From the NCBI GenBank assembly GCA_024231855.1, contig JAAEQD010000106.1:124001-188000 (forward strand): a stretch of 64,000 bases of DNA. The letters are read 5' to 3'. The translations under genes and the position numbers were made by a program. The notes under the pieces are model-generated. The model made no database searches. It was not told the origin of the DNA and was given only the letters and a program-made list of their open reading frames with translations. Origin of the DNA: Candidatus Zixiibacteriota bacterium. GTDB lineage: Bacteria > Zixibacteria > MSB-5A5 > UBA10806 > 4484-95. Positions 1 to 64,000 of this stretch are shown in pieces (the first letter of the stretch is position 1; each line of letters begins with the position of its first letter).

Positions 1-2458
1 CAAAGATGAAAACAAAGGAAAATATGAGTTTATTGGCGTGGGCATCTGGCATCCCAAAGATCATGATTTCATGAAATGCGCTTTTTGTGATAAGCAGAAA
101 CCTGGCAAATTACTGAATCCTTTTACTCTCACAACCCTTAGAGGGACAGAAAAAAAAAGAAATTGCCAATTCTCTGAAAAGACATCACAGATACGATGTA
201 AGTCTCATCTTCGACTAGTAAATTTAATCAAAAATGATGAGAAGCATGGAAAAACTCCACCCGACCTATGGAACAAAGTATCCACAAATAGGATTATCAG
301 ATGTTATGAAGGATTTTGCGAAGGACAGCCGCAGCTTAAATACCGTTATGACTGGATACTCAGCCCTCATGAGGATGTTTGCGATTATACAAAAATAGGA
401 AATGTATTTAAAGATAATACTGTTGCCGTTGTAATAGAAGATCATGATATGGGAGTTATGAACGAGGAATCAGCCGGAGCTCTGGCAACAGCCATAAAAA
501 AAATAAACGAAAAACCCAAGAATAAAAAATCCAAAATTAAAGTTTTCTTAAGAACGAAAGTCGATAAACCTGCATGGCTGGAAAATTTCAGGAGTGAACT
601 TGATAATACCACGCAAATTTCTCTTGTCGTATCAGATTTTCAATTGGCAAGGCATAAAATGCGAGAACGACGCTGGTTCTATGAAACAGAACTTGGGCGC
701 GCTTCCCTCAAAATTCTAGAAGAATTGAAAAGCCATCCGACCAACGAAAACGGAACAGGTACCAAAAAAACTAATTCTCGAAGAAGCACACCACCTAAAA
801 AGAAAGTCCAAAAACCGTTAGCTTTGCGAGCTGCAGTACTTTTAGATGAAAACAGGGTAATAGCGGCCGATGATAAAAAATACTTTGGTATCCCTGAAAA
901 ACCAGGAGAAAAGCTGCAGCTTAATATTGGCAGAACCACAACTTTTTATTCTGCTTTAATCGCTCAGCATATTTATTGGCGCAATAAGAATCCCAATAAG
1001 AATAAAAATGAAGAATTATTTCAAAAAGAATGCAAAATTGCACTTGATGCCGCCTATGCCTGGACCAAGCAAGTGGCAAAGGCATGGGATGTTGATAAGG
1101 GTGAGTATAAACCGGTTAGACATAATAAAGTATTAGAAAAACTTATTGAAAAGCTGGACGTGAATCCGAAATCAATAATGTTCAATTCTTCAACCCATGA
1201 GGAATTAACGGAAAATTGGAAAAAATCATCAGAGAAATGTGGCATAATAAAACTACCCCAAAAAGATAATCCGGATATCAAGGAAAAGGTGCTTCAGTTA
1301 TGGCGAGGCGAAGGCATCCTTCCTGGCTATATCTGTACTGATAGACAAAAGCGCAGTAACATCCAAGGATTGGTAGCTTCAGTGGCTGATTTCTCAAGAG
1401 ACAATAATCCGGCCCATCCTTTAAGCTGCTTGTTAACAGGGGCGCCTGGAGGCGGTAAGAGTCATCTGGCGAGTTGTCTGGCGAAGAAATTTGACATGCA
1501 TTTCATGGAATACTCAATCGCCCAGATGGCGACCGCAAAAGACTTCATTGATTGCTTGGCTACGATATCTTCCGTTCAGAATCGTTCAGATGAGAAGCTA
1601 CTGATTTTTATTGATGAGGTAAATGCTCATATTGAAGGTAATCCAATAATGGGTCTACTATTGGGACCTCTTTGGGGCGGGTCTTTTGTATTTGAAGGCA
1701 AAAGTTATCGTTTACGTCCCGCTACCTGGATATTTGCATCGACGGGAAGTATAAGTGATATAGTAGGTGTAGCCAATAGCGATAATCTAGATGATAAGTA
1801 CCAGAAAAAAAATAAAAAAGAGGCAGAGAAAACTTCAGATGATAAAAAAAGAATAGATTATAATAAAGGGTCAGATTTCGCTTCGAGGCTAAGCGGTCAG
1901 ATAATCGATTTAGATGCGGCTGGAACCGATCTCAAGATACACAGAAGAAAAATAAATCTTAAAGAGATTATCAATAGCGTCAGAACTGAGCTAATTAACA
2001 GAAGTGGAGGGGGTTTTGATCATTATGTACAGATTTACAGCGGGCAAGATTACCAGGATTACTTGGCTACAGCTGACAAACATGGCACAGAAAAAGTCTA
2101 TTTAATGACAAAACTCCTTATAGATAGATGGGGGCCGATAAGCAAGATTGAGAAATGTGTCTTGAAGTTGTTTTCTGAAATATTACCGGCAAACGGAGCA
2201 AGAAGCTTAGAGCTTTTTGCCTCTCATTTCGAAAGCGTTAGGCGTGGAGAAATAGCCTCATATAATGTTCCAAATTTATTACATCAACAGGCTTTGATGC
2301 GACATGTTGTGATTCCCCCGGAATGGTTGGAATTAGATAAAACTGAAACTGAAAAACTAAAAAAAATTAAGGACTATAAGAAAAGATGCAATAAACTCGA
2401 AAAAACTAAAAAGGAAGGTTTCGTGCGAATCGAAACAGTGGTGAAAAGCAACGATTGA
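1..2458 (+). CDS. AAA+ family ATPase, 5'-truncated by window edge; possible degenerate PfkB-like region upstream of the ATPase domain
   Basis: Frame is open to base 2 (KDENKGKYEFIGVGIWHPKD...), so the GTG at 38 is probably internal. Walker A GAPGGGKSH, Walker B LLIFIDEVNAH, sensor-like WIFASTGS. Confidence 0.75.
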   Translation, partial: KDENKGKYEFIGVGIWHPKDHDFMKCAFCDKQKPGKLLNPFTLTTLRGTEKKRNCQFSEKTSQIRCKSHLRLVNLIKNDEKHGKTPPDLWNKVSTNRIIRCYEGFCEGQPQLKYRYDWILSPHEDVCDYTKIGNVFKDNTVAVVIEDHDMGVMNEESAGALATAIKKINEKPKNKKSKIKVFLRTKVDKPAWLENFRSELDNTTQISLVVSDFQLARHKMRERRWFYETELGRASLKILEELKSHPTNENGTGTKKTNSRRSTPPKKKVQKPLALRAAVLLDENRVIAADDKKYFGIPEKPGEKLQLNIGRTTTFYSALIAQHIYWRNKNPNKNKNEELFQKECKIALDAAYAWTKQVAKAWDVDKGEYKPVRHNKVLEKLIEKLDVNPKSIMFNSSTHEELTENWKKSSEKCGIIKLPQKDNPDIKEKVLQLWRGEGILPGYICTDRQKRSNIQGLVASVADFSRDNNPAHPLSCLLTGAPGGGKSHLASCLAKKFDMHFMEYSIAQMATAKDFIDCLATISSVQNRSDEKLLIFIDEVNAHIEGNPIMGLLLGPLWGGSFVFEGKSYRLRPATWIFASTGSISDIVGVANSDNLDDKYQKKNKKEAEKTSDDKKRIDYNKGSDFASRLSGQIIDLDAAGTDLKIHRRKINLKEIINSVRTELINRSGGGFDHYVQIYSGQDYQDYLATADKHGTEKVYLMTKLLIDRWGPISKIEKCVLKLFSEILPANGARSLELFASHFESVRRGEIASYNVPNLLHQQALMRHVVIPPEWLELDKTETEKLKKIKDYKKRCNKLEKTKKEGFVRIETVVKSND

Positions 2459-2548
2459 ATACGCCCAGCGTAACATAACTTCATATATGTTACGATGAAT
2501 CACAATATCGTCGCATCCATCATGACATATGTAAGATAATCTATCCGT

Positions 2549-2632
2549 AGGTTGGGAGCTTGCTCCCAAATGTCCGCAGCCTATCGCCTAATACCCCAAG
2601 GCCGGCATGCCGACCACCTACGATTAAACCCC
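2549..2632. repeat. GTAGG-type palindromic extragenic element, copy 1
   Basis: Contains TTGGGAGCTTGCTCCCAA and GGCCGGCATGCCGACCACCTACG; reverse complement matches 5989-6060 and the ends of 6974-7074. Confidence 0.7.
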
Positions 2633-2668
2633 TTGATATCCCAAACCGTCTCCCCCTATAATCTCCGC

Positions 2669-3667
2669 ATGAAAGCAAAACTAAAGCCGCCGCCACGGTT
2701 TCAACTGGCGATGACGCCGACGCCTCTCGAGGCGTTTGCCCTGTCCCCTGACCCCCGGTCGGGGATCGAGATATTTATCAAGCGTGATGACCAAACTGGA
2801 GCCGAACTCTCCGGCAACAAAATCCGCAAGCTCGAGTTTATCCTGTATGACGCGGTCGCCAGGAAAACCGATACGATAATCACCTGCGGCGGCACGCAGT
2901 CCAATCACTGCCGGGCCGCCGCGGCCATGGCAGCCCGGATCGGTCTCGATTGCGAGCTGATAGTCAAAGGCAGAAAGCCCGCGGTGCCCGATGGCAACCT
3001 GCTTCTGGATACGCTGTTTGGGGCGAAGATCAAGTATATTACCGATACTGAATACGAGGCGAATATCGCCAACCTGATGGCCAAACGCGCGGTCGCTTTG
3101 AAAAAGAAAGGTAAGCGACCATATATTATCCCCGAGGGCGCCTCCAATTCGCTGGGCCTGTGGGGTTATTTCCTGGCCGGAATCGAATTGAAAAAGCAAC
3201 TGGATAAAGCCGGTATCACGGTAGATTATATCGCCTGTGCGGTCGGATCGGGCGGCACCTATGCCGGATTGTACCTGGCTTCGCTATACCTGAATTGGCC
3301 CGTAAAAGTGCAAGGTTTTGCAGTTTGTAGGAATACGCAATTCTTTGTAAATCGCATATCAGGTTTTTTCAAGCGTTTTTTAACCGATTTTGACCTGAAA
3401 TTGAAGCCCGTCACAACAAATATCCATATTGATGATCAATATATCGGCCCCGGCTATGCTAAGATCGGTGAGAAGGAAGCCAAATTTATCAAGGGGGTGG
3501 CCGCTAACGCCGGGATTATTCTCGATCCGGCCTACACTGGTAAAGCCATGCTTGGCTTGTTCGATCACATTGTAAAAGGCAAAATACAATCCAAATCAAA
3601 CGTGGTGTTTATACACACGGGCGGTTTAGTGTCGCTTTTTCCGTATCGTAAAAAGCTGTCGGGCTGA
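2669..3667 (+). CDS. PLP-dependent D-cysteine desulfhydrase / ACC deaminase family protein
   Basis: IKRDDQTGAELSGNKIRKLEF, TCGGTQSNHCRA and VGSGGTYAGL motifs. The ORF opens at 2552 inside the repeat; the ATG at 2669 is the more plausible start. Confidence 0.85.
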   Translation: MKAKLKPPPRFQLAMTPTPLEAFALSPDPRSGIEIFIKRDDQTGAELSGNKIRKLEFILYDAVARKTDTIITCGGTQSNHCRAAAAMAARIGLDCELIVKGRKPAVPDGNLLLDTLFGAKIKYITDTEYEANIANLMAKRAVALKKKGKRPYIIPEGASNSLGLWGYFLAGIELKKQLDKAGITVDYIACAVGSGGTYAGLYLASLYLNWPVKVQGFAVCRNTQFFVNRISGFFKRFLTDFDLKLKPVTTNIHIDDQYIGPGYAKIGEKEAKFIKGVAANAGIILDPAYTGKAMLGLFDHIVKGKIQSKSNVVFIHTGGLVSLFPYRKKLSG

Positions 3668-3952
3668 TATTTAAACGCAATTCAAGAAAACTGATACAAA
3701 AATATATATATATTGCAACAACCTTGCAAGATATTTCAATCTGTTTTGGGTTTAGGGGTTGCCTTTTTGAATATTGATGGTTATATTAATAGCGAGTAAG
3801 TTAAGACATAGCCGTCAAATATTGAATAAAAGGCATAAAGGCTTGTATCATACTATAATGGGGATTTTCAAAATAACGGTCAAACGGTACGTTTTTCGGG
3901 CATATGATTTGCTTTATTAGCTGTCTGAGAATGACAGCCAAAGGAGAGTTTG

Positions 3953-4573
3953 ATGCTAACAAACGGTCTTGAAAGAGGCTTCACGCCGGAAATTTTAAAG
4001 AAGACCAGGGATCCCCGTATCAGCCGGGACGATGATGGTTACTATATTTTTACGGCCAGTGAAAATATCAAAGTTTATATTAATCTGTATTACAAATTTC
4101 TGGAGAAATCCGAAAAACGCGCCTTAATGGAATACAAAATTGCCAAAGAGAAAGTCGAGTCCACCTCGGAGGAGCATGAAGAGACACTGGCTTACTATCG
4201 CGCCCGAAAAATTATACTCGAACAACTTCTGAAAAATATCTATAAGTATTACGCCGACTCAACCAACAGTTCCTCACTTATGACTCCCTGGTGTTTCGGC
4301 ACTATCGTTCTGGAGAAGATCGAGATTTATCGGGATAAAATCTCCAAGGGCCAGGTACACGATTCGAATATCCCGGAATACCCGTTCTATGTCTTGCAGT
4401 ATATCGATGAGACTTACAAGAAATCGCTTCTGGATTTATTCGATTTTCCCGAAAAAGCGTTTTCGATGCGCTGGCAGTACACCGAACTTCTCAAGCGTTA
4501 TTCGAAAGTATTATCGGATGTCACCAATTCACTTCAGAACGTATTACAGATGATAAAGTCCTACGGACATTAA
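3953..4573 (+). CDS. hypothetical protein, helical, no recognised family
   Basis: 206-aa ORF with SD-like AAAGGAGAG upstream and a terminator-like hairpin downstream. Confidence 0.7.
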   Translation: MLTNGLERGFTPEILKKTRDPRISRDDDGYYIFTASENIKVYINLYYKFLEKSEKRALMEYKIAKEKVESTSEEHEETLAYYRARKIILEQLLKNIYKYYADSTNSSSLMTPWCFGTIVLEKIEIYRDKISKGQVHDSNIPEYPFYVLQYIDETYKKSLLDLFDFPEKAFSMRWQYTELLKRYSKVLSDVTNSLQNVLQMIKSYGH

Positions 4574-4599
4574 ATATTGGTTTTTGGTGTTAGTGTTTT

Positions 4600-4628
4600 A
4601 GCCCCGGCATGATGTTGGGGCTTTTTTT
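4600..4628 (+). terminator. rho-independent terminator
   Basis: AGCCCC-GGCATGATGTT-GGGGCT followed by T-tract. Confidence 0.75.
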
Positions 4629-4634
4629 GTTATG

Positions 4635-5828
4635 CTATTTGGTTTCCGATTTCAATTTAAATCCAAACGCGAACACCACCACGCTAACCGCTCCAAATCC
4701 GGCGGCGGTTATCAGGTTATACTCCGGACCGAATGTCCACAACCAGGCGCCTATGAATGATCCGGAGCTGACTATCAGATCGCGGATAAGATAGTATAAG
4801 CCGATCGAACTGGCCGTGGCCGTATCGGGGGCCAGCGAGATCAACAGCGATTTGCGGCTGGGTTCGCCAAACTCTTTGAGGCCGCGGATAACGAAAGCGA
4901 TAACTAATAGCCAATATGATGTCGAGAAGTAAAGCGCGATTGGGAAGAGGGTGAAAAATATGAATGTCCCCAACACGAACGGCTTCTTGTTCATCCGGTC
5001 GGCGAAATGGGCAATCGGGATATAGATGGACATCGAGACGATAACCTCAAGCGCCAACAGAATCCCGAATTTCTCGGCGCCGATACCGATATTGTTTAAG
5101 GCGTAAAGAATTACGAAGGCAAACGGTATACGTTGGCAGAAACGGGCCATGATATCCGACAATAATAGGACTTTCCAGTCGCGGTTCGTTTTGCGCCACA
5201 GCTTCAGCGCGTTGAAACCGGGATGTGATGGTATCTCCTCCAGCTGGATTTTCCTGATTAGCAGAATGCCGCCGATACCGGATAAAATCGAAATCAGCAG
5301 AGCCACCCGGATACCATCGATAAATCCCAGCGATACGATCAGCGCGCCGCCGACAATCGGGCCGATAGTGCGGGGGATACGGTTGACTATCGAGATCAGC
5401 GACAGCCCCATCACATGCTTACTGCCGGGCAGGGCTTTGCCGATAAAAGCGAATAACGCCGGCTGCGACAGATTCGACCAACTCAGATAGAAAAACATGC
5501 CGATAATCACCGCCGGCCAACCGGGGAAAACCAGCAGAATGATATAACCTACTATCGACAGGCCGGTGAAAAATATCAAGCAGCGGCGAAGGCCGAACCG
5601 GTCGGTAATCACGCCGCCGGGGTAACCATAGACAGCCGTTAACGCCGTGGCGATAAAATCCTGTAAGCCGATTATAAAAACTGACGCGCCGAGTATCTCC
5701 AGGTACTTGGGTATAAAGCGAATCCACATATGCTCGCCAACCCCAATCGCTACAATCGAGGCCAGCAGAATCGAGGTACTCTTTTTCAAGCCCAGGTAGG
5801 AGGCGGCTTTTTTAAGCGAGTTGTTCAT
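4635..5828 (-). CDS. MFS transporter
   Basis: About 12 hydrophobic segments; YGYPGGVITDRFGLRR and FADRMNKKPF loops typical of MFS. Confidence 0.85.
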   Translation of the reverse strand: MNNSLKKAASYLGLKKSTSILLASIVAIGVGEHMWIRFIPKYLEILGASVFIIGLQDFIATALTAVYGYPGGVITDRFGLRRCLIFFTGLSIVGYIILLVFPGWPAVIIGMFFYLSWSNLSQPALFAFIGKALPGSKHVMGLSLISIVNRIPRTIGPIVGGALIVSLGFIDGIRVALLISILSGIGGILLIRKIQLEEIPSHPGFNALKLWRKTNRDWKVLLLSDIMARFCQRIPFAFVILYALNNIGIGAEKFGILLALEVIVSMSIYIPIAHFADRMNKKPFVLGTFIFFTLFPIALYFSTSYWLLVIAFVIRGLKEFGEPSRKSLLISLAPDTATASSIGLYYLIRDLIVSSGSFIGAWLWTFGPEYNLITAAGFGAVSVVVFAFGFKLKSETK

Positions 5829-5988
5829 GATAGGGGATTATATATGATAAATTGGAATTAACCAACCGTGAAATCAACCCTGCTGTCGGATCCCTCGCAG
5901 AGTCAAACGACCTGACCCGACAACTACTACACGCCGACAAAAAATAGTTGTCAGGTAGGGCCACCTAACAACACGTAATTCGGGGGGG

Positions 5989-6060
5989 CGTAGGTGGTCG
6001 GCTTGCCGGCCTTGGGAAGGATAGGCTTCGGACATTAGGGATCAAGCTTCCAGCCTACGG
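5989..6060. repeat. GTAGG-type palindromic element, copy 2 (inverted relative to copy 1)
   Basis: CGTAGGTGGTCGGCTTGCCGGCCTTGGG...CTTCCAGCCTACGG. Confidence 0.7.
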
Positions 6061-6124
6061 CAGACTTTAAGACACACAATTTACCTTGACATAATCACTC
6101 ACGATCAGCTTAGTTAATTTAATC

Positions 6125-6973
6125 ATGATAATTAGCGCCAGCAGACGGACCGATATACCGGCATTCTATGCCGAAGACTTTCTCGATGATCTGGAAATCG
6201 GCTATACCGACGTAGCTAATCCATTCAACCCGAAACAGACACGGGTAGTCGATTTGACTCCGGAGGCGGTGGATGCTATCGTGTTCTGGACCCGGTATCC
6301 GCAGCCGATATTGAAGTATCTCGAATTACTCAATCGGGCCGGCTATGATTATGTTTTCCTCTATACTATCACCGGCTATTCGAAAATCCTCGAACCCAAC
6401 ACGCCCGATATGATCAAGGCGGTCGATTGTTTCAGACAGCTCAGCGATCAAATCGGACCGGCCAAAGTTATCTGGCGGTATGATCCAATCGTCATCTCCA
6501 GAATCAGCGATGAGGATTATCATACGGAGAATTTCGATACACTAGCCGGCATGCTGTCGGATTATACCGATAAGGTCATAATCAGTTTTCTCGATTTCTA
6601 CAAGAAGCTGACTCCCCGGTTCGCCAAACTTAAACAGGAATACAATTTGACAATCGACGATATCAGGGAAACGCCTGAAAAGGCGGTCAGTCTGGCCCGT
6701 CAGATAAAACAGATCGCTGATAGTTACGGCCTGGCCATCCAATCATGCGCCGAAAGCGATATTATAGCGGAGTCGGGAATCACGCCCGGCGGCTGTATCG
6801 ATAGCGGCTACCTGTCGGGGGTATTCGACAAGCCGTTCACATCCCACAAAGACAAGAACCAGCGCGACAATTGTCTCTGCCACGAAAGCGCAGATATCGG
6901 CAGTTACAACACCTGCAAATTCGGTTGTACATATTGCTACGCTTCGGGGGGAGATATACCTCAGCGTGGTTGA
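6125..6973 (+). CDS. DUF1848 family protein
   Basis: N-terminal MIISASRRTDIPAFY and C-terminal Cys cluster DNCLCHES...CKFGCTYCYA. Confidence 0.85.
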   Translation: MIISASRRTDIPAFYAEDFLDDLEIGYTDVANPFNPKQTRVVDLTPEAVDAIVFWTRYPQPILKYLELLNRAGYDYVFLYTITGYSKILEPNTPDMIKAVDCFRQLSDQIGPAKVIWRYDPIVISRISDEDYHTENFDTLAGMLSDYTDKVIISFLDFYKKLTPRFAKLKQEYNLTIDDIRETPEKAVSLARQIKQIADSYGLAIQSCAESDIIAESGITPGGCIDSGYLSGVFDKPFTSHKDKNQRDNCLCHESADIGSYNTCKFGCTYCYASGGDIPQRG

Positions 6974-7190
6974 GGGGCGTAGGTGGTCGGTCGCCGTGAT
7001 CCAAATGGACTTGCCGGCCTGGCGGGTGCCTATGCATGCGGGCTTGTTGGGAGCAAGCTCCCAACCTACGACACATAGAAGTAGGGGTCGCAGCTTGCCT
7101 CGACCCGGGGGCTGGGTGGTGCGGGCGATTTGACCCAATCCCTTACCCCGGGCGGACACAAAGTACCGCCCCTACGATTCATTCCGCCGT
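6974..7190. repeat. Composite island of GTAGG-type and GGGTCG-type palindromic repeats
   Basis: GTAGGTGGTCGG...TTGGGAGCAAGCTCCCAACCTACG, then GGGGTCGCAGCTTGCCTCGACCCGGGG, which recurs at about 14640. Confidence 0.65.
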
Positions 7191-7433
7191 AGAGGGTTAT
7201 TGTATACGGCCTAATTGCGTACATACATACAGATGAACAAAGGACTACGTCCGGCTGCAATCCCCAAATGGGTCCTTCTGTGTATTCATACATGTATTTA
7301 TTAGTGACAGTATCTACTTTAGTTGGCTTAATTTTTCCTTTTGAAGCGTACTACTTCATTAAAAGAAGAATTCGATCTAGAAAAAAACGAGCTAGTAAAG
7401 GTGACCGCTGATTTAGGTGCAGTTATCCCTACC

Positions 7434-8159
7434 CTAATTCAACCGAAACTTCTCGCCCAGATAAATCTCACGCGTCTCGGGATCGTTGGCCAGGAAATCG
7501 GCGGAGCCAGATTTGAGGATGTTGCCCTCGTAGATAATATACGCCCGGTCGGTTATCGATAGGGTCTCGCGGACGTTGTGATCGGTTACCAGTATGCCCA
7601 GGCCCTTGTCTTTCAGGCGATGGATGATTTTCTGTATCTCCTCGACCGTGATCGGGTCGATCCCGGAGAACGGCTCATCGAGTAAGATAAACTTCGGCTC
7701 GGTCACCAGCGCCCGGGCGATCTCCACCCGCCGCCGTTCGCCGCCGGATAAGTTGTAACCTTTCGAATCGGCGATATGCTCCACATCCAGATCGGACATC
7801 AGCTTTTCCAGCCGTTGTTTGCGTTCGACTTTGGTAATCGGCAGGTATTCGAGTATAGCCAGAATGTTATCCTTCACCGACAGCTTTCTAAATATCGACG
7901 GTTCCTGCGGCAGGTAGCCGATACCTTTACGGGCACGGCTATACATCGGCAGTTTTGTGATATCCTCATCATCGAAAAGCACCCGGCCGCCGTTGGGCTT
8001 GATCAGGCCGGTTATCATATAAAACGAGGTAGTCTTACCGGCGCCGTTGGGGCCCAGAAGCCCGACTATTTCGCCGGCCGAAACAGCTATGGATACGCCG
8101 TTAACCACGCGTCGACGGCGATAAATTTTTACCAGTTCATCTGATGCCAAAGTGGTCAT
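7434..8159 (-). CDS. lptB: LPS export ABC transporter ATP-binding protein
   Basis: [48 protein letters not shown]; downstream of lptC/kds genes. Confidence 0.92.
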
Positions 8160-8716
8160 TTGTCTTTAAACTTCTCTTTCTCCTGCTCGGCAACATCGGT
8201 TACCTTGCCGGCGACATCGCTTAATATCTCCAGTTCCTGAAGATTGCGATCGGCTTTCAGGCCATAGCCGGTCAACAGGTCGCCATCGGTTTTTTCGATT
8301 TCTACGTAGTCGTCGGTGGTAATCAGGCCGGTTTCGGGGTCCCAGAACAGCGATTCGGTTTTCAGCACGGTTGAATCCTCATTGATCGCCACCACGTTGC
8401 CGAACATCGCCACTTTCTCCGATTTCTCACGAATCAATCCCCGATTGGCGGTGAGCGTCGATTTTTGCCCGCCCTGGTCATCGAAGAATAGTACTTTTAT
8501 AGTATCAGCTTCGGTTGAATCTTCCCTCACCCAGCGATCTATATGTTCGGCTTCAATCGTTATGTTCTGTTTGCCATCCTTGGTAAATACAATAGTGGCG
8601 TCATCGAGACGGGAATCCGGGTAGTTTTCATCGGCCACATTCTGCTGGGGCGGCTCGGGTTCCGTGCAGGCCAGGAACGCCATTGTTGCTATCAATAAGA
8701 TGATTACTGTTTTCAT
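8156..8716 (-). CDS. lptC: LPS export ABC transporter periplasmic protein LptC
   Basis: Lipoprotein-like N-terminus [17 protein letters not shown], beta-rich OstA/LptC-like sequence, 4-nt overlap with lptB. Confidence 0.8.
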
Positions 8717-9612
8717 GCCATGTCTCTGTTTTCGTCCGGCGGACGGGTTCGCCAGCGATTGTGCATCCAGACCCACTGAAGCGGATCGAACATTATCAGT
8801 TTTTCGATTGCCTTGTTACATTTCTCCAGCGCGTTTTGAATATCCTGTTCCTTGTTATCGGTCCATTCCAGGTCAAGCGCCGGAAGTACCCGTATTATAT
8901 ATTTATCGTCAGGTTTTCGGTATATCGCCACCGGCACCACCGGCGAACCGGTTTTGCGCGCGATATACATCGGCCCGGCGGCCGTGATCGCTTTACGGCC
9001 GAAGAAATCGATAAAGTAACCGCTCACCCGCCTGGAATCCTGATCGTTAAGCACCCCTAACGCGTGGCCGTCATGAAGCGCTTTCAGGATGGCTTTAATC
9101 GAGGAGGTGGTTGGAATATTCTGGACATTATATTTATCCCTTTGCGTTATCAGACGTTCATCGAAACGCTTGTCATACATCTCCCGGCCGATTACCGATA
9201 CCTTATATCCTTTATACGCGCCAAACCAGGCGGCCATAAGTTCGAAATTGCCGATATGACCGGTTAAAGCTATTATGCCTTTGCCTTTATTGTATTCCCT
9301 ATCGAAATTCTCCAGTCCCTCGATTTCGACAATGGAACCGATATATTCGGCGGTCCAGTTTTTCATTCTGATTATGTCGACGAGGTTTTTGATCATTATC
9401 TCAAAATTAGCCCGAGCGTGGGCCTTGAGAGTTTTATCCGAAAGATCCAGTACGAATTCCATCTGTTCGTGGGCGATATTTTTATCGCGGCTGCCGATAA
9501 GATACCAGACTTCCCCTATAAAGCCGGCTACCCTTATAGCCAACCAGCGAGGTAGGGCATTCAAAATTTCGATCAAGATAACCGATATATAATACACGAA
9601 ATCGTTTTTCAA
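8713..9612 (-). CDS. Lysophospholipid/lipid A acyltransferase (LpxL/HtrB family)
   Basis: ALTGHIGNFELMAAWF (HX4E-type acyltransferase motif); C-terminal QWVWMHNRWRTRP. Confidence 0.88.
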   Translation of the reverse strand: MKNDFVYYISVILIEILNALPRWLAIRVAGFIGEVWYLIGSRDKNIAHEQMEFVLDLSDKTLKAHARANFEIMIKNLVDIIRMKNWTAEYIGSIVEIEGLENFDREYNKGKGIIALTGHIGNFELMAAWFGAYKGYKVSVIGREMYDKRFDERLITQRDKYNVQNIPTTSSIKAILKALHDGHALGVLNDQDSRRVSGYFIDFFGRKAITAAGPMYIARKTGSPVVPVAIYRKPDDKYIIRVLPALDLEWTDNKEQDIQNALEKCNKAIEKLIMFDPLQWVWMHNRWRTRPPDENRDMA

Positions 9613-10562
9613 ATTATCTTCGCTCGCAATAAATCATGCATATGCAAAATGCCGACAACCTTTTTTTCATCATCAGCCACCACCAGGCTGGTGATCTTGT
9701 GTTTCTCCATCCTGTTTAATGCCTCAACACAGAGTTTGTTTGCCGTAATCGATTTCGGCCTGGCAGTCATGACATCTTTGGCGACAAGGTCTTCCAGCCG
9801 GCTTTTTTTCTCGAGAGCCCGCCGTAAGTCGCCATCGGTGACAATCCCCACCAGATGATTGCCGTCATCGACAACGGTGGTTATACCTAACCGCTTACTG
9901 GTAATCTCGAGTACCAGTTGTGAAAACGGTGTATCCAATTTGACCATCGGGATTTCATCGCCTGTATGCATGAGCTGTTCTATTTTTATCAGATTACGGC
10001 CGATCGAACCACCGGGATGAAGGTCGGCGAAATCATCGGCGGTGAAGCCTCGTTTTTCCAGAAGCACCATAGCCAGGGCATCACCCATCACGATAGCGGC
10101 GGTTGTGGAGGAAGTCGGTATGAGGTTAATCGAACAGGTTTCGTGGGGCACCGAGACATCAAGGACAGCCTCGGCATCCTCCGCCAACGGCGATTTCTTA
10201 TCACCGGTAAGGGCAATAATTGGCACCATCAGGCGTTTAAATAAAGGTAAAACCTTGATTATTTCCTCAGTATCGCCGGATTTACTGATAGCGATCAACA
10301 AATCATCGCCACGAACCACGCCGAGATCGCCATGAATACCCTCGGCTGGATGGAAGAAGAAAGACGGAATGCCGATTGATGAGAATGTCGAGGCGATCTT
10401 TTTAGCGACAATTCCAGATTTACCGATTCCTGTAACAATCACCCGGCCGCTGGTTTGATCGATCAAACCGACCGCCTTGATAAAATTGTCATCGAGTTTA
10501 TCTATCAGGCCGGCGATCGCTTCCGCTTCCAGCTTTATTGTTTGTTTGGCTTTATCAAGCAA
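9609..10562 (-). CDS. kdsD: Arabinose-5-phosphate isomerase, KpsF/GutQ family (SIS + two CBS domains)
   Basis: VTGIGKSGIVAKKIASTFSSIG, ISKSGDTEEI, C-terminal CBS repeats. Confidence 0.92.
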   Translation of the reverse strand: MLDKAKQTIKLEAEAIAGLIDKLDDNFIKAVGLIDQTSGRVIVTGIGKSGIVAKKIASTFSSIGIPSFFFHPAEGIHGDLGVVRGDDLLIAISKSGDTEEIIKVLPLFKRLMVPIIALTGDKKSPLAEDAEAVLDVSVPHETCSINLIPTSSTTAAIVMGDALAMVLLEKRGFTADDFADLHPGGSIGRNLIKIEQLMHTGDEIPMVKLDTPFSQLVLEITSKRLGITTVVDDGNHLVGIVTDGDLRRALEKKSRLEDLVAKDVMTARPKSITANKLCVEALNRMEKHKITSLVVADDEKKVVGILHMHDLLRAKII

Positions 10563-11070
10563 GTCTGTCTTCCTCTTTAATACCCCGGGCTTCCAGGATC
10601 ATGTCTAAAATTTCCCGCACCGCCCCGAAACCGCCTTTCCTGGCCGTGACATAATCGGCGGCCTGGTGGACAGTTACCGGGCTATCAGGGACACTGATCG
10701 AGAGTCCGCATTTGCGCATCACGCCAACATCGACCAGGTCATTGCCCACATACGCGATATTTTCATCATCAAGATCGTATTTGGCCTTGAGTTGCTCATA
10801 ATAATCAAGTTTGTCAACCGGCTTTTGGAAGATATCGACCACTCCCAACTCCCGGGCGCGTATTTCCGTTGCCGGCGATGGTCGACCGGATAGAAATGCA
10901 ACATTTATACTGTAACGTTTTGCAATATGAATACCTAATCCATCAGCGATACAAAACCTTTTAAATTCCATTCCCTCGGGTCCAATAAAGACTGTATCGT
11001 CGGTTAGAACACCGTCGACATCGAGGATGACCAGTTTTATCCGGTTCAATTTAGTCTGTATATCTGTCAT
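10555..11070 (-). CDS. kdsC: 3-deoxy-D-manno-octulosonate 8-phosphate phosphatase, KdsC-type HAD
   Basis: KLVILDVDGVLTDD, AFLSGRPSPATEIRA, YVGNDLVDVGVM. Confidence 0.92.
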   Translation of the reverse strand: MTDIQTKLNRIKLVILDVDGVLTDDTVFIGPEGMEFKRFCIADGLGIHIAKRYSINVAFLSGRPSPATEIRARELGVVDIFQKPVDKLDYYEQLKAKYDLDDENIAYVGNDLVDVGVMRKCGLSISVPDSPVTVHQAADYVTARKGGFGAVREILDMILEARGIKEEDRLA

Positions 11071-11201
11071 CTAGTCGATCCTTCCATGGTAAAGAAAGTT
11101 ATTGCCAGATTGTAGTTTAGTCAACAGAAAAGGGGCGATTAATCGGTTTTTTTACTAATTCTTGAAGGTAAAATTAACTAATATGTATTTTTTGGTCTCG
11201 T

Positions 11202-11217
11202 TGGTTCACTTTTTGCT
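11202..11217 (+). promoter_or_regulatory. Candidate sigma-54 (-24/-12) promoter upstream of rpoN
   Basis: TGGTTCACTTTTTGCT keeps the GG-N10-GC spacing and the TTGCT element. Confidence 0.4.
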
Positions 11218-11352
11218 TGCAATAATAGGAATTTGTTTTATAATAGTATTAGAATGGATGCAACAACGGTTTAAATAAATCAAGTGTGGCGTATTCGCCG
11301 CCGATACTATTATTAAAAGATCAAACCGTAAAGTGTTGCAATAGTTAACGTT

Positions 11353-12783
11353 ATGCCAGAACTAAAAATAGTACCACAAGTTGGATTAAGACAATCCATG
11401 GTCGTAAGACCGGATCTGATACAATCGCTTAAGTTGTTGATGGAGCCGATCTTAAACCTTGAGCAAATCCTTCGTCAACGCCTCTCCGATAACCCTTTAT
11501 TGGAGGAAGTCGAACAGCACGACTCTGCCGAAGAATTAGCCATGACCCAGGATGAGCCAGACCGCAAAGAAGATGGAGATATCGATAAAATCGACTGGCA
11601 GGAGTTTCTGGGCGAAGATCACGAATACAATTTTGGCAATAATTATCGCGATTTTTCCCGCGGTTCTGATGACGAGTTACCCGAATCTGTCTCGATAGCT
11701 GAAAAGACGCTCTTTGACCATCTGCTCGAACAACTCGGTTTTGCCCGGCTTTCCGAGGCTCAGAACGAGATCGGCGCCTATATAATCGGCAATATCGATG
11801 AGTCGGGATTCTTGAGAATTTCGGTTGAGGACATCGCCGAGGAACTTAAAGTTGAGCAGGAGGAAGTTCAGGGGGTATTAAGTATAATCAAGACATTTGA
11901 TCCTTCCGGAGTAGGTTCAGCCGATCTTCGCGAATGCCTTCTGGCCCAACTCGATGAGCAAGGCCTGAAAGGATCCTTAGCCTGGATCATAATCGATGAG
12001 CACTTGCAGGGGCTGGAGAAGAGAAGCCAGATGCAGTTGGCCAAGGCGCTGGGATCATCACCGGAACGAGTACAGATGGCCATGGAAGTAATTCGCGGCT
12101 TATCGCCCAGTCCGGCCACCGGTATGTTTGTCAAGGCGGCTGCCCATATTGTGCCCGATCTGATTATCGAAAAAGTCGGGGATGATTTTGTCGTATTTCA
12201 CAATGATAAAAATCTGCCCAGCTTGCGGATTAATCAATCGTATCGCAATCTGATCAAGCGCGGCAATAAAACATCCGAGACTACCAAGAAATATGTGAGG
12301 GATAAACTGGAACAGGCCAGGTGGCTGATCAACGCGATTAATCAGCGCCGGAGTACTATGATAACGGTAGCTGAGGCGATCGTCGATCAGCAGCGGGAAT
12401 TCTTCGAGCATGGCGAATCTCATCTCAAGCCGATGACCATGGAGCAAGTCGCCGATATCGTGGGAATGAATGTGGCCACGATTTCGCGGGTCGCCAACGG
12501 CAAATATATACAGACTCCGTTGGGAATGTTCGAGATTAAATATTTCTTCAACACCGGTGTGACCACATCAAATGGGGATGATTTACCCAAGCGGGTAGTC
12601 AAAACTAAAATTGAGGATATTATTAACGATGAAAATCCGGCGACACCATATTCTGATCAGGAAATAGCCAAGTTGTTGGACACGCAGGGGATAAAGCTGG
12701 CCCGGCGGACGGTCACCAAATATCGAGAAGAGCTCAGTATCAAGGCCGCTCGTTATCGCAAACAAGTTTCTCGTACTCTATAA
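11353..12783 (+). CDS. rpoN: RNA polymerase sigma-54 factor
   Basis: N-terminal Q/L-rich region I; HTH VADIVGMNVATISRVANGKYIQTP; RpoN box ARRTVTKYREEL. Confidence 0.96.
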   Translation: MPELKIVPQVGLRQSMVVRPDLIQSLKLLMEPILNLEQILRQRLSDNPLLEEVEQHDSAEELAMTQDEPDRKEDGDIDKIDWQEFLGEDHEYNFGNNYRDFSRGSDDELPESVSIAEKTLFDHLLEQLGFARLSEAQNEIGAYIIGNIDESGFLRISVEDIAEELKVEQEEVQGVLSIIKTFDPSGVGSADLRECLLAQLDEQGLKGSLAWIIIDEHLQGLEKRSQMQLAKALGSSPERVQMAMEVIRGLSPSPATGMFVKAAAHIVPDLIIEKVGDDFVVFHNDKNLPSLRINQSYRNLIKRGNKTSETTKKYVRDKLEQARWLINAINQRRSTMITVAEAIVDQQREFFEHGESHLKPMTMEQVADIVGMNVATISRVANGKYIQTPLGMFEIKYFFNTGVTTSNGDDLPKRVVKTKIEDIINDENPATPYSDQEIAKLLDTQGIKLARRTVTKYREELSIKAARYRKQVSRTL

Positions 12784-13089
12784 AACATACTGCCGGAGAT
12801 TTTAACACCTCTTTGGGAGGATTAAAATTAACTTGCCAACTCTTCAGTTAAAATTTATAATGTTTCGTCGAACCATAATTAACTTTGAGAGTATGTATTG
12901 ATAATGCTTCTAATATTAACCGGTATGCTCTTGGAAGCGAATAGGTGAGTAAATTTGGTTATAAAACCGAACAATTTTAGAGAATCTTGAAAAACAGGAG
13001 AAAAACTTCTGTTGAATGACTGAACAATATTGGTTTTAATGGATGACATAAACACCGTCAGGAGGGATAAAACTAAATTTTTTTGGAGT

Positions 13090-13118
13090 TTGACAGGCTA
13101 TCATGGCACCCCTATAGT
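13090..13118 (+). promoter_or_regulatory. Near-consensus sigma-70 promoter for raiA/hpf
   Basis: TTGACA-17 nt-TATAGT, with AAAGGAGTG SD upstream of ATG 13142. Confidence 0.65.
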
Positions 13119-13141
13119 GTCAATCATGAAAGGAGTGTAGG

Positions 13142-13504
13142 ATGCAAGTAAAGGTAACGGCTCGTCATTTTGATTTGACAGATAATTTAAACAGCTATGC
13201 TGTTGATGAAATAAAGAGACTAGAAAAGTTTTACGACCATATAATCGACGCCGAATTGACAATGACGATCGAGAAAAACAGGCAAATCGCCGAGTTGTCG
13301 GTCAAGGTCTACAGGACAACCCTAACCAGCAAAGCCAAAACATATGATATGTACCTGGCTATCGAGCAGGTTGTCTCCAAGATGGAAACGCAGATCAAGA
13401 AATATAAATCCAAATTAAAGGATAAAAAAGGCGCCCGTAAATCGCCCCCGAAAACCCGTCCCCTGGTTGATGACGTTGAAGAGAGCGAAGAGATCGAATT
13501 TTAA
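13142..13504 (+). CDS. raiA: Ribosome hibernation-promoting factor, HPF/YfiA family
   Basis: MQVKVTARHFDLTDNLNSYAVDEIKRLEKFYDHI; between rpoN and hprK. Confidence 0.92.
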   Translation: MQVKVTARHFDLTDNLNSYAVDEIKRLEKFYDHIIDAELTMTIEKNRQIAELSVKVYRTTLTSKAKTYDMYLAIEQVVSKMETQIKKYKSKLKDKKGARKSPPKTRPLVDDVEESEEIEF

Positions 13505-13507
13505 CAT

Positions 13508-14476
13508 ATGTCGCAGCTCACGGTTGAACAGCTTATAAACGAGAAAAGCGAATTTCTCGAAATATATGTTCTCAATGGTGGCCTTTGCCTGAAAAAAGAA
13601 ATTCCGAATAATCAAATTTTCCGGCCAGGTTTGGCATTGGCCGGCTATACCGACAGGTTCCCTCACGTGAGAACCCTGATACTGGGCGAAACCGAAGTTT
13701 CATATCTCAATAGCCTGCCTCAAACCGAATTGGAAATTTGCCTCAAACAGTTTTTCTCGCATGAAATACCGTTGGTCATTATTACCAAAGCTCAGAAACC
13801 GCCGCCATATTTACTGGTGGAGGCGGCCGCCAATAACGTGCCGGTACTGCAGACCAACCTCACAACCACCGAGATCATGATGAGGATTTCATCATATCTC
13901 GACAGCTATTTCGCCCCCAGCACCTCGGTTCACGGAACGCTTGTTGACGTCTACGGCGTCGGCCTTCTTTATACCGGTAAATCGGGCGTGGGCAAATCCG
14001 AATGTGCGCTCGACCTGGTTGAGCGAGGACACAGGCTGGTGGCCGATGATGTGGTCACAGTGATCAAGAAAGCTCCCGATGTCATAATCGGCGAGGCCGA
14101 TGAGCGGCTGGGACATCACATGGAGATACGCGGCGTCGGCATTATCAATGTGGAAAAGCTGTTCGGCATCCGGTCGATCAGGATGCAGAAACGGATCGAG
14201 GTTGAGGTCAATCTCGAGTTGTGGGATGACAAAACCGAGTACGACCGTCTCGGTATCGAGGACAGGTTCACCTCGCTTCTGGGCGTGGAACTGCCGGCGG
14301 TCACGATTCCGGTTTCGCCGGGCAAGAATATCACTGTCATCTCCGAGGTGATCAGTATGAACCACATGCTGAAAGTCTATGGCGAAAACACCGCCGAACG
14401 TTTCGTCGAACGCCTGTCGGAGGAACTGGCCCGCCGCAAGCTAACCACCACGTATTTAGAGGCCGACCAGGAATAA
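13508..14476 (+). CDS. hprK: HPr kinase/phosphorylase
   Basis: Walker A YTGKSGVGKSECALDLVERGHRLVADD; HprK signature EIRGVGIINVEKLFG. Confidence 0.95.
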   Translation: MSQLTVEQLINEKSEFLEIYVLNGGLCLKKEIPNNQIFRPGLALAGYTDRFPHVRTLILGETEVSYLNSLPQTELEICLKQFFSHEIPLVIITKAQKPPPYLLVEAAANNVPVLQTNLTTTEIMMRISSYLDSYFAPSTSVHGTLVDVYGVGLLYTGKSGVGKSECALDLVERGHRLVADDVVTVIKKAPDVIIGEADERLGHHMEIRGVGIINVEKLFGIRSIRMQKRIEVEVNLELWDDKTEYDRLGIEDRFTSLLGVELPAVTIPVSPGKNITVISEVISMNHMLKVYGENTAERFVERLSEELARRKLTTTYLEADQE

Positions 14477-14503
14477 ACCAAGATTAGGAATAATATAGAT
14501 TGC

Positions 14504-14540
14504 GAAACCGTAGGATTCCCCCTGTCCAGCGGTTTTTTTA
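14504..14540 (+). terminator. Possible rho-independent terminator after hprK
   Basis: AAACCG...CGGTTT followed by Ts; short stem. Confidence 0.4.
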
Positions 14541-14559
14541 TAAGCTTTCTCAATTAGCG

Positions 14560-14865
14560 CGCTGCAGACCTCTCGGTCTGCCAGTTCTATTCTAACACTG
14601 GGGCACACGAGGACGTATGTCGCCCGCAAAAATTGATGTTGGGGTCGTAGCTTGTCTCGACCCGGGGATTTTGGTAGTGCTGGCGGTTAATCCCAATCCA
14701 TGCCCCCCTGGATTCTCGCCTGCGCGGGAATGACAGGATTGGAGGTTGGGCGGTATTTGTAGTGACAGTCGCACCGCGCTGTCTGGGGTGGGGTGCCCGC
14801 CCACCCCGCCTGTCGGCCTTCTCCTTTCAGTCGGAGGCCGACCTACTGACTACTGCAGAGTATCC
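14560..14865. repeat. Composite extragenic palindromic repeat island
   Basis: GGGGTCGTAGCTTGTCTCGACCCGGGG (also near 7084), CTGGATTCTCGCCTGCGCGGGAATGACAGG, and TCGGAGGCCGACCTAC segments. Confidence 0.55.
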
Positions 14866-15010
14866 CACTCCCGGTTGAGCAATGCAAAATAATTTATGTT
14901 GCCAGAGGCAAAAAGAAATTCGGTAAAATGATCGGTTTTCTATTAAAGCGGGAATGGGGCACCCAAGCAGTTTTTAATTTGTCATAGATAGCTAAAATGA
15001 TAGCGTGTAA

Positions 15011-17092
15011 CTACCGGGCTTTGCGCACAAGTATCGATTCTACTATCAGAAGTATCAGCGCCAGGGCCAGGCAGTATTTCCATAATTCGAAACCGAACTT
15101 GGCTTGCATGACCTGCTCCTCGATACCGGTTGGCTTATCGATATAGACCAACTCATCACCCAGGATATCTTTGAGCCTATCAGGTTCGATTGTTTCGGGC
15201 GATGATTCGCTGCTGTCGTGATTGACCGAGAAGAAGCCGACCGTGTCGGTATCGACCGACAGCGAATAAAATCCGGGATAACCGGCGTTGGGAATATTGA
15301 CAAACGCGCCGTAAGCGCCACGGGAGACCTCGATAGTTTGAGCCTCGCTTAAAAGGCCATTGTCGATACCAGATAACGAAACACCGGCCCGCGAAAGTTT
15401 TACCGCCGATGATGAGACTTTCTGGGGCAAACTAACCGTAACCAATCGGCCCGATACGAAATACTCTTCGGCTGTACTGGGAGTCGAGGCCAGGTATTCG
15501 ACTGTCCTGATAATAAACGGTACGACGAACGAATGCACCGATATGTCAGAGCTTCGTGAATCGAGACCAAAGCCCATCGTCATCACTCTCGCGTTCTTCG
15601 ATTGAGCCAGCACGATCTTATTGGCATCCACCCGGGCCAGGGAAATGCCGCCGATAAACGGATAATACATGGCCAGCTTCAAGGGTGGTATCTCAAGCGG
15701 CTCCAGGCTTTGGGGCGAATAGACTTTGAATATCGGATGAGTCAGATCGAAATCATCGAGATTGAAATAGGCGTCGGGATTGGCGGCCCCCGAGGCTGAC
15801 ACCATAGCGCCCGGTATCAGGCCGGCCTTATCCGATAAAAAGCTTTTATATGAATCAACATTGCTATTGCCCCCGAAAATACACAGCAAGCCACCGCCGG
15901 ATGAGATGAAATCGTTTAGCGAATTAAAGTATGCCGGCGACAGGGCGCTGACATCATTGATAATGATCACATCATAGGATGATAAATTCTGGCGACTGAA
16001 TCCCGACACGTTAACGCCATCGAATTCTATATAGCCGGTTTCCGTCCTACCTATGATATTGTACAGTATTCTGATAGCCTCAGGCGTTTCCGCCACACCC
16101 AGGACTGTGATCCTGCGGGGTATCTCGAAATTAAAATAGAACCGGTTATCGGGGCTGTAGTCATCATCCTCAATTTCGAAATAGCCGCTGTGATTGCCTG
16201 GTTGATCTGGCGTTACCGTGAAACCGGCCTCAACAGCGCCGTTGGGTTTGAGATCGACCGAGCTTTGGGCGCGTTTGCTGCCGTCGATGAATAATTCTAC
16301 CAGCCGGTTCTGGACCGCTTTTTCATTATAATTCCTGATAGACGCTTTAAGTTCGAAATCCTCTCCGGGGGCTAATAGCTGTGGCGGAAATTCTATTTTT
16401 TGAATCCCGACATTCTCGGCGTTGTCATTGCCATATCTGAGCGCGAAATAGCGATAGTCGGTATTGATCAAATTCTCGAATGAACCATCCCACCACTCGC
16501 CTCGCTGGAAATCGGAAAATATATAAACCTCTCGATTGAGATTATGACTGGCCGCCAGTATCTCGCCAGCCTTACGCAAGCCCTCTCTTATACCCGGCGT
16601 GGATGGTAAAGGCTGATACGAATTAAGCATCTCTCTCGCCCGTTCGAAATCAGAATATGGGCCATTAACTGTTGGCGTTCCCGATAATGAAATAAGCGTG
16701 ATTTCATCGCTGGCTTTAAGCATGTCGATAATTTCGCCGACGCCGCGCTTCAACTCGTCGAACACGGTACCGCCCGGGGATAGCCGCTCCACCGATGGAG
16801 AATCATCAAGCAATACCACAATCGAGGCGGGGGCGTGACTGGCGGCATGCTTGCCGGTAAGGGCGGGCCGGGCGAATGCTAGGGCGATCAGAGCGATAAT
16901 CATCATCCTGATTAACAGAAGCAGCAATTCGAGTATTTTCAGCCAGCGTAATTTCGATTTCTGCATCACCATAAGAAAGCGCAGGGATGAAAAATCGATA
17001 ATCTTGATCCTTCGCCGCGACAGGAAATGGATTAATAGTGGTATGACTACGGCCGCCAGGGCGGCCAGGAATATCGAGTTTAAAAATGTCAT
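15011..17092 (-). CDS. BatA/VWA-type membrane protein (aerotolerance regulator N-terminal domain)
   Basis: MTFLNSIFLAALAAVVIPLLIHFLSRRR N-terminal motif; VVLLDDSPSVERL VWA-like; C-terminal TM. Confidence 0.8.
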   Translation of the reverse strand: MTFLNSIFLAALAAVVIPLLIHFLSRRRIKIIDFSSLRFLMVMQKSKLRWLKILELLLLLIRMMIIALIALAFARPALTGKHAASHAPASIVVLLDDSPSVERLSPGGTVFDELKRGVGEIIDMLKASDEITLISLSGTPTVNGPYSDFERAREMLNSYQPLPSTPGIREGLRKAGEILAASHNLNREVYIFSDFQRGEWWDGSFENLINTDYRYFALRYGNDNAENVGIQKIEFPPQLLAPGEDFELKASIRNYNEKAVQNRLVELFIDGSKRAQSSVDLKPNGAVEAGFTVTPDQPGNHSGYFEIEDDDYSPDNRFYFNFEIPRRITVLGVAETPEAIRILYNIIGRTETGYIEFDGVNVSGFSRQNLSSYDVIIINDVSALSPAYFNSLNDFISSGGGLLCIFGGNSNVDSYKSFLSDKAGLIPGAMVSASGAANPDAYFNLDDFDLTHPIFKVYSPQSLEPLEIPPLKLAMYYPFIGGISLARVDANKIVLAQSKNARVMTMGFGLDSRSSDISVHSFVVPFIIRTVEYLASTPSTAEEYFVSGRLVTVSLPQKVSSSAVKLSRAGVSLSGIDNGLLSEAQTIEVSRGAYGAFVNIPNAGYPGFYSLSVDTDTVGFFSVNHDSSESSPETIEPDRLKDILGDELVYIDKPTGIEEQVMQAKFGFELWKYCLALALILLIVESILVRKAR

Positions 17093-18912
17093 TTCAGTTT
17101 AAACGGCTTCTTGATATACCTCTCAGCCAGCGTATTGATATATTCCCCTGAATTGAGAGCAATCGCCTGTTTGTAAAACTCCTTGGCTTGTTTGCGTTTT
17201 TTATTCAAATCATAGAGGCGGCCTTGCGCCAATTTAACCGCCGCCCTGTAATACGGGCGCGGTTCGACAAACAAGGCGGCCTGTAATTCTGATTCGGCTT
17301 CATCATACAATCCGTTTAGCATAAAACCGTAAGCGGCATCGAGATAACCACGGGCTTCGCCGGGCAGAAATGAGATTAATTGACTGCTTAAGGCCAGCGA
17401 TCGTTTCACGATAGCCCCGGCCAGTTCATCCTCGCCCCTGGCTAAAGCCAGTCGAGCCTTGAGTATCGAGGTCCAGCTATCGGGATATTCGGCGACTTTC
17501 TCCAGCGCCCGCCCGGCTTTATCGAATTCTCGTTTATCGAGATATACCTCGGCTAACATCTTGGCCGCGTCGGGGAAAGTGTCGGCCACCGATTCGAATT
17601 GCTTGATGGCCTTGCCTGTTTTGCCGTTGCGCAGTAAGGCCAGTCCCAGAAGGTAGGGCGCGTCGGGGCGTTCCGGGTGACGGCGGTTTAGCGCCGTGTA
17701 ACAAGTTTCTGATTCGGCATAGTTACCGACGAAGAAAAATGTGGCGCCCAGGCTCTTGAGATGGAAATCCCGACGGGTCGGTTGGGTCGCCAGCCACACC
17801 TCATATTCAAGCGCTTTATCGAACCACATCTGACTGGTAAATATATCACTGATGTAGAAAGCGTCCGATTCGGTGAGTCTGAGTTGCTTTTGATACTCTT
17901 TATACAGCCCGAGCATCTCATCGAAACTCTTATCGTAAACCTCATCGAAAGCGAATTTGCCCGGCGCGGATTTTTCATAGAGCATTTTATAATAAGGCAA
18001 ACTATACTGGCTGATTAAAAATCGGCTGAACGACCCGCAGATAACATCCGCTTTTTCGAGATCGAGAGGAAACTCATCCATGATTATGGCTTTGATCTCA
18101 TCGGTTGTCATCCCGGAAACCAGCTTGCGCGCCCGAAATATATCATCGAGGAAATACCTTGAATAACCGACCACTAAGGATCGGGCCGAGTAGCCCCAGC
18201 TATCGTAGATTACGTAGCGCTGGGTGTGCTGAGGCAAGGCGGTGTCGAAGCCATCGTTGAATACCGCCGCCATCGAGTTGCCGGGGAAATCAAATCCCAG
18301 GCCGGTGATATTATCCACCAGTGGGCTGTTATTACTGCCGGGCAACACATGGAGATCGAGTTTACCGGAACGTTTGACCTGGTGCTCCTTGCGATAGAAA
18401 TTGTAGGTATTCTCGAGATACCCTTTGCGCGCCTCCCATTTAAAATCGGCGTATGAATCGCGCCAGAGCCATGACCTGAAATGAATCGATTCGAAATTCG
18501 TCAGGCTGTCGGTCAGATTGGTATTGAAATTGTCGAGCGTGTCTCTCAAGACGATAAACGAGTAGCTGAACTTGTCACCTTTCGAGGGCAAGTTCTCGAC
18601 TGTCTGCCAGTCGTCGGCCTCGAACGTGAATTCCTTGCGATGGTTGGCAAAGCCGGGTCCTAACTCGTAAAACTCAATCTCGGCTTTGAATTCCGGGCCG
18701 GCCAACGGAAAAATATTGAAACGGGCGGTGTAAGGCGGTATGAAAATCGGGATAACCCTGCCGAACTCGAGATAATGTTCGACCAGGCCGACAGTATCGC
18801 GGCCATCGTTATGGGTGGCGTATACCCGAAGGTATGAATCTGCCCGACCCGGCAAGGCCAGGCAGGCGACGAAAATGGCGGTACATACGATGAATGATTT
18901 CAATGAACTCAT
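17089..18912 (-). CDS. Secreted TPR-repeat protein
   Basis: Signal peptide; tandem TPR-like helices in the C-terminal half; 4-nt overlap with the BatA-like gene. Confidence 0.75.
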   Translation of the reverse strand: MSSLKSFIVCTAIFVACLALPGRADSYLRVYATHNDGRDTVGLVEHYLEFGRVIPIFIPPYTARFNIFPLAGPEFKAEIEFYELGPGFANHRKEFTFEADDWQTVENLPSKGDKFSYSFIVLRDTLDNFNTNLTDSLTNFESIHFRSWLWRDSYADFKWEARKGYLENTYNFYRKEHQVKRSGKLDLHVLPGSNNSPLVDNITGLGFDFPGNSMAAVFNDGFDTALPQHTQRYVIYDSWGYSARSLVVGYSRYFLDDIFRARKLVSGMTTDEIKAIIMDEFPLDLEKADVICGSFSRFLISQYSLPYYKMLYEKSAPGKFAFDEVYDKSFDEMLGLYKEYQKQLRLTESDAFYISDIFTSQMWFDKALEYEVWLATQPTRRDFHLKSLGATFFFVGNYAESETCYTALNRRHPERPDAPYLLGLALLRNGKTGKAIKQFESVADTFPDAAKMLAEVYLDKREFDKAGRALEKVAEYPDSWTSILKARLALARGEDELAGAIVKRSLALSSQLISFLPGEARGYLDAAYGFMLNGLYDEAESELQAALFVEPRPYYRAAVKLAQGRLYDLNKKRKQAKEFYKQAIALNSGEYINTLAERYIKKPFKLK

Positions 18913-18960
18913 AGTGTACTTGCTTCCATCTGATTTATTTGATTATTAATCTAACTATTC

Positions 18961-19842
18961 CTATTTTTTCTTCTTTGCCGAGGCGAATTTGCGCAGCAAT
19001 TTCAGATTCAGATCATCCATACGGCCATCATCGCCTTTAGGGGTTTCCAGGATTTTCGGTATTTTCCTGAACCGCTGATCCCGCATAATCAACTCGAACG
19101 CCTTCTTGCCAAGTTCGCCCTGGCCGATATGTTCGTGACGATCGACTTTGCTGCCCAGACCTTTTTTGGTGTCATTGAGATGAATGACGGCCAGTTTATC
19201 GATGCCTATTATACGCTCAAACTCTTTCCAGGTTTGATCATAGCCCTTTTTATTCGAAATATCATAACCCGCGGCAAAAGCGTGACAGGTATCGAAACAG
19301 ACCGCCAGCCGGTGCGGATTGACTGAATTGTCGATCATTTCGCCCAAATGCTCGAATTTGTAGCCTAAATTAGTGCCCTGTCCGGCCGTCGTCTCTAGTG
19401 TGATATTCACATGATGGTCAACGGTGCGCTCCAGAAGCCAGTTTAGCGATTCGACCACGGTGTCGATTCCGGCCTGCTCGCCTGATTGCATGTGGCTGCC
19501 GGGATGGATTACCAGGTAGTGGATATTGAGTTTTTCGCAGCGATCCATCTCCTCCAGGAATGAGCGGCGGGATTTCTCCAGCAATTCGCTATCGGGGGTG
19601 GCCAGGTTGATCAGATAGGCGGCATGGGCGATAACCGGCTCGATCCCGGTGCGCTTTTGCTCATCGTGATATTTCTCCAGGTCAGATAATTTGAACGGCT
19701 TGGCTTTCCACTGGTTGGCTGATTTGACGAATATCTGGATCGTCTCGCAGTCGTGTTTTTCGCCAAACTTGAAGGCGTTGAACACGCCGCCGGCGATAGA
19801 CATATGCGCCCCCAGATAAAGCTTATCGGCTTTCTTTTTCAT
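18961..19842 (-). CDS. nfo: Deoxyribonuclease IV (endonuclease IV, AP endonuclease)
   Basis: LYLGAHMSIAGG, TIQIFVKSANQW, CFDTCHAFAAGYD, HLNDTKKGLGSKVDRHEHIGQGELG. Start taken at MKKK, not the upstream MPQPS. Confidence 0.94.
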   Translation of the reverse strand: MKKKADKLYLGAHMSIAGGVFNAFKFGEKHDCETIQIFVKSANQWKAKPFKLSDLEKYHDEQKRTGIEPVIAHAAYLINLATPDSELLEKSRRSFLEEMDRCEKLNIHYLVIHPGSHMQSGEQAGIDTVVESLNWLLERTVDHHVNITLETTAGQGTNLGYKFEHLGEMIDNSVNPHRLAVCFDTCHAFAAGYDISNKKGYDQTWKEFERIIGIDKLAVIHLNDTKKGLGSKVDRHEHIGQGELGKKAFELIMRDQRFRKIPKILETPKGDDGRMDDLNLKLLRKFASAKKKK

Positions 19843-20031
19843 GTGGGGGAAGATATGGGATGGGGACGGTTGGGGCAAGGGGATTGTTGGGGGGGCGACG
19901 TTTCAGGATGGGTATTCAGTAATAATCAAATACATGAACCAAATTCAAAAGAAAGTAAATTTGCCGAAACTATATGTAGGAACCTACGTATTATTTGGCA
20001 GATTAATGATTGATAAAGAAAGCAGGTCCTT

Positions 20032-20511
20032 ATGGATTATCTTGATCAACTCGGCGCGTTGGCATTGGCCAGTCGCTTGAGGCGGTTATTAAATGGATTA
20101 TTAAGCGATGGCGAGAAAGTCTACCGGTCTCAGAAGATCGATTTTGCCATCAGCTGGTTTCCAATTTTTCATATCCTGGCCAAAGGTTCCCCTATGAGCT
20201 TGACAGACATTGCCAAAGCTTTGGGGGTGGCGCATCCGTCGGTAATCGAGGTGACTGACGAAATGACTAAAAAGGGATATGTCGGATCGCGAAAAGGCCG
20301 GGATGACAAGCGTCGCAGATATCTGTTCTTAACCGAAAAAGGGGAAAAAATCATCTTAAAGTTAAAGCCTATCTGGGAGGCTTTCAGGGAAGCCGGCGAT
20401 GAAATCTGCGGCGAATCCGGTAACGATTTTCTAGGTTCCATAGGAAAATTGGAAAAAGCTATGGCAAGGTTTTCGATGTATGATCGTATTTCATCACGGT
20501 TGAACGATTAG
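20032..20511 (+). CDS. MarR family transcriptional regulator
   Basis: wHTH: MSLTDIAKALGVAHPSVIEVTDEMTKKGYVGSRKGRDDKRRRYLFLTEKG. Confidence 0.85.
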   Translation: MDYLDQLGALALASRLRRLLNGLLSDGEKVYRSQKIDFAISWFPIFHILAKGSPMSLTDIAKALGVAHPSVIEVTDEMTKKGYVGSRKGRDDKRRRYLFLTEKGEKIILKLKPIWEAFREAGDEICGESGNDFLGSIGKLEKAMARFSMYDRISSRLND

Positions 20512-20568
20512 ATGGTTAATAGGCAGGGTAATAATAATGGAAGCTTCTAAATTCGCTCAGGAGGACAA

Positions 20569-21948
20569 ATGAGTGTTCATAAATCGAGATCCCTCAACGA
20601 CAGGCAAACGATTTTAATACTGGCATATATTGTATTTTTATTGATTTTCTTAAATCCTAAGGACGCTGACTCTCAAGAAACCAACCTTGAATTAGACGAA
20701 TCCAGGATAACTGAGGTTATTGATACGGTTCTGGCTGCATTTGAAGCCCATTATGTTTACCCGGATATCGCCGGGGAATTTTGTGACAGTATACGGCATA
20801 AGCATGAAATAGGAGAGTATGGCGAAATCGATGACTTGATGCGGCTAACAGACCGGCTTAGTGAGGATTTAAGAAAAATATCCGGTGATTTACATATAAG
20901 GGTAATCGTTATGTCGCCGGATGATTTCAACCCCGCCATAGGTGACACTATTACCCACGACAAAATTGCGAAAAAGGCGAGGACTAATTTCAATTTCAAG
21001 AAAGTGGAATGGCTTCCGGGCAATGTCGGTTACCTTCGTTTCGATCAGTTTGCCGACCCGGTCTACGCCGGACAAACCGCAGTAGCGGCCATGAATTTCC
21101 TGGCATATTGTGACGCTATAATAATCGACTTGCGCAATAACGGCGGCGGTGAGGAAAAGATGGTACGATTGATATCGAGCTATTTTTTCAAAGAACCTAT
21201 TCAAATTAACAGTCTCTATTTTACGGAAACAGATTCGCTGGAACAGTCCTGGACATACGCCTATGTTCCGGGGAAAAAGCTAACAGATGTTGAGCTGTAT
21301 ATCCTTACCAGCGGACACACCGCGTCCGGAGCCGAGGCCTTCGCCTACAGTCTAAAAAGTCGTAATAGGGCAACAGTCGTGGGGGAATCCACAGCCGGGG
21401 CGGCCCATTGGGTTGAGTATTATGATTTCCCGAAACTTCAAGTACGAGCGAAAATTCCGATCGCCCGTCCAATCAATCCGATAACCAAAACCAGTTGGGA
21501 AAAAATAGGGGTAAAACCCGATATAGAGACAAGCGCTGCCAATGCCCTGGATATAGCCCATGTTAAGGCCTTAAAAAACCTGATAAGCAAAAGCGTTGAT
21601 GAGACAATTAAGCGCGATTTAAGCTGGTTTTTGATCGCCGCCGAAGCTTCAGCCAATCCGGTCGAGTTCAGCGAAAAGGACTTACAGGAATACACAGGAG
21701 TGTATGCCGAAGGTAGGTACGGTATATTAATAAAGGAGGGACGACTTTTCTGGCGATACACTGACGGCAACGACTACGTCCTAATTCCTATCACCAAAGA
21801 TCTGTTCGGATTTGATGACACGAATGATGTTCGAATACAAATTGTGAGGGATAAATCGGGCGATGTAAGCGGCTTTAGGCTCGTTTACCGAGATGACCAT
21901 AAAGGTTCTGTACGGACCAGAACTGGAGATTGGATTGAAAGTTTTTAA
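20569..21948 (+). CDS. S41 family peptidase
   Basis: AIIIDLRNNGGG and LTSGHTASGAEAFAYSLKSR motifs. Confidence 0.85.
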   Translation: MSVHKSRSLNDRQTILILAYIVFLLIFLNPKDADSQETNLELDESRITEVIDTVLAAFEAHYVYPDIAGEFCDSIRHKHEIGEYGEIDDLMRLTDRLSEDLRKISGDLHIRVIVMSPDDFNPAIGDTITHDKIAKKARTNFNFKKVEWLPGNVGYLRFDQFADPVYAGQTAVAAMNFLAYCDAIIIDLRNNGGGEEKMVRLISSYFFKEPIQINSLYFTETDSLEQSWTYAYVPGKKLTDVELYILTSGHTASGAEAFAYSLKSRNRATVVGESTAGAAHWVEYYDFPKLQVRAKIPIARPINPITKTSWEKIGVKPDIETSAANALDIAHVKALKNLISKSVDETIKRDLSWFLIAAEASANPVEFSEKDLQEYTGVYAEGRYGILIKEGRLFWRYTDGNDYVLIPITKDLFGFDDTNDVRIQIVRDKSGDVSGFRLVYRDDHKGSVRTRTGDWIESF

Positions 21949-22150
21949 ACAAATCCTGTGTAACCTAAAAAAGCGGAAGCAATCCGTTGGCTTAAGCAGA
22001 CTGCCGTAATTTAGGCCCTCAAGACAATCCTGCACCACCCCATAAACCCTACCCCGAAACCGGCCGATATATTAATAATACCCGTAATCCGGCGTAATGC
22101 CGGAAAATCACCGATTACTGAAATATCGAACCCGAAAGGGGAAAATCGAA

Positions 22151-22421
22151 ATGATGAAAATGACTTTCAAATATATACCAATCGCCCTGTTTGTGATTTG
22201 TGGGCTGGTACTTCTTTCATGTGGAGCCACCCAGAATGAGCCGGGACGCACCTACTATTCGGATTATCATTTCTCTATCGTCTTCCCATCGGGTTGGCAG
22301 GTGGAACAGGAGCCGTCCGAGCTGATGGTGGAAGCCTGGGAGGATTATGTCAACGATAATGACATGTTCGAGGAGAACATGAATATTACCTATGAAAAAC
22401 TGACGGAAAAAACTTCGCTGG
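22151..22421 (+). pseudogene. 5' fragment of a lipoprotein gene duplicated at 27232-27771
   Basis: Long near-identical stretches to 27232-27500 (GRTYYSDYHFSIVFPSGWQVEQEPSELMVEAWEDYVND); then jumps to MCP sequence. Confidence 0.85.
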
Positions 22422-22610
22422 CGTCAGATTGCCACCGCCTCAGAAGAGCAATCGGCAGCGGTCGAAGAAATATCCAAGAATGTGGAAAACGTCGACAGGG
22501 TCAGTAAAGACTCGGCCAGTAACGCCGTTGAGGCCGCTAACTCTGCCGAAGAACTCAACCACCAGGCCGAGGAACTGAGATCACTGGTTGGAGGATTTAA
22601 GCTGAGTTAA
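22422..22610 (+). pseudogene. 3' fragment of a methyl-accepting chemotaxis protein gene
   Basis: Translates [62 protein letters not shown], matching the C-terminus of the 24852-26873 MCP. Confidence 0.9.
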
Positions 22611-22636
22611 TTACATCATCAATAGAAAACCAATAA

Positions 22637-22678
22637 TTCCGGCGGGCTGAGTTTGATCGAAGCCCGCCGTTTTTTTTT
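22637..22678 (+). terminator. Rho-independent terminator retained after the MCP fragment
   Basis: CGGCGGGCTGAGTTTGATCGAAGCCCGCCGTTTTTTTTT; homologous to 26901-26940. Confidence 0.8.
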
Positions 22679-22689
22679 ATATCCCAGAT

Positions 22690-22755
22690 GGCGATAGACA
22701 TATGCGCCCCCAGATAAAGCTTATCGGTTTTCCTTTTTATGTTGGGCAAGATATG
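22690..22755 (-). pseudogene. Fragment of the 5' end of nfo
   Basis: GGCGATAGACATATGCGCCCCCAGATAAAGCTTATCGG is identical to 19792-19829 at the start of intact nfo; the start ATG reads ATA here. Confidence 0.75.
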
Positions 22756-23038
22756 ATTATAAACCATCGCTGGCAAGAGGATTGGTTAGGGAAATATCAT
22801 TGTCGTTTAAGACAGTATCGTATAGGTTTATTTGATATTACTTATGAGGTGGATATGACGACACACTATTTAGCGGCTGTTTCAAATTGTTGCGATGATA
22901 TCGTTACAATATGGATATATTTGGCTGGCCGTCGATAGAATGTGAATAATGAATGGATGAAAGTGGAATTAATCAAAGCAAAGAAAGGAATGAATCCGGA
23001 ATGACAACTAAGGGTTCAAAAAACATGGGGGACCTGCG

Positions 23039-24079
23039 ATGAAAACCAAAAAGTCGATCAGAATAACAATCATCATCATGGCGCTGATGCTACTGTGTTA
23101 TATTCAGTCGGCAAAAGCAGCAGATGTGACCATCAATGGTTTTGGCCACCAGAGCTATATAACCACTGATACTAATACTTATGTGGTTGATAACGCGACG
23201 GAAGGTTCATTTAAGGATTATGTGATGGGTCTAACGTTCACGGCTAAGGCAAGCGAAAAAGCGTTCATTAAAGCGCAAATTGTGCGACAGGGAACAGAGT
23301 TTCGTCTTGATTGGGGATTCGGCCAATACCAAGTCAACGAGTATTTCGGAATAAAAGGCGGTAAGATAAAGCTGCCTTTTGGATTTTATACCGAAACAAT
23401 GGATGTAAAGGCTCTTCAGCCGTTTACCTTTCTAACCGGTATTTATTTCTATGGCGTAAATTCATTTAATGGTTTCGGCGCGTTCGGTTCTTATGAACTG
23501 GAGAACGGTTTGAGTGGCGAATTAGAAATTTACGGTGGATCATCGCCAACCTCGGATGGTTTGGGTATTCTTAAGGATTTCTTAGGCACTCAAGTATGGA
23601 TTAATCCCCCATTAGATGGTCTGAGAATGGGTTTCGGATACTGGCAAATGGCATTAGAAGTAACGGGTTGGCCGGAAATGGACGTTTCGGTCATGTTGGC
23701 ATCCGCGGAATATATCGGAAATAAGATATTCATCCGTTCAGAATATAACAGGAACTCAACTGATGATGTGGCCGCCGGATCGAATATCTATGTTGAGGGT
23801 GGCTACCTGGTTCACGATCTGGTTCAGCCGGTTGTTCGCTGGGCGCATAGTTCTTATGAAGAGGAAGAAGCCGTGTTAGTGATGAGGGGATTAACCAAAA
23901 CCGAAGATGCTATAAGCTTTGGTGTTAATCTGTTTCCCACAGACGGCATAGTTTTCAAACTCGAACATCATATAGTCGACGGAAATACCAGCCTGGAGCC
24001 GACCCAAAGAACAGGACAAAACCTTGTTCCGGGTGATTCCTGGGGACTTACGGCCGCCAGTATAGCATTCATGTTTTAA
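23039..24079 (+). CDS. Porin-like outer-membrane beta-barrel protein
   Basis: Signal peptide (IIIMALMLLCYIQSAKA), alternating beta-strand pattern, C-terminal aromatic residue. Confidence 0.7.
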   Translation: MKTKKSIRITIIIMALMLLCYIQSAKAADVTINGFGHQSYITTDTNTYVVDNATEGSFKDYVMGLTFTAKASEKAFIKAQIVRQGTEFRLDWGFGQYQVNEYFGIKGGKIKLPFGFYTETMDVKALQPFTFLTGIYFYGVNSFNGFGAFGSYELENGLSGELEIYGGSSPTSDGLGILKDFLGTQVWINPPLDGLRMGFGYWQMALEVTGWPEMDVSVMLASAEYIGNKIFIRSEYNRNSTDDVAAGSNIYVEGGYLVHDLVQPVVRWAHSSYEEEEAVLVMRGLTKTEDAISFGVNLFPTDGIVFKLEHHIVDGNTSLEPTQRTGQNLVPGDSWGLTAASIAFMF

Positions 24080-24106
24080 GCGGGCAATCAAAAGAACATA
24101 AGGAGA

Positions 24107-24559
24107 ATGAAGATGAAAAAAAATACCTTATTTACAGTCTTTGCCGCCTTTGTGTTTTGCCTGCTGTTTTCCGCGGCGGCAAATGCCGGCAACATTGTAG
24201 TGATCGTTAACACTTCCAGTGATCTCTCCTCGGCCACAGCCGGTGAGGTTTCAAAGGTTTTCATGGGCAAGGCCAGCGCGATCAGCGGCACGAGTGTTGA
24301 GGCCGTGGATCAAGTTACCTCATCCAAGGCGCGTATCGATTTCAGCGAAAAGATCTTGGGCAGAAGTGTCAGGAAAGTAACCAACTACTGGAAAAAACGG
24401 GTGTTTGCCGGTAAAGGCGAACCGCCGAAAGAATTGGCCAATGACGCCAAGGTGATAGCTCATGTTCAATCAACCGCCGGGGCTATAGGCTACATTTCGG
24501 CCGAGTCTTTATCCGATGCGGTTAAGGCCGTTGAGGTTGACGGCAAAACCGAATGGTAA
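24107..24559 (+). CDS. PstS-like periplasmic phosphate-binding superfamily protein (single-domain)
   Basis: Signal peptide; GEVSKVFMGKASAISG and IAHVQSTAGAIGYISAESL resemble PstS-like proteins. Confidence 0.75.
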   Translation: MKMKKNTLFTVFAAFVFCLLFSAAANAGNIVVIVNTSSDLSSATAGEVSKVFMGKASAISGTSVEAVDQVTSSKARIDFSEKILGRSVRKVTNYWKKRVFAGKGEPPKELANDAKVIAHVQSTAGAIGYISAESLSDAVKAVEVDGKTEW

Positions 24560-24610
24560 GCGACCGGTTTAAATATCCGGGTGTAGCTACATTCGGCAAA
24601 AAGACAACTG

Positions 24611-24650
24611 ACTGCCCGCGAGGATTAATCTCGCGGGTAGTCTATTTTAG
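24611..24650 (+). terminator. Rho-independent terminator
   Basis: ACTGCCCGCGAG-GATTAAT-CTCGCGGGTAGT long stem followed by T-rich tract. Confidence 0.75.
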
Positions 24651-24851
24651 GAATATTTGCCAATGAACGCAATTTATGTTTCACTCTATATAACCTTTTA
24701 CCGTGATTGTTAAATACTGTTCTATTATTAACCGATTAAATTAACTAGGATAGCAAATATATAGGCGGCGTTCAAAAGCTAATAATGGAGAGTTGGTTGA
24801 ACGCGAAATGTTAATGAAAAAGGATTCCAAGTAAAAACGGGGAGTTGTTAA

Positions 24852-26873
24852 GTGATTAAGAATATGAAAATGGGAATGAAGCTAATTATCATTTTTCTCC
24901 TGATCGGCTTAATGCCAATGGTTATAATCAGTTGGTTGACGTTGTCAAAGTCCCGAATCGCGCTGGAGGAAAAAACGAACGATCAGTTAACGTTTATACT
25001 CGATGTTAAAGCGGAGAAAATAACCAATTACTTCAATAAGCTAAATCAAGACCTCGCAGTGCTTTCGAAAACCGGGGATGTGGTAATCGCGTTCAGGTCG
25101 CTAAATGCTTACTATGAGGATATGATGTTCGAACCGACCGATCCTTACGACATTTCAACCTCGGATTACAAAGAGATATACACTGATAAGGGCACGATAT
25201 TCAAAGAGTATATGCGCGAATATGGCTTTGAGGATTTGCTCTTAATCCATGGCGAATATGGCCATGTAATGTATTCCGGGAAGATGGGCAAAGATGCCGG
25301 TACGAACCTTTCCGCCGGAGAATATAAAAACTCCATTCTCGCTCAGTTGTGGAAAAATGTCGTGGACAAGAACGAGTTTTATGTCACCGATATCGGTAAA
25401 TATGAACCGCTTGACGGGAAACCGGCGATGTTCGCCGGGTCACCTATTATCGATGGCAGAGGTAATGTCATCGGCATGACGGCGATTCAAATCAACCTGA
25501 ATCATATAAATAGACTCATTCAGGAGACGGCCGGCGATAGCAAGACCATAAGATCTTATCTTGTTGGTCATGATGGAATTTTGCGTTCGGAATTGAATAC
25601 ATCCCAAGATGGTTCGATTTTGGGTAGAAAAATAGAATTCAGCTCGGTTGAGGAAGCCCTGGCTGGAAAAAGCGGTTCACATCTTACAGATGACTTTGTT
25701 GGGGAATCCGTGCTTTCGGCATATGCTCCACTGAGTGTTGGAAATAATGATTGGGCTATTCTCACTGATATAGCTGCCAGCGATGCTTTTGCCGGAATTA
25801 ACGAGATTAGAAATTACATTATCATATTGGGATTAATTCTCGCTGTTGTCGTAGCCGTCGCCGGTTCTCTTTTTTCCAGGGTGATTATCAATCCTGTCTC
25901 CAAGATGGTCGAGGCCATTAACAAATTCGCCCAGAACGATCTTACTTACAGAGTCGAGATTGATTCGAAAGATGAGTTGGGTCAGATGGCCAGAGTTCTT
26001 AATGACGCTATCGATACTCTACATATGACGGTTTCCCGAATAAACGATAGCACCGAGCGTGTCGCCGGCGCCGCCCGGGGTATTACTACCCTGTCAGACC
26101 AGCTTTCCGCCGGTGTCAAACATCAAACCGATCAGACCGCCCAGGTGTCGGTGGCTATGGAAGAAATGGCGGCCACTATTACCGAGACAACCAAAAATAC
26201 CACCAGTGTCGCCGAAAAGGCGCAAGACGCCGCCTCCAGATCACAGGATGGCAGCCGCCTGGCCGAGGACACATCCAGAGGGATGGACAGTATTGTCAGC
26301 GCCACCGAAATTACGACCTCCAATGTTCAGAACCTGGCCGAAAAAGCGAATGAAATCGGCGAAATTATAAGGGTAATCAACGATATAGCCGATCAGACCA
26401 ACCTGCTGGCCCTGAATGCGGCTATCGAAGCCGCCCGCGCCGGTGAACAGGGACGAGGATTCGCGGTTGTGGCAGATGAAGTTCGCAAACTGGCCGAACG
26501 TACCACCCAAGCTACCCAAGAGGTGGCTGATACGATTAAGGGAATTCAGGCTGATGTCTCCGGTACGAATACGCAGATAGAGGAAGCCAGAGAACTGGTC
26601 GGCAGCGGTAAGGAGCTGGTGGAGAAAACCAATGTCTCCCTGAATGAGATATACACATCGATTGAGGATGTCCAGGATATGATCAGGCAGATCGCGACGG
26701 CCTCTGAAGAACAGTCTTCGGCTGCCGATGAGATTTCCAAGAACGTGGAAAATGTCGACAAAGTCAGCCAGGACTCATCCAGCAACGCCTCAGAAGCTGC
26801 CAAATCCGCCGAGGAGCTAAAAAACCAGGCCGAAGAGCTGAGATCTCTGGTCGGAGGATTTAAGCTCGAATAG
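24852..26873 (+). CDS. Methyl-accepting chemotaxis protein (Cache-like sensor, HAMP, MCP signal domain)
   Basis: Two TMs; hairpin tip [42 protein letters not shown]. Confidence 0.95.
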
Positions 26874-26900
26874 CACTAGCATCAATTGAAAACTACTAAT

Positions 26901-26940
26901 CCCGGCAGGCTGAGTTTGATCGAAATCTGCCGGGATTTTT
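26901..26940 (+). terminator. Rho-independent terminator after MCP
   Basis: CCCGGCAGGCTGAGTTTGATCGAAATCTGCCGGGATTTTT. Confidence 0.75.
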
Positions 26941-26972
26941 CATACCGCTTATAAGGTTTCATAAGAATAGGC

Positions 26973-27116
26973 AGTCATTGCGAGTGAGTTCGAAGGACGA
27001 CCACGGCTGGATGCAGTCCTTGGCTCATCTGTAGGATCTATAATCAGAAGTAATGCTATGATGCTAACAGATTGCCACGTCATCCCGCTTTGGGCGGGAT
27101 TCCTCGCAATGACTAC
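26973..27116. repeat. CATTGCGAGG...GCAATC-type extragenic repeat pair
   Basis: GTCATTGCGAGTGAGTTCGAAGGACGACCACGG and AGATTGCCACGTCATCCCGCTTTGGGCGGGATTCCTCGCAATGAC; same family as 51541-51588. Confidence 0.7.
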
Positions 27117-27231
27117 CGATTTCGATATATCCTATCCCCAAAATAAACCCCGCCCAAAACCGGCCGATATACATATAAATACCTTAAAATCGCCTAGCAC
27201 CGAATTATCGAACCCGAAAGGGGAAAAGCAA

Positions 27232-27771
27232 ATGATGAATACTTCACTCAAATATATCACAATCGCTATGATCGCGGCCGGTGGGTTGATATTTCTTTCA
27301 TGCGGTGCCGCTATAAATGAGCCGGGACGCACCTACTATTCGGATTATCATTTCTCTATCGTCTTCCCGCCGGGCTGGCAGGTGGAACAGGAACCGTCGG
27401 AGCTGATGGTGGAAGCCTGGGAGGATTATGTCAACGATGATGACATGTTCGAAGAAAATATGAATATCACCTATGAAAAATTAACCAAAAAGACAACCCT
27501 GGAAGCATATTACAGCGAGGTCAATCGCAACTCACGGATGGACCTGGCCAACTTCGTAGTTGAGAAAGAAGGCGAGATCACAATCGATGGCCAACCGGCC
27601 CGGGCGATACGATCGACTTTCACGATGGCCGAGGGCGCTCTAAGGATGATAGGCTACGTGACTATCAAGGATGATCACGCTCTCACAATATCCTGCCTGA
27701 TGGAACCCGCCAAATACAGTCATTACCACGAGATATTCAAGGCGGCGGTTCACAGCATCAAGTTCGAATAA
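27232..27771 (+). CDS. Putative lipoprotein with PsbP/DUF1795-like fold
   Basis: Lipobox-like LIFLSCG; YHFSIVFPPGWQVEQEP. Start at 27232/27235; the ORF-track start at 27058 lies in the repeat. Confidence 0.7.
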   Translation: MMNTSLKYITIAMIAAGGLIFLSCGAAINEPGRTYYSDYHFSIVFPPGWQVEQEPSELMVEAWEDYVNDDDMFEENMNITYEKLTKKTTLEAYYSEVNRNSRMDLANFVVEKEGEITIDGQPARAIRSTFTMAEGALRMIGYVTIKDDHALTISCLMEPAKYSHYHEIFKAAVHSIKFE

Positions 27772-27997
27772 TTCTTCTATATCTGGAATTCATATAAAAA
27801 AAGTGTGCCGGGCATTTGCAGCTACCCGGCACTAAAATGAGAAGCCCTCAGACAGGAGGGGCTTACCTTCTAAGTAGCTTCCCATCCCTTATTGTAGTCA
27901 ATAATATTATAACACCGTTGCTTCAATAAGGCAACTATTTTTTTGCGGTTAATGGGATTAACGGCCCACTATGAAAAATTAACAAATTATATCCAAC

Positions 27998-30358
27998 TCA
28001 CTCGCAATTCGGCCAGCCGGGGGGCGCCGATGGCGGTAGATCATCCGGAGTCGACCAGATCGTTGGGTAATCCTGGCACCAAAGCATAGAGCCCATTCCC
28101 CGGAAATAACCAACAAGTTTGGTCACATCACTACCGATAACCAGACAATCGCCGTTGGCATCAGCCGAGCACCAGAAGCCATCAAACTCACAGCGTTGGC
28201 TTGAGGGCATACCTCGCATAAAGCTAACAAGATAGGTGACATCGCCACCAATAACCATTGGCGGCCAGGCGCCGTTGTACATGTTAACATCACCGGACAG
28301 GTATTGATAGCCTTGCCCCATCACAACATTCAATTCTGTAGTATCGCTTTCTGTAATTACTACTCCGGTAACCGTCGTGTCGATGTTGTTATGACGGGAG
28401 AAGGATATATCATATGCATCCGGCGCAATGTCCGGTATCTCATATTCACCATCAATATTTGTATAGATCGACTCCGGGTAAGCGTGGCCATTGATTGTTA
28501 CAAAAACATTTTCGATAGGATTTAAAAGAGCATTTGTGACGACTCCATTTAATACGCCTGAACCGATCATCATGATATTAAGCTCTGTATGATCTCCGGA
28601 GGAAACTTCTAACATGTCGGTAACATCAACATACATAGGGTGACTGAATTCGATCAGAGACAGGCCGGGATCGAGTCTATCAAGATAGTATTCGCCAAAT
28701 TCATCGGTTGTGTCCGCGAGATCGGGATAGTCGGCCAGGGTAACCTCCACGCCGCTGATCGGCCCGTAACCGGAATGAGTAACAGTCCCGCCAACAGATC
28801 CAAAGTAGGCTAGAGAAATATTAAGTTCTGTTGTATCGTTAGTCAAAGCCTCTACGCCATCGGCGAGGTAATCCACGTATTCCGGGTGAAAAAACAAAAT
28901 GTCATGATATCCGTCTGTTATCCAGTCGATAAAATACTCGCCCACGGAGTTGGTGGTATCGGCGTCATCCTCATATCCCTGAACCCGCGCCACAACTCCT
29001 TCAATCAATTCGTAATCCATATTTATTACTTCGCCCCTTATATAAGATGCCGCGTTGAGCATGATATCCGCGTAAGTCGTGTCATCATGCATTACCATCA
29101 CATCCGCCACTACGATATCTATATACGAATCATGACTGACTGATATATCGTATCGCCAGGGAGCATCGAGGTTATCGAAAAAGTAGGCACCATCGGGGCC
29201 GGTAGTATATAACAATCCCAAACTATCGATACCAACAGACGCCCCGGAAATCGGGTCCCCTAAATAATCCTGAACAGTACCCGATAAATCTCCATATCCT
29301 AAAAGCTGCATAAAGTAAAGCGCTCCCATGTCTGCCGGCGAGCCATCCGGGTCTAAAGGGCTGACCGGATCGCCGGCATCTATGCAGGGAGAATCAGAAG
29401 TTAAGTTAAAGTCGTTAGTGGCCGGATCAACAAACAGCGGATCGTCAAAAATATTACCCTCCTCCGGGACAATATCATCATAGGGACCGCTCTCATTGCC
29501 GAAGAAACAATTATACAGAAGGTGAAAATTACTGCCTTCTTTTCTGGTAAATCCGTACAGAGAGTTGCCATAAAAAATGTTGTTTCTGATATAAGTATCC
29601 GTTGAATAATTGCCGTCGGTGAAAATTCCCCCCGCGACCGTGGGTGCCGTATTATCGCAAAACGTGTTGTTTTCGATTATTCCGCCATTGGCATCTATTC
29701 GCATAGCGCCGCCGGCCAAACCGGCATGATTTTCATATACAATATTATGAGTGAATATGAAAGAAGCGCGAAGCGCGTGAAAACACGCGCCATTATTTGA
29801 AGTTGTATTGTTATAGATATAGTTTGAATCTATGAGTGCCTGATGATACTCATCGCAATCTGTTCCGGCCAGGCCGCCGCCGTGTGTGGCATAGTTGCCG
29901 CGGATGATATTATTCCTTATTATCGGCGCGGCGTTATTGGCGAACTGGATTCCACCGCCGTACCAGGAATCGTTGTTTTCGATGATACAGTATTCGATTA
30001 CCGGCGAAGAAGCATCGCAGGTTATTCCAGCGTGATTGGAATTTCTCACGGTGAATCCGCTTAAAACCGAATATCCATCTTCCCCCGACGAGAAATTCAC
30101 GATAGTTTGATCATCGAACACTTTTTCGATGACCGCCATTTCAGCGCCGTTTTCGCTGATAAGCCTGACAGCCCCACCCAGAAAATCGATATGCTCGGCA
30201 TATATGCCATCGGCAACCAGTATCGTATCGCCATTAATCGCGGCATCGATACCGGCCTGAATGGTGGGCTGGTCAGCCGGGATGTTTATGACGGTAGCAT
30301 CGGCCGATGAGCCAATAAACATAACCAGGCCAACGATAAATATAGCTAATTTTCTCAT
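27998..30358 (-). CDS. Secreted right-handed beta-helix protein with CarboxypepD-reg-like repeats and dockerin-like C-terminus (paralog A)
   Basis: Signal peptide; INIPADQPTIQAGIDAAINGDTILVADGIYAEHI; repeated G.V....PI.GA.V modules; GDVNMYNG...GGDVTYLVSFMRG...ADANGDCLVIGSDVTKLVGYFRG. Confidence 0.85.
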   Translation of the reverse strand: MRKLAIFIVGLVMFIGSSADATVINIPADQPTIQAGIDAAINGDTILVADGIYAEHIDFLGGAVRLISENGAEMAVIEKVFDDQTIVNFSSGEDGYSVLSGFTVRNSNHAGITCDASSPVIEYCIIENNDSWYGGGIQFANNAAPIIRNNIIRGNYATHGGGLAGTDCDEYHQALIDSNYIYNNTTSNNGACFHALRASFIFTHNIVYENHAGLAGGAMRIDANGGIIENNTFCDNTAPTVAGGIFTDGNYSTDTYIRNNIFYGNSLYGFTRKEGSNFHLLYNCFFGNESGPYDDIVPEEGNIFDDPLFVDPATNDFNLTSDSPCIDAGDPVSPLDPDGSPADMGALYFMQLLGYGDLSGTVQDYLGDPISGASVGIDSLGLLYTTGPDGAYFFDNLDAPWRYDISVSHDSYIDIVVADVMVMHDDTTYADIMLNAASYIRGEVINMDYELIEGVVARVQGYEDDADTTNSVGEYFIDWITDGYHDILFFHPEYVDYLADGVEALTNDTTELNISLAYFGSVGGTVTHSGYGPISGVEVTLADYPDLADTTDEFGEYYLDRLDPGLSLIEFSHPMYVDVTDMLEVSSGDHTELNIMMIGSGVLNGVVTNALLNPIENVFVTINGHAYPESIYTNIDGEYEIPDIAPDAYDISFSRHNNIDTTVTGVVITESDTTELNVVMGQGYQYLSGDVNMYNGAWPPMVIGGDVTYLVSFMRGMPSSQRCEFDGFWCSADANGDCLVIGSDVTKLVGYFRGMGSMLWCQDYPTIWSTPDDLPPSAPPGWPNCE

Positions 30359-30378
30359 GTTAAACTCCTCATCTATAC

Positions 30379-32745
30379 TTACTCGCAGTTCGGCCAGCCT
30401 GATGGAGCATCATCGGGGAGATCATCCGGGAGCGGCCAGGCAGGAGGGTAATCGGGACACCAGGTCGGATGACCCATTCCCCGGAACATTCCAACCAGCT
30501 TGGTGACATCACTTCCAATTACCAGGCAATCGCCGTTGGCGTCGGCGGATGCCCAATAGCCATCTAATTCACAGGGGATACTTGTTGGCAGACCACGAAA
30601 ATAACCCACCATATAAGTCACATCGCTGCCGATACACATTGGCGGCCAAATCCCGACGTTCATATTGGCATCACCGGCAAGGTAAAGATACTCAGGCACC
30701 GGCATCATTTGCATATCCAGCCAGGTCGTATCATCGGGCGTAATTGATATGTCGGTTACAGTCGTATCAAAAAAGCCAGCGCGACTAAAATATACCTGAT
30801 AGACACCCTCCGGAATATCATCGATTTCATATGAACCATCAAAATAGGTGTCGTCAGATAAAAAGGGCGGGCCGCCCTGGACCTCTACAAGGGCGTTTAA
30901 TATCGGAGATAATAACGTGTCTGTTACGGTTCCGGCAAGAACACCATAGCCTAAAAGGATGATATCAAACGTAGTGGTATCACCGGCAATAATCTCAATA
31001 TCAGTAATATCCTCGTCAACGTACAATGGGTGGCTAAAGGAAATCCCATATATCCCGGGATCAATATAATTAAGTTCGTATTCTCCAAGAGCATCAGTGG
31101 TGTCGGTAAAATCCCAATACCCCTGTAAACTTACGATGATCCCTTCAATCACTTCAAGACTTGAATTAGTAACCGTCCCGATAACATGACCGGTATACTC
31201 CATCGTTATATTAACTTCGATAGTATCATTTGGCAATGCTTCGACATCCTCAACCAGATAGTCTACGTATTCAGAATGAGAAAACGAAATATTATAGATA
31301 CCGTTTATCAGCCAATCGACAAAGTACTCGCCCAGTGATCCAGTATTGGTGGATTCGCTTAAACTGTCGGTTGTTTGTATTAATGCCCCTTCAATAGGCA
31401 TGCTATCCGGATTTGAGACAACACCCCTGATATATGATGGCGCGTTCAGAACAATATCAACATAAGTAGTATCATCATTACCCATCCAGACCTCGTTTAA
31501 AATCGTATCGAAAAATGATTCGTGACCGACCGACAATTGATATATCCAGGGGATTTCCAGGTTATCGAAAAAGTAAACACCATCCTGCCCGGTGATAAAG
31601 TTCAACACCAAACTATCGATACTGACGGTAGCTTCCGGTATTGGGTTACCGAATAAATCCCGAACCACACCCGTTAAATCTCCACTGCCCGTAAGCCACT
31701 CGAAATAAATTGCCCCGATATCGGCGCGACTGCTATCGGGATCAAGCGGCGAATTAGGATCGCCGGCATCAATGCAGGGGGACGCGGGCAGTAAATTGAA
31801 ATTGGCATTAATCCAATCAACCAATAAAGGATCCTCATAGATGTTCAAACTGTCGTCGTCATTCACTAAACCATTTCCATGTAAACAATTATACGCGTTA
31901 ACAAATTCGCCACCCCAGAAACGCATACCTATTCGCTCATTAAAAGCGACTATGTTGTTAATTAAATTTAAAAAACCCTGTCTTTCCCTCAGGCCAACTT
32001 CCACCGCCAGGTAATTTGTTGAGTTGTTAATTATTGTATTATTGGTAACACGCGAGGTATCCTGATATTCCAGATATACTACCCCTTCTCCGGTATTATC
32101 GTAGATGAGGTTACGAATTGTGTGTGTGCAGCTATAGCGGGTATATATACCTCCGGCGGCATCGCCGATGTTTTCGTAAATAGTATTTGAATCTATAATT
32201 AACAAGCTCGCGTAGTACGCGTAAATTCCCCCGATATAATAGCCCGATCCCGCGTTGCTTACATTAGATCTAATGATATTATTTCTTACCACTATCGGAT
32301 TCGAGCAATAATTTACGGTTAAGGCGCCTCCTCCAGAGGGTACGGAATCATCTTTAGTATTGTATTCGATAATATTGTTTTCGATTTTTGCCGATCCGCT
32401 ATCGCAGAATATCGCGGTAGCCGTCGCGTTTCTGATCGTAAAACCTTTTAGCGCAGAGGTCGAATCCTCGCCGCTGTTGAATGTCACCAGTGGGGTAAAT
32501 TCGATATCCTTTTCGAGAACCGTCGATTCGGCCCCGTTCTCGCCAATTACAATGATAGCCTTGCCGAGAAAATTAATATGCTCCCGATACACCCCATCGG
32601 CAACCAGAACCGTATCGCCATTAATCGCGGCCTCGATACCGGCCTGAATCGTGGGCTGATCAGCCGGGACATTGATAACGGCGGCGCTCGCCAGCGAACC
32701 GGCAATTATAACCAGGTTTACGAGAATTATAGTTAACTTGCTCAT
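30379..32745 (-). CDS. Secreted right-handed beta-helix / CarboxypepD-reg / dockerin-like protein (paralog B)
   Basis: Same architecture as 27998-30358; 20-bp gap to paralog A suggests co-transcription. Confidence 0.85.
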   Translation of the reverse strand: MSKLTIILVNLVIIAGSLASAAVINVPADQPTIQAGIEAAINGDTVLVADGVYREHINFLGKAIIVIGENGAESTVLEKDIEFTPLVTFNSGEDSTSALKGFTIRNATATAIFCDSGSAKIENNIIEYNTKDDSVPSGGGALTVNYCSNPIVVRNNIIRSNVSNAGSGYYIGGIYAYYASLLIIDSNTIYENIGDAAGGIYTRYSCTHTIRNLIYDNTGEGVVYLEYQDTSRVTNNTIINNSTNYLAVEVGLRERQGFLNLINNIVAFNERIGMRFWGGEFVNAYNCLHGNGLVNDDDSLNIYEDPLLVDWINANFNLLPASPCIDAGDPNSPLDPDSSRADIGAIYFEWLTGSGDLTGVVRDLFGNPIPEATVSIDSLVLNFITGQDGVYFFDNLEIPWIYQLSVGHESFFDTILNEVWMGNDDTTYVDIVLNAPSYIRGVVSNPDSMPIEGALIQTTDSLSESTNTGSLGEYFVDWLINGIYNISFSHSEYVDYLVEDVEALPNDTIEVNITMEYTGHVIGTVTNSSLEVIEGIIVSLQGYWDFTDTTDALGEYELNYIDPGIYGISFSHPLYVDEDITDIEIIAGDTTTFDIILLGYGVLAGTVTDTLLSPILNALVEVQGGPPFLSDDTYFDGSYEIDDIPEGVYQVYFSRAGFFDTTVTDISITPDDTTWLDMQMMPVPEYLYLAGDANMNVGIWPPMCIGSDVTYMVGYFRGLPTSIPCELDGYWASADANGDCLVIGSDVTKLVGMFRGMGHPTWCPDYPPAWPLPDDLPDDAPSGWPNCE

Positions 32746-32801
32746 GGCATTCTCCTTACAACCAATAAATTGTAGAGGATTATCAGATTGTATACAGTAC
32801 T

Positions 32802-32830
32802 AAAATAGGATATATATTGTAACTTGTCAA
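32802..32830 (-). promoter_or_regulatory. Sigma-70-like promoter of paralogs B/A
   Basis: Minus strand TTGACA-17 nt-TATTTT; same arrangement upstream of paralog C. Confidence 0.55.
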
Positions 32831-33010
32831 TGATATTCGGGACAACTGGCATTATCTCTCCATTAGCCTGGTCGAAATTATTATCCGGTGAAAAAGTCGG
32901 GCGAAAGCAATTTTTTTTAATCTTGCGGGATTATTATTACGTAATAAATGTATAATATACGGCGGCGGCAGCCGCAATAAACGATAATCCTTATCGGGCT
33001 GTAGGAATAA

Positions 33011-33574
33011 ATGAGTTCTAATTTGTTAACACCAGATTTTCTCCGGAAAATACAAAACGGCGATATTGAGGCATTCGAGACGCTTTTCCGTGCATATTTT
33101 CAGCGTCTGGTAAACTTCGCCTATCGATTCTTAAGGGATATTCCGACCTCGGAAAATATGGTGCAGGATATATTCGCCGATATCTGGCGCAAGAGATCCC
33201 GGGTAAATCCCGATCTGGATTTCAAGATTTATTTATATACGGCCGCTAAAAATAGAGCTCTGAAACAGCTAAAGAGACAGAATATCGAGAACGATCTACG
33301 ACTGGAATTGAACCATAGCTCGAACCGCCCAAATACTCCATTTGATGATTTGAATGACAGCGAAATTAGCGAAGCTATCAGCCGGGGGATTGAAAACCTG
33401 CCGGATAAATGCCGCCTGATATTCGCCATGAACCGGTTCGATGGTCTTACTTATAAAGAAATCGCAAGCGCTCTTGGTATTTCGATTAAAACTGTCGAAA
33501 CTCAGATGGGGCGCGCCCTTAAAAACCTTCGCAAAAGACTGATGCATCTTCTCGTGTCCGCGCTAATTCGTTGA
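33011..33574 (+). CDS. ECF-type RNA polymerase sigma factor (FecI-like)
   Basis: Region 2 SENMVQDIFADIWRKR; region 4 LTYKEIASALGISIKTVETQMGRALKNLRKRL. Confidence 0.92.
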   Translation: MSSNLLTPDFLRKIQNGDIEAFETLFRAYFQRLVNFAYRFLRDIPTSENMVQDIFADIWRKRSRVNPDLDFKIYLYTAAKNRALKQLKRQNIENDLRLELNHSSNRPNTPFDDLNDSEISEAISRGIENLPDKCRLIFAMNRFDGLTYKEIASALGISIKTVETQMGRALKNLRKRLMHLLVSALIR

Positions 33575-33663
33575 TCAATAACATAAATATTTATCATGCC
33601 CGGCTTAGAATATTGTCAGGGTATTTACGATCCCGGGGGTATTTAGTTTAGAATGGAGCGATT

Positions 33664-34704
33664 ATGGACCTGGAGAAGAATACAGATCAACAGTTTCTAG
33701 CCCGATATCTGTCGGGTGAATGCCCCGAGGAGAAGCCGAGAATAGAAAAATGGCTCGAATCCGATCCCGGTAACCAGCGCCTTTATCTAATCATGAAATC
33801 GGCCTGGGAGATGGGCGAATCTCAACCGTCGCCTTCGGATTTGGATATAATGTGGCGGGAATTCGAAAAAAAATCGGCTATCCGCGTAGAAAATCATAAA
33901 GAGAATACCGATCCCCCTATAACCTATAATCGATTTTTCGTAAATCGCGTGACGAGATCACCTTTATTACGAATCGCAGCTGTACTACTTCTTGTTGTTG
34001 GGATTTCGTTAATAACCGCGCGTGTAGCGAGTATTTTCCCATTTGGCGATCAATTACAATACGTAAATGTAACCGTGGAAAACGGTACACATCTGGAACT
34101 TACCTTATCTGACGGCACGGCTGTTGTATTGGATGCCGGTAGCACTTTCAGGTATCCGGAGGAATTCGGAGATTTAAATCGGATAGTGTTTCTTAACGGC
34201 GAGGCTTATTTTGACGTGGCCCATGATAGCGGCAGGCCGTTTGTCGTGCAGTCACATACCGCGAAAATCAGTGTGGTGGGGACGAAATTCAATATAAGGG
34301 GATGGGGATTGGCCGAGGATGTCAGGGTGGTAGTCGCCGAAGGTACGGTGTCACTTCAGCCCGTTGATTATAACAGCGGTGATTCGGTGGTGATATCCAA
34401 AGGACAAATGAGTGTACTCAAGCCCAACGAATCACCATCATCCCCCCGGCCGGTAGATGTATCGAAACACCTGGGTTGGATGCGTAACGATATTATATTC
34501 GATGATGCTCCTATATACGAGGTACTCGATCAGATCGAGCGCTGGTATAATGTAAAAATAAGTCTTTCCGATCCCTCGATAAGATCGGAACGTATCTCCG
34601 TGAATATTAAAAAGAAATCGTTAACGGATGTTTTGGATTTACTATCGGCTCTAACCGGGTTGCCGTATGAATACCAGGGACGTGAGGTTAAGTTTTACAG
34701 ATAA
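33664..34704 (+). CDS. FecR-family anti-sigma factor
   Basis: Single TM; LSDGTAVVLDAGSTFRYPEEF, LNGEAYFDVAHDSGRPFVVQ; C-terminal DUF4974/STN-like region. Confidence 0.93.
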   Translation: MDLEKNTDQQFLARYLSGECPEEKPRIEKWLESDPGNQRLYLIMKSAWEMGESQPSPSDLDIMWREFEKKSAIRVENHKENTDPPITYNRFFVNRVTRSPLLRIAAVLLLVVGISLITARVASIFPFGDQLQYVNVTVENGTHLELTLSDGTAVVLDAGSTFRYPEEFGDLNRIVFLNGEAYFDVAHDSGRPFVVQSHTAKISVVGTKFNIRGWGLAEDVRVVVAEGTVSLQPVDYNSGDSVVISKGQMSVLKPNESPSSPRPVDVSKHLGWMRNDIIFDDAPIYEVLDQIERWYNVKISLSDPSIRSERISVNIKKKSLTDVLDLLSALTGLPYEYQGREVKFYR

Positions 34705-34736
34705 TATAACCGAACCGCAAAGAGGATAAGTAATAA

Positions 34737-37418
34737 ATGACCAGGATAATGATTTTCAAATGCATGAAAAGCGCGTTGTTGATATTAGTAACGTTTATCG
34801 CGTTCACGGGATTGATAAGCAATTTATATGGTTTTGATAATCCGTACATCGGGGAGAAAATACCCCGATCCCTGCACAGTATAATCAGCCTCGATTTAAA
34901 CGAAGTGACCTTAGAACAAGCCCTGAAGGAGATCTCGGAAAAGGGCGGATTTGAGCTGAATTACAACAGAAACCGTATCCCGCTGGATAACAGGGTTACA
35001 GTAGTTACCAGTGAAACCAAAGCGATAGAAGCGTTGGCGGTGGTGCTGGATCAGTCCGATGCCGGACTTCATTTTACCGAAGAGGGCCAGATAGTGGTGG
35101 TGCCGTCCTCGGTGAAAGATAATAAAGGTTCGATAACCGGTAAAATCAGCGATGCCGAAAACGAGGAAGCCTTGCTTGGCGCGTCAATTGAACTTCTGGG
35201 CTATCGTCGGGGAGCTGTTTCGGATATACAGGGGACATTTATAATTCCGGATGTTAATCCCGGCGCTTATAATTTGAAAATAAGATGTATCGGATATGAA
35301 ACGAAAATACTGGAAAATGTACAGATCGGTGACTCGGAGACCGCTAATTTGGATGTACCGCTCGTTAGACAGCCGATTCAGCTAAAGGAAATTGTAGTCA
35401 CGCCCGGGACTTTCGCGATAATGGAATCAGAGACATCGGTTAGGCAGTCGCTTACGCGAGAAGATATCGAAACAGTGTCACAGCTTGGTGAGGATATTTA
35501 CCGGGCGGTTAACCGTCTGCCGGGAATCGCCTCCAACGATTACTCTTCCCAGTTGAGAATCCGGGGCGGCGAACACAATGAAATACTGGTTTTACTGGAT
35601 GGCATGGAGCTGTATGAACCTTTCCATGTTAAGGATGTCAATGATGGTCTCATTAGTATAATCGATGCCGAGGCGGTGGAGGGTATCGATCTGATGACGG
35701 GTGGATTCACCGCCGATTACGGCAATCGGCTTAGCGGCGTTTTCAATATAAAAACAAAAAAACCTAATCAAAAAATAAAGTCTTACAGCCTGGGCGCAAG
35801 CTTGATGAACCTGCGTTTCATGACCGAGGGGACTTTTAAGGATAATAAGGGCAACTGGTTTCTTTCCGCCAGACGCGGATATCTCGATATAGTGCTTAAA
35901 TTGATGGGTGAAGACGAAGCGCCCAGCCCCAAATACTACGATATATTGGGCAAAATCGAACGCCAGCTCAACTCAAGGCAAACATTGTCATTGAGCGTAC
36001 TTCACGCTGATGATGAAATGAGTGAAAGCGACGAGAGGGGTTTATATAATTTCGCCTCTAGCTATGGTAATTCGTATGCCTGGCTGACACTTAAATCGCT
36101 TATTAGTACTCGCCTTTATGTCCATTCCATATTCTCTGTCGGTCAAATAATAAAAAACAAGGACGGATTCGACAGGTTCTCCGTCGAGCGTTTTCCCTCG
36201 AAATTTGAAATGAGCGAGAAGCGTAAGTTCGATATGGCCGGTATCAAGCAGGACTGGCAATACGAGCTTACCGACAACATCTATTTGAAATGGGGCGCGG
36301 AATATAAGTCATTTTCATCGGAGTGCGGGTATGATAGCTACCAGGCTCTTTCGGAATATGACCAATCGGGATTTAACATCTATGATTCGATCTCGACTCA
36401 TATCACCGCGGACGTTGACGGTTACGCCGTCAGCGGATATCTTTCGAATCGATTTAAAATATTGGACCCGGTCGCTATCGAACTGGGGATTCGTTATGAT
36501 AAATCATCTTATTCAAAAGATGAGGACGTGAGTCCGCGGGCAAATGGAATGTTCAAGCTCGGACCTAAAACGTTTTTACGATGGGGCTGGGGTAAATTCT
36601 ACCAACCTCAAGCGATTCACGAACTGGACGCCGTTGATGGCGTGGCCACATATGGCCGATCCGAACTATCGGAACATTGGACTGCCGGATTCGAACATAC
36701 ATTGCCCAAAGGCATTCAATTGAGAGTCGAAGCGTACCATAAAGAGTATTCCCGATTACGGCCAAGTTACCGGAACTGGGAAAAGGGTATAGAATTGGTT
36801 CCGGAAGTCGAATATGAGCGGATAGAGGTTGTTCTCGACTCGAGAATCGCCAAGGGACTTGAAATTTTTGCCAAGAAAGATGTGGGCGGTAAATTCTCGT
36901 TTTCGGCAAGCTACGCTTTAGCTTACGCCGATGAAGAAATCGATCATATAAATTTCCGCGAAGGTACCACTCCGATTCCCTATAATAGATCAACGCCATC
37001 TCCCAACGATCAGCGTCACACGATCGGCTGGGATATGAATTACCGGCCCGGTGATGACTGGACGCTAAACGTTTCCTGGTCGTATCATTCGGGCTGGCCA
37101 TACACCGGATATATCGCCCGGCACGTGGATGATACCACCGGAAATTATTACACTATTGAAAACACCCGGTATAACGCCTTAAATTTCCCCGCTTATCACA
37201 AACTCAACCTGAGAGCGACGAAGCGATTCAATACCAAGAAGGGTCAATACAAGCTGTTTCTAGAACTGATCAATCTATACAATCACGATAACATTTATAA
37301 TTATAACCTGGAGAGCTTTACAGTTGACCGTAATGGTGTTCCCCACTTGGGCTACGAGGAAGAGCACTGGTTCCATCTGCTGCCATCGATAGGCCTAAGC
37401 TGGAACGGGAATTTTTAG
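34737..37418 (+). CDS. TonB-dependent receptor with N-terminal STN and CarboxypepD-reg domains
   Basis: STN-like LDLNEVTLEQALKEISEKGGFELNYN; ITGKISDAENEEALLGASIELLG; plug SSQLRIRGGEHNEILVLLDGMELYEP; C-terminal barrel ending NF. Confidence 0.92.
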   Translation: MTRIMIFKCMKSALLILVTFIAFTGLISNLYGFDNPYIGEKIPRSLHSIISLDLNEVTLEQALKEISEKGGFELNYNRNRIPLDNRVTVVTSETKAIEALAVVLDQSDAGLHFTEEGQIVVVPSSVKDNKGSITGKISDAENEEALLGASIELLGYRRGAVSDIQGTFIIPDVNPGAYNLKIRCIGYETKILENVQIGDSETANLDVPLVRQPIQLKEIVVTPGTFAIMESETSVRQSLTREDIETVSQLGEDIYRAVNRLPGIASNDYSSQLRIRGGEHNEILVLLDGMELYEPFHVKDVNDGLISIIDAEAVEGIDLMTGGFTADYGNRLSGVFNIKTKKPNQKIKSYSLGASLMNLRFMTEGTFKDNKGNWFLSARRGYLDIVLKLMGEDEAPSPKYYDILGKIERQLNSRQTLSLSVLHADDEMSESDERGLYNFASSYGNSYAWLTLKSLISTRLYVHSIFSVGQIIKNKDGFDRFSVERFPSKFEMSEKRKFDMAGIKQDWQYELTDNIYLKWGAEYKSFSSECGYDSYQALSEYDQSGFNIYDSISTHITADVDGYAVSGYLSNRFKILDPVAIELGIRYDKSSYSKDEDVSPRANGMFKLGPKTFLRWGWGKFYQPQAIHELDAVDGVATYGRSELSEHWTAGFEHTLPKGIQLRVEAYHKEYSRLRPSYRNWEKGIELVPEVEYERIEVVLDSRIAKGLEIFAKKDVGGKFSFSASYALAYADEEIDHINFREGTTPIPYNRSTPSPNDQRHTIGWDMNYRPGDDWTLNVSWSYHSGWPYTGYIARHVDDTTGNYYTIENTRYNALNFPAYHKLNLRATKRFNTKKGQYKLFLELINLYNHDNIYNYNLESFTVDRNGVPHLGYEEEHWFHLLPSIGLSWNGNF

Positions 37419-37452
37419 TGGGGTGCTATAACTCGCCATTAATTCAATATTG

Positions 37453-39801
37453 CTATTCACACCCCGGCCAGCCATCCGGGGCTTCGGCCGGCAGATCATC
37501 CGGAGTCGACCAGGTCGTTGGGTAATCCTGGCACCAAAGCATAGAGCCCATTCCCCGGAAATAACCAACAAGTTTGGTCACATCACTACCGATAACCAGA
37601 CAGTCGCCGTTAGCATCAGCCGAGCACCAGAAGCCATCAAACTCACAGCGTTGGCTTGAGGGCATACCTCGCATAAAGCTAACAAGATAAGTAACATCGC
37701 CGCCAATAACCATCGGCGGCCAGGCGCCGTTGTACATGTTGACATCGCCGGGCAGGTATTGATAAGCTTGCCCCATAATAACATTGAGTTCGGTGGTGTC
37801 GCTTTCTGTAATTACTACGCCGCTTACCGTCGTATCGATATGGTTATCGCTGGAAAAAGAGACTTCATATGTGTGTGGTATGATATCCGCTATCTCATAC
37901 TCACCATCGATATTTGTATAAGTCGATACAGGGTCCGGAGTACTTTCAATAGTTACCATCACGTTTTCGATTGGGGCTAATAATGTATCAGTGACAACTC
38001 CATTTATTGTACCCGAGCCGTACATGAAAATATCAATCTCGGTATAATATTCGGGAATGACCTCAACGGCCGCCATCTCATCAACATATAACGGATGACT
38101 GAAATTGGCTATGTAAAGGCCCGAATTGAGGCTATCGATATAATATTCACCCAATTCATCGGTTGTGTCCGCTATGTCCGGATAGTCAGTCAGGCTAACT
38201 ACAACGTCGCTAATCGGCTCATGGCTGGAAGTGGCAACCGTTCCACCAAAAGAGCCGGTGAGAGCCATGACTATATCAAGTTCCGTGGTGTCGTTAGGTA
38301 AAGCTACAACATCATATTCAATATGGGAGGAATAATTCTGATGAGCAAATAATATACTATAAGTGCCATTAATTATCCAGTCGACAAAATACTCGCCCGA
38401 AGAGTTGGTTGTGTCGGTATCATCCCAATATCCATAAACATGCATCATAGCGCCTTCAATCGGTTCGTAAGCCGTATTGGTCACAATGCCCCTTACATAT
38501 GACGGCGCGTTGAGTACGATATCGACGTATGTCGTATCATCATTCATCACCATCGCATCGGTTAATACGGTATCGAAAAAAGAATCATGGCTGACCGAAA
38601 TATCATATTGCCAGGGAGCCTCAAGATCATCGAGAAAGTAAACGCCGTCAAGATCAGTGGTATCACTTATACCCAAGCTGTCGATACTAACAACAGCCCC
38701 GGAGATCGGATTTTGATTGATGTCAGTTATTTCACCGGCTAAAACTCCATAGCCCAAAAGCTGCATAAAAAAGAGCGCCCCCATATCGGCCCGGGTACCG
38801 TCAGGATCAGATGGAAAGTTGGGATCACCGGTATCGATACAGGTCGAGCCGAAGGTTAAGTTATAATTATCGTTAACCTGATCGATAAATAGCGGATCAT
38901 CATAGACATTACCTTCCTCAGGCGTAACGCCCACTATGTCGCCATCGGTATTACCATGAGCGCAATTATAAGCGACATGAACATTAGTAGCGTCCCTGGC
39001 GAATATCCCGATTTTATTATTAAACGCGACGATGTTGTTTTTAACTTTGATATAACCTGTACCCCACTGCAGAAAGATACTCCCGGCCTGGCCGGCAGTA
39101 GAATTAGTATTGTCGACAATGGTGTTGTTGTAAATTGTAGAATAGTCCAGGGCATTGGTATATGTAATAGCGCATCCCCAGGAGGCTGTATTTCCGTATA
39201 TGATGTTGAAACTGGATTGCGTGCAGCACTCGAGAGTATAGATGCCTCGACCACTATTTAAGTAGATTTTGTTAGATTCAATTATCAATAATTCCGCATA
39301 CAGCGCGTGAACACCGCCGGCGACACCATCATTGTACCTCATTATGTTATTTCTTATGATAATAGGAGCAGTGGAATTATTAGCTGAAATCGCCCCATCA
39401 TACGGCCCAACGATGTTGTATTCGAGTATATTATTTTCGATTTTTGCCGAGCCGCTGTCGCACTTTATCGCTGCCGTTGTGGCATTTCGCAATGTGAACC
39501 CGCTTATCACCGACATTGAATCCTCACCGTTTTCGAAAGTTACTAACGGGGTAGATTCAGTTTGTTTTTCGATAATTGTCGTTTGGGCGCCGGATTCACT
39601 TATGACAACAATTGCCTTACCAAGAAAATCCAGATGCTCCGGGTAAATACCATCGGCAACCAACACAGTATCGCCATTAACCGCGGCATCGATGCCAGCC
39701 TGGATGGTGGAAAAATGATAGGGTATATTTATTGTGGCGGCCCCGGCCGTTAAACCAGCAATCATAACCAGGCCAACGATAATTATAGCTATTTTTACCA
39801 T
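37453..39801 (-). CDS. Secreted right-handed beta-helix / CarboxypepD-reg / dockerin-like protein (paralog C)
   Basis: Same architecture as paralogs A/B. Signal-peptide start MVKIAIIIVGL chosen over the MPAF start at 39831. Confidence 0.85.
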   Translation of the reverse strand: MVKIAIIIVGLVMIAGLTAGAATINIPYHFSTIQAGIDAAVNGDTVLVADGIYPEHLDFLGKAIVVISESGAQTTIIEKQTESTPLVTFENGEDSMSVISGFTLRNATTAAIKCDSGSAKIENNILEYNIVGPYDGAISANNSTAPIIIRNNIMRYNDGVAGGVHALYAELLIIESNKIYLNSGRGIYTLECCTQSSFNIIYGNTASWGCAITYTNALDYSTIYNNTIVDNTNSTAGQAGSIFLQWGTGYIKVKNNIVAFNNKIGIFARDATNVHVAYNCAHGNTDGDIVGVTPEEGNVYDDPLFIDQVNDNYNLTFGSTCIDTGDPNFPSDPDGTRADMGALFFMQLLGYGVLAGEITDINQNPISGAVVSIDSLGISDTTDLDGVYFLDDLEAPWQYDISVSHDSFFDTVLTDAMVMNDDTTYVDIVLNAPSYVRGIVTNTAYEPIEGAMMHVYGYWDDTDTTNSSGEYFVDWIINGTYSILFAHQNYSSHIEYDVVALPNDTTELDIVMALTGSFGGTVATSSHEPISDVVVSLTDYPDIADTTDELGEYYIDSLNSGLYIANFSHPLYVDEMAAVEVIPEYYTEIDIFMYGSGTINGVVTDTLLAPIENVMVTIESTPDPVSTYTNIDGEYEIADIIPHTYEVSFSSDNHIDTTVSGVVITESDTTELNVIMGQAYQYLPGDVNMYNGAWPPMVIGGDVTYLVSFMRGMPSSQRCEFDGFWCSADANGDCLVIGSDVTKLVGYFRGMGSMLWCQDYPTTWSTPDDLPAEAPDGWPGCE

Positions 39802-39855
39802 AACATACTCCCTAGAAATAAAGGCTGGCAAAGAGCGATATGATCATACAGGCTT

Positions 39856-39884
39856 AAAATAGAATATATTATGAAGCCTGTCAA
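39856..39884 (-). promoter_or_regulatory. Sigma-70-like promoter of paralog C, within an ACAGGCTT...AAGCCTGT inverted repeat
   Basis: Minus strand TTGACA-17 nt-TATTTT; homologous to the paralog B promoter. Confidence 0.55.
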
Positions 39885-39920
39885 TATATTTCAGACAATT
39901 GGTATCATGTTTCCATTAAA

Positions 39921-40088
39921 TATCATCTCCTGGAGCTGATCAATCTCTACGACCACGACAACGTATACAACTACGACCTGCAAAATGTCTATGTCGACCG
40001 CCAGGGGAACCTCCATATGGATTACGAGGAAGAGCACTGGTTCCATCTACTGCCCTCGATAGGCATAAGCTGGAGCGGTGGGTTTTAA
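39921..40088 (+). pseudogene. 3'-terminal remnant of a second TonB-dependent receptor gene
   Basis: Translates LLELINLYDHDNVYNYDLQNVYVDRQGNLHMDYEEEHWFHLLPSIGISWSGGF*, matching the 34737-37418 C-terminus (LELINLYNHDNIYNYNLESFTVDRNGVPHLGYEEEHWFHLLPSIGLSWNGNF). Confidence 0.92.
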
Positions 40089-40148
40089 GGGGGGGCTTAG
40101 GGGGGAAGGTTCAAACCCAAAGCCAACGTTTTAAAGAATACAAGTAGC

Positions 40149-42578
40149 TTAAAAGCCGGTTTTTTTTGGCCCGGAAATAACCATATCCAGAGGCATATTT
40201 CTGACCGCTAGCACATAATTCTCTTTATACATTATTGGATCTATTTGAAAATCCCAGCCTGATTCAGACCTTTCCGACGATGTGAGTCCTGGGGAAATAA
40301 TATGGAACTCGGCTGTACCTTTTTTATAATTCACCGTCCAGACACCCAGGGACAGATCTTCGACATTTCTAATCTTATCAGAAGTCCATATAGTTTCGAT
40401 GTTTTTATTAAACTTATCATCAATTTGTCTTGAACATCGATTCGCCCCGGATTTTAATAAAGAATATGCTTCAATTAAAGTTGGCAAGCGCCATTTTTGG
40501 TATCTATGAGCAATATTTTTATTAAAACTTTCAATAATACCTGAAGCTTCAATATAGTTAACCTCGCAATTTGAACCACGCGAATACCAAATTAGGCCGG
40601 TGGAGTAATCAGCAACTTGTGCAGAGTCTATTATTATAAAATCATTGATAATAGCTGCTCTGTCACTATTGGCCAAAACTGGAGATATTGTAATACCACC
40701 GGAATCAAAATCCGCAATAATGGTTTCTCTATCATAATTAGTTAATATTTGAGACACAATAACTCCACTGGAATCAAAATCCGCACTAAGGGATTCCCTT
40801 TGATAATTAGTCAACACTCGAGGTACAACGATCCCGCGGTTACCGATATAAGAAACAGTTGATTCAAATATCATCTCTGTTTCTTTGTCATTAAGGAATA
40901 TTATTGGTGTACGAAGTTCATAAAATGTTTTACTTCGAATTGAATTTATAACTTTTGTGAATTTAACAGACGCATCTAAAGAATCCATATACTGATCATT
41001 GTTATCGTAGGCCTTAATTAGATAAGACATCGCTTCCGAGGTGTCTGATTTGCGAAACCCGTTAATCGATTTTAACATACATGTTTGTGAGAATTTATAT
41101 GGGTCAGGGCTATTAACTATAAACGCATAATTTAAAAATGTATTAATTACACTATCAACCCCGCCACCTATTGCGGCTAATGCTTTTTCATTAGGCGTTC
41201 TCGCATAATTCGAATATATCTTTGCGAGACTATTTAATTCATTTGGTCTGTTTTTAAAAATAAACCATTCATTCAATTTTGCTATCATTTCCAGAGCAGT
41301 TTCATTCTTCCAAGTTTGACTACCAATTGAAGGTATATATAATTCTTTATTTGTTAGTTTGCTGGCGGAAAACATGGATAAAACTGTAAGCATTATTATA
41401 GTGGCGATAACTACAACTGGTTTTCCAAAAATTCTTGCGATTACATCCAAGGGTGACAATCCTTTATAACTATATATTTCCTCATAAATCTTAGGCCATA
41501 CATGATTCCTATATTTATCTTTTTCCTTCTTAATCTGAAACCCTTTATAAACCCAATTCTCCTCTTTTTCTTTCTCAACTTGATACTTCAAAAAACCTCT
41601 ATACTTTTCTTTTTCTTCCTCAACCTGATACAATAAATCACACTTGAGCATAATATTTTTTGTTAAATTGTCTAAGTCCGGTTTGAGAATCATGTCCTCA
41701 TCCTTAGCAGCAAGATCCTCGCCAAAACTATAATAAGGGCGATATTGAATGAAATTTTCCTTTAAATATTTCAGATTCTTATCATAAAAATTATAAGGCA
41801 AATAATTTTGTAATAGACTTGCGGCTTTATTCATCCAGAAGTCATTTCTATTTTTCTCGGTGATATCAATCCGCGATGGAACCAGCATCAAATCAGGCGG
41901 ATTTTCACGGTCTGTTTGGGTTGTTGAATTCAACGTGATATCCTTGGCGATTTTCCTAATACCAAGTATATTTTGTTCATTAATGGTAAAAAGCAAAGCA
42001 ACCATATCGGGAACCTGCATAGTGCAGATACCGCCAATATCGGTAATACCGGTTCTGCTGTCTATCAACACAACATCTGCATACTCGCGGAATTTTCCCT
42101 TTAAATAGTTTATAAAATCATCACCAAAGTAGCTATCATAAAAATCCTGCCAGTCGAAATTGTTGACTCTGGAGGCGTATTTTCTATCCTGACGGCCTGC
42201 AGGAATAAATGAAATCGGTAAGCCGTTAATAAAACTTTTGGGGATAGGTACGGTAAATTGATCAAGGTTGATAAAGCCATCGTCAATTTTACCGACATCT
42301 TTGCCAAGGAATTCCTTGTAATAGTCAAATAAATCCAATACCCCCGATGTTACTTCCTCGTCTTTTAGCCCAAAAAACTTATGCAGGCCGGGAGCCTCAA
42401 GATCCCAATCCACCATAAGTATTCGGCGCTGGGATTTATCTCCTATTAGATAATCATGGTCAGCCAATAGCCAGGCAACATTGGCCAGTGCCATGCTTCG
42501 GCCAACGCCGCCTTTATAGGAATAAAATGTGATAATTTTACCGGATTTTTGCGAGTTTTTTAGCATATTTTCTTTCAT
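40149..42578 (-). CDS. KGGVGR-motif MinD/ParA-like P-loop ATPase with TM segment, 3x23-aa repeats and DUF1566-like C-terminus
   Basis: TFYSYKGGVGRSMALANVAWLLA, MVDWDLEAPGLHKFF, VVLIDSRTGITDIGG; TM VVVIATIIMLTVLSMF; C-term DYSTGLIWYSRG...WRLPTLIEAYSLL...IWTSD...YVLAVRN. Confidence 0.85.
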   Translation of the reverse strand: MKENMLKNSQKSGKIITFYSYKGGVGRSMALANVAWLLADHDYLIGDKSQRRILMVDWDLEAPGLHKFFGLKDEEVTSGVLDLFDYYKEFLGKDVGKIDDGFINLDQFTVPIPKSFINGLPISFIPAGRQDRKYASRVNNFDWQDFYDSYFGDDFINYLKGKFREYADVVLIDSRTGITDIGGICTMQVPDMVALLFTINEQNILGIRKIAKDITLNSTTQTDRENPPDLMLVPSRIDITEKNRNDFWMNKAASLLQNYLPYNFYDKNLKYLKENFIQYRPYYSFGEDLAAKDEDMILKPDLDNLTKNIMLKCDLLYQVEEEKEKYRGFLKYQVEKEKEENWVYKGFQIKKEKDKYRNHVWPKIYEEIYSYKGLSPLDVIARIFGKPVVVIATIIMLTVLSMFSASKLTNKELYIPSIGSQTWKNETALEMIAKLNEWFIFKNRPNELNSLAKIYSNYARTPNEKALAAIGGGVDSVINTFLNYAFIVNSPDPYKFSQTCMLKSINGFRKSDTSEAMSYLIKAYDNNDQYMDSLDASVKFTKVINSIRSKTFYELRTPIIFLNDKETEMIFESTVSYIGNRGIVVPRVLTNYQRESLSADFDSSGVIVSQILTNYDRETIIADFDSGGITISPVLANSDRAAIINDFIIIDSAQVADYSTGLIWYSRGSNCEVNYIEASGIIESFNKNIAHRYQKWRLPTLIEAYSLLKSGANRCSRQIDDKFNKNIETIWTSDKIRNVEDLSLGVWTVNYKKGTAEFHIISPGLTSSERSESGWDFQIDPIMYKENYVLAVRNMPLDMVISGPKKTGF

Positions 42579-43255
42579 TAGCTAAAACTAGGCGGTGTTT
42601 TTGATGATTGTCTTTCGTTATCCCTCTTAATCACATCTAGTACTTTATTAATAGTTTTTGAATTTAATTTTTTATCTTGGGGATCAATAAATCCCATATT
42701 AATGAAATTATAAAGCCTATTTAGAGAATGTACGATTTCATGATGTTTCCCTAAATAGCTCGCATCGTATGGAGGTCGCCATGTAGCCTGCAAATAAGAA
42801 TCGAGAATTTTAATTGTTGAAGAATCGAATTCGTCAGGTATAATCATGCAGCAGTTTGTGAAATTTTTGATATGATCGCCAATCTTCGTAGCAAGAGTTT
42901 TATAGGCTGGATTGTAAGTAGCAAATGCATCAATAAAAATGAGTTTGATATTTGAACTTTGAAGGCGTAAGATATCTGACTCGGTACCCTCTATTATATT
43001 TTTAATCGTGGCACATTTGGACTTAAAGCACGGATTCAATTCTCTTAAGATTTCACACAGGTATTCATCGCCGAAAGGTTGCCACTTTTCAGCATCCATA
43101 CCATAATTGAATTCTAATATCGAATCCAGCTTTTTGCCCAGCTCATTATTTGCGGATGTCTGATCTTCTTGGGCCAGGAAATCAACAATTTTCCGAGCCT
43201 CGTTTTGATTTAAAGCTATGATAGCATAGCCGATTTCATCTTCTGGTTTACACAT
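42578..43255 (-). CDS. Uncharacterised soluble protein in the KGGVGR operon
   Basis: TAATG coupling to the downstream ATPase gene and 8-nt overlap with the upstream gene; alternating beta/alpha pattern around KLIFIDAFATYNP and CCMIIPDEFD. Confidence 0.75.
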   Translation of the reverse strand: MCKPEDEIGYAIIALNQNEARKIVDFLAQEDQTSANNELGKKLDSILEFNYGMDAEKWQPFGDEYLCEILRELNPCFKSKCATIKNIIEGTESDILRLQSSNIKLIFIDAFATYNPAYKTLATKIGDHIKNFTNCCMIIPDEFDSSTIKILDSYLQATWRPPYDASYLGKHHEIVHSLNRLYNFINMGFIDPQDKKLNSKTINKVLDVIKRDNERQSSKTPPSFS

Positions 43256-44099
43256 TTTGATACTTTATCTTAAGAATCCTAAATGCTTGAATCTCATTTT
43301 TATTGTTATTATATAGATCTTTTGCAGCAGCGCTTTTCATTATATCATGTTCCCTGAAATAAGCTTCATAATAGCTCAATGCTGTATCGTCATCACCGTT
43401 GATGTCATTCAAGTATTTCCTCACAATTTCGAGCTCGTCCTTAAGCGAGTTTAATGATAATCTGATAAAATATCCGGCTTCCACGATGATATTTTCGAGA
43501 CATTCTAAAATATCAGAAATCGCTTGAATCTGTTTTCTGGTTTCACTAAGATTATGTTCGTTCCAAATACTACTTGATCCGAATTCCCTTTTGAATTTTT
43601 TAAAATCAGATAAACTATCTACCAGTTTTTTGCCGGGTATCAAAGGTAATTGGCTGCCCTTGATCAGAATCCCCATGAACAGGATCGACGATAGCACAAG
43701 GCTGACAATTGCAAGTAGAAACGACTTTGCCAAATAGATGTAGTTAGTCGATAAAACATCACTAAAAGTAAAGTTTCCCTTGATGACTCCTGCTAAAAGG
43801 CAGATTGCTGTACTTGCCAGGAGAATCATAAAGGCGGTAATTAGACTTCTCCAGTAAAGATGACGTTTTGATAAATACCAAGCACGGCATTTGGTTTTTA
43901 TTAGCAAATATAGGATTATAATCGGCAGCGGGGAAGCGATTAGGGCATAAATTATATTTGGTGCTTCCACATTTATCTTTACCTCTTTGGCGCCCAGAAG
44001 CGAGAATGTAGCTGGCAGAGCCCCATATAAAATCAAACCCCAGGCTCGAAGCCCCGCTAAATCATCTATTATCATCAATACTTTTCTTAAGATGGCCAT
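43248..44099 (-). CDS. Four-TM membrane protein with cytoplasmic helical tail, first gene of the KGGVGR operon
   Basis: Four hydrophobic segments in the first about 170 aa, then a charged helical region. Confidence 0.75.
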   Translation of the reverse strand: MAILRKVLMIIDDLAGLRAWGLILYGALPATFSLLGAKEVKINVEAPNIIYALIASPLPIIILYLLIKTKCRAWYLSKRHLYWRSLITAFMILLASTAICLLAGVIKGNFTFSDVLSTNYIYLAKSFLLAIVSLVLSSILFMGILIKGSQLPLIPGKKLVDSLSDFKKFKREFGSSSIWNEHNLSETRKQIQAISDILECLENIIVEAGYFIRLSLNSLKDELEIVRKYLNDINGDDDTALSYYEAYFREHDIMKSAAAKDLYNNNKNEIQAFRILKIKYQNV

Positions 44100-44311
44100 G
44101 TTGATTTACTGAAAGATCTAAAATCCACTACTAATGATGCATTAGCATCTTAACAATCTGAATCTTATACAATATAATAAATGTTAATCTAAACATGCAA
44201 ACAATTAATTACGATTTAATCGGACATAAGAAGTTAATAAACAGCAATAATCAGGGAATTATATAATTAAACAGATATGTGATATAGCTAGGCATGTTGT
44301 TGAAAACAATC

Positions 44312-44383
44312 TGAGGGTGGAAGGGATCGAACCTTCGACCACCTGCTTAAAAGGCAGATGCTCTACCACTGAGCTACACCCCC
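44312..44383 (-). tRNA. tRNA-Lys (anticodon TTT)
   Basis: GGGGGTGTAGCTCAGTGGTAGAGCATCTGCCTTTTAAGCAGGTGGTCGAAGGTTCGATCCCTTCCACCCTCA: complete cloverleaf, loop CTTTTAA. Confidence 0.95.
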
Positions 44384-44505
44384 ATAAAGGCACAGACTAC
44401 GAAAATAGAAAATTTCGCTTAAGTGTCAAGTCAAATCTATACAATTTATCGCGAAACAGTCTATAATTCATCTAACTCAAATTTATCTGACTAATTTAGA
44501 GATTT

Positions 44506-45606
44506 TTAATCGCGCCGGGATTTAAGTAACACTTTGGAATACTTCTGCATATCCTCAAGCACCATGCCGGTACCGGCGGCCACGCAGGTTAACGGGTCAT
44601 CGGCGACTATTACCGGCAGGTTTGTTTCCTGACGGAGGCGCTTATCCAAGCCGCGAATCATGGCTCCGCCACCGGTTAGGATAATACCCCGGTCGAGAAT
44701 ATCGGAGGCCAGTTCCGGTGGAGTCTGCTCCAGGGCCAGACGGACCGCATCGATTATCGAGTCCACCGGTTCGGAGATTGCCTCCCGGACCTGCGACGAA
44801 GTGATTTTCATGGTCTTGGGTACGCCTGCTATCAAGTCACGTCCCTTGATATCCATCGACTCCTCTTTATCAAGCGGATAAGCCGAGCCGATTTTCATCT
44901 TGACCTGCTCGGCGGTACGTTCGCCGATCAAGAGATTATAGTTTTTCTTGAAATATTGAACGATGACCTCGTCGAGTTCATCGCCGGCAATCCTGATTGA
45001 GGTATTGGAGACAATATCATTTAAGGCAATTACGGCGATTTCCGATGTGCCGCCGCCGATATCGATAATCATCGAACCCGATGGTTGGTCGACCGGCAGG
45101 CCGACACCGATTGCCGCCGCCATCGGCTCCTGAATCAGGAAAACTTCACGAGCGCCGGCGTTTTCGGCAGAATCGCGAACCGCCCGCTTTTCAACCTCGG
45201 TAATGCCCGATGGCACCGAGATAACGATTTTAGGCTTCATTAGATAACGATGTTTAACTACGCGTTTGATAAAATCAGAGAGCATCCGCTCGGTTATATC
45301 AAAATCGGCTATTACCCCATCCTTCAGGGGCCGAATCGCCTGTATGCTGTCGGGCGTTCTGCCGATCATCTCCTTGGCCGCTATGCCAACCGCCAGGATT
45401 TTACCGGAATCCCTCTCCACCGCCACAACCGATGGCTCGTTGAGAACAATGCTGGCACCGCGAACATAAACTAATGTATTGGCCGTGCCTAAATCGATAC
45501 CTATATCATTTGACAAAAAACTAAACCAGGACATATCCCTCCGCCCTCTTGAGCCGATTAATACTTCATCTTCGGTAGGGGGCATTATAGTTTCTACAGA
45601 CGCCAT
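44506..45606 (-). CDS. mreB: Rod shape-determining protein MreB
   Basis: IGIDLGTANTLVYVRG, SMIIDIGGGTSEIAVIAL, LTGGGAMIRGLDKRL. Confidence 0.96.
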   Translation of the reverse strand: MASVETIMPPTEDEVLIGSRGRRDMSWFSFLSNDIGIDLGTANTLVYVRGASIVLNEPSVVAVERDSGKILAVGIAAKEMIGRTPDSIQAIRPLKDGVIADFDITERMLSDFIKRVVKHRYLMKPKIVISVPSGITEVEKRAVRDSAENAGAREVFLIQEPMAAAIGVGLPVDQPSGSMIIDIGGGTSEIAVIALNDIVSNTSIRIAGDELDEVIVQYFKKNYNLLIGERTAEQVKMKIGSAYPLDKEESMDIKGRDLIAGVPKTMKITSSQVREAISEPVDSIIDAVRLALEQTPPELASDILDRGIILTGGGAMIRGLDKRLRQETNLPVIVADDPLTCVAAGTGMVLEDMQKYSKVLLKSRRD

Positions 45607-45671
45607 TGTAAATACCTTTTTTACTAATTGTAAACTCTTTTTTATAGGTAATCGGTCAATCGGTCAATTTC

Positions 45672-46424
45672 TTAAGAGTTTATACCGGTAATTGGCCCCT
45701 CAGCTCGGCCATTTATGAACTGAAGCACGACCTGATCTGTGGTATTTTTCACCTCATCAGGCGTACCCGAGAATATAATCTTACCATTATAAAGCATCGC
45801 CAGCCTGTCGGATATTTTATAGGCGGAGACCATATCATGGGTCACAGCGATTGAGGTAATATTAAGTGTATTCTGTAAATGAGCAATCAAACCGTTGATC
45901 GTATCAGCCATAATCGGATCCAGACCCGTGGTCGGTTCATCATAAAGAACATACTCGGGATCCATAGCGATTGCCCGTGCTAATCCTACACGTTTTTTCA
46001 TGCCACCGGAAAGTTCAGCCGGCTTGATATGCTCCACATCAACCAGGCCCACCTGAGATAGCCTTTCCTTAACTATGGCCTTGATTTTAGCCTCGGGGAA
46101 ACTAGAATGTTCACGGAGGCCCAGGCCGACGTTTTCATCCACCGTCATCGAATCGAAAAGCGCCGAGCCCTGAAACAACATCCCGAACCTCTTGCGAAGC
46201 TCGACCATTTGACGTGTATTGAAATCGCCGATATCTTCGCCATCGATTAATATACGCCCCCGATCAGGTTTCAATAGGCCAATTATGTGCTTCAACAACA
46301 CAGACTTACCCTCGCCGGAACGACCGATGATGGTGAGGGTTTCGCCTTTACTTATAGTCAGGTTAACGCCGTTTAGAACCGGCTTACCATTGAAACTCTT
46401 GTAGACATCGATTATTTCTATCAT
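45672..46424 (-). CDS. mlaF: Mla-type phospholipid/organic solvent ABC transporter ATP-binding protein
   Basis: IIGRSGEGKSVLLKHIIGLL, LSGGMKKRVGLARAIAMDPEYVLYDEPTTGLDP. Confidence 0.9.
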   Translation of the reverse strand: MIEIIDVYKSFNGKPVLNGVNLTISKGETLTIIGRSGEGKSVLLKHIIGLLKPDRGRILIDGEDIGDFNTRQMVELRKRFGMLFQGSALFDSMTVDENVGLGLREHSSFPEAKIKAIVKERLSQVGLVDVEHIKPAELSGGMKKRVGLARAIAMDPEYVLYDEPTTGLDPIMADTINGLIAHLQNTLNITSIAVTHDMVSAYKISDRLAMLYNGKIIFSGTPDEVKNTTDQVVLQFINGRAEGPITGINS

Positions 46425-46430
46425 AACGCA

Positions 46431-47201
46431 CTAGCCAAATAAAATATGAGCCACGATATAATCTGAAATCAAAATCATTACACTGGAATAGACCACCGCC
46501 TTGGTTGTCGATAAACCGACCCCCTCGGCGCCGCCGGTTGTTTTAAAGCCGTGATAGCAGCCGACAATCGCGATAATCATCCCGAAAATGCCCGATTTGA
46601 GCAACCCGCCAAACAAATCGCGTAAATCGAAAAACATCTTTACGCCATTTAGAAAAGTATAAGCCGAAATATCAATAAAGATAAGCGCTACGAGCAGCGC
46701 ACCCATTATGGCTACGAAATTGGCGAAAATAGTTAAAACCGGCAGCATAAGCAATCCCGCTATAAACCGGGGTACCGCCAGAAACCGGACCGGGTCGAGA
46801 GCCATCGTATCCAGGGCATCGATTTGCTCGGTAACTTTCATCGTACCCAGCTCGGCGGCAATCGAGGCGCCTACTCGACCGGCGACTACCAGGCCGGTAA
46901 GAACCGGCCCCAGCTCAATAATTACGGCCTTACCCACAGCCGTACCCAGATATCGCATAGGCACATAATTCTGAAACTGATAAGCGGCCTGTACGGCCGA
47001 TACCGCCCCGGTGAAAACCGAGGTGAACACGACCAAAGGCAATGAGGCAACGCCCATCATCAACATCTGCTCGGAGGTTAATCGAATGTTTTTTACGAAT
47101 AGGGGTAACGACTTAATAATCCTTCCGACCAGAATAGAAAACGCGCCGATCTCCGAAAGGAAAAACAGTACTCTCGAACCAAAGATTCGGATAATATTCA
47201 A
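46431..47201 (-). CDS. mlaE: MlaE-family ABC transporter permease
   Basis: ELGPVLTGLVVAGRVGASIAAELGTMKVTEQIDALDTMALDPVRFLAVPR. Confidence 0.93.
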   Translation of the reverse strand: MNIIRIFGSRVLFFLSEIGAFSILVGRIIKSLPLFVKNIRLTSEQMLMMGVASLPLVVFTSVFTGAVSAVQAAYQFQNYVPMRYLGTAVGKAVIIELGPVLTGLVVAGRVGASIAAELGTMKVTEQIDALDTMALDPVRFLAVPRFIAGLLMLPVLTIFANFVAIMGALLVALIFIDISAYTFLNGVKMFFDLRDLFGGLLKSGIFGMIIAIVGCYHGFKTTGGAEGVGLSTTKAVVYSSVMILISDYIVAHILFG

Positions 47202-47260
47202 GGGGCTATCCTTTTCATATATAAGTATAATCGGCGACTTTGGCTAAATGGTTGAGTTCC

Positions 47261-48607
47261 CTACTCCGGCCCGGGGAAGCCATGATAGATATCCACCATC
47301 TCAAACCGGGCATAGTCTTTAATAAAAGCCAGATCGATCTTACCGGTCGGGCCGTTACGCTGCTTAGAAAGCAGGATTTCAGCTTCGGGGCCCCAATGGC
47401 CGTCCTCATCCCGGGGGCGATGGATGAATATGACGACATCCGCGTCCTGCTCGATCGCGCCGGATTCTCTCAAATCAGAAAGCTGAGGTTTGGCATCTTT
47501 TCCCCGCATCTCCACCTGACGGGAAAGCTGGGATAGCGCGATAACCGGTACCTGTAGTTCACGAGCCATAGCCTTCAATGATCTGGATATAAATGAAATT
47601 TCCTGCTGACGGCTTTCCGCGTGGCGTGGGCCCTGCACGAGTTGAAGGTAATCTATTACAACCAATCCGATATTTTCGCGAGTCTTCAGCCGCCGCGCCT
47701 TGGCTCTCATCTCGAGGACAGTCATCGATGGCGTATCATCGATAAAAATCGGCGCCTCGGAAAGAGGGCCAACTGCAATCGAAAGATTGGTCCACTGGTC
47801 ATCGGCCAGCCTGCCGGTTCTCATCAGATGAGAGGATATCCGGGCCCGGCTGCACAGTAATCGCTGGGCCAATTGCTCTTTGGACATCTCCAGTGAAAAT
47901 ATGACGACTGGCGTTTTCTGGTCCACCGCCAGATGCTCGGCAATATTCAGGCTGAAAGATGTTTTACCCACTGATGGGCGACAGGCGATAACGATCAGGT
48001 CGGATTTCTGGAAGCCGGAAGTCAACTCATCGAGAGGCGCCCAGCCGCTGGGCACGCCGGTTAAGAATCCCTCACGCTGTGAATACTGCTCGATTGCCTG
48101 GAACGTGCCGGGCAGAATCTCGCCCAGCGGAGTAAACGCCCCTTTAAGCTTGCTCTCCTTGATTGAGAATATTTCCTGCTCGGCCGAATCAAGAAGGTCA
48201 TCCACGTTCTGTGTCTGGTCGTAGACTCTCGATAGTATAGCGTTGGCCGACTCTATCAGGCTGTTGAGCGTGGCTTTTTCCAGGACGATATTAGCGTGAT
48301 GTTCGATATTGGCGACACTTGGGGTGGCCTCCGTTAAGCCGGCCAGATAGGCCCGTCCACCGACATCCTCAAGCTGATCGCGGCTGGTCAGTTCGTGCGA
48401 GATAGTCAGCAAGTCGGCCGGTTCGCCCTTGTCGTAGAGATCGATTATCGCCTTGAAAATTTTCCTGTGAGCGGGACGGTAGAAAAAGCGGTCGACCAAC
48501 AGTTCGGCGGCGGCATCGATTGCTTCTCGTGAGAGAAGCATCGCGCCCAATACGGCCTGTTCGGCCTCAAGAGCTTGCGGTGGTATTTTATCTATTACTT
48601 CAGCCAT
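47261..48607 (-). CDS. dnaB: Replicative DNA helicase DnaB
   Basis: PPQALEAEQAVLGAMLL, RPSVGKTSFSLNIAEHLA, VVIDYLQLVQGP, LRESGAIEQDADVV. Confidence 0.96.
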   Translation of the reverse strand: MAEVIDKIPPQALEAEQAVLGAMLLSREAIDAAAELLVDRFFYRPAHRKIFKAIIDLYDKGEPADLLTISHELTSRDQLEDVGGRAYLAGLTEATPSVANIEHHANIVLEKATLNSLIESANAILSRVYDQTQNVDDLLDSAEQEIFSIKESKLKGAFTPLGEILPGTFQAIEQYSQREGFLTGVPSGWAPLDELTSGFQKSDLIVIACRPSVGKTSFSLNIAEHLAVDQKTPVVIFSLEMSKEQLAQRLLCSRARISSHLMRTGRLADDQWTNLSIAVGPLSEAPIFIDDTPSMTVLEMRAKARRLKTRENIGLVVIDYLQLVQGPRHAESRQQEISFISRSLKAMARELQVPVIALSQLSRQVEMRGKDAKPQLSDLRESGAIEQDADVVIFIHRPRDEDGHWGPEAEILLSKQRNGPTGKIDLAFIKDYARFEMVDIYHGFPGPE

Positions 48608-48610
48608 TTA

Positions 48611-49324
48611 TTATTTCAACTCCTCTAATTTCTTCAGAATTTTCTGCATATCCTCCCAGGTCGGCCGCTTGAAGTGGGGATTGCGCAGAAGCGCCGCCGG
48701 ATGATAAGTCGCTGTCAGTAAGGTGCCATGGTAATCGAACCATTTGTCGCGCATCTTGCCGAGAGACATGTCGGTTTGAAGTAGCCGTTGTGCCGATATT
48801 CGCCCCAAACAGCAGACTATTTTCGGCTTGATCAATTGAATTTGCTTATGAAGGTACAACTCGCAAACCTGGGCCTCTTCGGGTTTGGGATCGCGATTGT
48901 TCGGTGGCCGGCATTTGAGGATATTGGCGATAAAAACATCATCGCGGGAAAGTTTCATCGCCGCCAGTATCTTATCCAGAAGTTTACCGGCACGGCCGAC
49001 AAACGGCTCGCCCAGACGGTCCTCCTCGGCGCCGGGAGCCTCGCCCACGAACATGATATCGGCCTCCGGATTGCCCACGCCGAAAACGAACCTCGTCCGT
49101 GTTTGACCCAAAGCGCATTTCTGGCAGTCGCAGATAGCGGAGTACAGGTCATCGAGATTTTCAGCTGACTCAAAATTATCTATGGCGACAGTGTCTCCGG
49201 CAATAATATCCGGCTCCACTATCGGTATTTCCGAATCGAATGGTTTATAAATTACCTGCTCGCCCATCTCAGCGCGCTGCTGAAGGTAGCGATGGATCAT
49301 ATCTTGAACGTTTTCGTGCATCAC
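48611..49324 (-). CDS. Type-4-like uracil-DNA glycosylase (Fe-S cluster family)
   Basis: [63 protein letters not shown]. Confidence 0.92.
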
Positions 49325-50532
49325 TTTTTCTTACGCTTAAGAAGCTTTATTACTTCATCCAGGATTTTACCGGCCAGGTCGCTTTTGGTCATTGTCGGCA
49401 GATCAGTCGCTCGTTTGCCCTTAACGAATATCGATGCTTTATTGCAATCCGACCCGAATTCGACACCCTTGAGGGTCGGGTTGTTGGCCACTATCATATC
49501 GAGCTTCTTTTCAAGCATCTTTTTCTGCGCGGCGGCTTTCAGGTTCTGGGTTTCAAGCGCGAAACCAACCAGTATCTTCCTGCCGCGACGTTTGGCCAGG
49601 GTGCTAATGATATCGGGATTTTTAGTCATCAGCATATTCTGGTCAGATTTGGTTTTCTTTATCTTCTGACGACTATAGATTTTCGGCTTATAATCGGCCA
49701 CGGCCGCGGTCATGATCACGACATCGATATATTTGTATTTGGCCTCGATAGCTTTCAGCATCTGATCGGCGGTCTCGATATTGACCAACTCGACGCCCGA
49801 TGGCGGCGTAATCGCAACCGGCCCGGAAACCAGGATCACTCTGGCGCCACGGTCTTTGGCGATCTCGGCTATAGCATAGCCCATTTTACCCGATGACCTG
49901 TTCGAGATAAAGCGTACAGGATCAAACGGCTCGACTGTCGGTCCGGCGGTCACCAGGATTCGGTATTTCTCCAGATCGGCTTTAGACTGAAGGATTTTCT
50001 CGATACTTTTATATACCTCGGTTGGCTCGGCCATGCGCCCCTCAGCTTCGATTAAGCTGGCGAGGTGGCCTTTGGTAGGGCCAACAAGTTCGATGCCCTG
50101 CTCTTTTAATGTTTTGATATTGCGCTTGGTGGCGAAATTGTTCCACATCTTCACGTTCATGGCCGGGGCGACCAATTTCGGGCCATCGTAGGCCAGAAGC
50201 TGCGTCGACAGCACCTCATCGGCGATACCGGCGGCCATCTTGGCGATAATATTAGCAGTAGCCGGAGCAATCACGAACAGATCGGCCCAATCCGCCCAGC
50301 TTACATGTTCGAGGCTGTCTCGGCCGGGGTCCCACATGGAGGTCGACACCGATTCGGCGCCCAATGCCGAAAAGGTAAGCGGAGTAACGAATTTCGAGGC
50401 GGACTCAGTCATCACGACCCGCACAGAAGCGCCGGCTTTGACCAGCATCCGCAACAATTCGCAGATTTTAAACGCGGCAATCCCGCCGGAGATACCGATC
50501 AGGACTTTTTTATTTTTCAGGTTGGACGGCAT
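49321..50532 (-). CDS. coaBC: Bifunctional phosphopantothenoylcysteine decarboxylase / phosphopantothenate-cysteine ligase
   Basis: KVLIGISGGIAAFKICELLRML, APAMNVKMW, VTAGPTVEPFDPVRFISNRSSGKMGYAIA. Confidence 0.94.
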   Translation of the reverse strand: MPSNLKNKKVLIGISGGIAAFKICELLRMLVKAGASVRVVMTESASKFVTPLTFSALGAESVSTSMWDPGRDSLEHVSWADWADLFVIAPATANIIAKMAAGIADEVLSTQLLAYDGPKLVAPAMNVKMWNNFATKRNIKTLKEQGIELVGPTKGHLASLIEAEGRMAEPTEVYKSIEKILQSKADLEKYRILVTAGPTVEPFDPVRFISNRSSGKMGYAIAEIAKDRGARVILVSGPVAITPPSGVELVNIETADQMLKAIEAKYKYIDVVIMTAAVADYKPKIYSRQKIKKTKSDQNMLMTKNPDIISTLAKRRGRKILVGFALETQNLKAAAQKKMLEKKLDMIVANNPTLKGVEFGSDCNKASIFVKGKRATDLPTMTKSDLAGKILDEVIKLLKRKKK

Positions 50533-50708
50533 AGTTTTCTCCCTTTTGGGTATATGAATATTATCATATAAAACAATCAAAAGCAACAACATTGAATTAA
50601 CAAGTTTTCAACGGTTTCCACAAGGGGAATAAAAGAAATATAGCTTTAAGGGAATATAATTGCTTTCCCGGCGTACTATTATTAGAATAGGCTTTAAGGA
50701 GCGTATTA

Positions 50709-51494
50709 GTGATCAATAAGAAAGTCTTAAAATTACTCATTATATTCTGCTTACTGCAAAATACGGCGTTGGTTTACGCTGATGAGAACCAAGCGCATCC
50801 CAACTACTGGTTTGAGCAAGCCAAATTCCTCCTGGATACCAATTCCCCTGACACCAATTCGATAAGCAAAGCCTATAAAATGATAAAAAAGGCTGTGGCA
50901 AGTAATCCCTCAAGGATCGAGCATTGGGAGTACGCGGCATTAGCGAGTTATAGGTGCCGTGATTTTGAAGCGGCGCTTAAATATCATGAAAAATATTTCA
51001 AAATGGGTGGCGAAAACCTTCAGGCAAAGCAAAATTACGCTAATACTCTGATAAAAATGGAAAAGTATCAAAAAGCAATTGACGCATATTCTAGCTTGGT
51101 TAAATCAAACGCTAATGATTATAAATCCCACTGTCTTCTTGGTATGTTATATAATTTTACTCACCAGGACGAAAAGGCTATTCCGCATTTGGAGATTGTG
51201 CTTGCCGATAGCAGTGACGAAACAATCAATAAGAAGAGAAAAACTTTAACTATAAGCCTTGGCTGGAGTTATTTAACGATTAATGAATTCAAAAAAACAA
51301 TAGATTTGCTCGAACCATATATTGAGTTCAATCCTCAACACAAAAATATCGATGCCTTATGGATAATTGCCATGGCATACAAGGCACTTGATGAGTGTGA
51401 AAAGGCGCATGAATATTGTGGGAAAGTACTGGATATAGAACCAAGACACAAGCCCTGCAAAGAGTGGTTTACCAGAAGATCCCCCTGTGGATAA
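50709..51494 (+). CDS. Secreted TPR-repeat protein
   Basis: Signal peptide; TPR-like repeats YQKAIDAYSSLVKSNANDYKSHCLLGMLY. Confidence 0.75.
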   Translation: MINKKVLKLLIIFCLLQNTALVYADENQAHPNYWFEQAKFLLDTNSPDTNSISKAYKMIKKAVASNPSRIEHWEYAALASYRCRDFEAALKYHEKYFKMGGENLQAKQNYANTLIKMEKYQKAIDAYSSLVKSNANDYKSHCLLGMLYNFTHQDEKAIPHLEIVLADSSDETINKKRKTLTISLGWSYLTINEFKKTIDLLEPYIEFNPQHKNIDALWIIAMAYKALDECEKAHEYCGKVLDIEPRHKPCKEWFTRRSPCG

Positions 51495-51540
51495 ATAATT
51501 AATCCGATATAGCTATCTAATTGATAATTAATAAAGCCCT

Positions 51541-51588
51541 GTCATTGCGAGGAATCCCGCCCCAAGCGGGATGACGCGGCAATCCGTA
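51541..51588. repeat. CATTGCGAGGAATCCCGCC...GCAATC extragenic repeat
   Basis: GTCATTGCGAGGAATCCCGCCCCAAGCGGGATGACGCGGCAATC; same family at 51922-52022 and 26973-27116. Confidence 0.75.
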
Positions 51589-51611
51589 TCGATTCCAGGA
51601 GAAACTTTATT

Positions 51612-51899
51612 CTATAATCTTTTATATAAATCCAGCCAATCAGGATTGAATTTATCTATAAGCTCGATTTTCTTCTTTCGTGAGCCGGCTTTGATCTGTT
51701 TTTCTCTGGATATCGCGTTATAAGGATCATCGAATATCTCATAGTAAACTAATTTATCGAGATTATATCTTTTCGAAAATCCTTTGGTAAGTTTGTTTTT
51801 ATGTTTATAAACGCGTTTTACAAGATTTCTTGTTATACCGGTATAGAGAACGGTATTGTTTTTATTTGTAATAATATATACGTAATAATTTTGATTCAT
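51612..51899 (-). CDS. GIY-YIG nuclease family protein
   Basis: YVYIITNKNNTVLYTGITRNLVKRVYKHK...YYEIFDDPYNAISREKQIK. Confidence 0.92.
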   Translation of the reverse strand: MNQNYYVYIITNKNNTVLYTGITRNLVKRVYKHKNKLTKGFSKRYNLDKLVYYEIFDDPYNAISREKQIKAGSRKKKIELIDKFNPDWLDLYKRL

Positions 51900-51921
51900 T
51901 TTATCATTCTGCCGATTTTTA

Positions 51922-52022
51922 ACGGATTGCCACGTCGCTTCGCTCCTCGCAATGACAGCCTTCTTTTAATAAAACGTCATTGCAAGGAATTCAGCCCCAA
52001 GCGGGATGACGCGGCAATCTGT
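51922..52022. repeat. Two further copies of the CATTGCGAGGA-type repeat, one inverted
   Basis: ACGGATTGCCACGTCGCTTCGCTCCTCGCAATGACAG and GTCATTGCAAGGAATTCAGCCCCAAGCGGGATGACGCGGCAATCTG. Confidence 0.75.
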
Positions 52023-52072
52023 TTGCATCTTTGCAAACCTTTAACGTAAGTATAAGAAAGATTAAATATCAG

Positions 52073-53422
52073 TTAATCAGGCTTCTTCCCCCGCTCCTGG
52101 GCCATCTTCTTCAGCCACCAGTCGAGCTTCTCCTTGAGCTTGACCTCCAGGCCCCGGTCGGTGGGATGGTAGAACCGCTGGCCGGTCATTTCATCGGGCA
52201 GGCATTCCATGTAGGCGAAAGCGTCACTGTAATCATGCGCGTACTTGTAGCCTTTGCCGTAATCGAGTTCCTTCATCAGGCCGGTCGGGGCGTTTCGGAT
52301 CTGCAGTGGCGCGGGGAAATCGGGGTTGTCCTCGATTGCCTTTTTCGCGGCTTTTTCAGCCATATAGATTGAATTGGATTTCGGGGCCAGCGCCATGTAG
52401 ATCGCCGCCTGTCCCAGGGCAAGATCGCCCTCAGGTGAGCCGAGGAAATGGTATGTCTCTTTGGCGGCTAAAGCGATCTGGAGCGCCCTCGGATCGGCCA
52501 GGCCGATATCCTCGATAGCGAACCGGATCATCCGCCGAACGATATATAAAGCGTCCTCGCCCGCTGTAAGCATCCGGTAGAGCCAGTACAGCGAGGCGTC
52601 GACATCGGAGGCCCGAAGCGACTTGTGCAGAGCCGAGATCAGGTTGAAATGCTGATCGCCGTGCTTATCATACAGAAGCGACTTCTTCTGGATCGCCTCA
52701 TTAATCAGTTCGATTGTCAGCATCCGCTTGCCCGATTTATCCGGCTCGACATGTTCGACGGCGAACTCCAGACGGTTTAACGCCACCCGCGCGTCGCCAT
52801 CGGCTAAAGCGCTGAAATGCTCCAGCACATTGTTATCGAATGTGATATTCATCTCGCCAAGCCCGCGCTCTTTGTCGGTGATTGCCCGTTCGACTATCGC
52901 ACTGATATTCTCCAGCGAGAGAGCGTTAAGTGTATAGACCCGGCAGCGTGACAGCAACGCCGATATCACCTCAAATGACGGATTCTCGGTAGTCGCGCCA
53001 ATCAGCTCGATTGTGCCGGCCTCGACGTGCGGCAGGAACGCGTCCTGCTGGGCCTTGTTGAACCGATGGATCTCATCGACGAAAAGGATTGTCTTGCGGC
53101 CCTGGATAACCAGCCGCCGGTCGGCATGGCCGATTACCGCCTTGATCTCCTTGATCCCGGCGGTCACCGCCGAAAACGGCTCGAACTCGGCCTTGGAGTA
53201 GGCGGCGATCAGGCGGGCCAGGGTGGTCTTGCCCGAACCAGGCGGCCCCCACAGAATTATCGAGCCGACCCGGTCGGCCTTGATCGACTCATATAAGGGC
53301 TTGGCCGGCGCCAGTATATGTGTCTGGCCGACGAACTCCTCGAGGCTTTCCGGCCTCAGGCGATCCGCCAGCGGCGCTTTCGGTTTCTGTGATGATGAAC
53401 CCTCTTGCTCGAATAGTTCCAT
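52073..53422 (-). CDS. rarA: Replication-associated recombination protein A (RarA/MgsA, AAA+ clamp-loader-like)
   Basis: LADRLRPESLEEFVGQTHIL, LWGPPGSGKTTLARLIA, LFVDEIHRFNKAQQDAFLPHVE. Confidence 0.95.
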   Translation of the reverse strand: MELFEQEGSSSQKPKAPLADRLRPESLEEFVGQTHILAPAKPLYESIKADRVGSIILWGPPGSGKTTLARLIAAYSKAEFEPFSAVTAGIKEIKAVIGHADRRLVIQGRKTILFVDEIHRFNKAQQDAFLPHVEAGTIELIGATTENPSFEVISALLSRCRVYTLNALSLENISAIVERAITDKERGLGEMNITFDNNVLEHFSALADGDARVALNRLEFAVEHVEPDKSGKRMLTIELINEAIQKKSLLYDKHGDQHFNLISALHKSLRASDVDASLYWLYRMLTAGEDALYIVRRMIRFAIEDIGLADPRALQIALAAKETYHFLGSPEGDLALGQAAIYMALAPKSNSIYMAEKAAKKAIEDNPDFPAPLQIRNAPTGLMKELDYGKGYKYAHDYSDAFAYMECLPDEMTGQRFYHPTDRGLEVKLKEKLDWWLKKMAQERGKKPD

Positions 53423-53474
53423 GTTCTAAAGATACACTGCACAAAAGGGCAGTGCAAGGGGAAAGTTGGGGGGG

Positions 53475-54938
53475 TTAGTCGGAGCTTACCGGAATTCTAT
53501 AATTTTGCGATTTAGATCTCGATTTGAAATACTGTTTATACAGCTTCCGTTTTAAGGGGTGGGCCATTACCCGCGATAGCACAACTTCTATTAGCGGCAG
53601 ATGATGAATTTGTGTCCCGGGCGATTTATTAGTTATTAATTTGGAAAGTAAACCAGTTAAAAGTAGTTTTAGATACCGTCTTAAGGAGAAAGCATCGTAA
53701 TACAATTTAGTGAAATAATTAAAGAAATCCTTCTCTTTTAGCCTGGTTGGTGTCACCCAGTGCATGAAATCGAAATAATCATAATCCATCATAATTTCTG
53801 CTTTACGCTTTTGATATAATGACGTGCCTGGTAGCGGCGTGGTTATTACAAATCGAGGTCTGATGATGTTATGATGTTCTATATATCCGCCTATTGCCTT
53901 AAAGTCTTTTTCCTCGAAGCCGGGGTCTATTAAAAAATATGTGGAAAAACTAATTTTGAAATCATTAAGAATACGAATTGCTTCCTGGTTAATATCAGAT
54001 GAAATTGACTTATTCAATTCAGTCAACGACCTGTCATTGGTGGCTTCAATACCAATCGTTAAGTTTGCCAGGCCGATTTTCTTCCACATGCGAAATAACT
54101 CAGGATTATTCACAATCGTGTCGGCCCTGCAATAACCTGAATATTCTTTTTTTACGCCCCAATCCTGTAATAAACAGGCTAATGCTTTCGCTCGCTTAAT
54201 ATCAGAAAAAGTATTGTCATCAGCGAAAAGTACGCGATGAGTATTAGTGGGAAGGCTTTTTACTTCCTCAAAAACGTCTTTCGCGTTTCGTACAAAATAT
54301 TTTCCCCGAGCGGCTTTCCAACACGCGCAGAATACACATCGATAAGGACACCCCCGGGAGGTATTTACCAGCGTGGTGGGCCGACCTAATTCGTCTTTAT
54401 AATATCCGGTATATGCCGCCGTCAATTGTCTGTCCGGCAGCGGGACATCATCAGCCTCAATGTCGTGCGCGGGCTTGGGGGAATTGACCGGAATTCCATC
54501 GTTTAAGTAAATGACTCCGGAAACAGAATCGGGGAGCTCGTTGTGGTCAATTGAATTAATATATAGAGGAAAAGTTTTTTCAGCCCAGCCGATGAAAATA
54601 GCATCAGTGTCTTTACTGTAAAAATCGTATGGCGCTAATGTGGGGTGATTGCCGCCCACTATGTTTTTCGCTCCCGGTAGAATTTCTTTTACGAATCTTA
54701 ATACTTTCAAGGCCGCGTTGACATCTATAGTATTGTTTACTGTGATACCTACTATATCGGGCGAGAATGATAACAGAACTTGTTTTAAGTATGACAGAGA
54801 ATCAAACCGTAAATCTATTATTTTAACAGAATGTCTTGGGACGGTAGCGGCTAGTATTTCCAAAGGCAAAGGTTCGAAATTAGTCGGCGCTAATACCTTT
54901 TCGTTCTGAGGGGGAAATAAAAGCAAAACCTTTGCCAT
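53475..54938 (-). CDS. B12-binding domain radical SAM protein
   Basis: N-terminal B12-binding-like region; CPYRCVFCACWKA CxxxCxxC motif. Confidence 0.88.
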   Translation of the reverse strand: MAKVLLLFPPQNEKVLAPTNFEPLPLEILAATVPRHSVKIIDLRFDSLSYLKQVLLSFSPDIVGITVNNTIDVNAALKVLRFVKEILPGAKNIVGGNHPTLAPYDFYSKDTDAIFIGWAEKTFPLYINSIDHNELPDSVSGVIYLNDGIPVNSPKPAHDIEADDVPLPDRQLTAAYTGYYKDELGRPTTLVNTSRGCPYRCVFCACWKAARGKYFVRNAKDVFEEVKSLPTNTHRVLFADDNTFSDIKRAKALACLLQDWGVKKEYSGYCRADTIVNNPELFRMWKKIGLANLTIGIEATNDRSLTELNKSISSDINQEAIRILNDFKISFSTYFLIDPGFEEKDFKAIGGYIEHHNIIRPRFVITTPLPGTSLYQKRKAEIMMDYDYFDFMHWVTPTRLKEKDFFNYFTKLYYDAFSLRRYLKLLLTGLLSKLITNKSPGTQIHHLPLIEVVLSRVMAHPLKRKLYKQYFKSRSKSQNYRIPVSSD

Positions 54939-55187
54939 TTTGAATACGATCCTTGTCTGAATATCTCTGTCAACTTGATAATGAATAAAAGATTATCTAA
55001 ATATATCAATTCCTGCAATTTTATGCAAATAAAACCTCTTTGCGATTATTCGGAAGGCCAGGTGACTTCTCCCCTCGTCCCCAAATAGAATTAGGGAACT
55101 CGAATACTACTTGCCTTTCCCGCAAATCATACTATAATAAACCAGTAATGAAACTAATTCGCTATCAACCGGGCTTCGGAGATAACT

Positions 55188-56492
55188 ATGTATAAGCTGC
55201 TAAAAACCAGACGGAGCTTCATCAAAAGCCTGCTCAAGGGCGCAGGCTCGCTTTTGGCTATCGGGCCGCTGGCTAAGTATATCCGGGCTGATTCAAACAC
55301 GCTCGATCCGAGAGTCCGGGTGCCCAATCCGTATGTCATGCCGGATGGCCGCCCGAAACTGGTCTGTGTCACCGGCGATAATTACGGTAGGATGCTTCAT
55401 GCCGGGCTGGCCGCTATCGGCGGGCTCGATCTGCTTATCGATAACCAGCAGGATGTGTTGATCAAGCCCAACTTCACCTATACCGAACCTTACCCGACCA
55501 CATCGGCTGCCGGTTCAGTAGTGAGCACAATAGAGGCAGTACAGCAGGTGTCGTTAGGGACTATCAATGTCGGGGATGCCGGGGGCGACGATAATCAGGA
55601 TATTTACGACTATCTGGAAATCGAGGTTCCGATCACCGATGCCGGGGCCAACCTGATTCTGTTTGAGGACACCTACGATGTCCGCCGCGACACCTGGCCG
55701 ATTGAGATTCCCGATTTCAAGGTCTGGACCGATATCTACGATACGCCGATACTGATCAATCTTTGTTCACTGAAACGTCACTACGCCTCCTTTCTCACCT
55801 GCGCGATTAAGAATCACGTAGGTTCGGTCTCCGGCCCCGATCGTGCCGATACCCGTGGCTACCTTCACAATTTCGATGATGAGTCGTTTGAATTTCTGAC
55901 CACGATTTCGGAAATCGCCGGACTGATCAATCCGGAGCTAACCATAGTGGATGCTCGCGAGTTCATGGCGGTCAACGGGCCGCTTCTGGTGTTCGGCGGT
56001 GAGATCAGGCCGATGAACAAGATCGTTATCTGCGGCGATATGGTGGCTACCGACGCCTACTGTTCCCAGCTAATGGATGAATATGACGAAACGTATGATC
56101 CCAGCAGGATCATCCCAACCCTCGAACGCGCCGAACAACTTGGTTTAGGCACGGCCGACTTGAGCCAGGTTGAGATTATCGAAACCGAGCAAACCGATAT
56201 AGATAGTAATCCCGGATCAAACACGCCGGTTGGTTTCGAACTTCATCAGAATTATCCTAATCCATTCAACGCCTCGACCAAGATAAGCTTCGCGATTCCC
56301 GAAAGGTCACACGTGTCTATCAAGGTGTATGATATTCTGGGACGTGAGGTAGCTAACCTGGCGGATGGATATTTCGATTCGGGCAGGCATGTCTTGTCAT
56401 TCAAAGTTAATGGCTTATCGAGCGGCACGTATTATTGCAGGTTGGTCACACCGGGCTTTAGCGATCGCAAAGCGATGGTATTTGTAAAATAA
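55188..56492 (+). CDS. DUF362 domain protein with Tat-like signal and T9SS type A-like C-terminal tail
   Basis: TRRSFIKSLLKGAGSLLAIGP; VLIKPNFT; FELHQNYPNPFNASTKISFAIPERSHVSIKVYDILGREV...VFVK. Confidence 0.8.
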   Translation: MYKLLKTRRSFIKSLLKGAGSLLAIGPLAKYIRADSNTLDPRVRVPNPYVMPDGRPKLVCVTGDNYGRMLHAGLAAIGGLDLLIDNQQDVLIKPNFTYTEPYPTTSAAGSVVSTIEAVQQVSLGTINVGDAGGDDNQDIYDYLEIEVPITDAGANLILFEDTYDVRRDTWPIEIPDFKVWTDIYDTPILINLCSLKRHYASFLTCAIKNHVGSVSGPDRADTRGYLHNFDDESFEFLTTISEIAGLINPELTIVDAREFMAVNGPLLVFGGEIRPMNKIVICGDMVATDAYCSQLMDEYDETYDPSRIIPTLERAEQLGLGTADLSQVEIIETEQTDIDSNPGSNTPVGFELHQNYPNPFNASTKISFAIPERSHVSIKVYDILGREVANLADGYFDSGRHVLSFKVNGLSSGTYYCRLVTPGFSDRKAMVFVK

Positions 56493-56692
56493 GTCTGCCG
56501 GTCTCAATAAACTAAAGTGTAACGGATGTCATGAGACAACCTGTGATAAATGTATTGACACAGAACAGCATACCGTACCCCTACGAGTTAAATCACGCAT
56601 AAATAGATTCAATATTACCGCTTGAAATTATCTCAAAATTCAAATAATCTTAAATAATCATATATAATCGCCAATTAAGAAAGGAGTGTGAA

Positions 56693-57703
56693 ATGAAAAT
56701 ATCCCACAAACTTTTAACTTTGATATTAGCCCTGCTTTTTGTTATACCGGTCGTCGTCAATAGCAATGAGGCAATGCCTGTCAATCGGGACAATATCGCC
56801 ACCTTCTCGATAGTCGCCCGTGACCCAGCCACCGGCGAGTTGGGTGTAGCTGTGGCATCACGGTTTTTCGCGGTCGGCGCGGTTGTGCCCTGGGCCAAGT
56901 CCGGAGTCGGCGCGGTGGCAACTCAATCGTACGCCAACACGACATTCGGCTGGCGAGGGCTCGAACTGATGGAAAGCGGACTGGCGCCGGATGAGGCAAT
57001 GCAAAAACTAATCGAAAGCGATGACAATCCTGGGCAACGTCAGGTGGGCATGGTTGCCGCGGATGGTAAATCATCCACTTACACCGGCGATGGCTGCAAT
57101 CACTGGGCCGGCGGCCGAAACGGTCCAAATTACGCAATACAGGGTAATATATTGGCGGGCGAGGCCGTAGTAACCGAGATGGAAAAAGCCTTCCTCGCGA
57201 CCCAGGGCACCCTGGCCGACCGTCTCTATGCCGCGATGTTGGCCGGCGAAGCCAATGGCGGCGATTCACGGGGCAAGCAATCGGCGGCGATGCTGATGGT
57301 TAAGGAGGGCGCCGGTTATGGCGGCTATACCGATCAGGCGATTGATATCCGGGTGGATGATCACGCCGAGCCGTTTAAGGAGTTGGGCCGAATCCTGATA
57401 ATTGCCCAGATGAATTACGCCTGGAATGACGCCTGGACGTTATTCACGAAAAAGAAATTCGTCGAAGCCTTGCCGCCGATGGAGCGTGCAGCCCGTCTGG
57501 CGCCGAACTATGCCGAGGTGTATTTAGATCTGGCGATAATTAGATTGGCCACAGGCGATAAGAATAACGCTATTACCGCGCTGGAGAAAGCCTTGCGGCT
57601 AAATCCGAAACTGGCCAAACAAGCGAGCAAAGATGATGACCTGGCCGGCTTAAGGGGGGTACCTGAATTCGAAAGGTTGATCTTGCCGCCGGATAAGCAA
57701 TAA
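56693..57703 (+). CDS. DUF1028 domain protein with C-terminal TPR
   Basis: ATFSIVARDPATGELGVAVASRFFAVGAVVPWAKSGVGAVATQSYAN; DRLYAAMLAGEANGGDSRGKQSAAMLMV. Confidence 0.88.
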   Translation: MKISHKLLTLILALLFVIPVVVNSNEAMPVNRDNIATFSIVARDPATGELGVAVASRFFAVGAVVPWAKSGVGAVATQSYANTTFGWRGLELMESGLAPDEAMQKLIESDDNPGQRQVGMVAADGKSSTYTGDGCNHWAGGRNGPNYAIQGNILAGEAVVTEMEKAFLATQGTLADRLYAAMLAGEANGGDSRGKQSAAMLMVKEGAGYGGYTDQAIDIRVDDHAEPFKELGRILIIAQMNYAWNDAWTLFTKKKFVEALPPMERAARLAPNYAEVYLDLAIIRLATGDKNNAITALEKALRLNPKLAKQASKDDDLAGLRGVPEFERLILPPDKQ

Positions 57704-57945
57704 CCGCTTTGGAGAAGTGTCAAGGAATATTTATCTTGACATTTTCGCGTCGGGGTGATAGACTTTTAAGCGGACAAGAACGATATTTAGGCATCTGTTG
57801 GTTTACACATAAGAATTGGTATATGAGTTCATTACGTTCGGGATTAGATGAAGTTATGTTTTCACAGGAATTTGGTTTGCTTGATTTGACATAAGATTAC
57901 CGGTTAACATGAAAAACACAAACATTATAATCAAAGGGGAATACA

Positions 57946-59115
57946 ATGACTATAGGCATTATTCCAAAAAAACTGCATAAAGATTTTATGACTTTTCCCA
58001 AGAAATTACATTATTTTCCAATTTGCACATTCCTGATTTCCTTTGCCATTACCCTGGGTATATACATTTACAAGTTGGCAAATGCGGAAGCCGTGAAGCA
58101 AGCACAAGGACAGGTTGCCAGCAAGCCAATTGAAACAATTGGATTTTTAGCTATATTAACATCGATATATTTTCTCTTTATGTTTTTATGGGTGTTTACC
58201 GGTCGATCTTATTATCCGATTTACAAAATTCAATGGGCGTTTATCCTGTCATATTGCGTTATATTTATGTTCCTGGCGATTCCAATGCTTGCTCCTTACG
58301 CGATTACAATCTACCCGGAGAAGTATGAAACAATGACTAAAAGCCCTGTTGGTATCGTTATATCAAAAACATATCGAGATAATGATACCACAAAAGCAGA
58401 AAAGCAATGGGTATTGAACATTGGTGGTTATGTATCAAAGATAAAACCGGAAGTAAATTCAACTATTACGGATACTTTAGCTGCCAGTTCATCGAACCCG
58501 GTTAAAACAAATAAAGATGATATAATTTTCGAACCAGTGCAAATCAAGGGGGGGATTGTAATACCCCTATATGTCATCATCCTATCTATTCTTGGGGGCG
58601 CGATAAATATGACAAGGAGAGTTCCGGAAATTCATCAAGAAGCCGAAAAAGTACGAAACGCGTACGACAAAGCGCAGGCCGAACATGATGAGGAGCATAA
58701 AGATAAAATATTGCAAATACAAAAAATAATGGGGGGGATTGAAGCAAGTATAGATTCGAGTGAAACATCAACGGCGGAAAAAGAATGGCGGCGGTTGCTT
58801 ATTGATCAATATATGTACCTGTTTTCGGCGGCCTTTCTCGGCATAGCGACTTATTATCTTCTTCACTGGATGAATTTCCTTGAAACCCCTGCTATCGTAA
58901 TAGTTTCATTTTCAATAGGCTTAATTTCCGAATATGTTTTACTTAAAATCACGAGTATCGCCAAAAGCATTGTAGGGGCTCAGGTGGATGAGAAAACGGA
59001 AAAATTGATTACAGAAAAAATTGAAGAGAAAGTTAAGGAATTATCCAAACAATTACCGGCGGCTCCTCCTCCCCCGGTGGTACCTCCACCATCGCCGGAT
59101 GAGCCCAGCGCCTAA
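57946..59115 (+). CDS. Hypothetical multi-TM membrane protein
   Basis: Several hydrophobic segments, coiled-coil-like region, C-terminal PAAPPPPVVPPPSPDEPSA. Confidence 0.7.
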   Translation: MTIGIIPKKLHKDFMTFPKKLHYFPICTFLISFAITLGIYIYKLANAEAVKQAQGQVASKPIETIGFLAILTSIYFLFMFLWVFTGRSYYPIYKIQWAFILSYCVIFMFLAIPMLAPYAITIYPEKYETMTKSPVGIVISKTYRDNDTTKAEKQWVLNIGGYVSKIKPEVNSTITDTLAASSSNPVKTNKDDIIFEPVQIKGGIVIPLYVIILSILGGAINMTRRVPEIHQEAEKVRNAYDKAQAEHDEEHKDKILQIQKIMGGIEASIDSSETSTAEKEWRRLLIDQYMYLFSAAFLGIATYYLLHWMNFLETPAIVIVSFSIGLISEYVLLKITSIAKSIVGAQVDEKTEKLITEKIEEKVKELSKQLPAAPPPPVVPPPSPDEPSA

Positions 59116-59495
59116 TAGGCGCCGGAAAAAGCGTAAGTAGTTGCTATTTCCATATATATCCCAAGTACCCGCCTTTCAACATTTTTCTGGAAAATCCAAG
59201 CGGATTGATGTAAATATATCTTCAAAAGCGGGGAAATGGGTGGTTGAAATCAATAGAGAAGATACGATAAAATTAGTAAGCGCGTAAATTCATTGCAATG
59301 TTGATAATTATTAGAACCAACCTGTTAATCGGATTCGGCCCGAACATGGGGAACCATAGTACTATTGATAATATTTACGGTAATGATTTATCGGAGAGTG
59401 AATCCGGGTAACTCATCGTTCATCAAAGAAGCTTGCGGTAACAAATAATTTGGAGTAGTTTTAAAAAGCAATCAACAATAAATTACTAAAAGGAG

Positions 59496-60317
59496 ATGGT
59501 TATGGAAGATCTAACCGCTAAAGTAATGGAATGGGGGGCGTTGTACGGGGTCCAGATTATCGGCGCTATAGCAATTCTGATTTTGGGACGATTCGGGGTA
59601 GCGATTTTCACCGGTATCGTTAAGCGTCTGATGAGAAAAAGCAAAGCCGATGAGACTCTCACCAAATTCGTCGGCAGCCTGACAAAAGTCGCCCTGATGA
59701 CTTTTGTCATAATCGCAGCGTTGGGCACGCTCGGCGTGCAGACAGCATCATTCGTGGCGATAATCGGCGCGGCCGGTTTAGCTGTCGGTTTTGCCCTGCA
59801 GGGATCACTGTCTAATTTCGCCTCAGGAGTGATGCTGATAATATTCAGACCTTTTAAAAGCGGCGATTTCGTTGAGGCCGGCGGCACCAGCGGAACGATA
59901 GAAGCGGTTCAAATATTTAACACCATATTAAAAACGCCGGACAATAAAAAGGTCATAATACCTAACAGTAAAGTTACCGGCGATAATATAACGAACTATT
60001 CCGTCAACGATACCCGTCGCGTAGACATGGTATTCGGGATTGGCTACGATGATGATATCAAGCTGGCAAAGGAAACTATCGAAAAGATCATCGCCGATCA
60101 TCAATTGGTGTTGAAAGATCCGGCGCCGACAATTGCCGTTTCCGAATTAGCCGACAGCTCGGTTAATTTCGTGGCCCGGCCATGGGTAAACACCGGCGAT
60201 TATTGGACCGTTTATTTCGATATCACCGAAAAAGTCAAGATGACATTCGACGAAAAGGGCATATCAATTCCGTTCCCGCAAACCGATGTGCATGTTCATC
60301 AGGTGGCGACGAGTTAA
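59496..60317 (+). CDS. Small-conductance mechanosensitive channel (MscS family)
   Basis: GAAGLAVGFALQGSLSNFASGVMLIIFRPFKSGDFVEAGGTSGTIEAVQIFNTIL; VIIPNSKVTGDNITNYS. Confidence 0.95.
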   Translation: MVMEDLTAKVMEWGALYGVQIIGAIAILILGRFGVAIFTGIVKRLMRKSKADETLTKFVGSLTKVALMTFVIIAALGTLGVQTASFVAIIGAAGLAVGFALQGSLSNFASGVMLIIFRPFKSGDFVEAGGTSGTIEAVQIFNTILKTPDNKKVIIPNSKVTGDNITNYSVNDTRRVDMVFGIGYDDDIKLAKETIEKIIADHQLVLKDPAPTIAVSELADSSVNFVARPWVNTGDYWTVYFDITEKVKMTFDEKGISIPFPQTDVHVHQVATS

Positions 60318-60334
60318 ATATGAAAGGAGTAATG

Positions 60335-61207
60335 ATGAGAAAAACGAGTATTCCTTTAAGCGCGATTATATTGATAGTATCGGTATCCGGCTTAAACGCC
60401 GAGCCATGGAAGAAGTCGCTCGACACCGATTTCACTCTCACTCAAAACGCTTATTCGGATAGCTGGACAGGCGGCGAGGCCGGCAACATAAGCTGGGTCT
60501 GGAACGCCAACGGTGTTTTCGAGAAACAGATGTCGCCGAAATTCAATTTCAAAAACACGAGCAAGTTGTCATTCGGCCAAACCCATATTCAGGATAAAGA
60601 TACAAAAGATTGGGCAAGTCCGCAAAAATCCACCGACTTGATCGATATCGAAAACGTCGGCAAGTTCACAATGGGCTGGGTAGTTGATCCTTACGTTGCC
60701 CTTAGAATCGAATCACAGTTCGTGGACGCCTCGGACACCATCGCCAATAAGAACCTATATCTAAATCCAATGAGATTCACGGAATCCGCCGGTGCTTCAA
60801 GGCAGTTTTATAAAACCGAGAAAAACGAGCTTCTCAGTCGACTGGGTTTAGCTATCCGTCAGAATATGGTAAAATGGGTAGAAGGCCAGGATGGGGACAC
60901 GGATTCGGAAATCACTAACGACGGTGGCCTGGAATCCGTTACTGACCTGAAATTAACCATGTCGGAAACCTTAAATTTTACCTCCAAACTCACACTGTAT
61001 AAGGCGTTCTTCTTTTCTAAATCGGATGATGATCCCGAGGATAACTGGAAAGCAGTCGATGTGAACTGGGAGAACCGTGTGTCGGCATCGGTGGCCAAGT
61101 ACGTCACGGTTTCCCTGTACACGCAACTTCTGTACGATAAAGAGATCGACGTCCGCGGCCGGTTCAAACAGACATTGGCGATGGGGATAACATATAAGCT
61201 GTATTAA
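60335..61207 (+). CDS. DUF3078-like outer-membrane/periplasmic protein
   Basis: Signal peptide; LTQNAYSDSWTGGEAGNISWVWNANG. The ORF opens at 60182 inside mscS; SD AAAGGAG favours 60332/60335. Confidence 0.75.
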   Translation: MRKTSIPLSAIILIVSVSGLNAEPWKKSLDTDFTLTQNAYSDSWTGGEAGNISWVWNANGVFEKQMSPKFNFKNTSKLSFGQTHIQDKDTKDWASPQKSTDLIDIENVGKFTMGWVVDPYVALRIESQFVDASDTIANKNLYLNPMRFTESAGASRQFYKTEKNELLSRLGLAIRQNMVKWVEGQDGDTDSEITNDGGLESVTDLKLTMSETLNFTSKLTLYKAFFFSKSDDDPEDNWKAVDVNWENRVSASVAKYVTVSLYTQLLYDKEIDVRGRFKQTLAMGITYKLY

Positions 61208-61228
61208 AGTAATCTCTAGAGTGCAAAT

Positions 61229-61272
61229 AAATCCCGGTGGGTTTCATTATTGAATAGCTCTCCGGGATTTGT
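61229..61272. terminator. Inverted repeat, probable terminator after the DUF3078-like gene
   Basis: AAATCCCGG...CCGGGATTT, weakly T-rich 3' flank. Confidence 0.45.
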
Positions 61273-61371
61273 TTATTAATACGTGGAGATACCATCAACT
61301 TGGTGAAGTATATTTATTATTTTTCTTATGAGTTATAAACTAATCGAGCGAGCCAATAAAATAAAACTAAT

Positions 61372-63543
61372 TTATTGCATCTTCCAATATATACCATCTT
61401 GGGCTTCCTTGGATATTAATCCAATGCGTTCGTCGGGAGGCAAATTATATTGAAATAAGGATTTTATATCATGTAATAAATCCTTTTTTTCCGAAAAATA
61501 TCCATGACCGGTAAAGGATTGATTTACTTCTGAGGCCTCAATAGTGTCTATCCATTCAACAATTACAACCGGAGGTGTCTTACCAACCCGAGAATGGCCA
61601 TGCAACTCTTTTGATAAAAATAATGGCCAGTCCCTGGATGAGACGTATAAAGTCGTTCTTTTTGCGGCCTTTCTATATGCCCCCGCGAGTGCTTTAAAAG
61701 TTTCTGTGTCAATATCAGGTGCGGCGAGAATGATTTGCGAAAATGGAATATTTGATTTCTGATTAACTCTTTTTGTGACGTTTCTTATAGACCGCAACAA
61801 CGCGCGATTACCCATACTATGAGCAATAATATGTACTTTTTTTGCTTCGCAAAACGATGCAAATTTGATTAGGAAATCCTCAATGTATTTTTCAGAAGCT
61901 CCAATTGAAGCCTCGTCAACCGGATACTTTAGAAAACTATCTTGGGAAGGCCAGCTAAAAAACGCGGTAATTCCGGGGATCTTCAAATCATAATGAAGTT
62001 GTGCGGCTCTTAAGGCGGCATTCTTGAAACTTGTATTAAAACCATGTAAAAATATAAGCGCTGTTTGATCGTCAATCTTATATTTTCTTAGCTCATTATT
62101 TATAGATTTCCAAAAAGTTTCTTCTTTTAATTGTTTAATTTCCTCCAATGTAATACAATTCTGGATTAAGCTTGAAATTTTCAATATAGACGTAGTTTCA
62201 AGAGCTCCAATTTTATGACTCTTTGGTATATAAACCATACACTTTCCAAAGTGAATTAAATCGTCACGCTCATTTGAAAAACCTTTATTAATATCATCAA
62301 TATCTTTAGGTTTACGATTGGTCCCAAACCAAACCTGGCACCCAAACGATTTATTTCCTTCACCTGATTCCTTTTCGGGAAATTCATTGTGTAATATAGT
62401 GCGCTGCTCATCAACATAATCAACTAAATCAAAAAGCATCTGATTAATAGCCATGATTTCATCGACATTAGTATTATCATTAAGTTTCTTTTGGGCATCC
62501 TGACACTTTGATATAATATTATCAATTGGACGGCGATCAACATCTGCATGAATTATAACAACATTTGGATTATTCTTTTGGAATTCCTCTTTAAGTTTAT
62601 CGATTCTGTTGGCAAGGCTTTGATATCGCCCGGTTTTTGCCATTAATATCTCAAGTAGTCTGCGATTTGCCTGTAAAAGTAATTCCTTTTCTGAGCCAAT
62701 ATTTAATTCAAGAAATGATGCTTCGGTATTAACTTGACCTGGTAGTTTTAGTTGTATTTCTTTTAAGGAATTCGAATCCAACTTAAGCGAATTTTGCAGC
62801 ATTTCCATTTCTTTTAAATCGGCGGCACAACAATTTTGAACCTCTATTATGCGATTAGTTGAAACAATATTCGCCAGAGCAATAATACACGACTCAATAC
62901 TCATATATTTGTTATAGCAAATATTATGGTGCTGCCCAATAGCCTTACAGATTCTCTTTGGCAATCCCCACTCTCTAAGTAAATCTTGTCCTACTTTTGC
63001 GTGGTTAGCACACAAACATTCATCCTCGAGTTTATTGATTCTTTGTGATACTATCTTTTTCTTTAGCTGACGAGAGTATTCATCTTTATCATACATATTT
63101 AAGTATAAAATGCCAATATCGTGCAATAGACCACAAGTATATAATTCCTCCGGATATTTATGGTTTATTTTTTTGGCTATAGATCTAGCACAAATTGCAA
63201 CTTCTATGGAATGTCTCCAGAATTTAGACTTATCAATAGTCACCCTCCATTTGCTGGATGTAGCAAAAATCACAGAGGAAAGTGCTCTCGCTGCGACAGC
63301 ATCCCGGCCAATCCAATCGCAAGCAGAAGAAGGATCACCGAAGTTTTTACCGCCATAATAGACTGAATTAGCTAAACTCAATATACTGGCAGACAGTGGC
63401 GGGTCACGTTTAATAATGGTCACTAAATCATTAAAGGATGAACTTTCATCTCTTACTACCCGTAAGACCTCCACAAGGATCTGTGGTATAGTCGGAATCT
63501 TTATATCATGATTTCTTTCAGCTAATACCCTCATTAGAAACAT
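61372..63543 (-). CDS. HDOD domain + helical linker + DUF900-type alpha/beta hydrolase fusion
   Basis: N-term IPTIPQILVEVLRVVRDE...HDIGILYLNMY (HDOD). C-term CQVWFGTNRKPKD, ALIFLHGFNTSFKNAALRAAQL, VHIIAHSMGNRALLRSI, IILAAPDIDTETF (DUF900-like). Confidence 0.85.
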   Translation of the reverse strand: MFLMRVLAERNHDIKIPTIPQILVEVLRVVRDESSSFNDLVTIIKRDPPLSASILSLANSVYYGGKNFGDPSSACDWIGRDAVAARALSSVIFATSSKWRVTIDKSKFWRHSIEVAICARSIAKKINHKYPEELYTCGLLHDIGILYLNMYDKDEYSRQLKKKIVSQRINKLEDECLCANHAKVGQDLLREWGLPKRICKAIGQHHNICYNKYMSIESCIIALANIVSTNRIIEVQNCCAADLKEMEMLQNSLKLDSNSLKEIQLKLPGQVNTEASFLELNIGSEKELLLQANRRLLEILMAKTGRYQSLANRIDKLKEEFQKNNPNVVIIHADVDRRPIDNIISKCQDAQKKLNDNTNVDEIMAINQMLFDLVDYVDEQRTILHNEFPEKESGEGNKSFGCQVWFGTNRKPKDIDDINKGFSNERDDLIHFGKCMVYIPKSHKIGALETTSILKISSLIQNCITLEEIKQLKEETFWKSINNELRKYKIDDQTALIFLHGFNTSFKNAALRAAQLHYDLKIPGITAFFSWPSQDSFLKYPVDEASIGASEKYIEDFLIKFASFCEAKKVHIIAHSMGNRALLRSIRNVTKRVNQKSNIPFSQIILAAPDIDTETFKALAGAYRKAAKRTTLYVSSRDWPLFLSKELHGHSRVGKTPPVVIVEWIDTIEASEVNQSFTGHGYFSEKKDLLHDIKSLFQYNLPPDERIGLISKEAQDGIYWKMQ

Positions 63544-63741
63544 CCTTTGTAGGATATTTTATCGGCATTAATTAAATTTAGTTAAGTAGGTAGTAAGACA
63601 AATGTATAGATATTTCAAACACTGCTTAACTACATAGAAGCTGCTTTACAAAAGTTTTATATATGAGATCAACTCAATCGTCGTTAAGTTTAATAGATGG
63701 AATCCTGTTCGTAATACAATAATTGACTAAACAGGTAGCCT

Positions 63742-64000
63742 TTAAAAACTATCCGCCAGCTCACCCACCGAATAATTCCTTATCTCACCTGAAACAAAAT
63801 CATATAATTCAATTTGCTCGGCATCATCTACCAGCTCCTTTATCTGCCCGGATGCCTCAGCCGCGCCCAAGGATTTAAGAGCTACAATTGACGTGCCTCG
63901 TATATACGGATCTGGATCATCCAGCGTTTGGATTAGCTTTTTGATGGCAGCCTGGTTGAAACATGATTTATCGATCTCGGCCACTCGGCCGATCGCTATT
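63742..64000 (-). CDS. HEAT-repeat protein, N-terminus beyond the window
   Basis: AAIKKLIQTLDDPDPYIRGTSIVALKSLGAAEASGQIKELVDD; frame stays open to the window edge, GTG at 63984 probably internal. Confidence 0.75.
   Translation of the reverse strand, partial: IAIGRVAEIDKSCFNQAAIKKLIQTLDDPDPYIRGTSIVALKSLGAAEASGQIKELVDDAEQIELYDFVSGEIRNYSVGELADSF

Follow-up and report, generated by a model that had tools for sequence, protein, structure and literature searches.

A three-gene, TIR-less variant of the FxsC/KGGVGR loci with a candidate four-transmembrane effector

Three adjacent genes on the minus strand form an operon within the 64,000-nucleotide stretch of Candidatus Zixiibacteriota DNA analysed here (the window). 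The first gene (43248..44099) encodes a 283-aa membrane protein with four transmembrane (TM) segments, which we propose as an effector. The second (42578..43255) encodes a 225-aa protein, the proposed adaptor, that resembles a standalone FxsC C-terminal domain (FxsC-C) and has the motif YG..AEKWQPF ... FID. The third (40149..42578) encodes an 809-aa KGGVGR-type MinD/ParA-like ATPase with a TM segment and an Lcl_C domain. The first and second open reading frames share 8 nt (43248-43255) and the second and third share 1 nt, in a TAATG at 42578; these coordinates agree with the three coupled minus-strand genes of the preliminary description. A promoter and terminator scan of the region gave nothing decisive.

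The operon lies in an insert that is bordered on one side by a tRNA-Lys(ttt) gene (44311-44384, minus strand) and on the other by a 165-bp remnant of the 3' end of a TonB-receptor gene (39930..40094, plus strand; 74% identity to 37260-37423). The three genes have a GC content of 35-37%, versus 45.4% for the window; leaving aside the ends of the window, no other low-GC stretch in it is as long. Neighboring genes encode an ECF sigma factor, FecR, a TonB receptor, a dockerin-like protein, MreB, MlaF, MlaE, DnaB and UDG. In two genomes of the same family, the mreB-tRNA-Lys order is kept and unrelated genes lie beyond the tRNA. The operon had been described as sitting beside a tRNA-Lys with no integrase or att duplication in sight, and so it does: no integrase was recognized among the flanking genes, and the window holds no second copy of the tRNA 3' end, even for the last 14 nt. 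Because of the low GC content and the differing family-mates, the block resembles acquired DNA in a variable slot.

The third gene product belongs to the KGGVGR family, as first described. Its residues 14-214 (41937..42539, minus strand) match NCBIfam NF047398, AAA_KGGVGR (E 7.3e-45; 153.6 bits, cut-off 90), and include the variant P-loop YKGGVGRS (42495..42518, minus strand), in which an Arg replaces the Walker Lys. The DxD, D173 and N200 positions of the domain are conserved in 11 relatives, and the P-loops counted in our collected loci are all KGG.GR, in a search whose pattern itself required the R. The suggested link between KGGVGR ATPases and conflict systems is also borne out: MinD/ParA-like domains have been reported in NTP-dependent conflict systems, where they are predicted to be inactive, and coupled to FxSxx-type systems (PMC7159879). 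The ATPase also matches the PADLOC candidate PDC-M28B (E 3.9e-24). PDC-M28B is only a candidate system, and no M28 component was matched by the other two proteins of the operon.

The C-terminal part of the ATPase has three features that were absent from the preliminary description: a single TM segment at residues 388-406 (41361..41417, minus strand; approximate ends), an Lcl_C domain (DUF1566, C-type-lectin-like) at residues 655-758 (40305..40616, minus strand; PF07603, E 3.2e-10, 40.7 bits, cut-off 34.9), and, between them, three imperfect 23-aa tandem repeats (40648..40828, minus strand; 72% identity in a self-match at a 69-nt offset). Lcl_C is the proposed ligand-sensing end of the protein. 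DUF1566 has a C-type-lectin (CLec) fold and is a frequent target of diversity-generating retroelements (DGRs) (PMC6642488). We rejected DGR diversification of this Lcl_C domain: the assembly has no RVT_1 match, in a search that was positive in three control genomes, and such diversification is unlikely in a genome without a reverse transcriptase.

The 225-aa protein had been left unassigned, and profile comparison now ties its group to the FxsC C-terminal domain. An alignment of the three known middle proteins (those of the window and of the two genomes described below) was compared by hhalign with a profile of 46 FxsC-C-like domains taken from further KGGVGR loci; the match has a probability of 96.1 and a score of 62, whereas 60 column-shuffled controls scored no higher than 13.8 and reversal of the profile gave 11.4. 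An independent FxsC-C profile, built without any member of the trio and searched against 4820 sequences, recovered the 219-aa protein of an Anaerolineales locus (L045) at E 4.7e-6 and, less strongly, the proteins of a second Anaerolineae genome (G189; 0.023) and of the window (0.026); the next decoy outside FxsC-type genes came at 1.5, below all three. The best NCBIfam match of the 219-aa protein is TIGR04276 (FxsC_Cterm), at E 8.3e-5 and under the curated 55-bit cut-off. The profile-aligned part of the window protein is residues 45-145 (42821..43123, minus strand), within which W58, P60 and D109 are invariant across 28 sequences.

Judged from these profiles, the 225-aa protein is probably a divergent FxsC C-terminal domain that stands alone and is only remotely homologous to the known ones. 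We use the name FxsC-C-like domain for it rather than FxsC, since it lacks the TIR half: the TIR-like N-terminus (NF040588) was not found in it, and it is 225 aa long versus about 420 aa for FxsC. On its own, the window protein matched no NCBIfam or Pfam model, and single-sequence searches with it found nothing in the genome contigs, the plasmids or its own phylum; a weak match in that phylum (G026) was rejected as an unrelated lipoprotein-like open reading frame. An AF2 model predicts an alpha/beta fold at moderate confidence (pLDDT 74.8), with no significant match in the PDB (best E 0.09), and for this reason we left weak P-loop-like structure matches unused. Sequence profiles likewise found nothing in the PDB.

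The 283-aa protein has TM segments at about residues 19-37, 49-67, 87-105 and 128-146, followed by a long, charged, helical tail that is probably cytoplasmic. The four segments reported earlier are upheld, three by a hydropathy threshold and the first by alignment to the L045 protein, in which that segment passes the threshold. By the positive-inside rule, the predicted topology is N-in/C-in. In the G189 orthologue (L127), a PKD domain is inserted between the third and fourth TM segments, a placement that fits this topology. PKD domains are usually extracellular. No Pfam, NCBIfam or PADLOC family was matched, comparison of the 4-TM family with SLATT and S-4TM models gave no sequence match, and the AF2 model (pLDDT 42) was unusable. 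Because no known effector family was matched, it is the position of the gene that suggests an effector role, and the protein could instead be an anchor or a receptor.

The preliminary description proposed that the three genes form a unit, and they do travel together. Its further proposal was that their products may assemble into one membrane-anchored complex. L045, from an Anaerolineales metagenome-assembled genome, has the same order: a 296-aa 4-TM protein (30% identity to the window protein over 288 residues of L045:139-1029, E 2e-25), the 219-aa protein (31%, E 2e-22) and an ATPase (about 51%). It is the best match among the matches listed in our KGGVGR scan, and its ATPase pairs with that of the window in an ATPase-domain tree (support 0.98). 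The third copy, in G189 (L127, L139), has the 4-TM protein with PKD, a 224-aa protein and a partial ATPase that consists of a KGGLGR start only, ends in a stop beside the contig end and is too short to place in the tree. Two of the three trio loci are on short contigs. Profile searches found the trio in 1 of 133 genomes of its own phylum and in 2 of 396 sampled Anaerolineae. The 4-TM profile had no match in 386 Acidobacteriota genomes, and one match to this profile (G401) was rejected as an unrelated sensor-like protein. We found no relatives of the trio in viral contigs or plasmids and no relatives of the ATPase in phages. Because the gene order recurs in two Anaerolineae genomes, we regard the trio as a real but rare unit.

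The kind of pair to which the second and third genes belong is common. When 85,462 species genomes were searched with a KGGVGR alignment of 11 sequences, at least 595 candidates emerged, and we retained the 80 best loci. To these were added plasmid and own-class loci, the trio included, giving 88 upstream genes. Among the matches listed, the gene directly upstream of the KGGVGR ATPase had a TIR_2 match in 72 of 88, FxsC_Nterm in 75 of 88 and FxsC_Cterm in 71 of 88, and a few had EAD7, MqsA-like antitoxin or HTH domains; these proportions are not a census, because Actinobacteria and the nearest matches are overrepresented in the sample. An FxsC-C gene directly upstream of a KGGVGR ATPase (71/88 among the matches listed) is thus the usual arrangement, and the view of the operon as an undescribed system is only partly right. 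The preliminary description would have counted it against the unit if ATPase homologues mostly lacked both partners. They do mostly lack the 4-TM gene, but the FxsC-C domain is usually present.

In FxsC/KGGVGR loci (NF040588 plus TIGR04276), both standalone ones and those associated with FxSxx-COOH systems, as in the trio, the FxsC-C gene lies directly upstream of the ATPase gene and overlaps it or nearly so. In contrast to these loci, the trio has no TIR domain, its FxsC-C domain is a separate protein with an extra 4-TM gene before it, and in its ATPase a TM segment and Lcl_C take the place of AP-ATPase and TPR. The Rhizobium beringeri locus L037 has a TIR-FxsC-C gene that overlaps its KGGVGR ATPase gene by 4 nt, and it resembles the trio in having an overlap and in a C-terminal C-type-lectin-fold module on the ATPase. 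However, L037 has TIR, has no 4-TM gene, and has FGE-sulfatase in place of Lcl_C. The Anaerolineae loci L060 and L087 also have a TIR-less FxsC-C protein ahead of the ATPase, and their ATPases group weakly (0.575) with those of the trio, but they have EAD7 fused to FxsC-C where the trio has a 4-TM partner gene. The domain before FxsC-C is thus exchangeable, and the ATPase C-termini of relatives also vary: FGE-sulfatase in L037, pentapeptides in L035, TIR in L034, EAD10 with an NTPase in L039 and TPR in L045. Both effector-associated domains (EADs) and effector domains are swappable in NTP-dependent conflict systems (PMC7159879, PMC8195603), and FGS lectin-fold domains have been proposed as sensors of invaders (PMC8195603). 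The architecture observed is that of a three-gene unit in which TIR is lost and a 4-TM gene is gained, in a family with exchangeable N- and C-terminal modules.

We think there is a real, if slightly less than even, chance that the trio arrived by horizontal transfer as a TIR-less form of the FxsC/KGGVGR pair, in which the ATPase is sensor and switch, the FxsC-C protein is the adaptor and the 4-TM protein is an effector that damages the membrane. The KGGVGR protein would act as a nucleotide-dependent switch anchored by its single TM segment, and a ligand could be sensed by its C-terminus, which differs between loci (Lcl_C in the window, FGE-sulfatase in L037 and TPR in L045). A cytoplasmic ATPase domain would put the Lcl_C sensor outside the inner membrane, a prediction drawn from one TM segment. 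The FxsC-C domain, as the constant adaptor, might link this switch to the effector. Once triggered, the 4-TM protein could oligomerize and permeabilize or depolarize the inner membrane, and the damage might stop growth or kill the cell, following abortive-infection logic. A more specific version is possible but rather doubtful: that the trio is an immune switch with its sensing outside the inner membrane, in which the 4-TM family is a new membrane effector that replaces the TIR NADase, is controlled by a transmembrane KGGVGR ATPase bearing a lectin-fold sensor on its extracytoplasmic side, and damages the membrane to kill the cell.

MinD/ParA relatives organize membrane-bound patterns, and the 4-TM protein could be a membrane receptor or anchor of an ATPase complex that is regulatory or housekeeping (e.g., in positioning or envelope sensing) and does not kill. 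The ATPase has its own TM segment and a lectin-like end, and the PKD insertion in L127 makes the 4-TM protein resemble a receptor that binds extracellularly. However, the rare and patchy spread, atypical GC content and variable slot favor an accessory conflict gene, as do the TIR, EAD7, STAND and caspase neighbors found in relatives, and on balance we consider this receptor or anchor role unlikely, though worth serious attention. We give considerably less weight to the idea that the KGGVGR protein or its C-terminal module is itself the effector, restrained by the 4-TM and 225-aa proteins in the manner of a toxin-antitoxin system. Such pairs typically show this gene order and tight overlap, and MqsA-type or HTH antitoxin-like genes directly precede the KGGVGR genes in L041, L042 and L044. 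Nevertheless, the ATPase has no toxin-like domain, Lcl_C is a binding fold, and the TIR fusion that FxsC-C has in most relatives is more in keeping with an adaptor for an effector than with an antitoxin.

It seems more improbable still that the trio is an FxSxx-COOH peptide-modification system, based on radical SAM maturation, that has been stripped of its other genes. An FxsC-C domain and a KGGVGR ATPase are common to such systems (PMC7159879), yet no radical SAM maturase or FxSxx precursor gene was found among the scanned neighbors. Nor does one appear in the short sequences available from the Anaerolineae relatives of the trio, and outside Actinobacteria many of the TIR-FxsC/KGGVGR pairs occur by themselves (L037, L046, L047). 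Only the rarity of the trio speaks for chance neighbors that merely resemble an operon. This we regard as refuted to the point of being hardly credible, because the same order occurs in three genomes from two phyla at overall identities of 24-32% (4-TM protein) and 18-29% (225-aa protein).

The core FxsC/KGGVGR pair was already known and suspected to act in immunity or signaling; in the literature we found no experiment on such pairs and no demonstrated antiphage function. What is new is the TIR-less variant, with a 4-TM family that has no database match in TIR's place in the operon. FxsC/KGGVGR pairs are common (at least 595 pattern matches), and this natural variant points to the ATPase and the FxsC-C domain as their constant parts. 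Loss of TIR would imply that effectors are exchangeable and that the FxsC C-terminal domain acts as their adaptor. The trio offers a small three-gene test system and flags the 4-TM family as a candidate effector. CBASS/SLATT and other small TM effectors provide an analogy, that of a short multi-TM effector under a signaling partner, although the 4-TM family has no sequence match to SLATT or S-4TM models. A SLATT_1 gene does occur beside one TIR and KGGVGR locus, L035.

In a single Anaerolineae genome, EAD7 (an effector-associated domain) and an FxsC-C-like domain are joined in one protein, encoded upstream of KGGVGR ATPases at two loci (L060:4985-6016 and L087:5036-6001). These fusions directly support the proposed role of FxsC-C as an adaptor module. 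At L035 (in G045, a same-class genome), a gene for a SLATT_1 membrane protein (6207-6755) adjoins, in divergent orientation, a TIR and KGGVGR-pentapeptide pair (6841-9840), and is another case of a small membrane protein adjoining a KGGVGR ATPase. On rhizobial and Massilia plasmids (L041, L042 and L044), an MqsA-type antitoxin-like gene is followed directly by the KGGVGR ATPase gene, a pairing that differs from the others.

At the border of the low-GC insert that carries the trio in the window, 165 bp remain of the 3' end of a TonB-receptor gene (39930-40094; 74% identical to 37260-37423), which suggests an earlier rearrangement. The window also contains three minus-strand paralogues of a secreted protein of ~790 aa with a dockerin-like end (27998-30358, 30379-32745 and 37453-39831). 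Their DNA is up to 74% identical over 1.5 kb, and they represent a local family expansion.

An 806-aa AAA-type ATPase at the window start (38-2458, plus strand) is possibly a further conflict gene. It lies in a low-GC stretch (0.387), matched no family in NCBIfam, and in PADLOC gave only a weak match, to IetA (E 0.0012). Two blocks of 326 and 259 bp are duplicated at 76-83% identity between 22096-22681 and 26688-27502, with their order swapped. Short ~60-bp repeats at 51528-52022 and 27054-27113, which share 87-94% identity and occur in both direct and inverted orientation, could be a small dispersed element.
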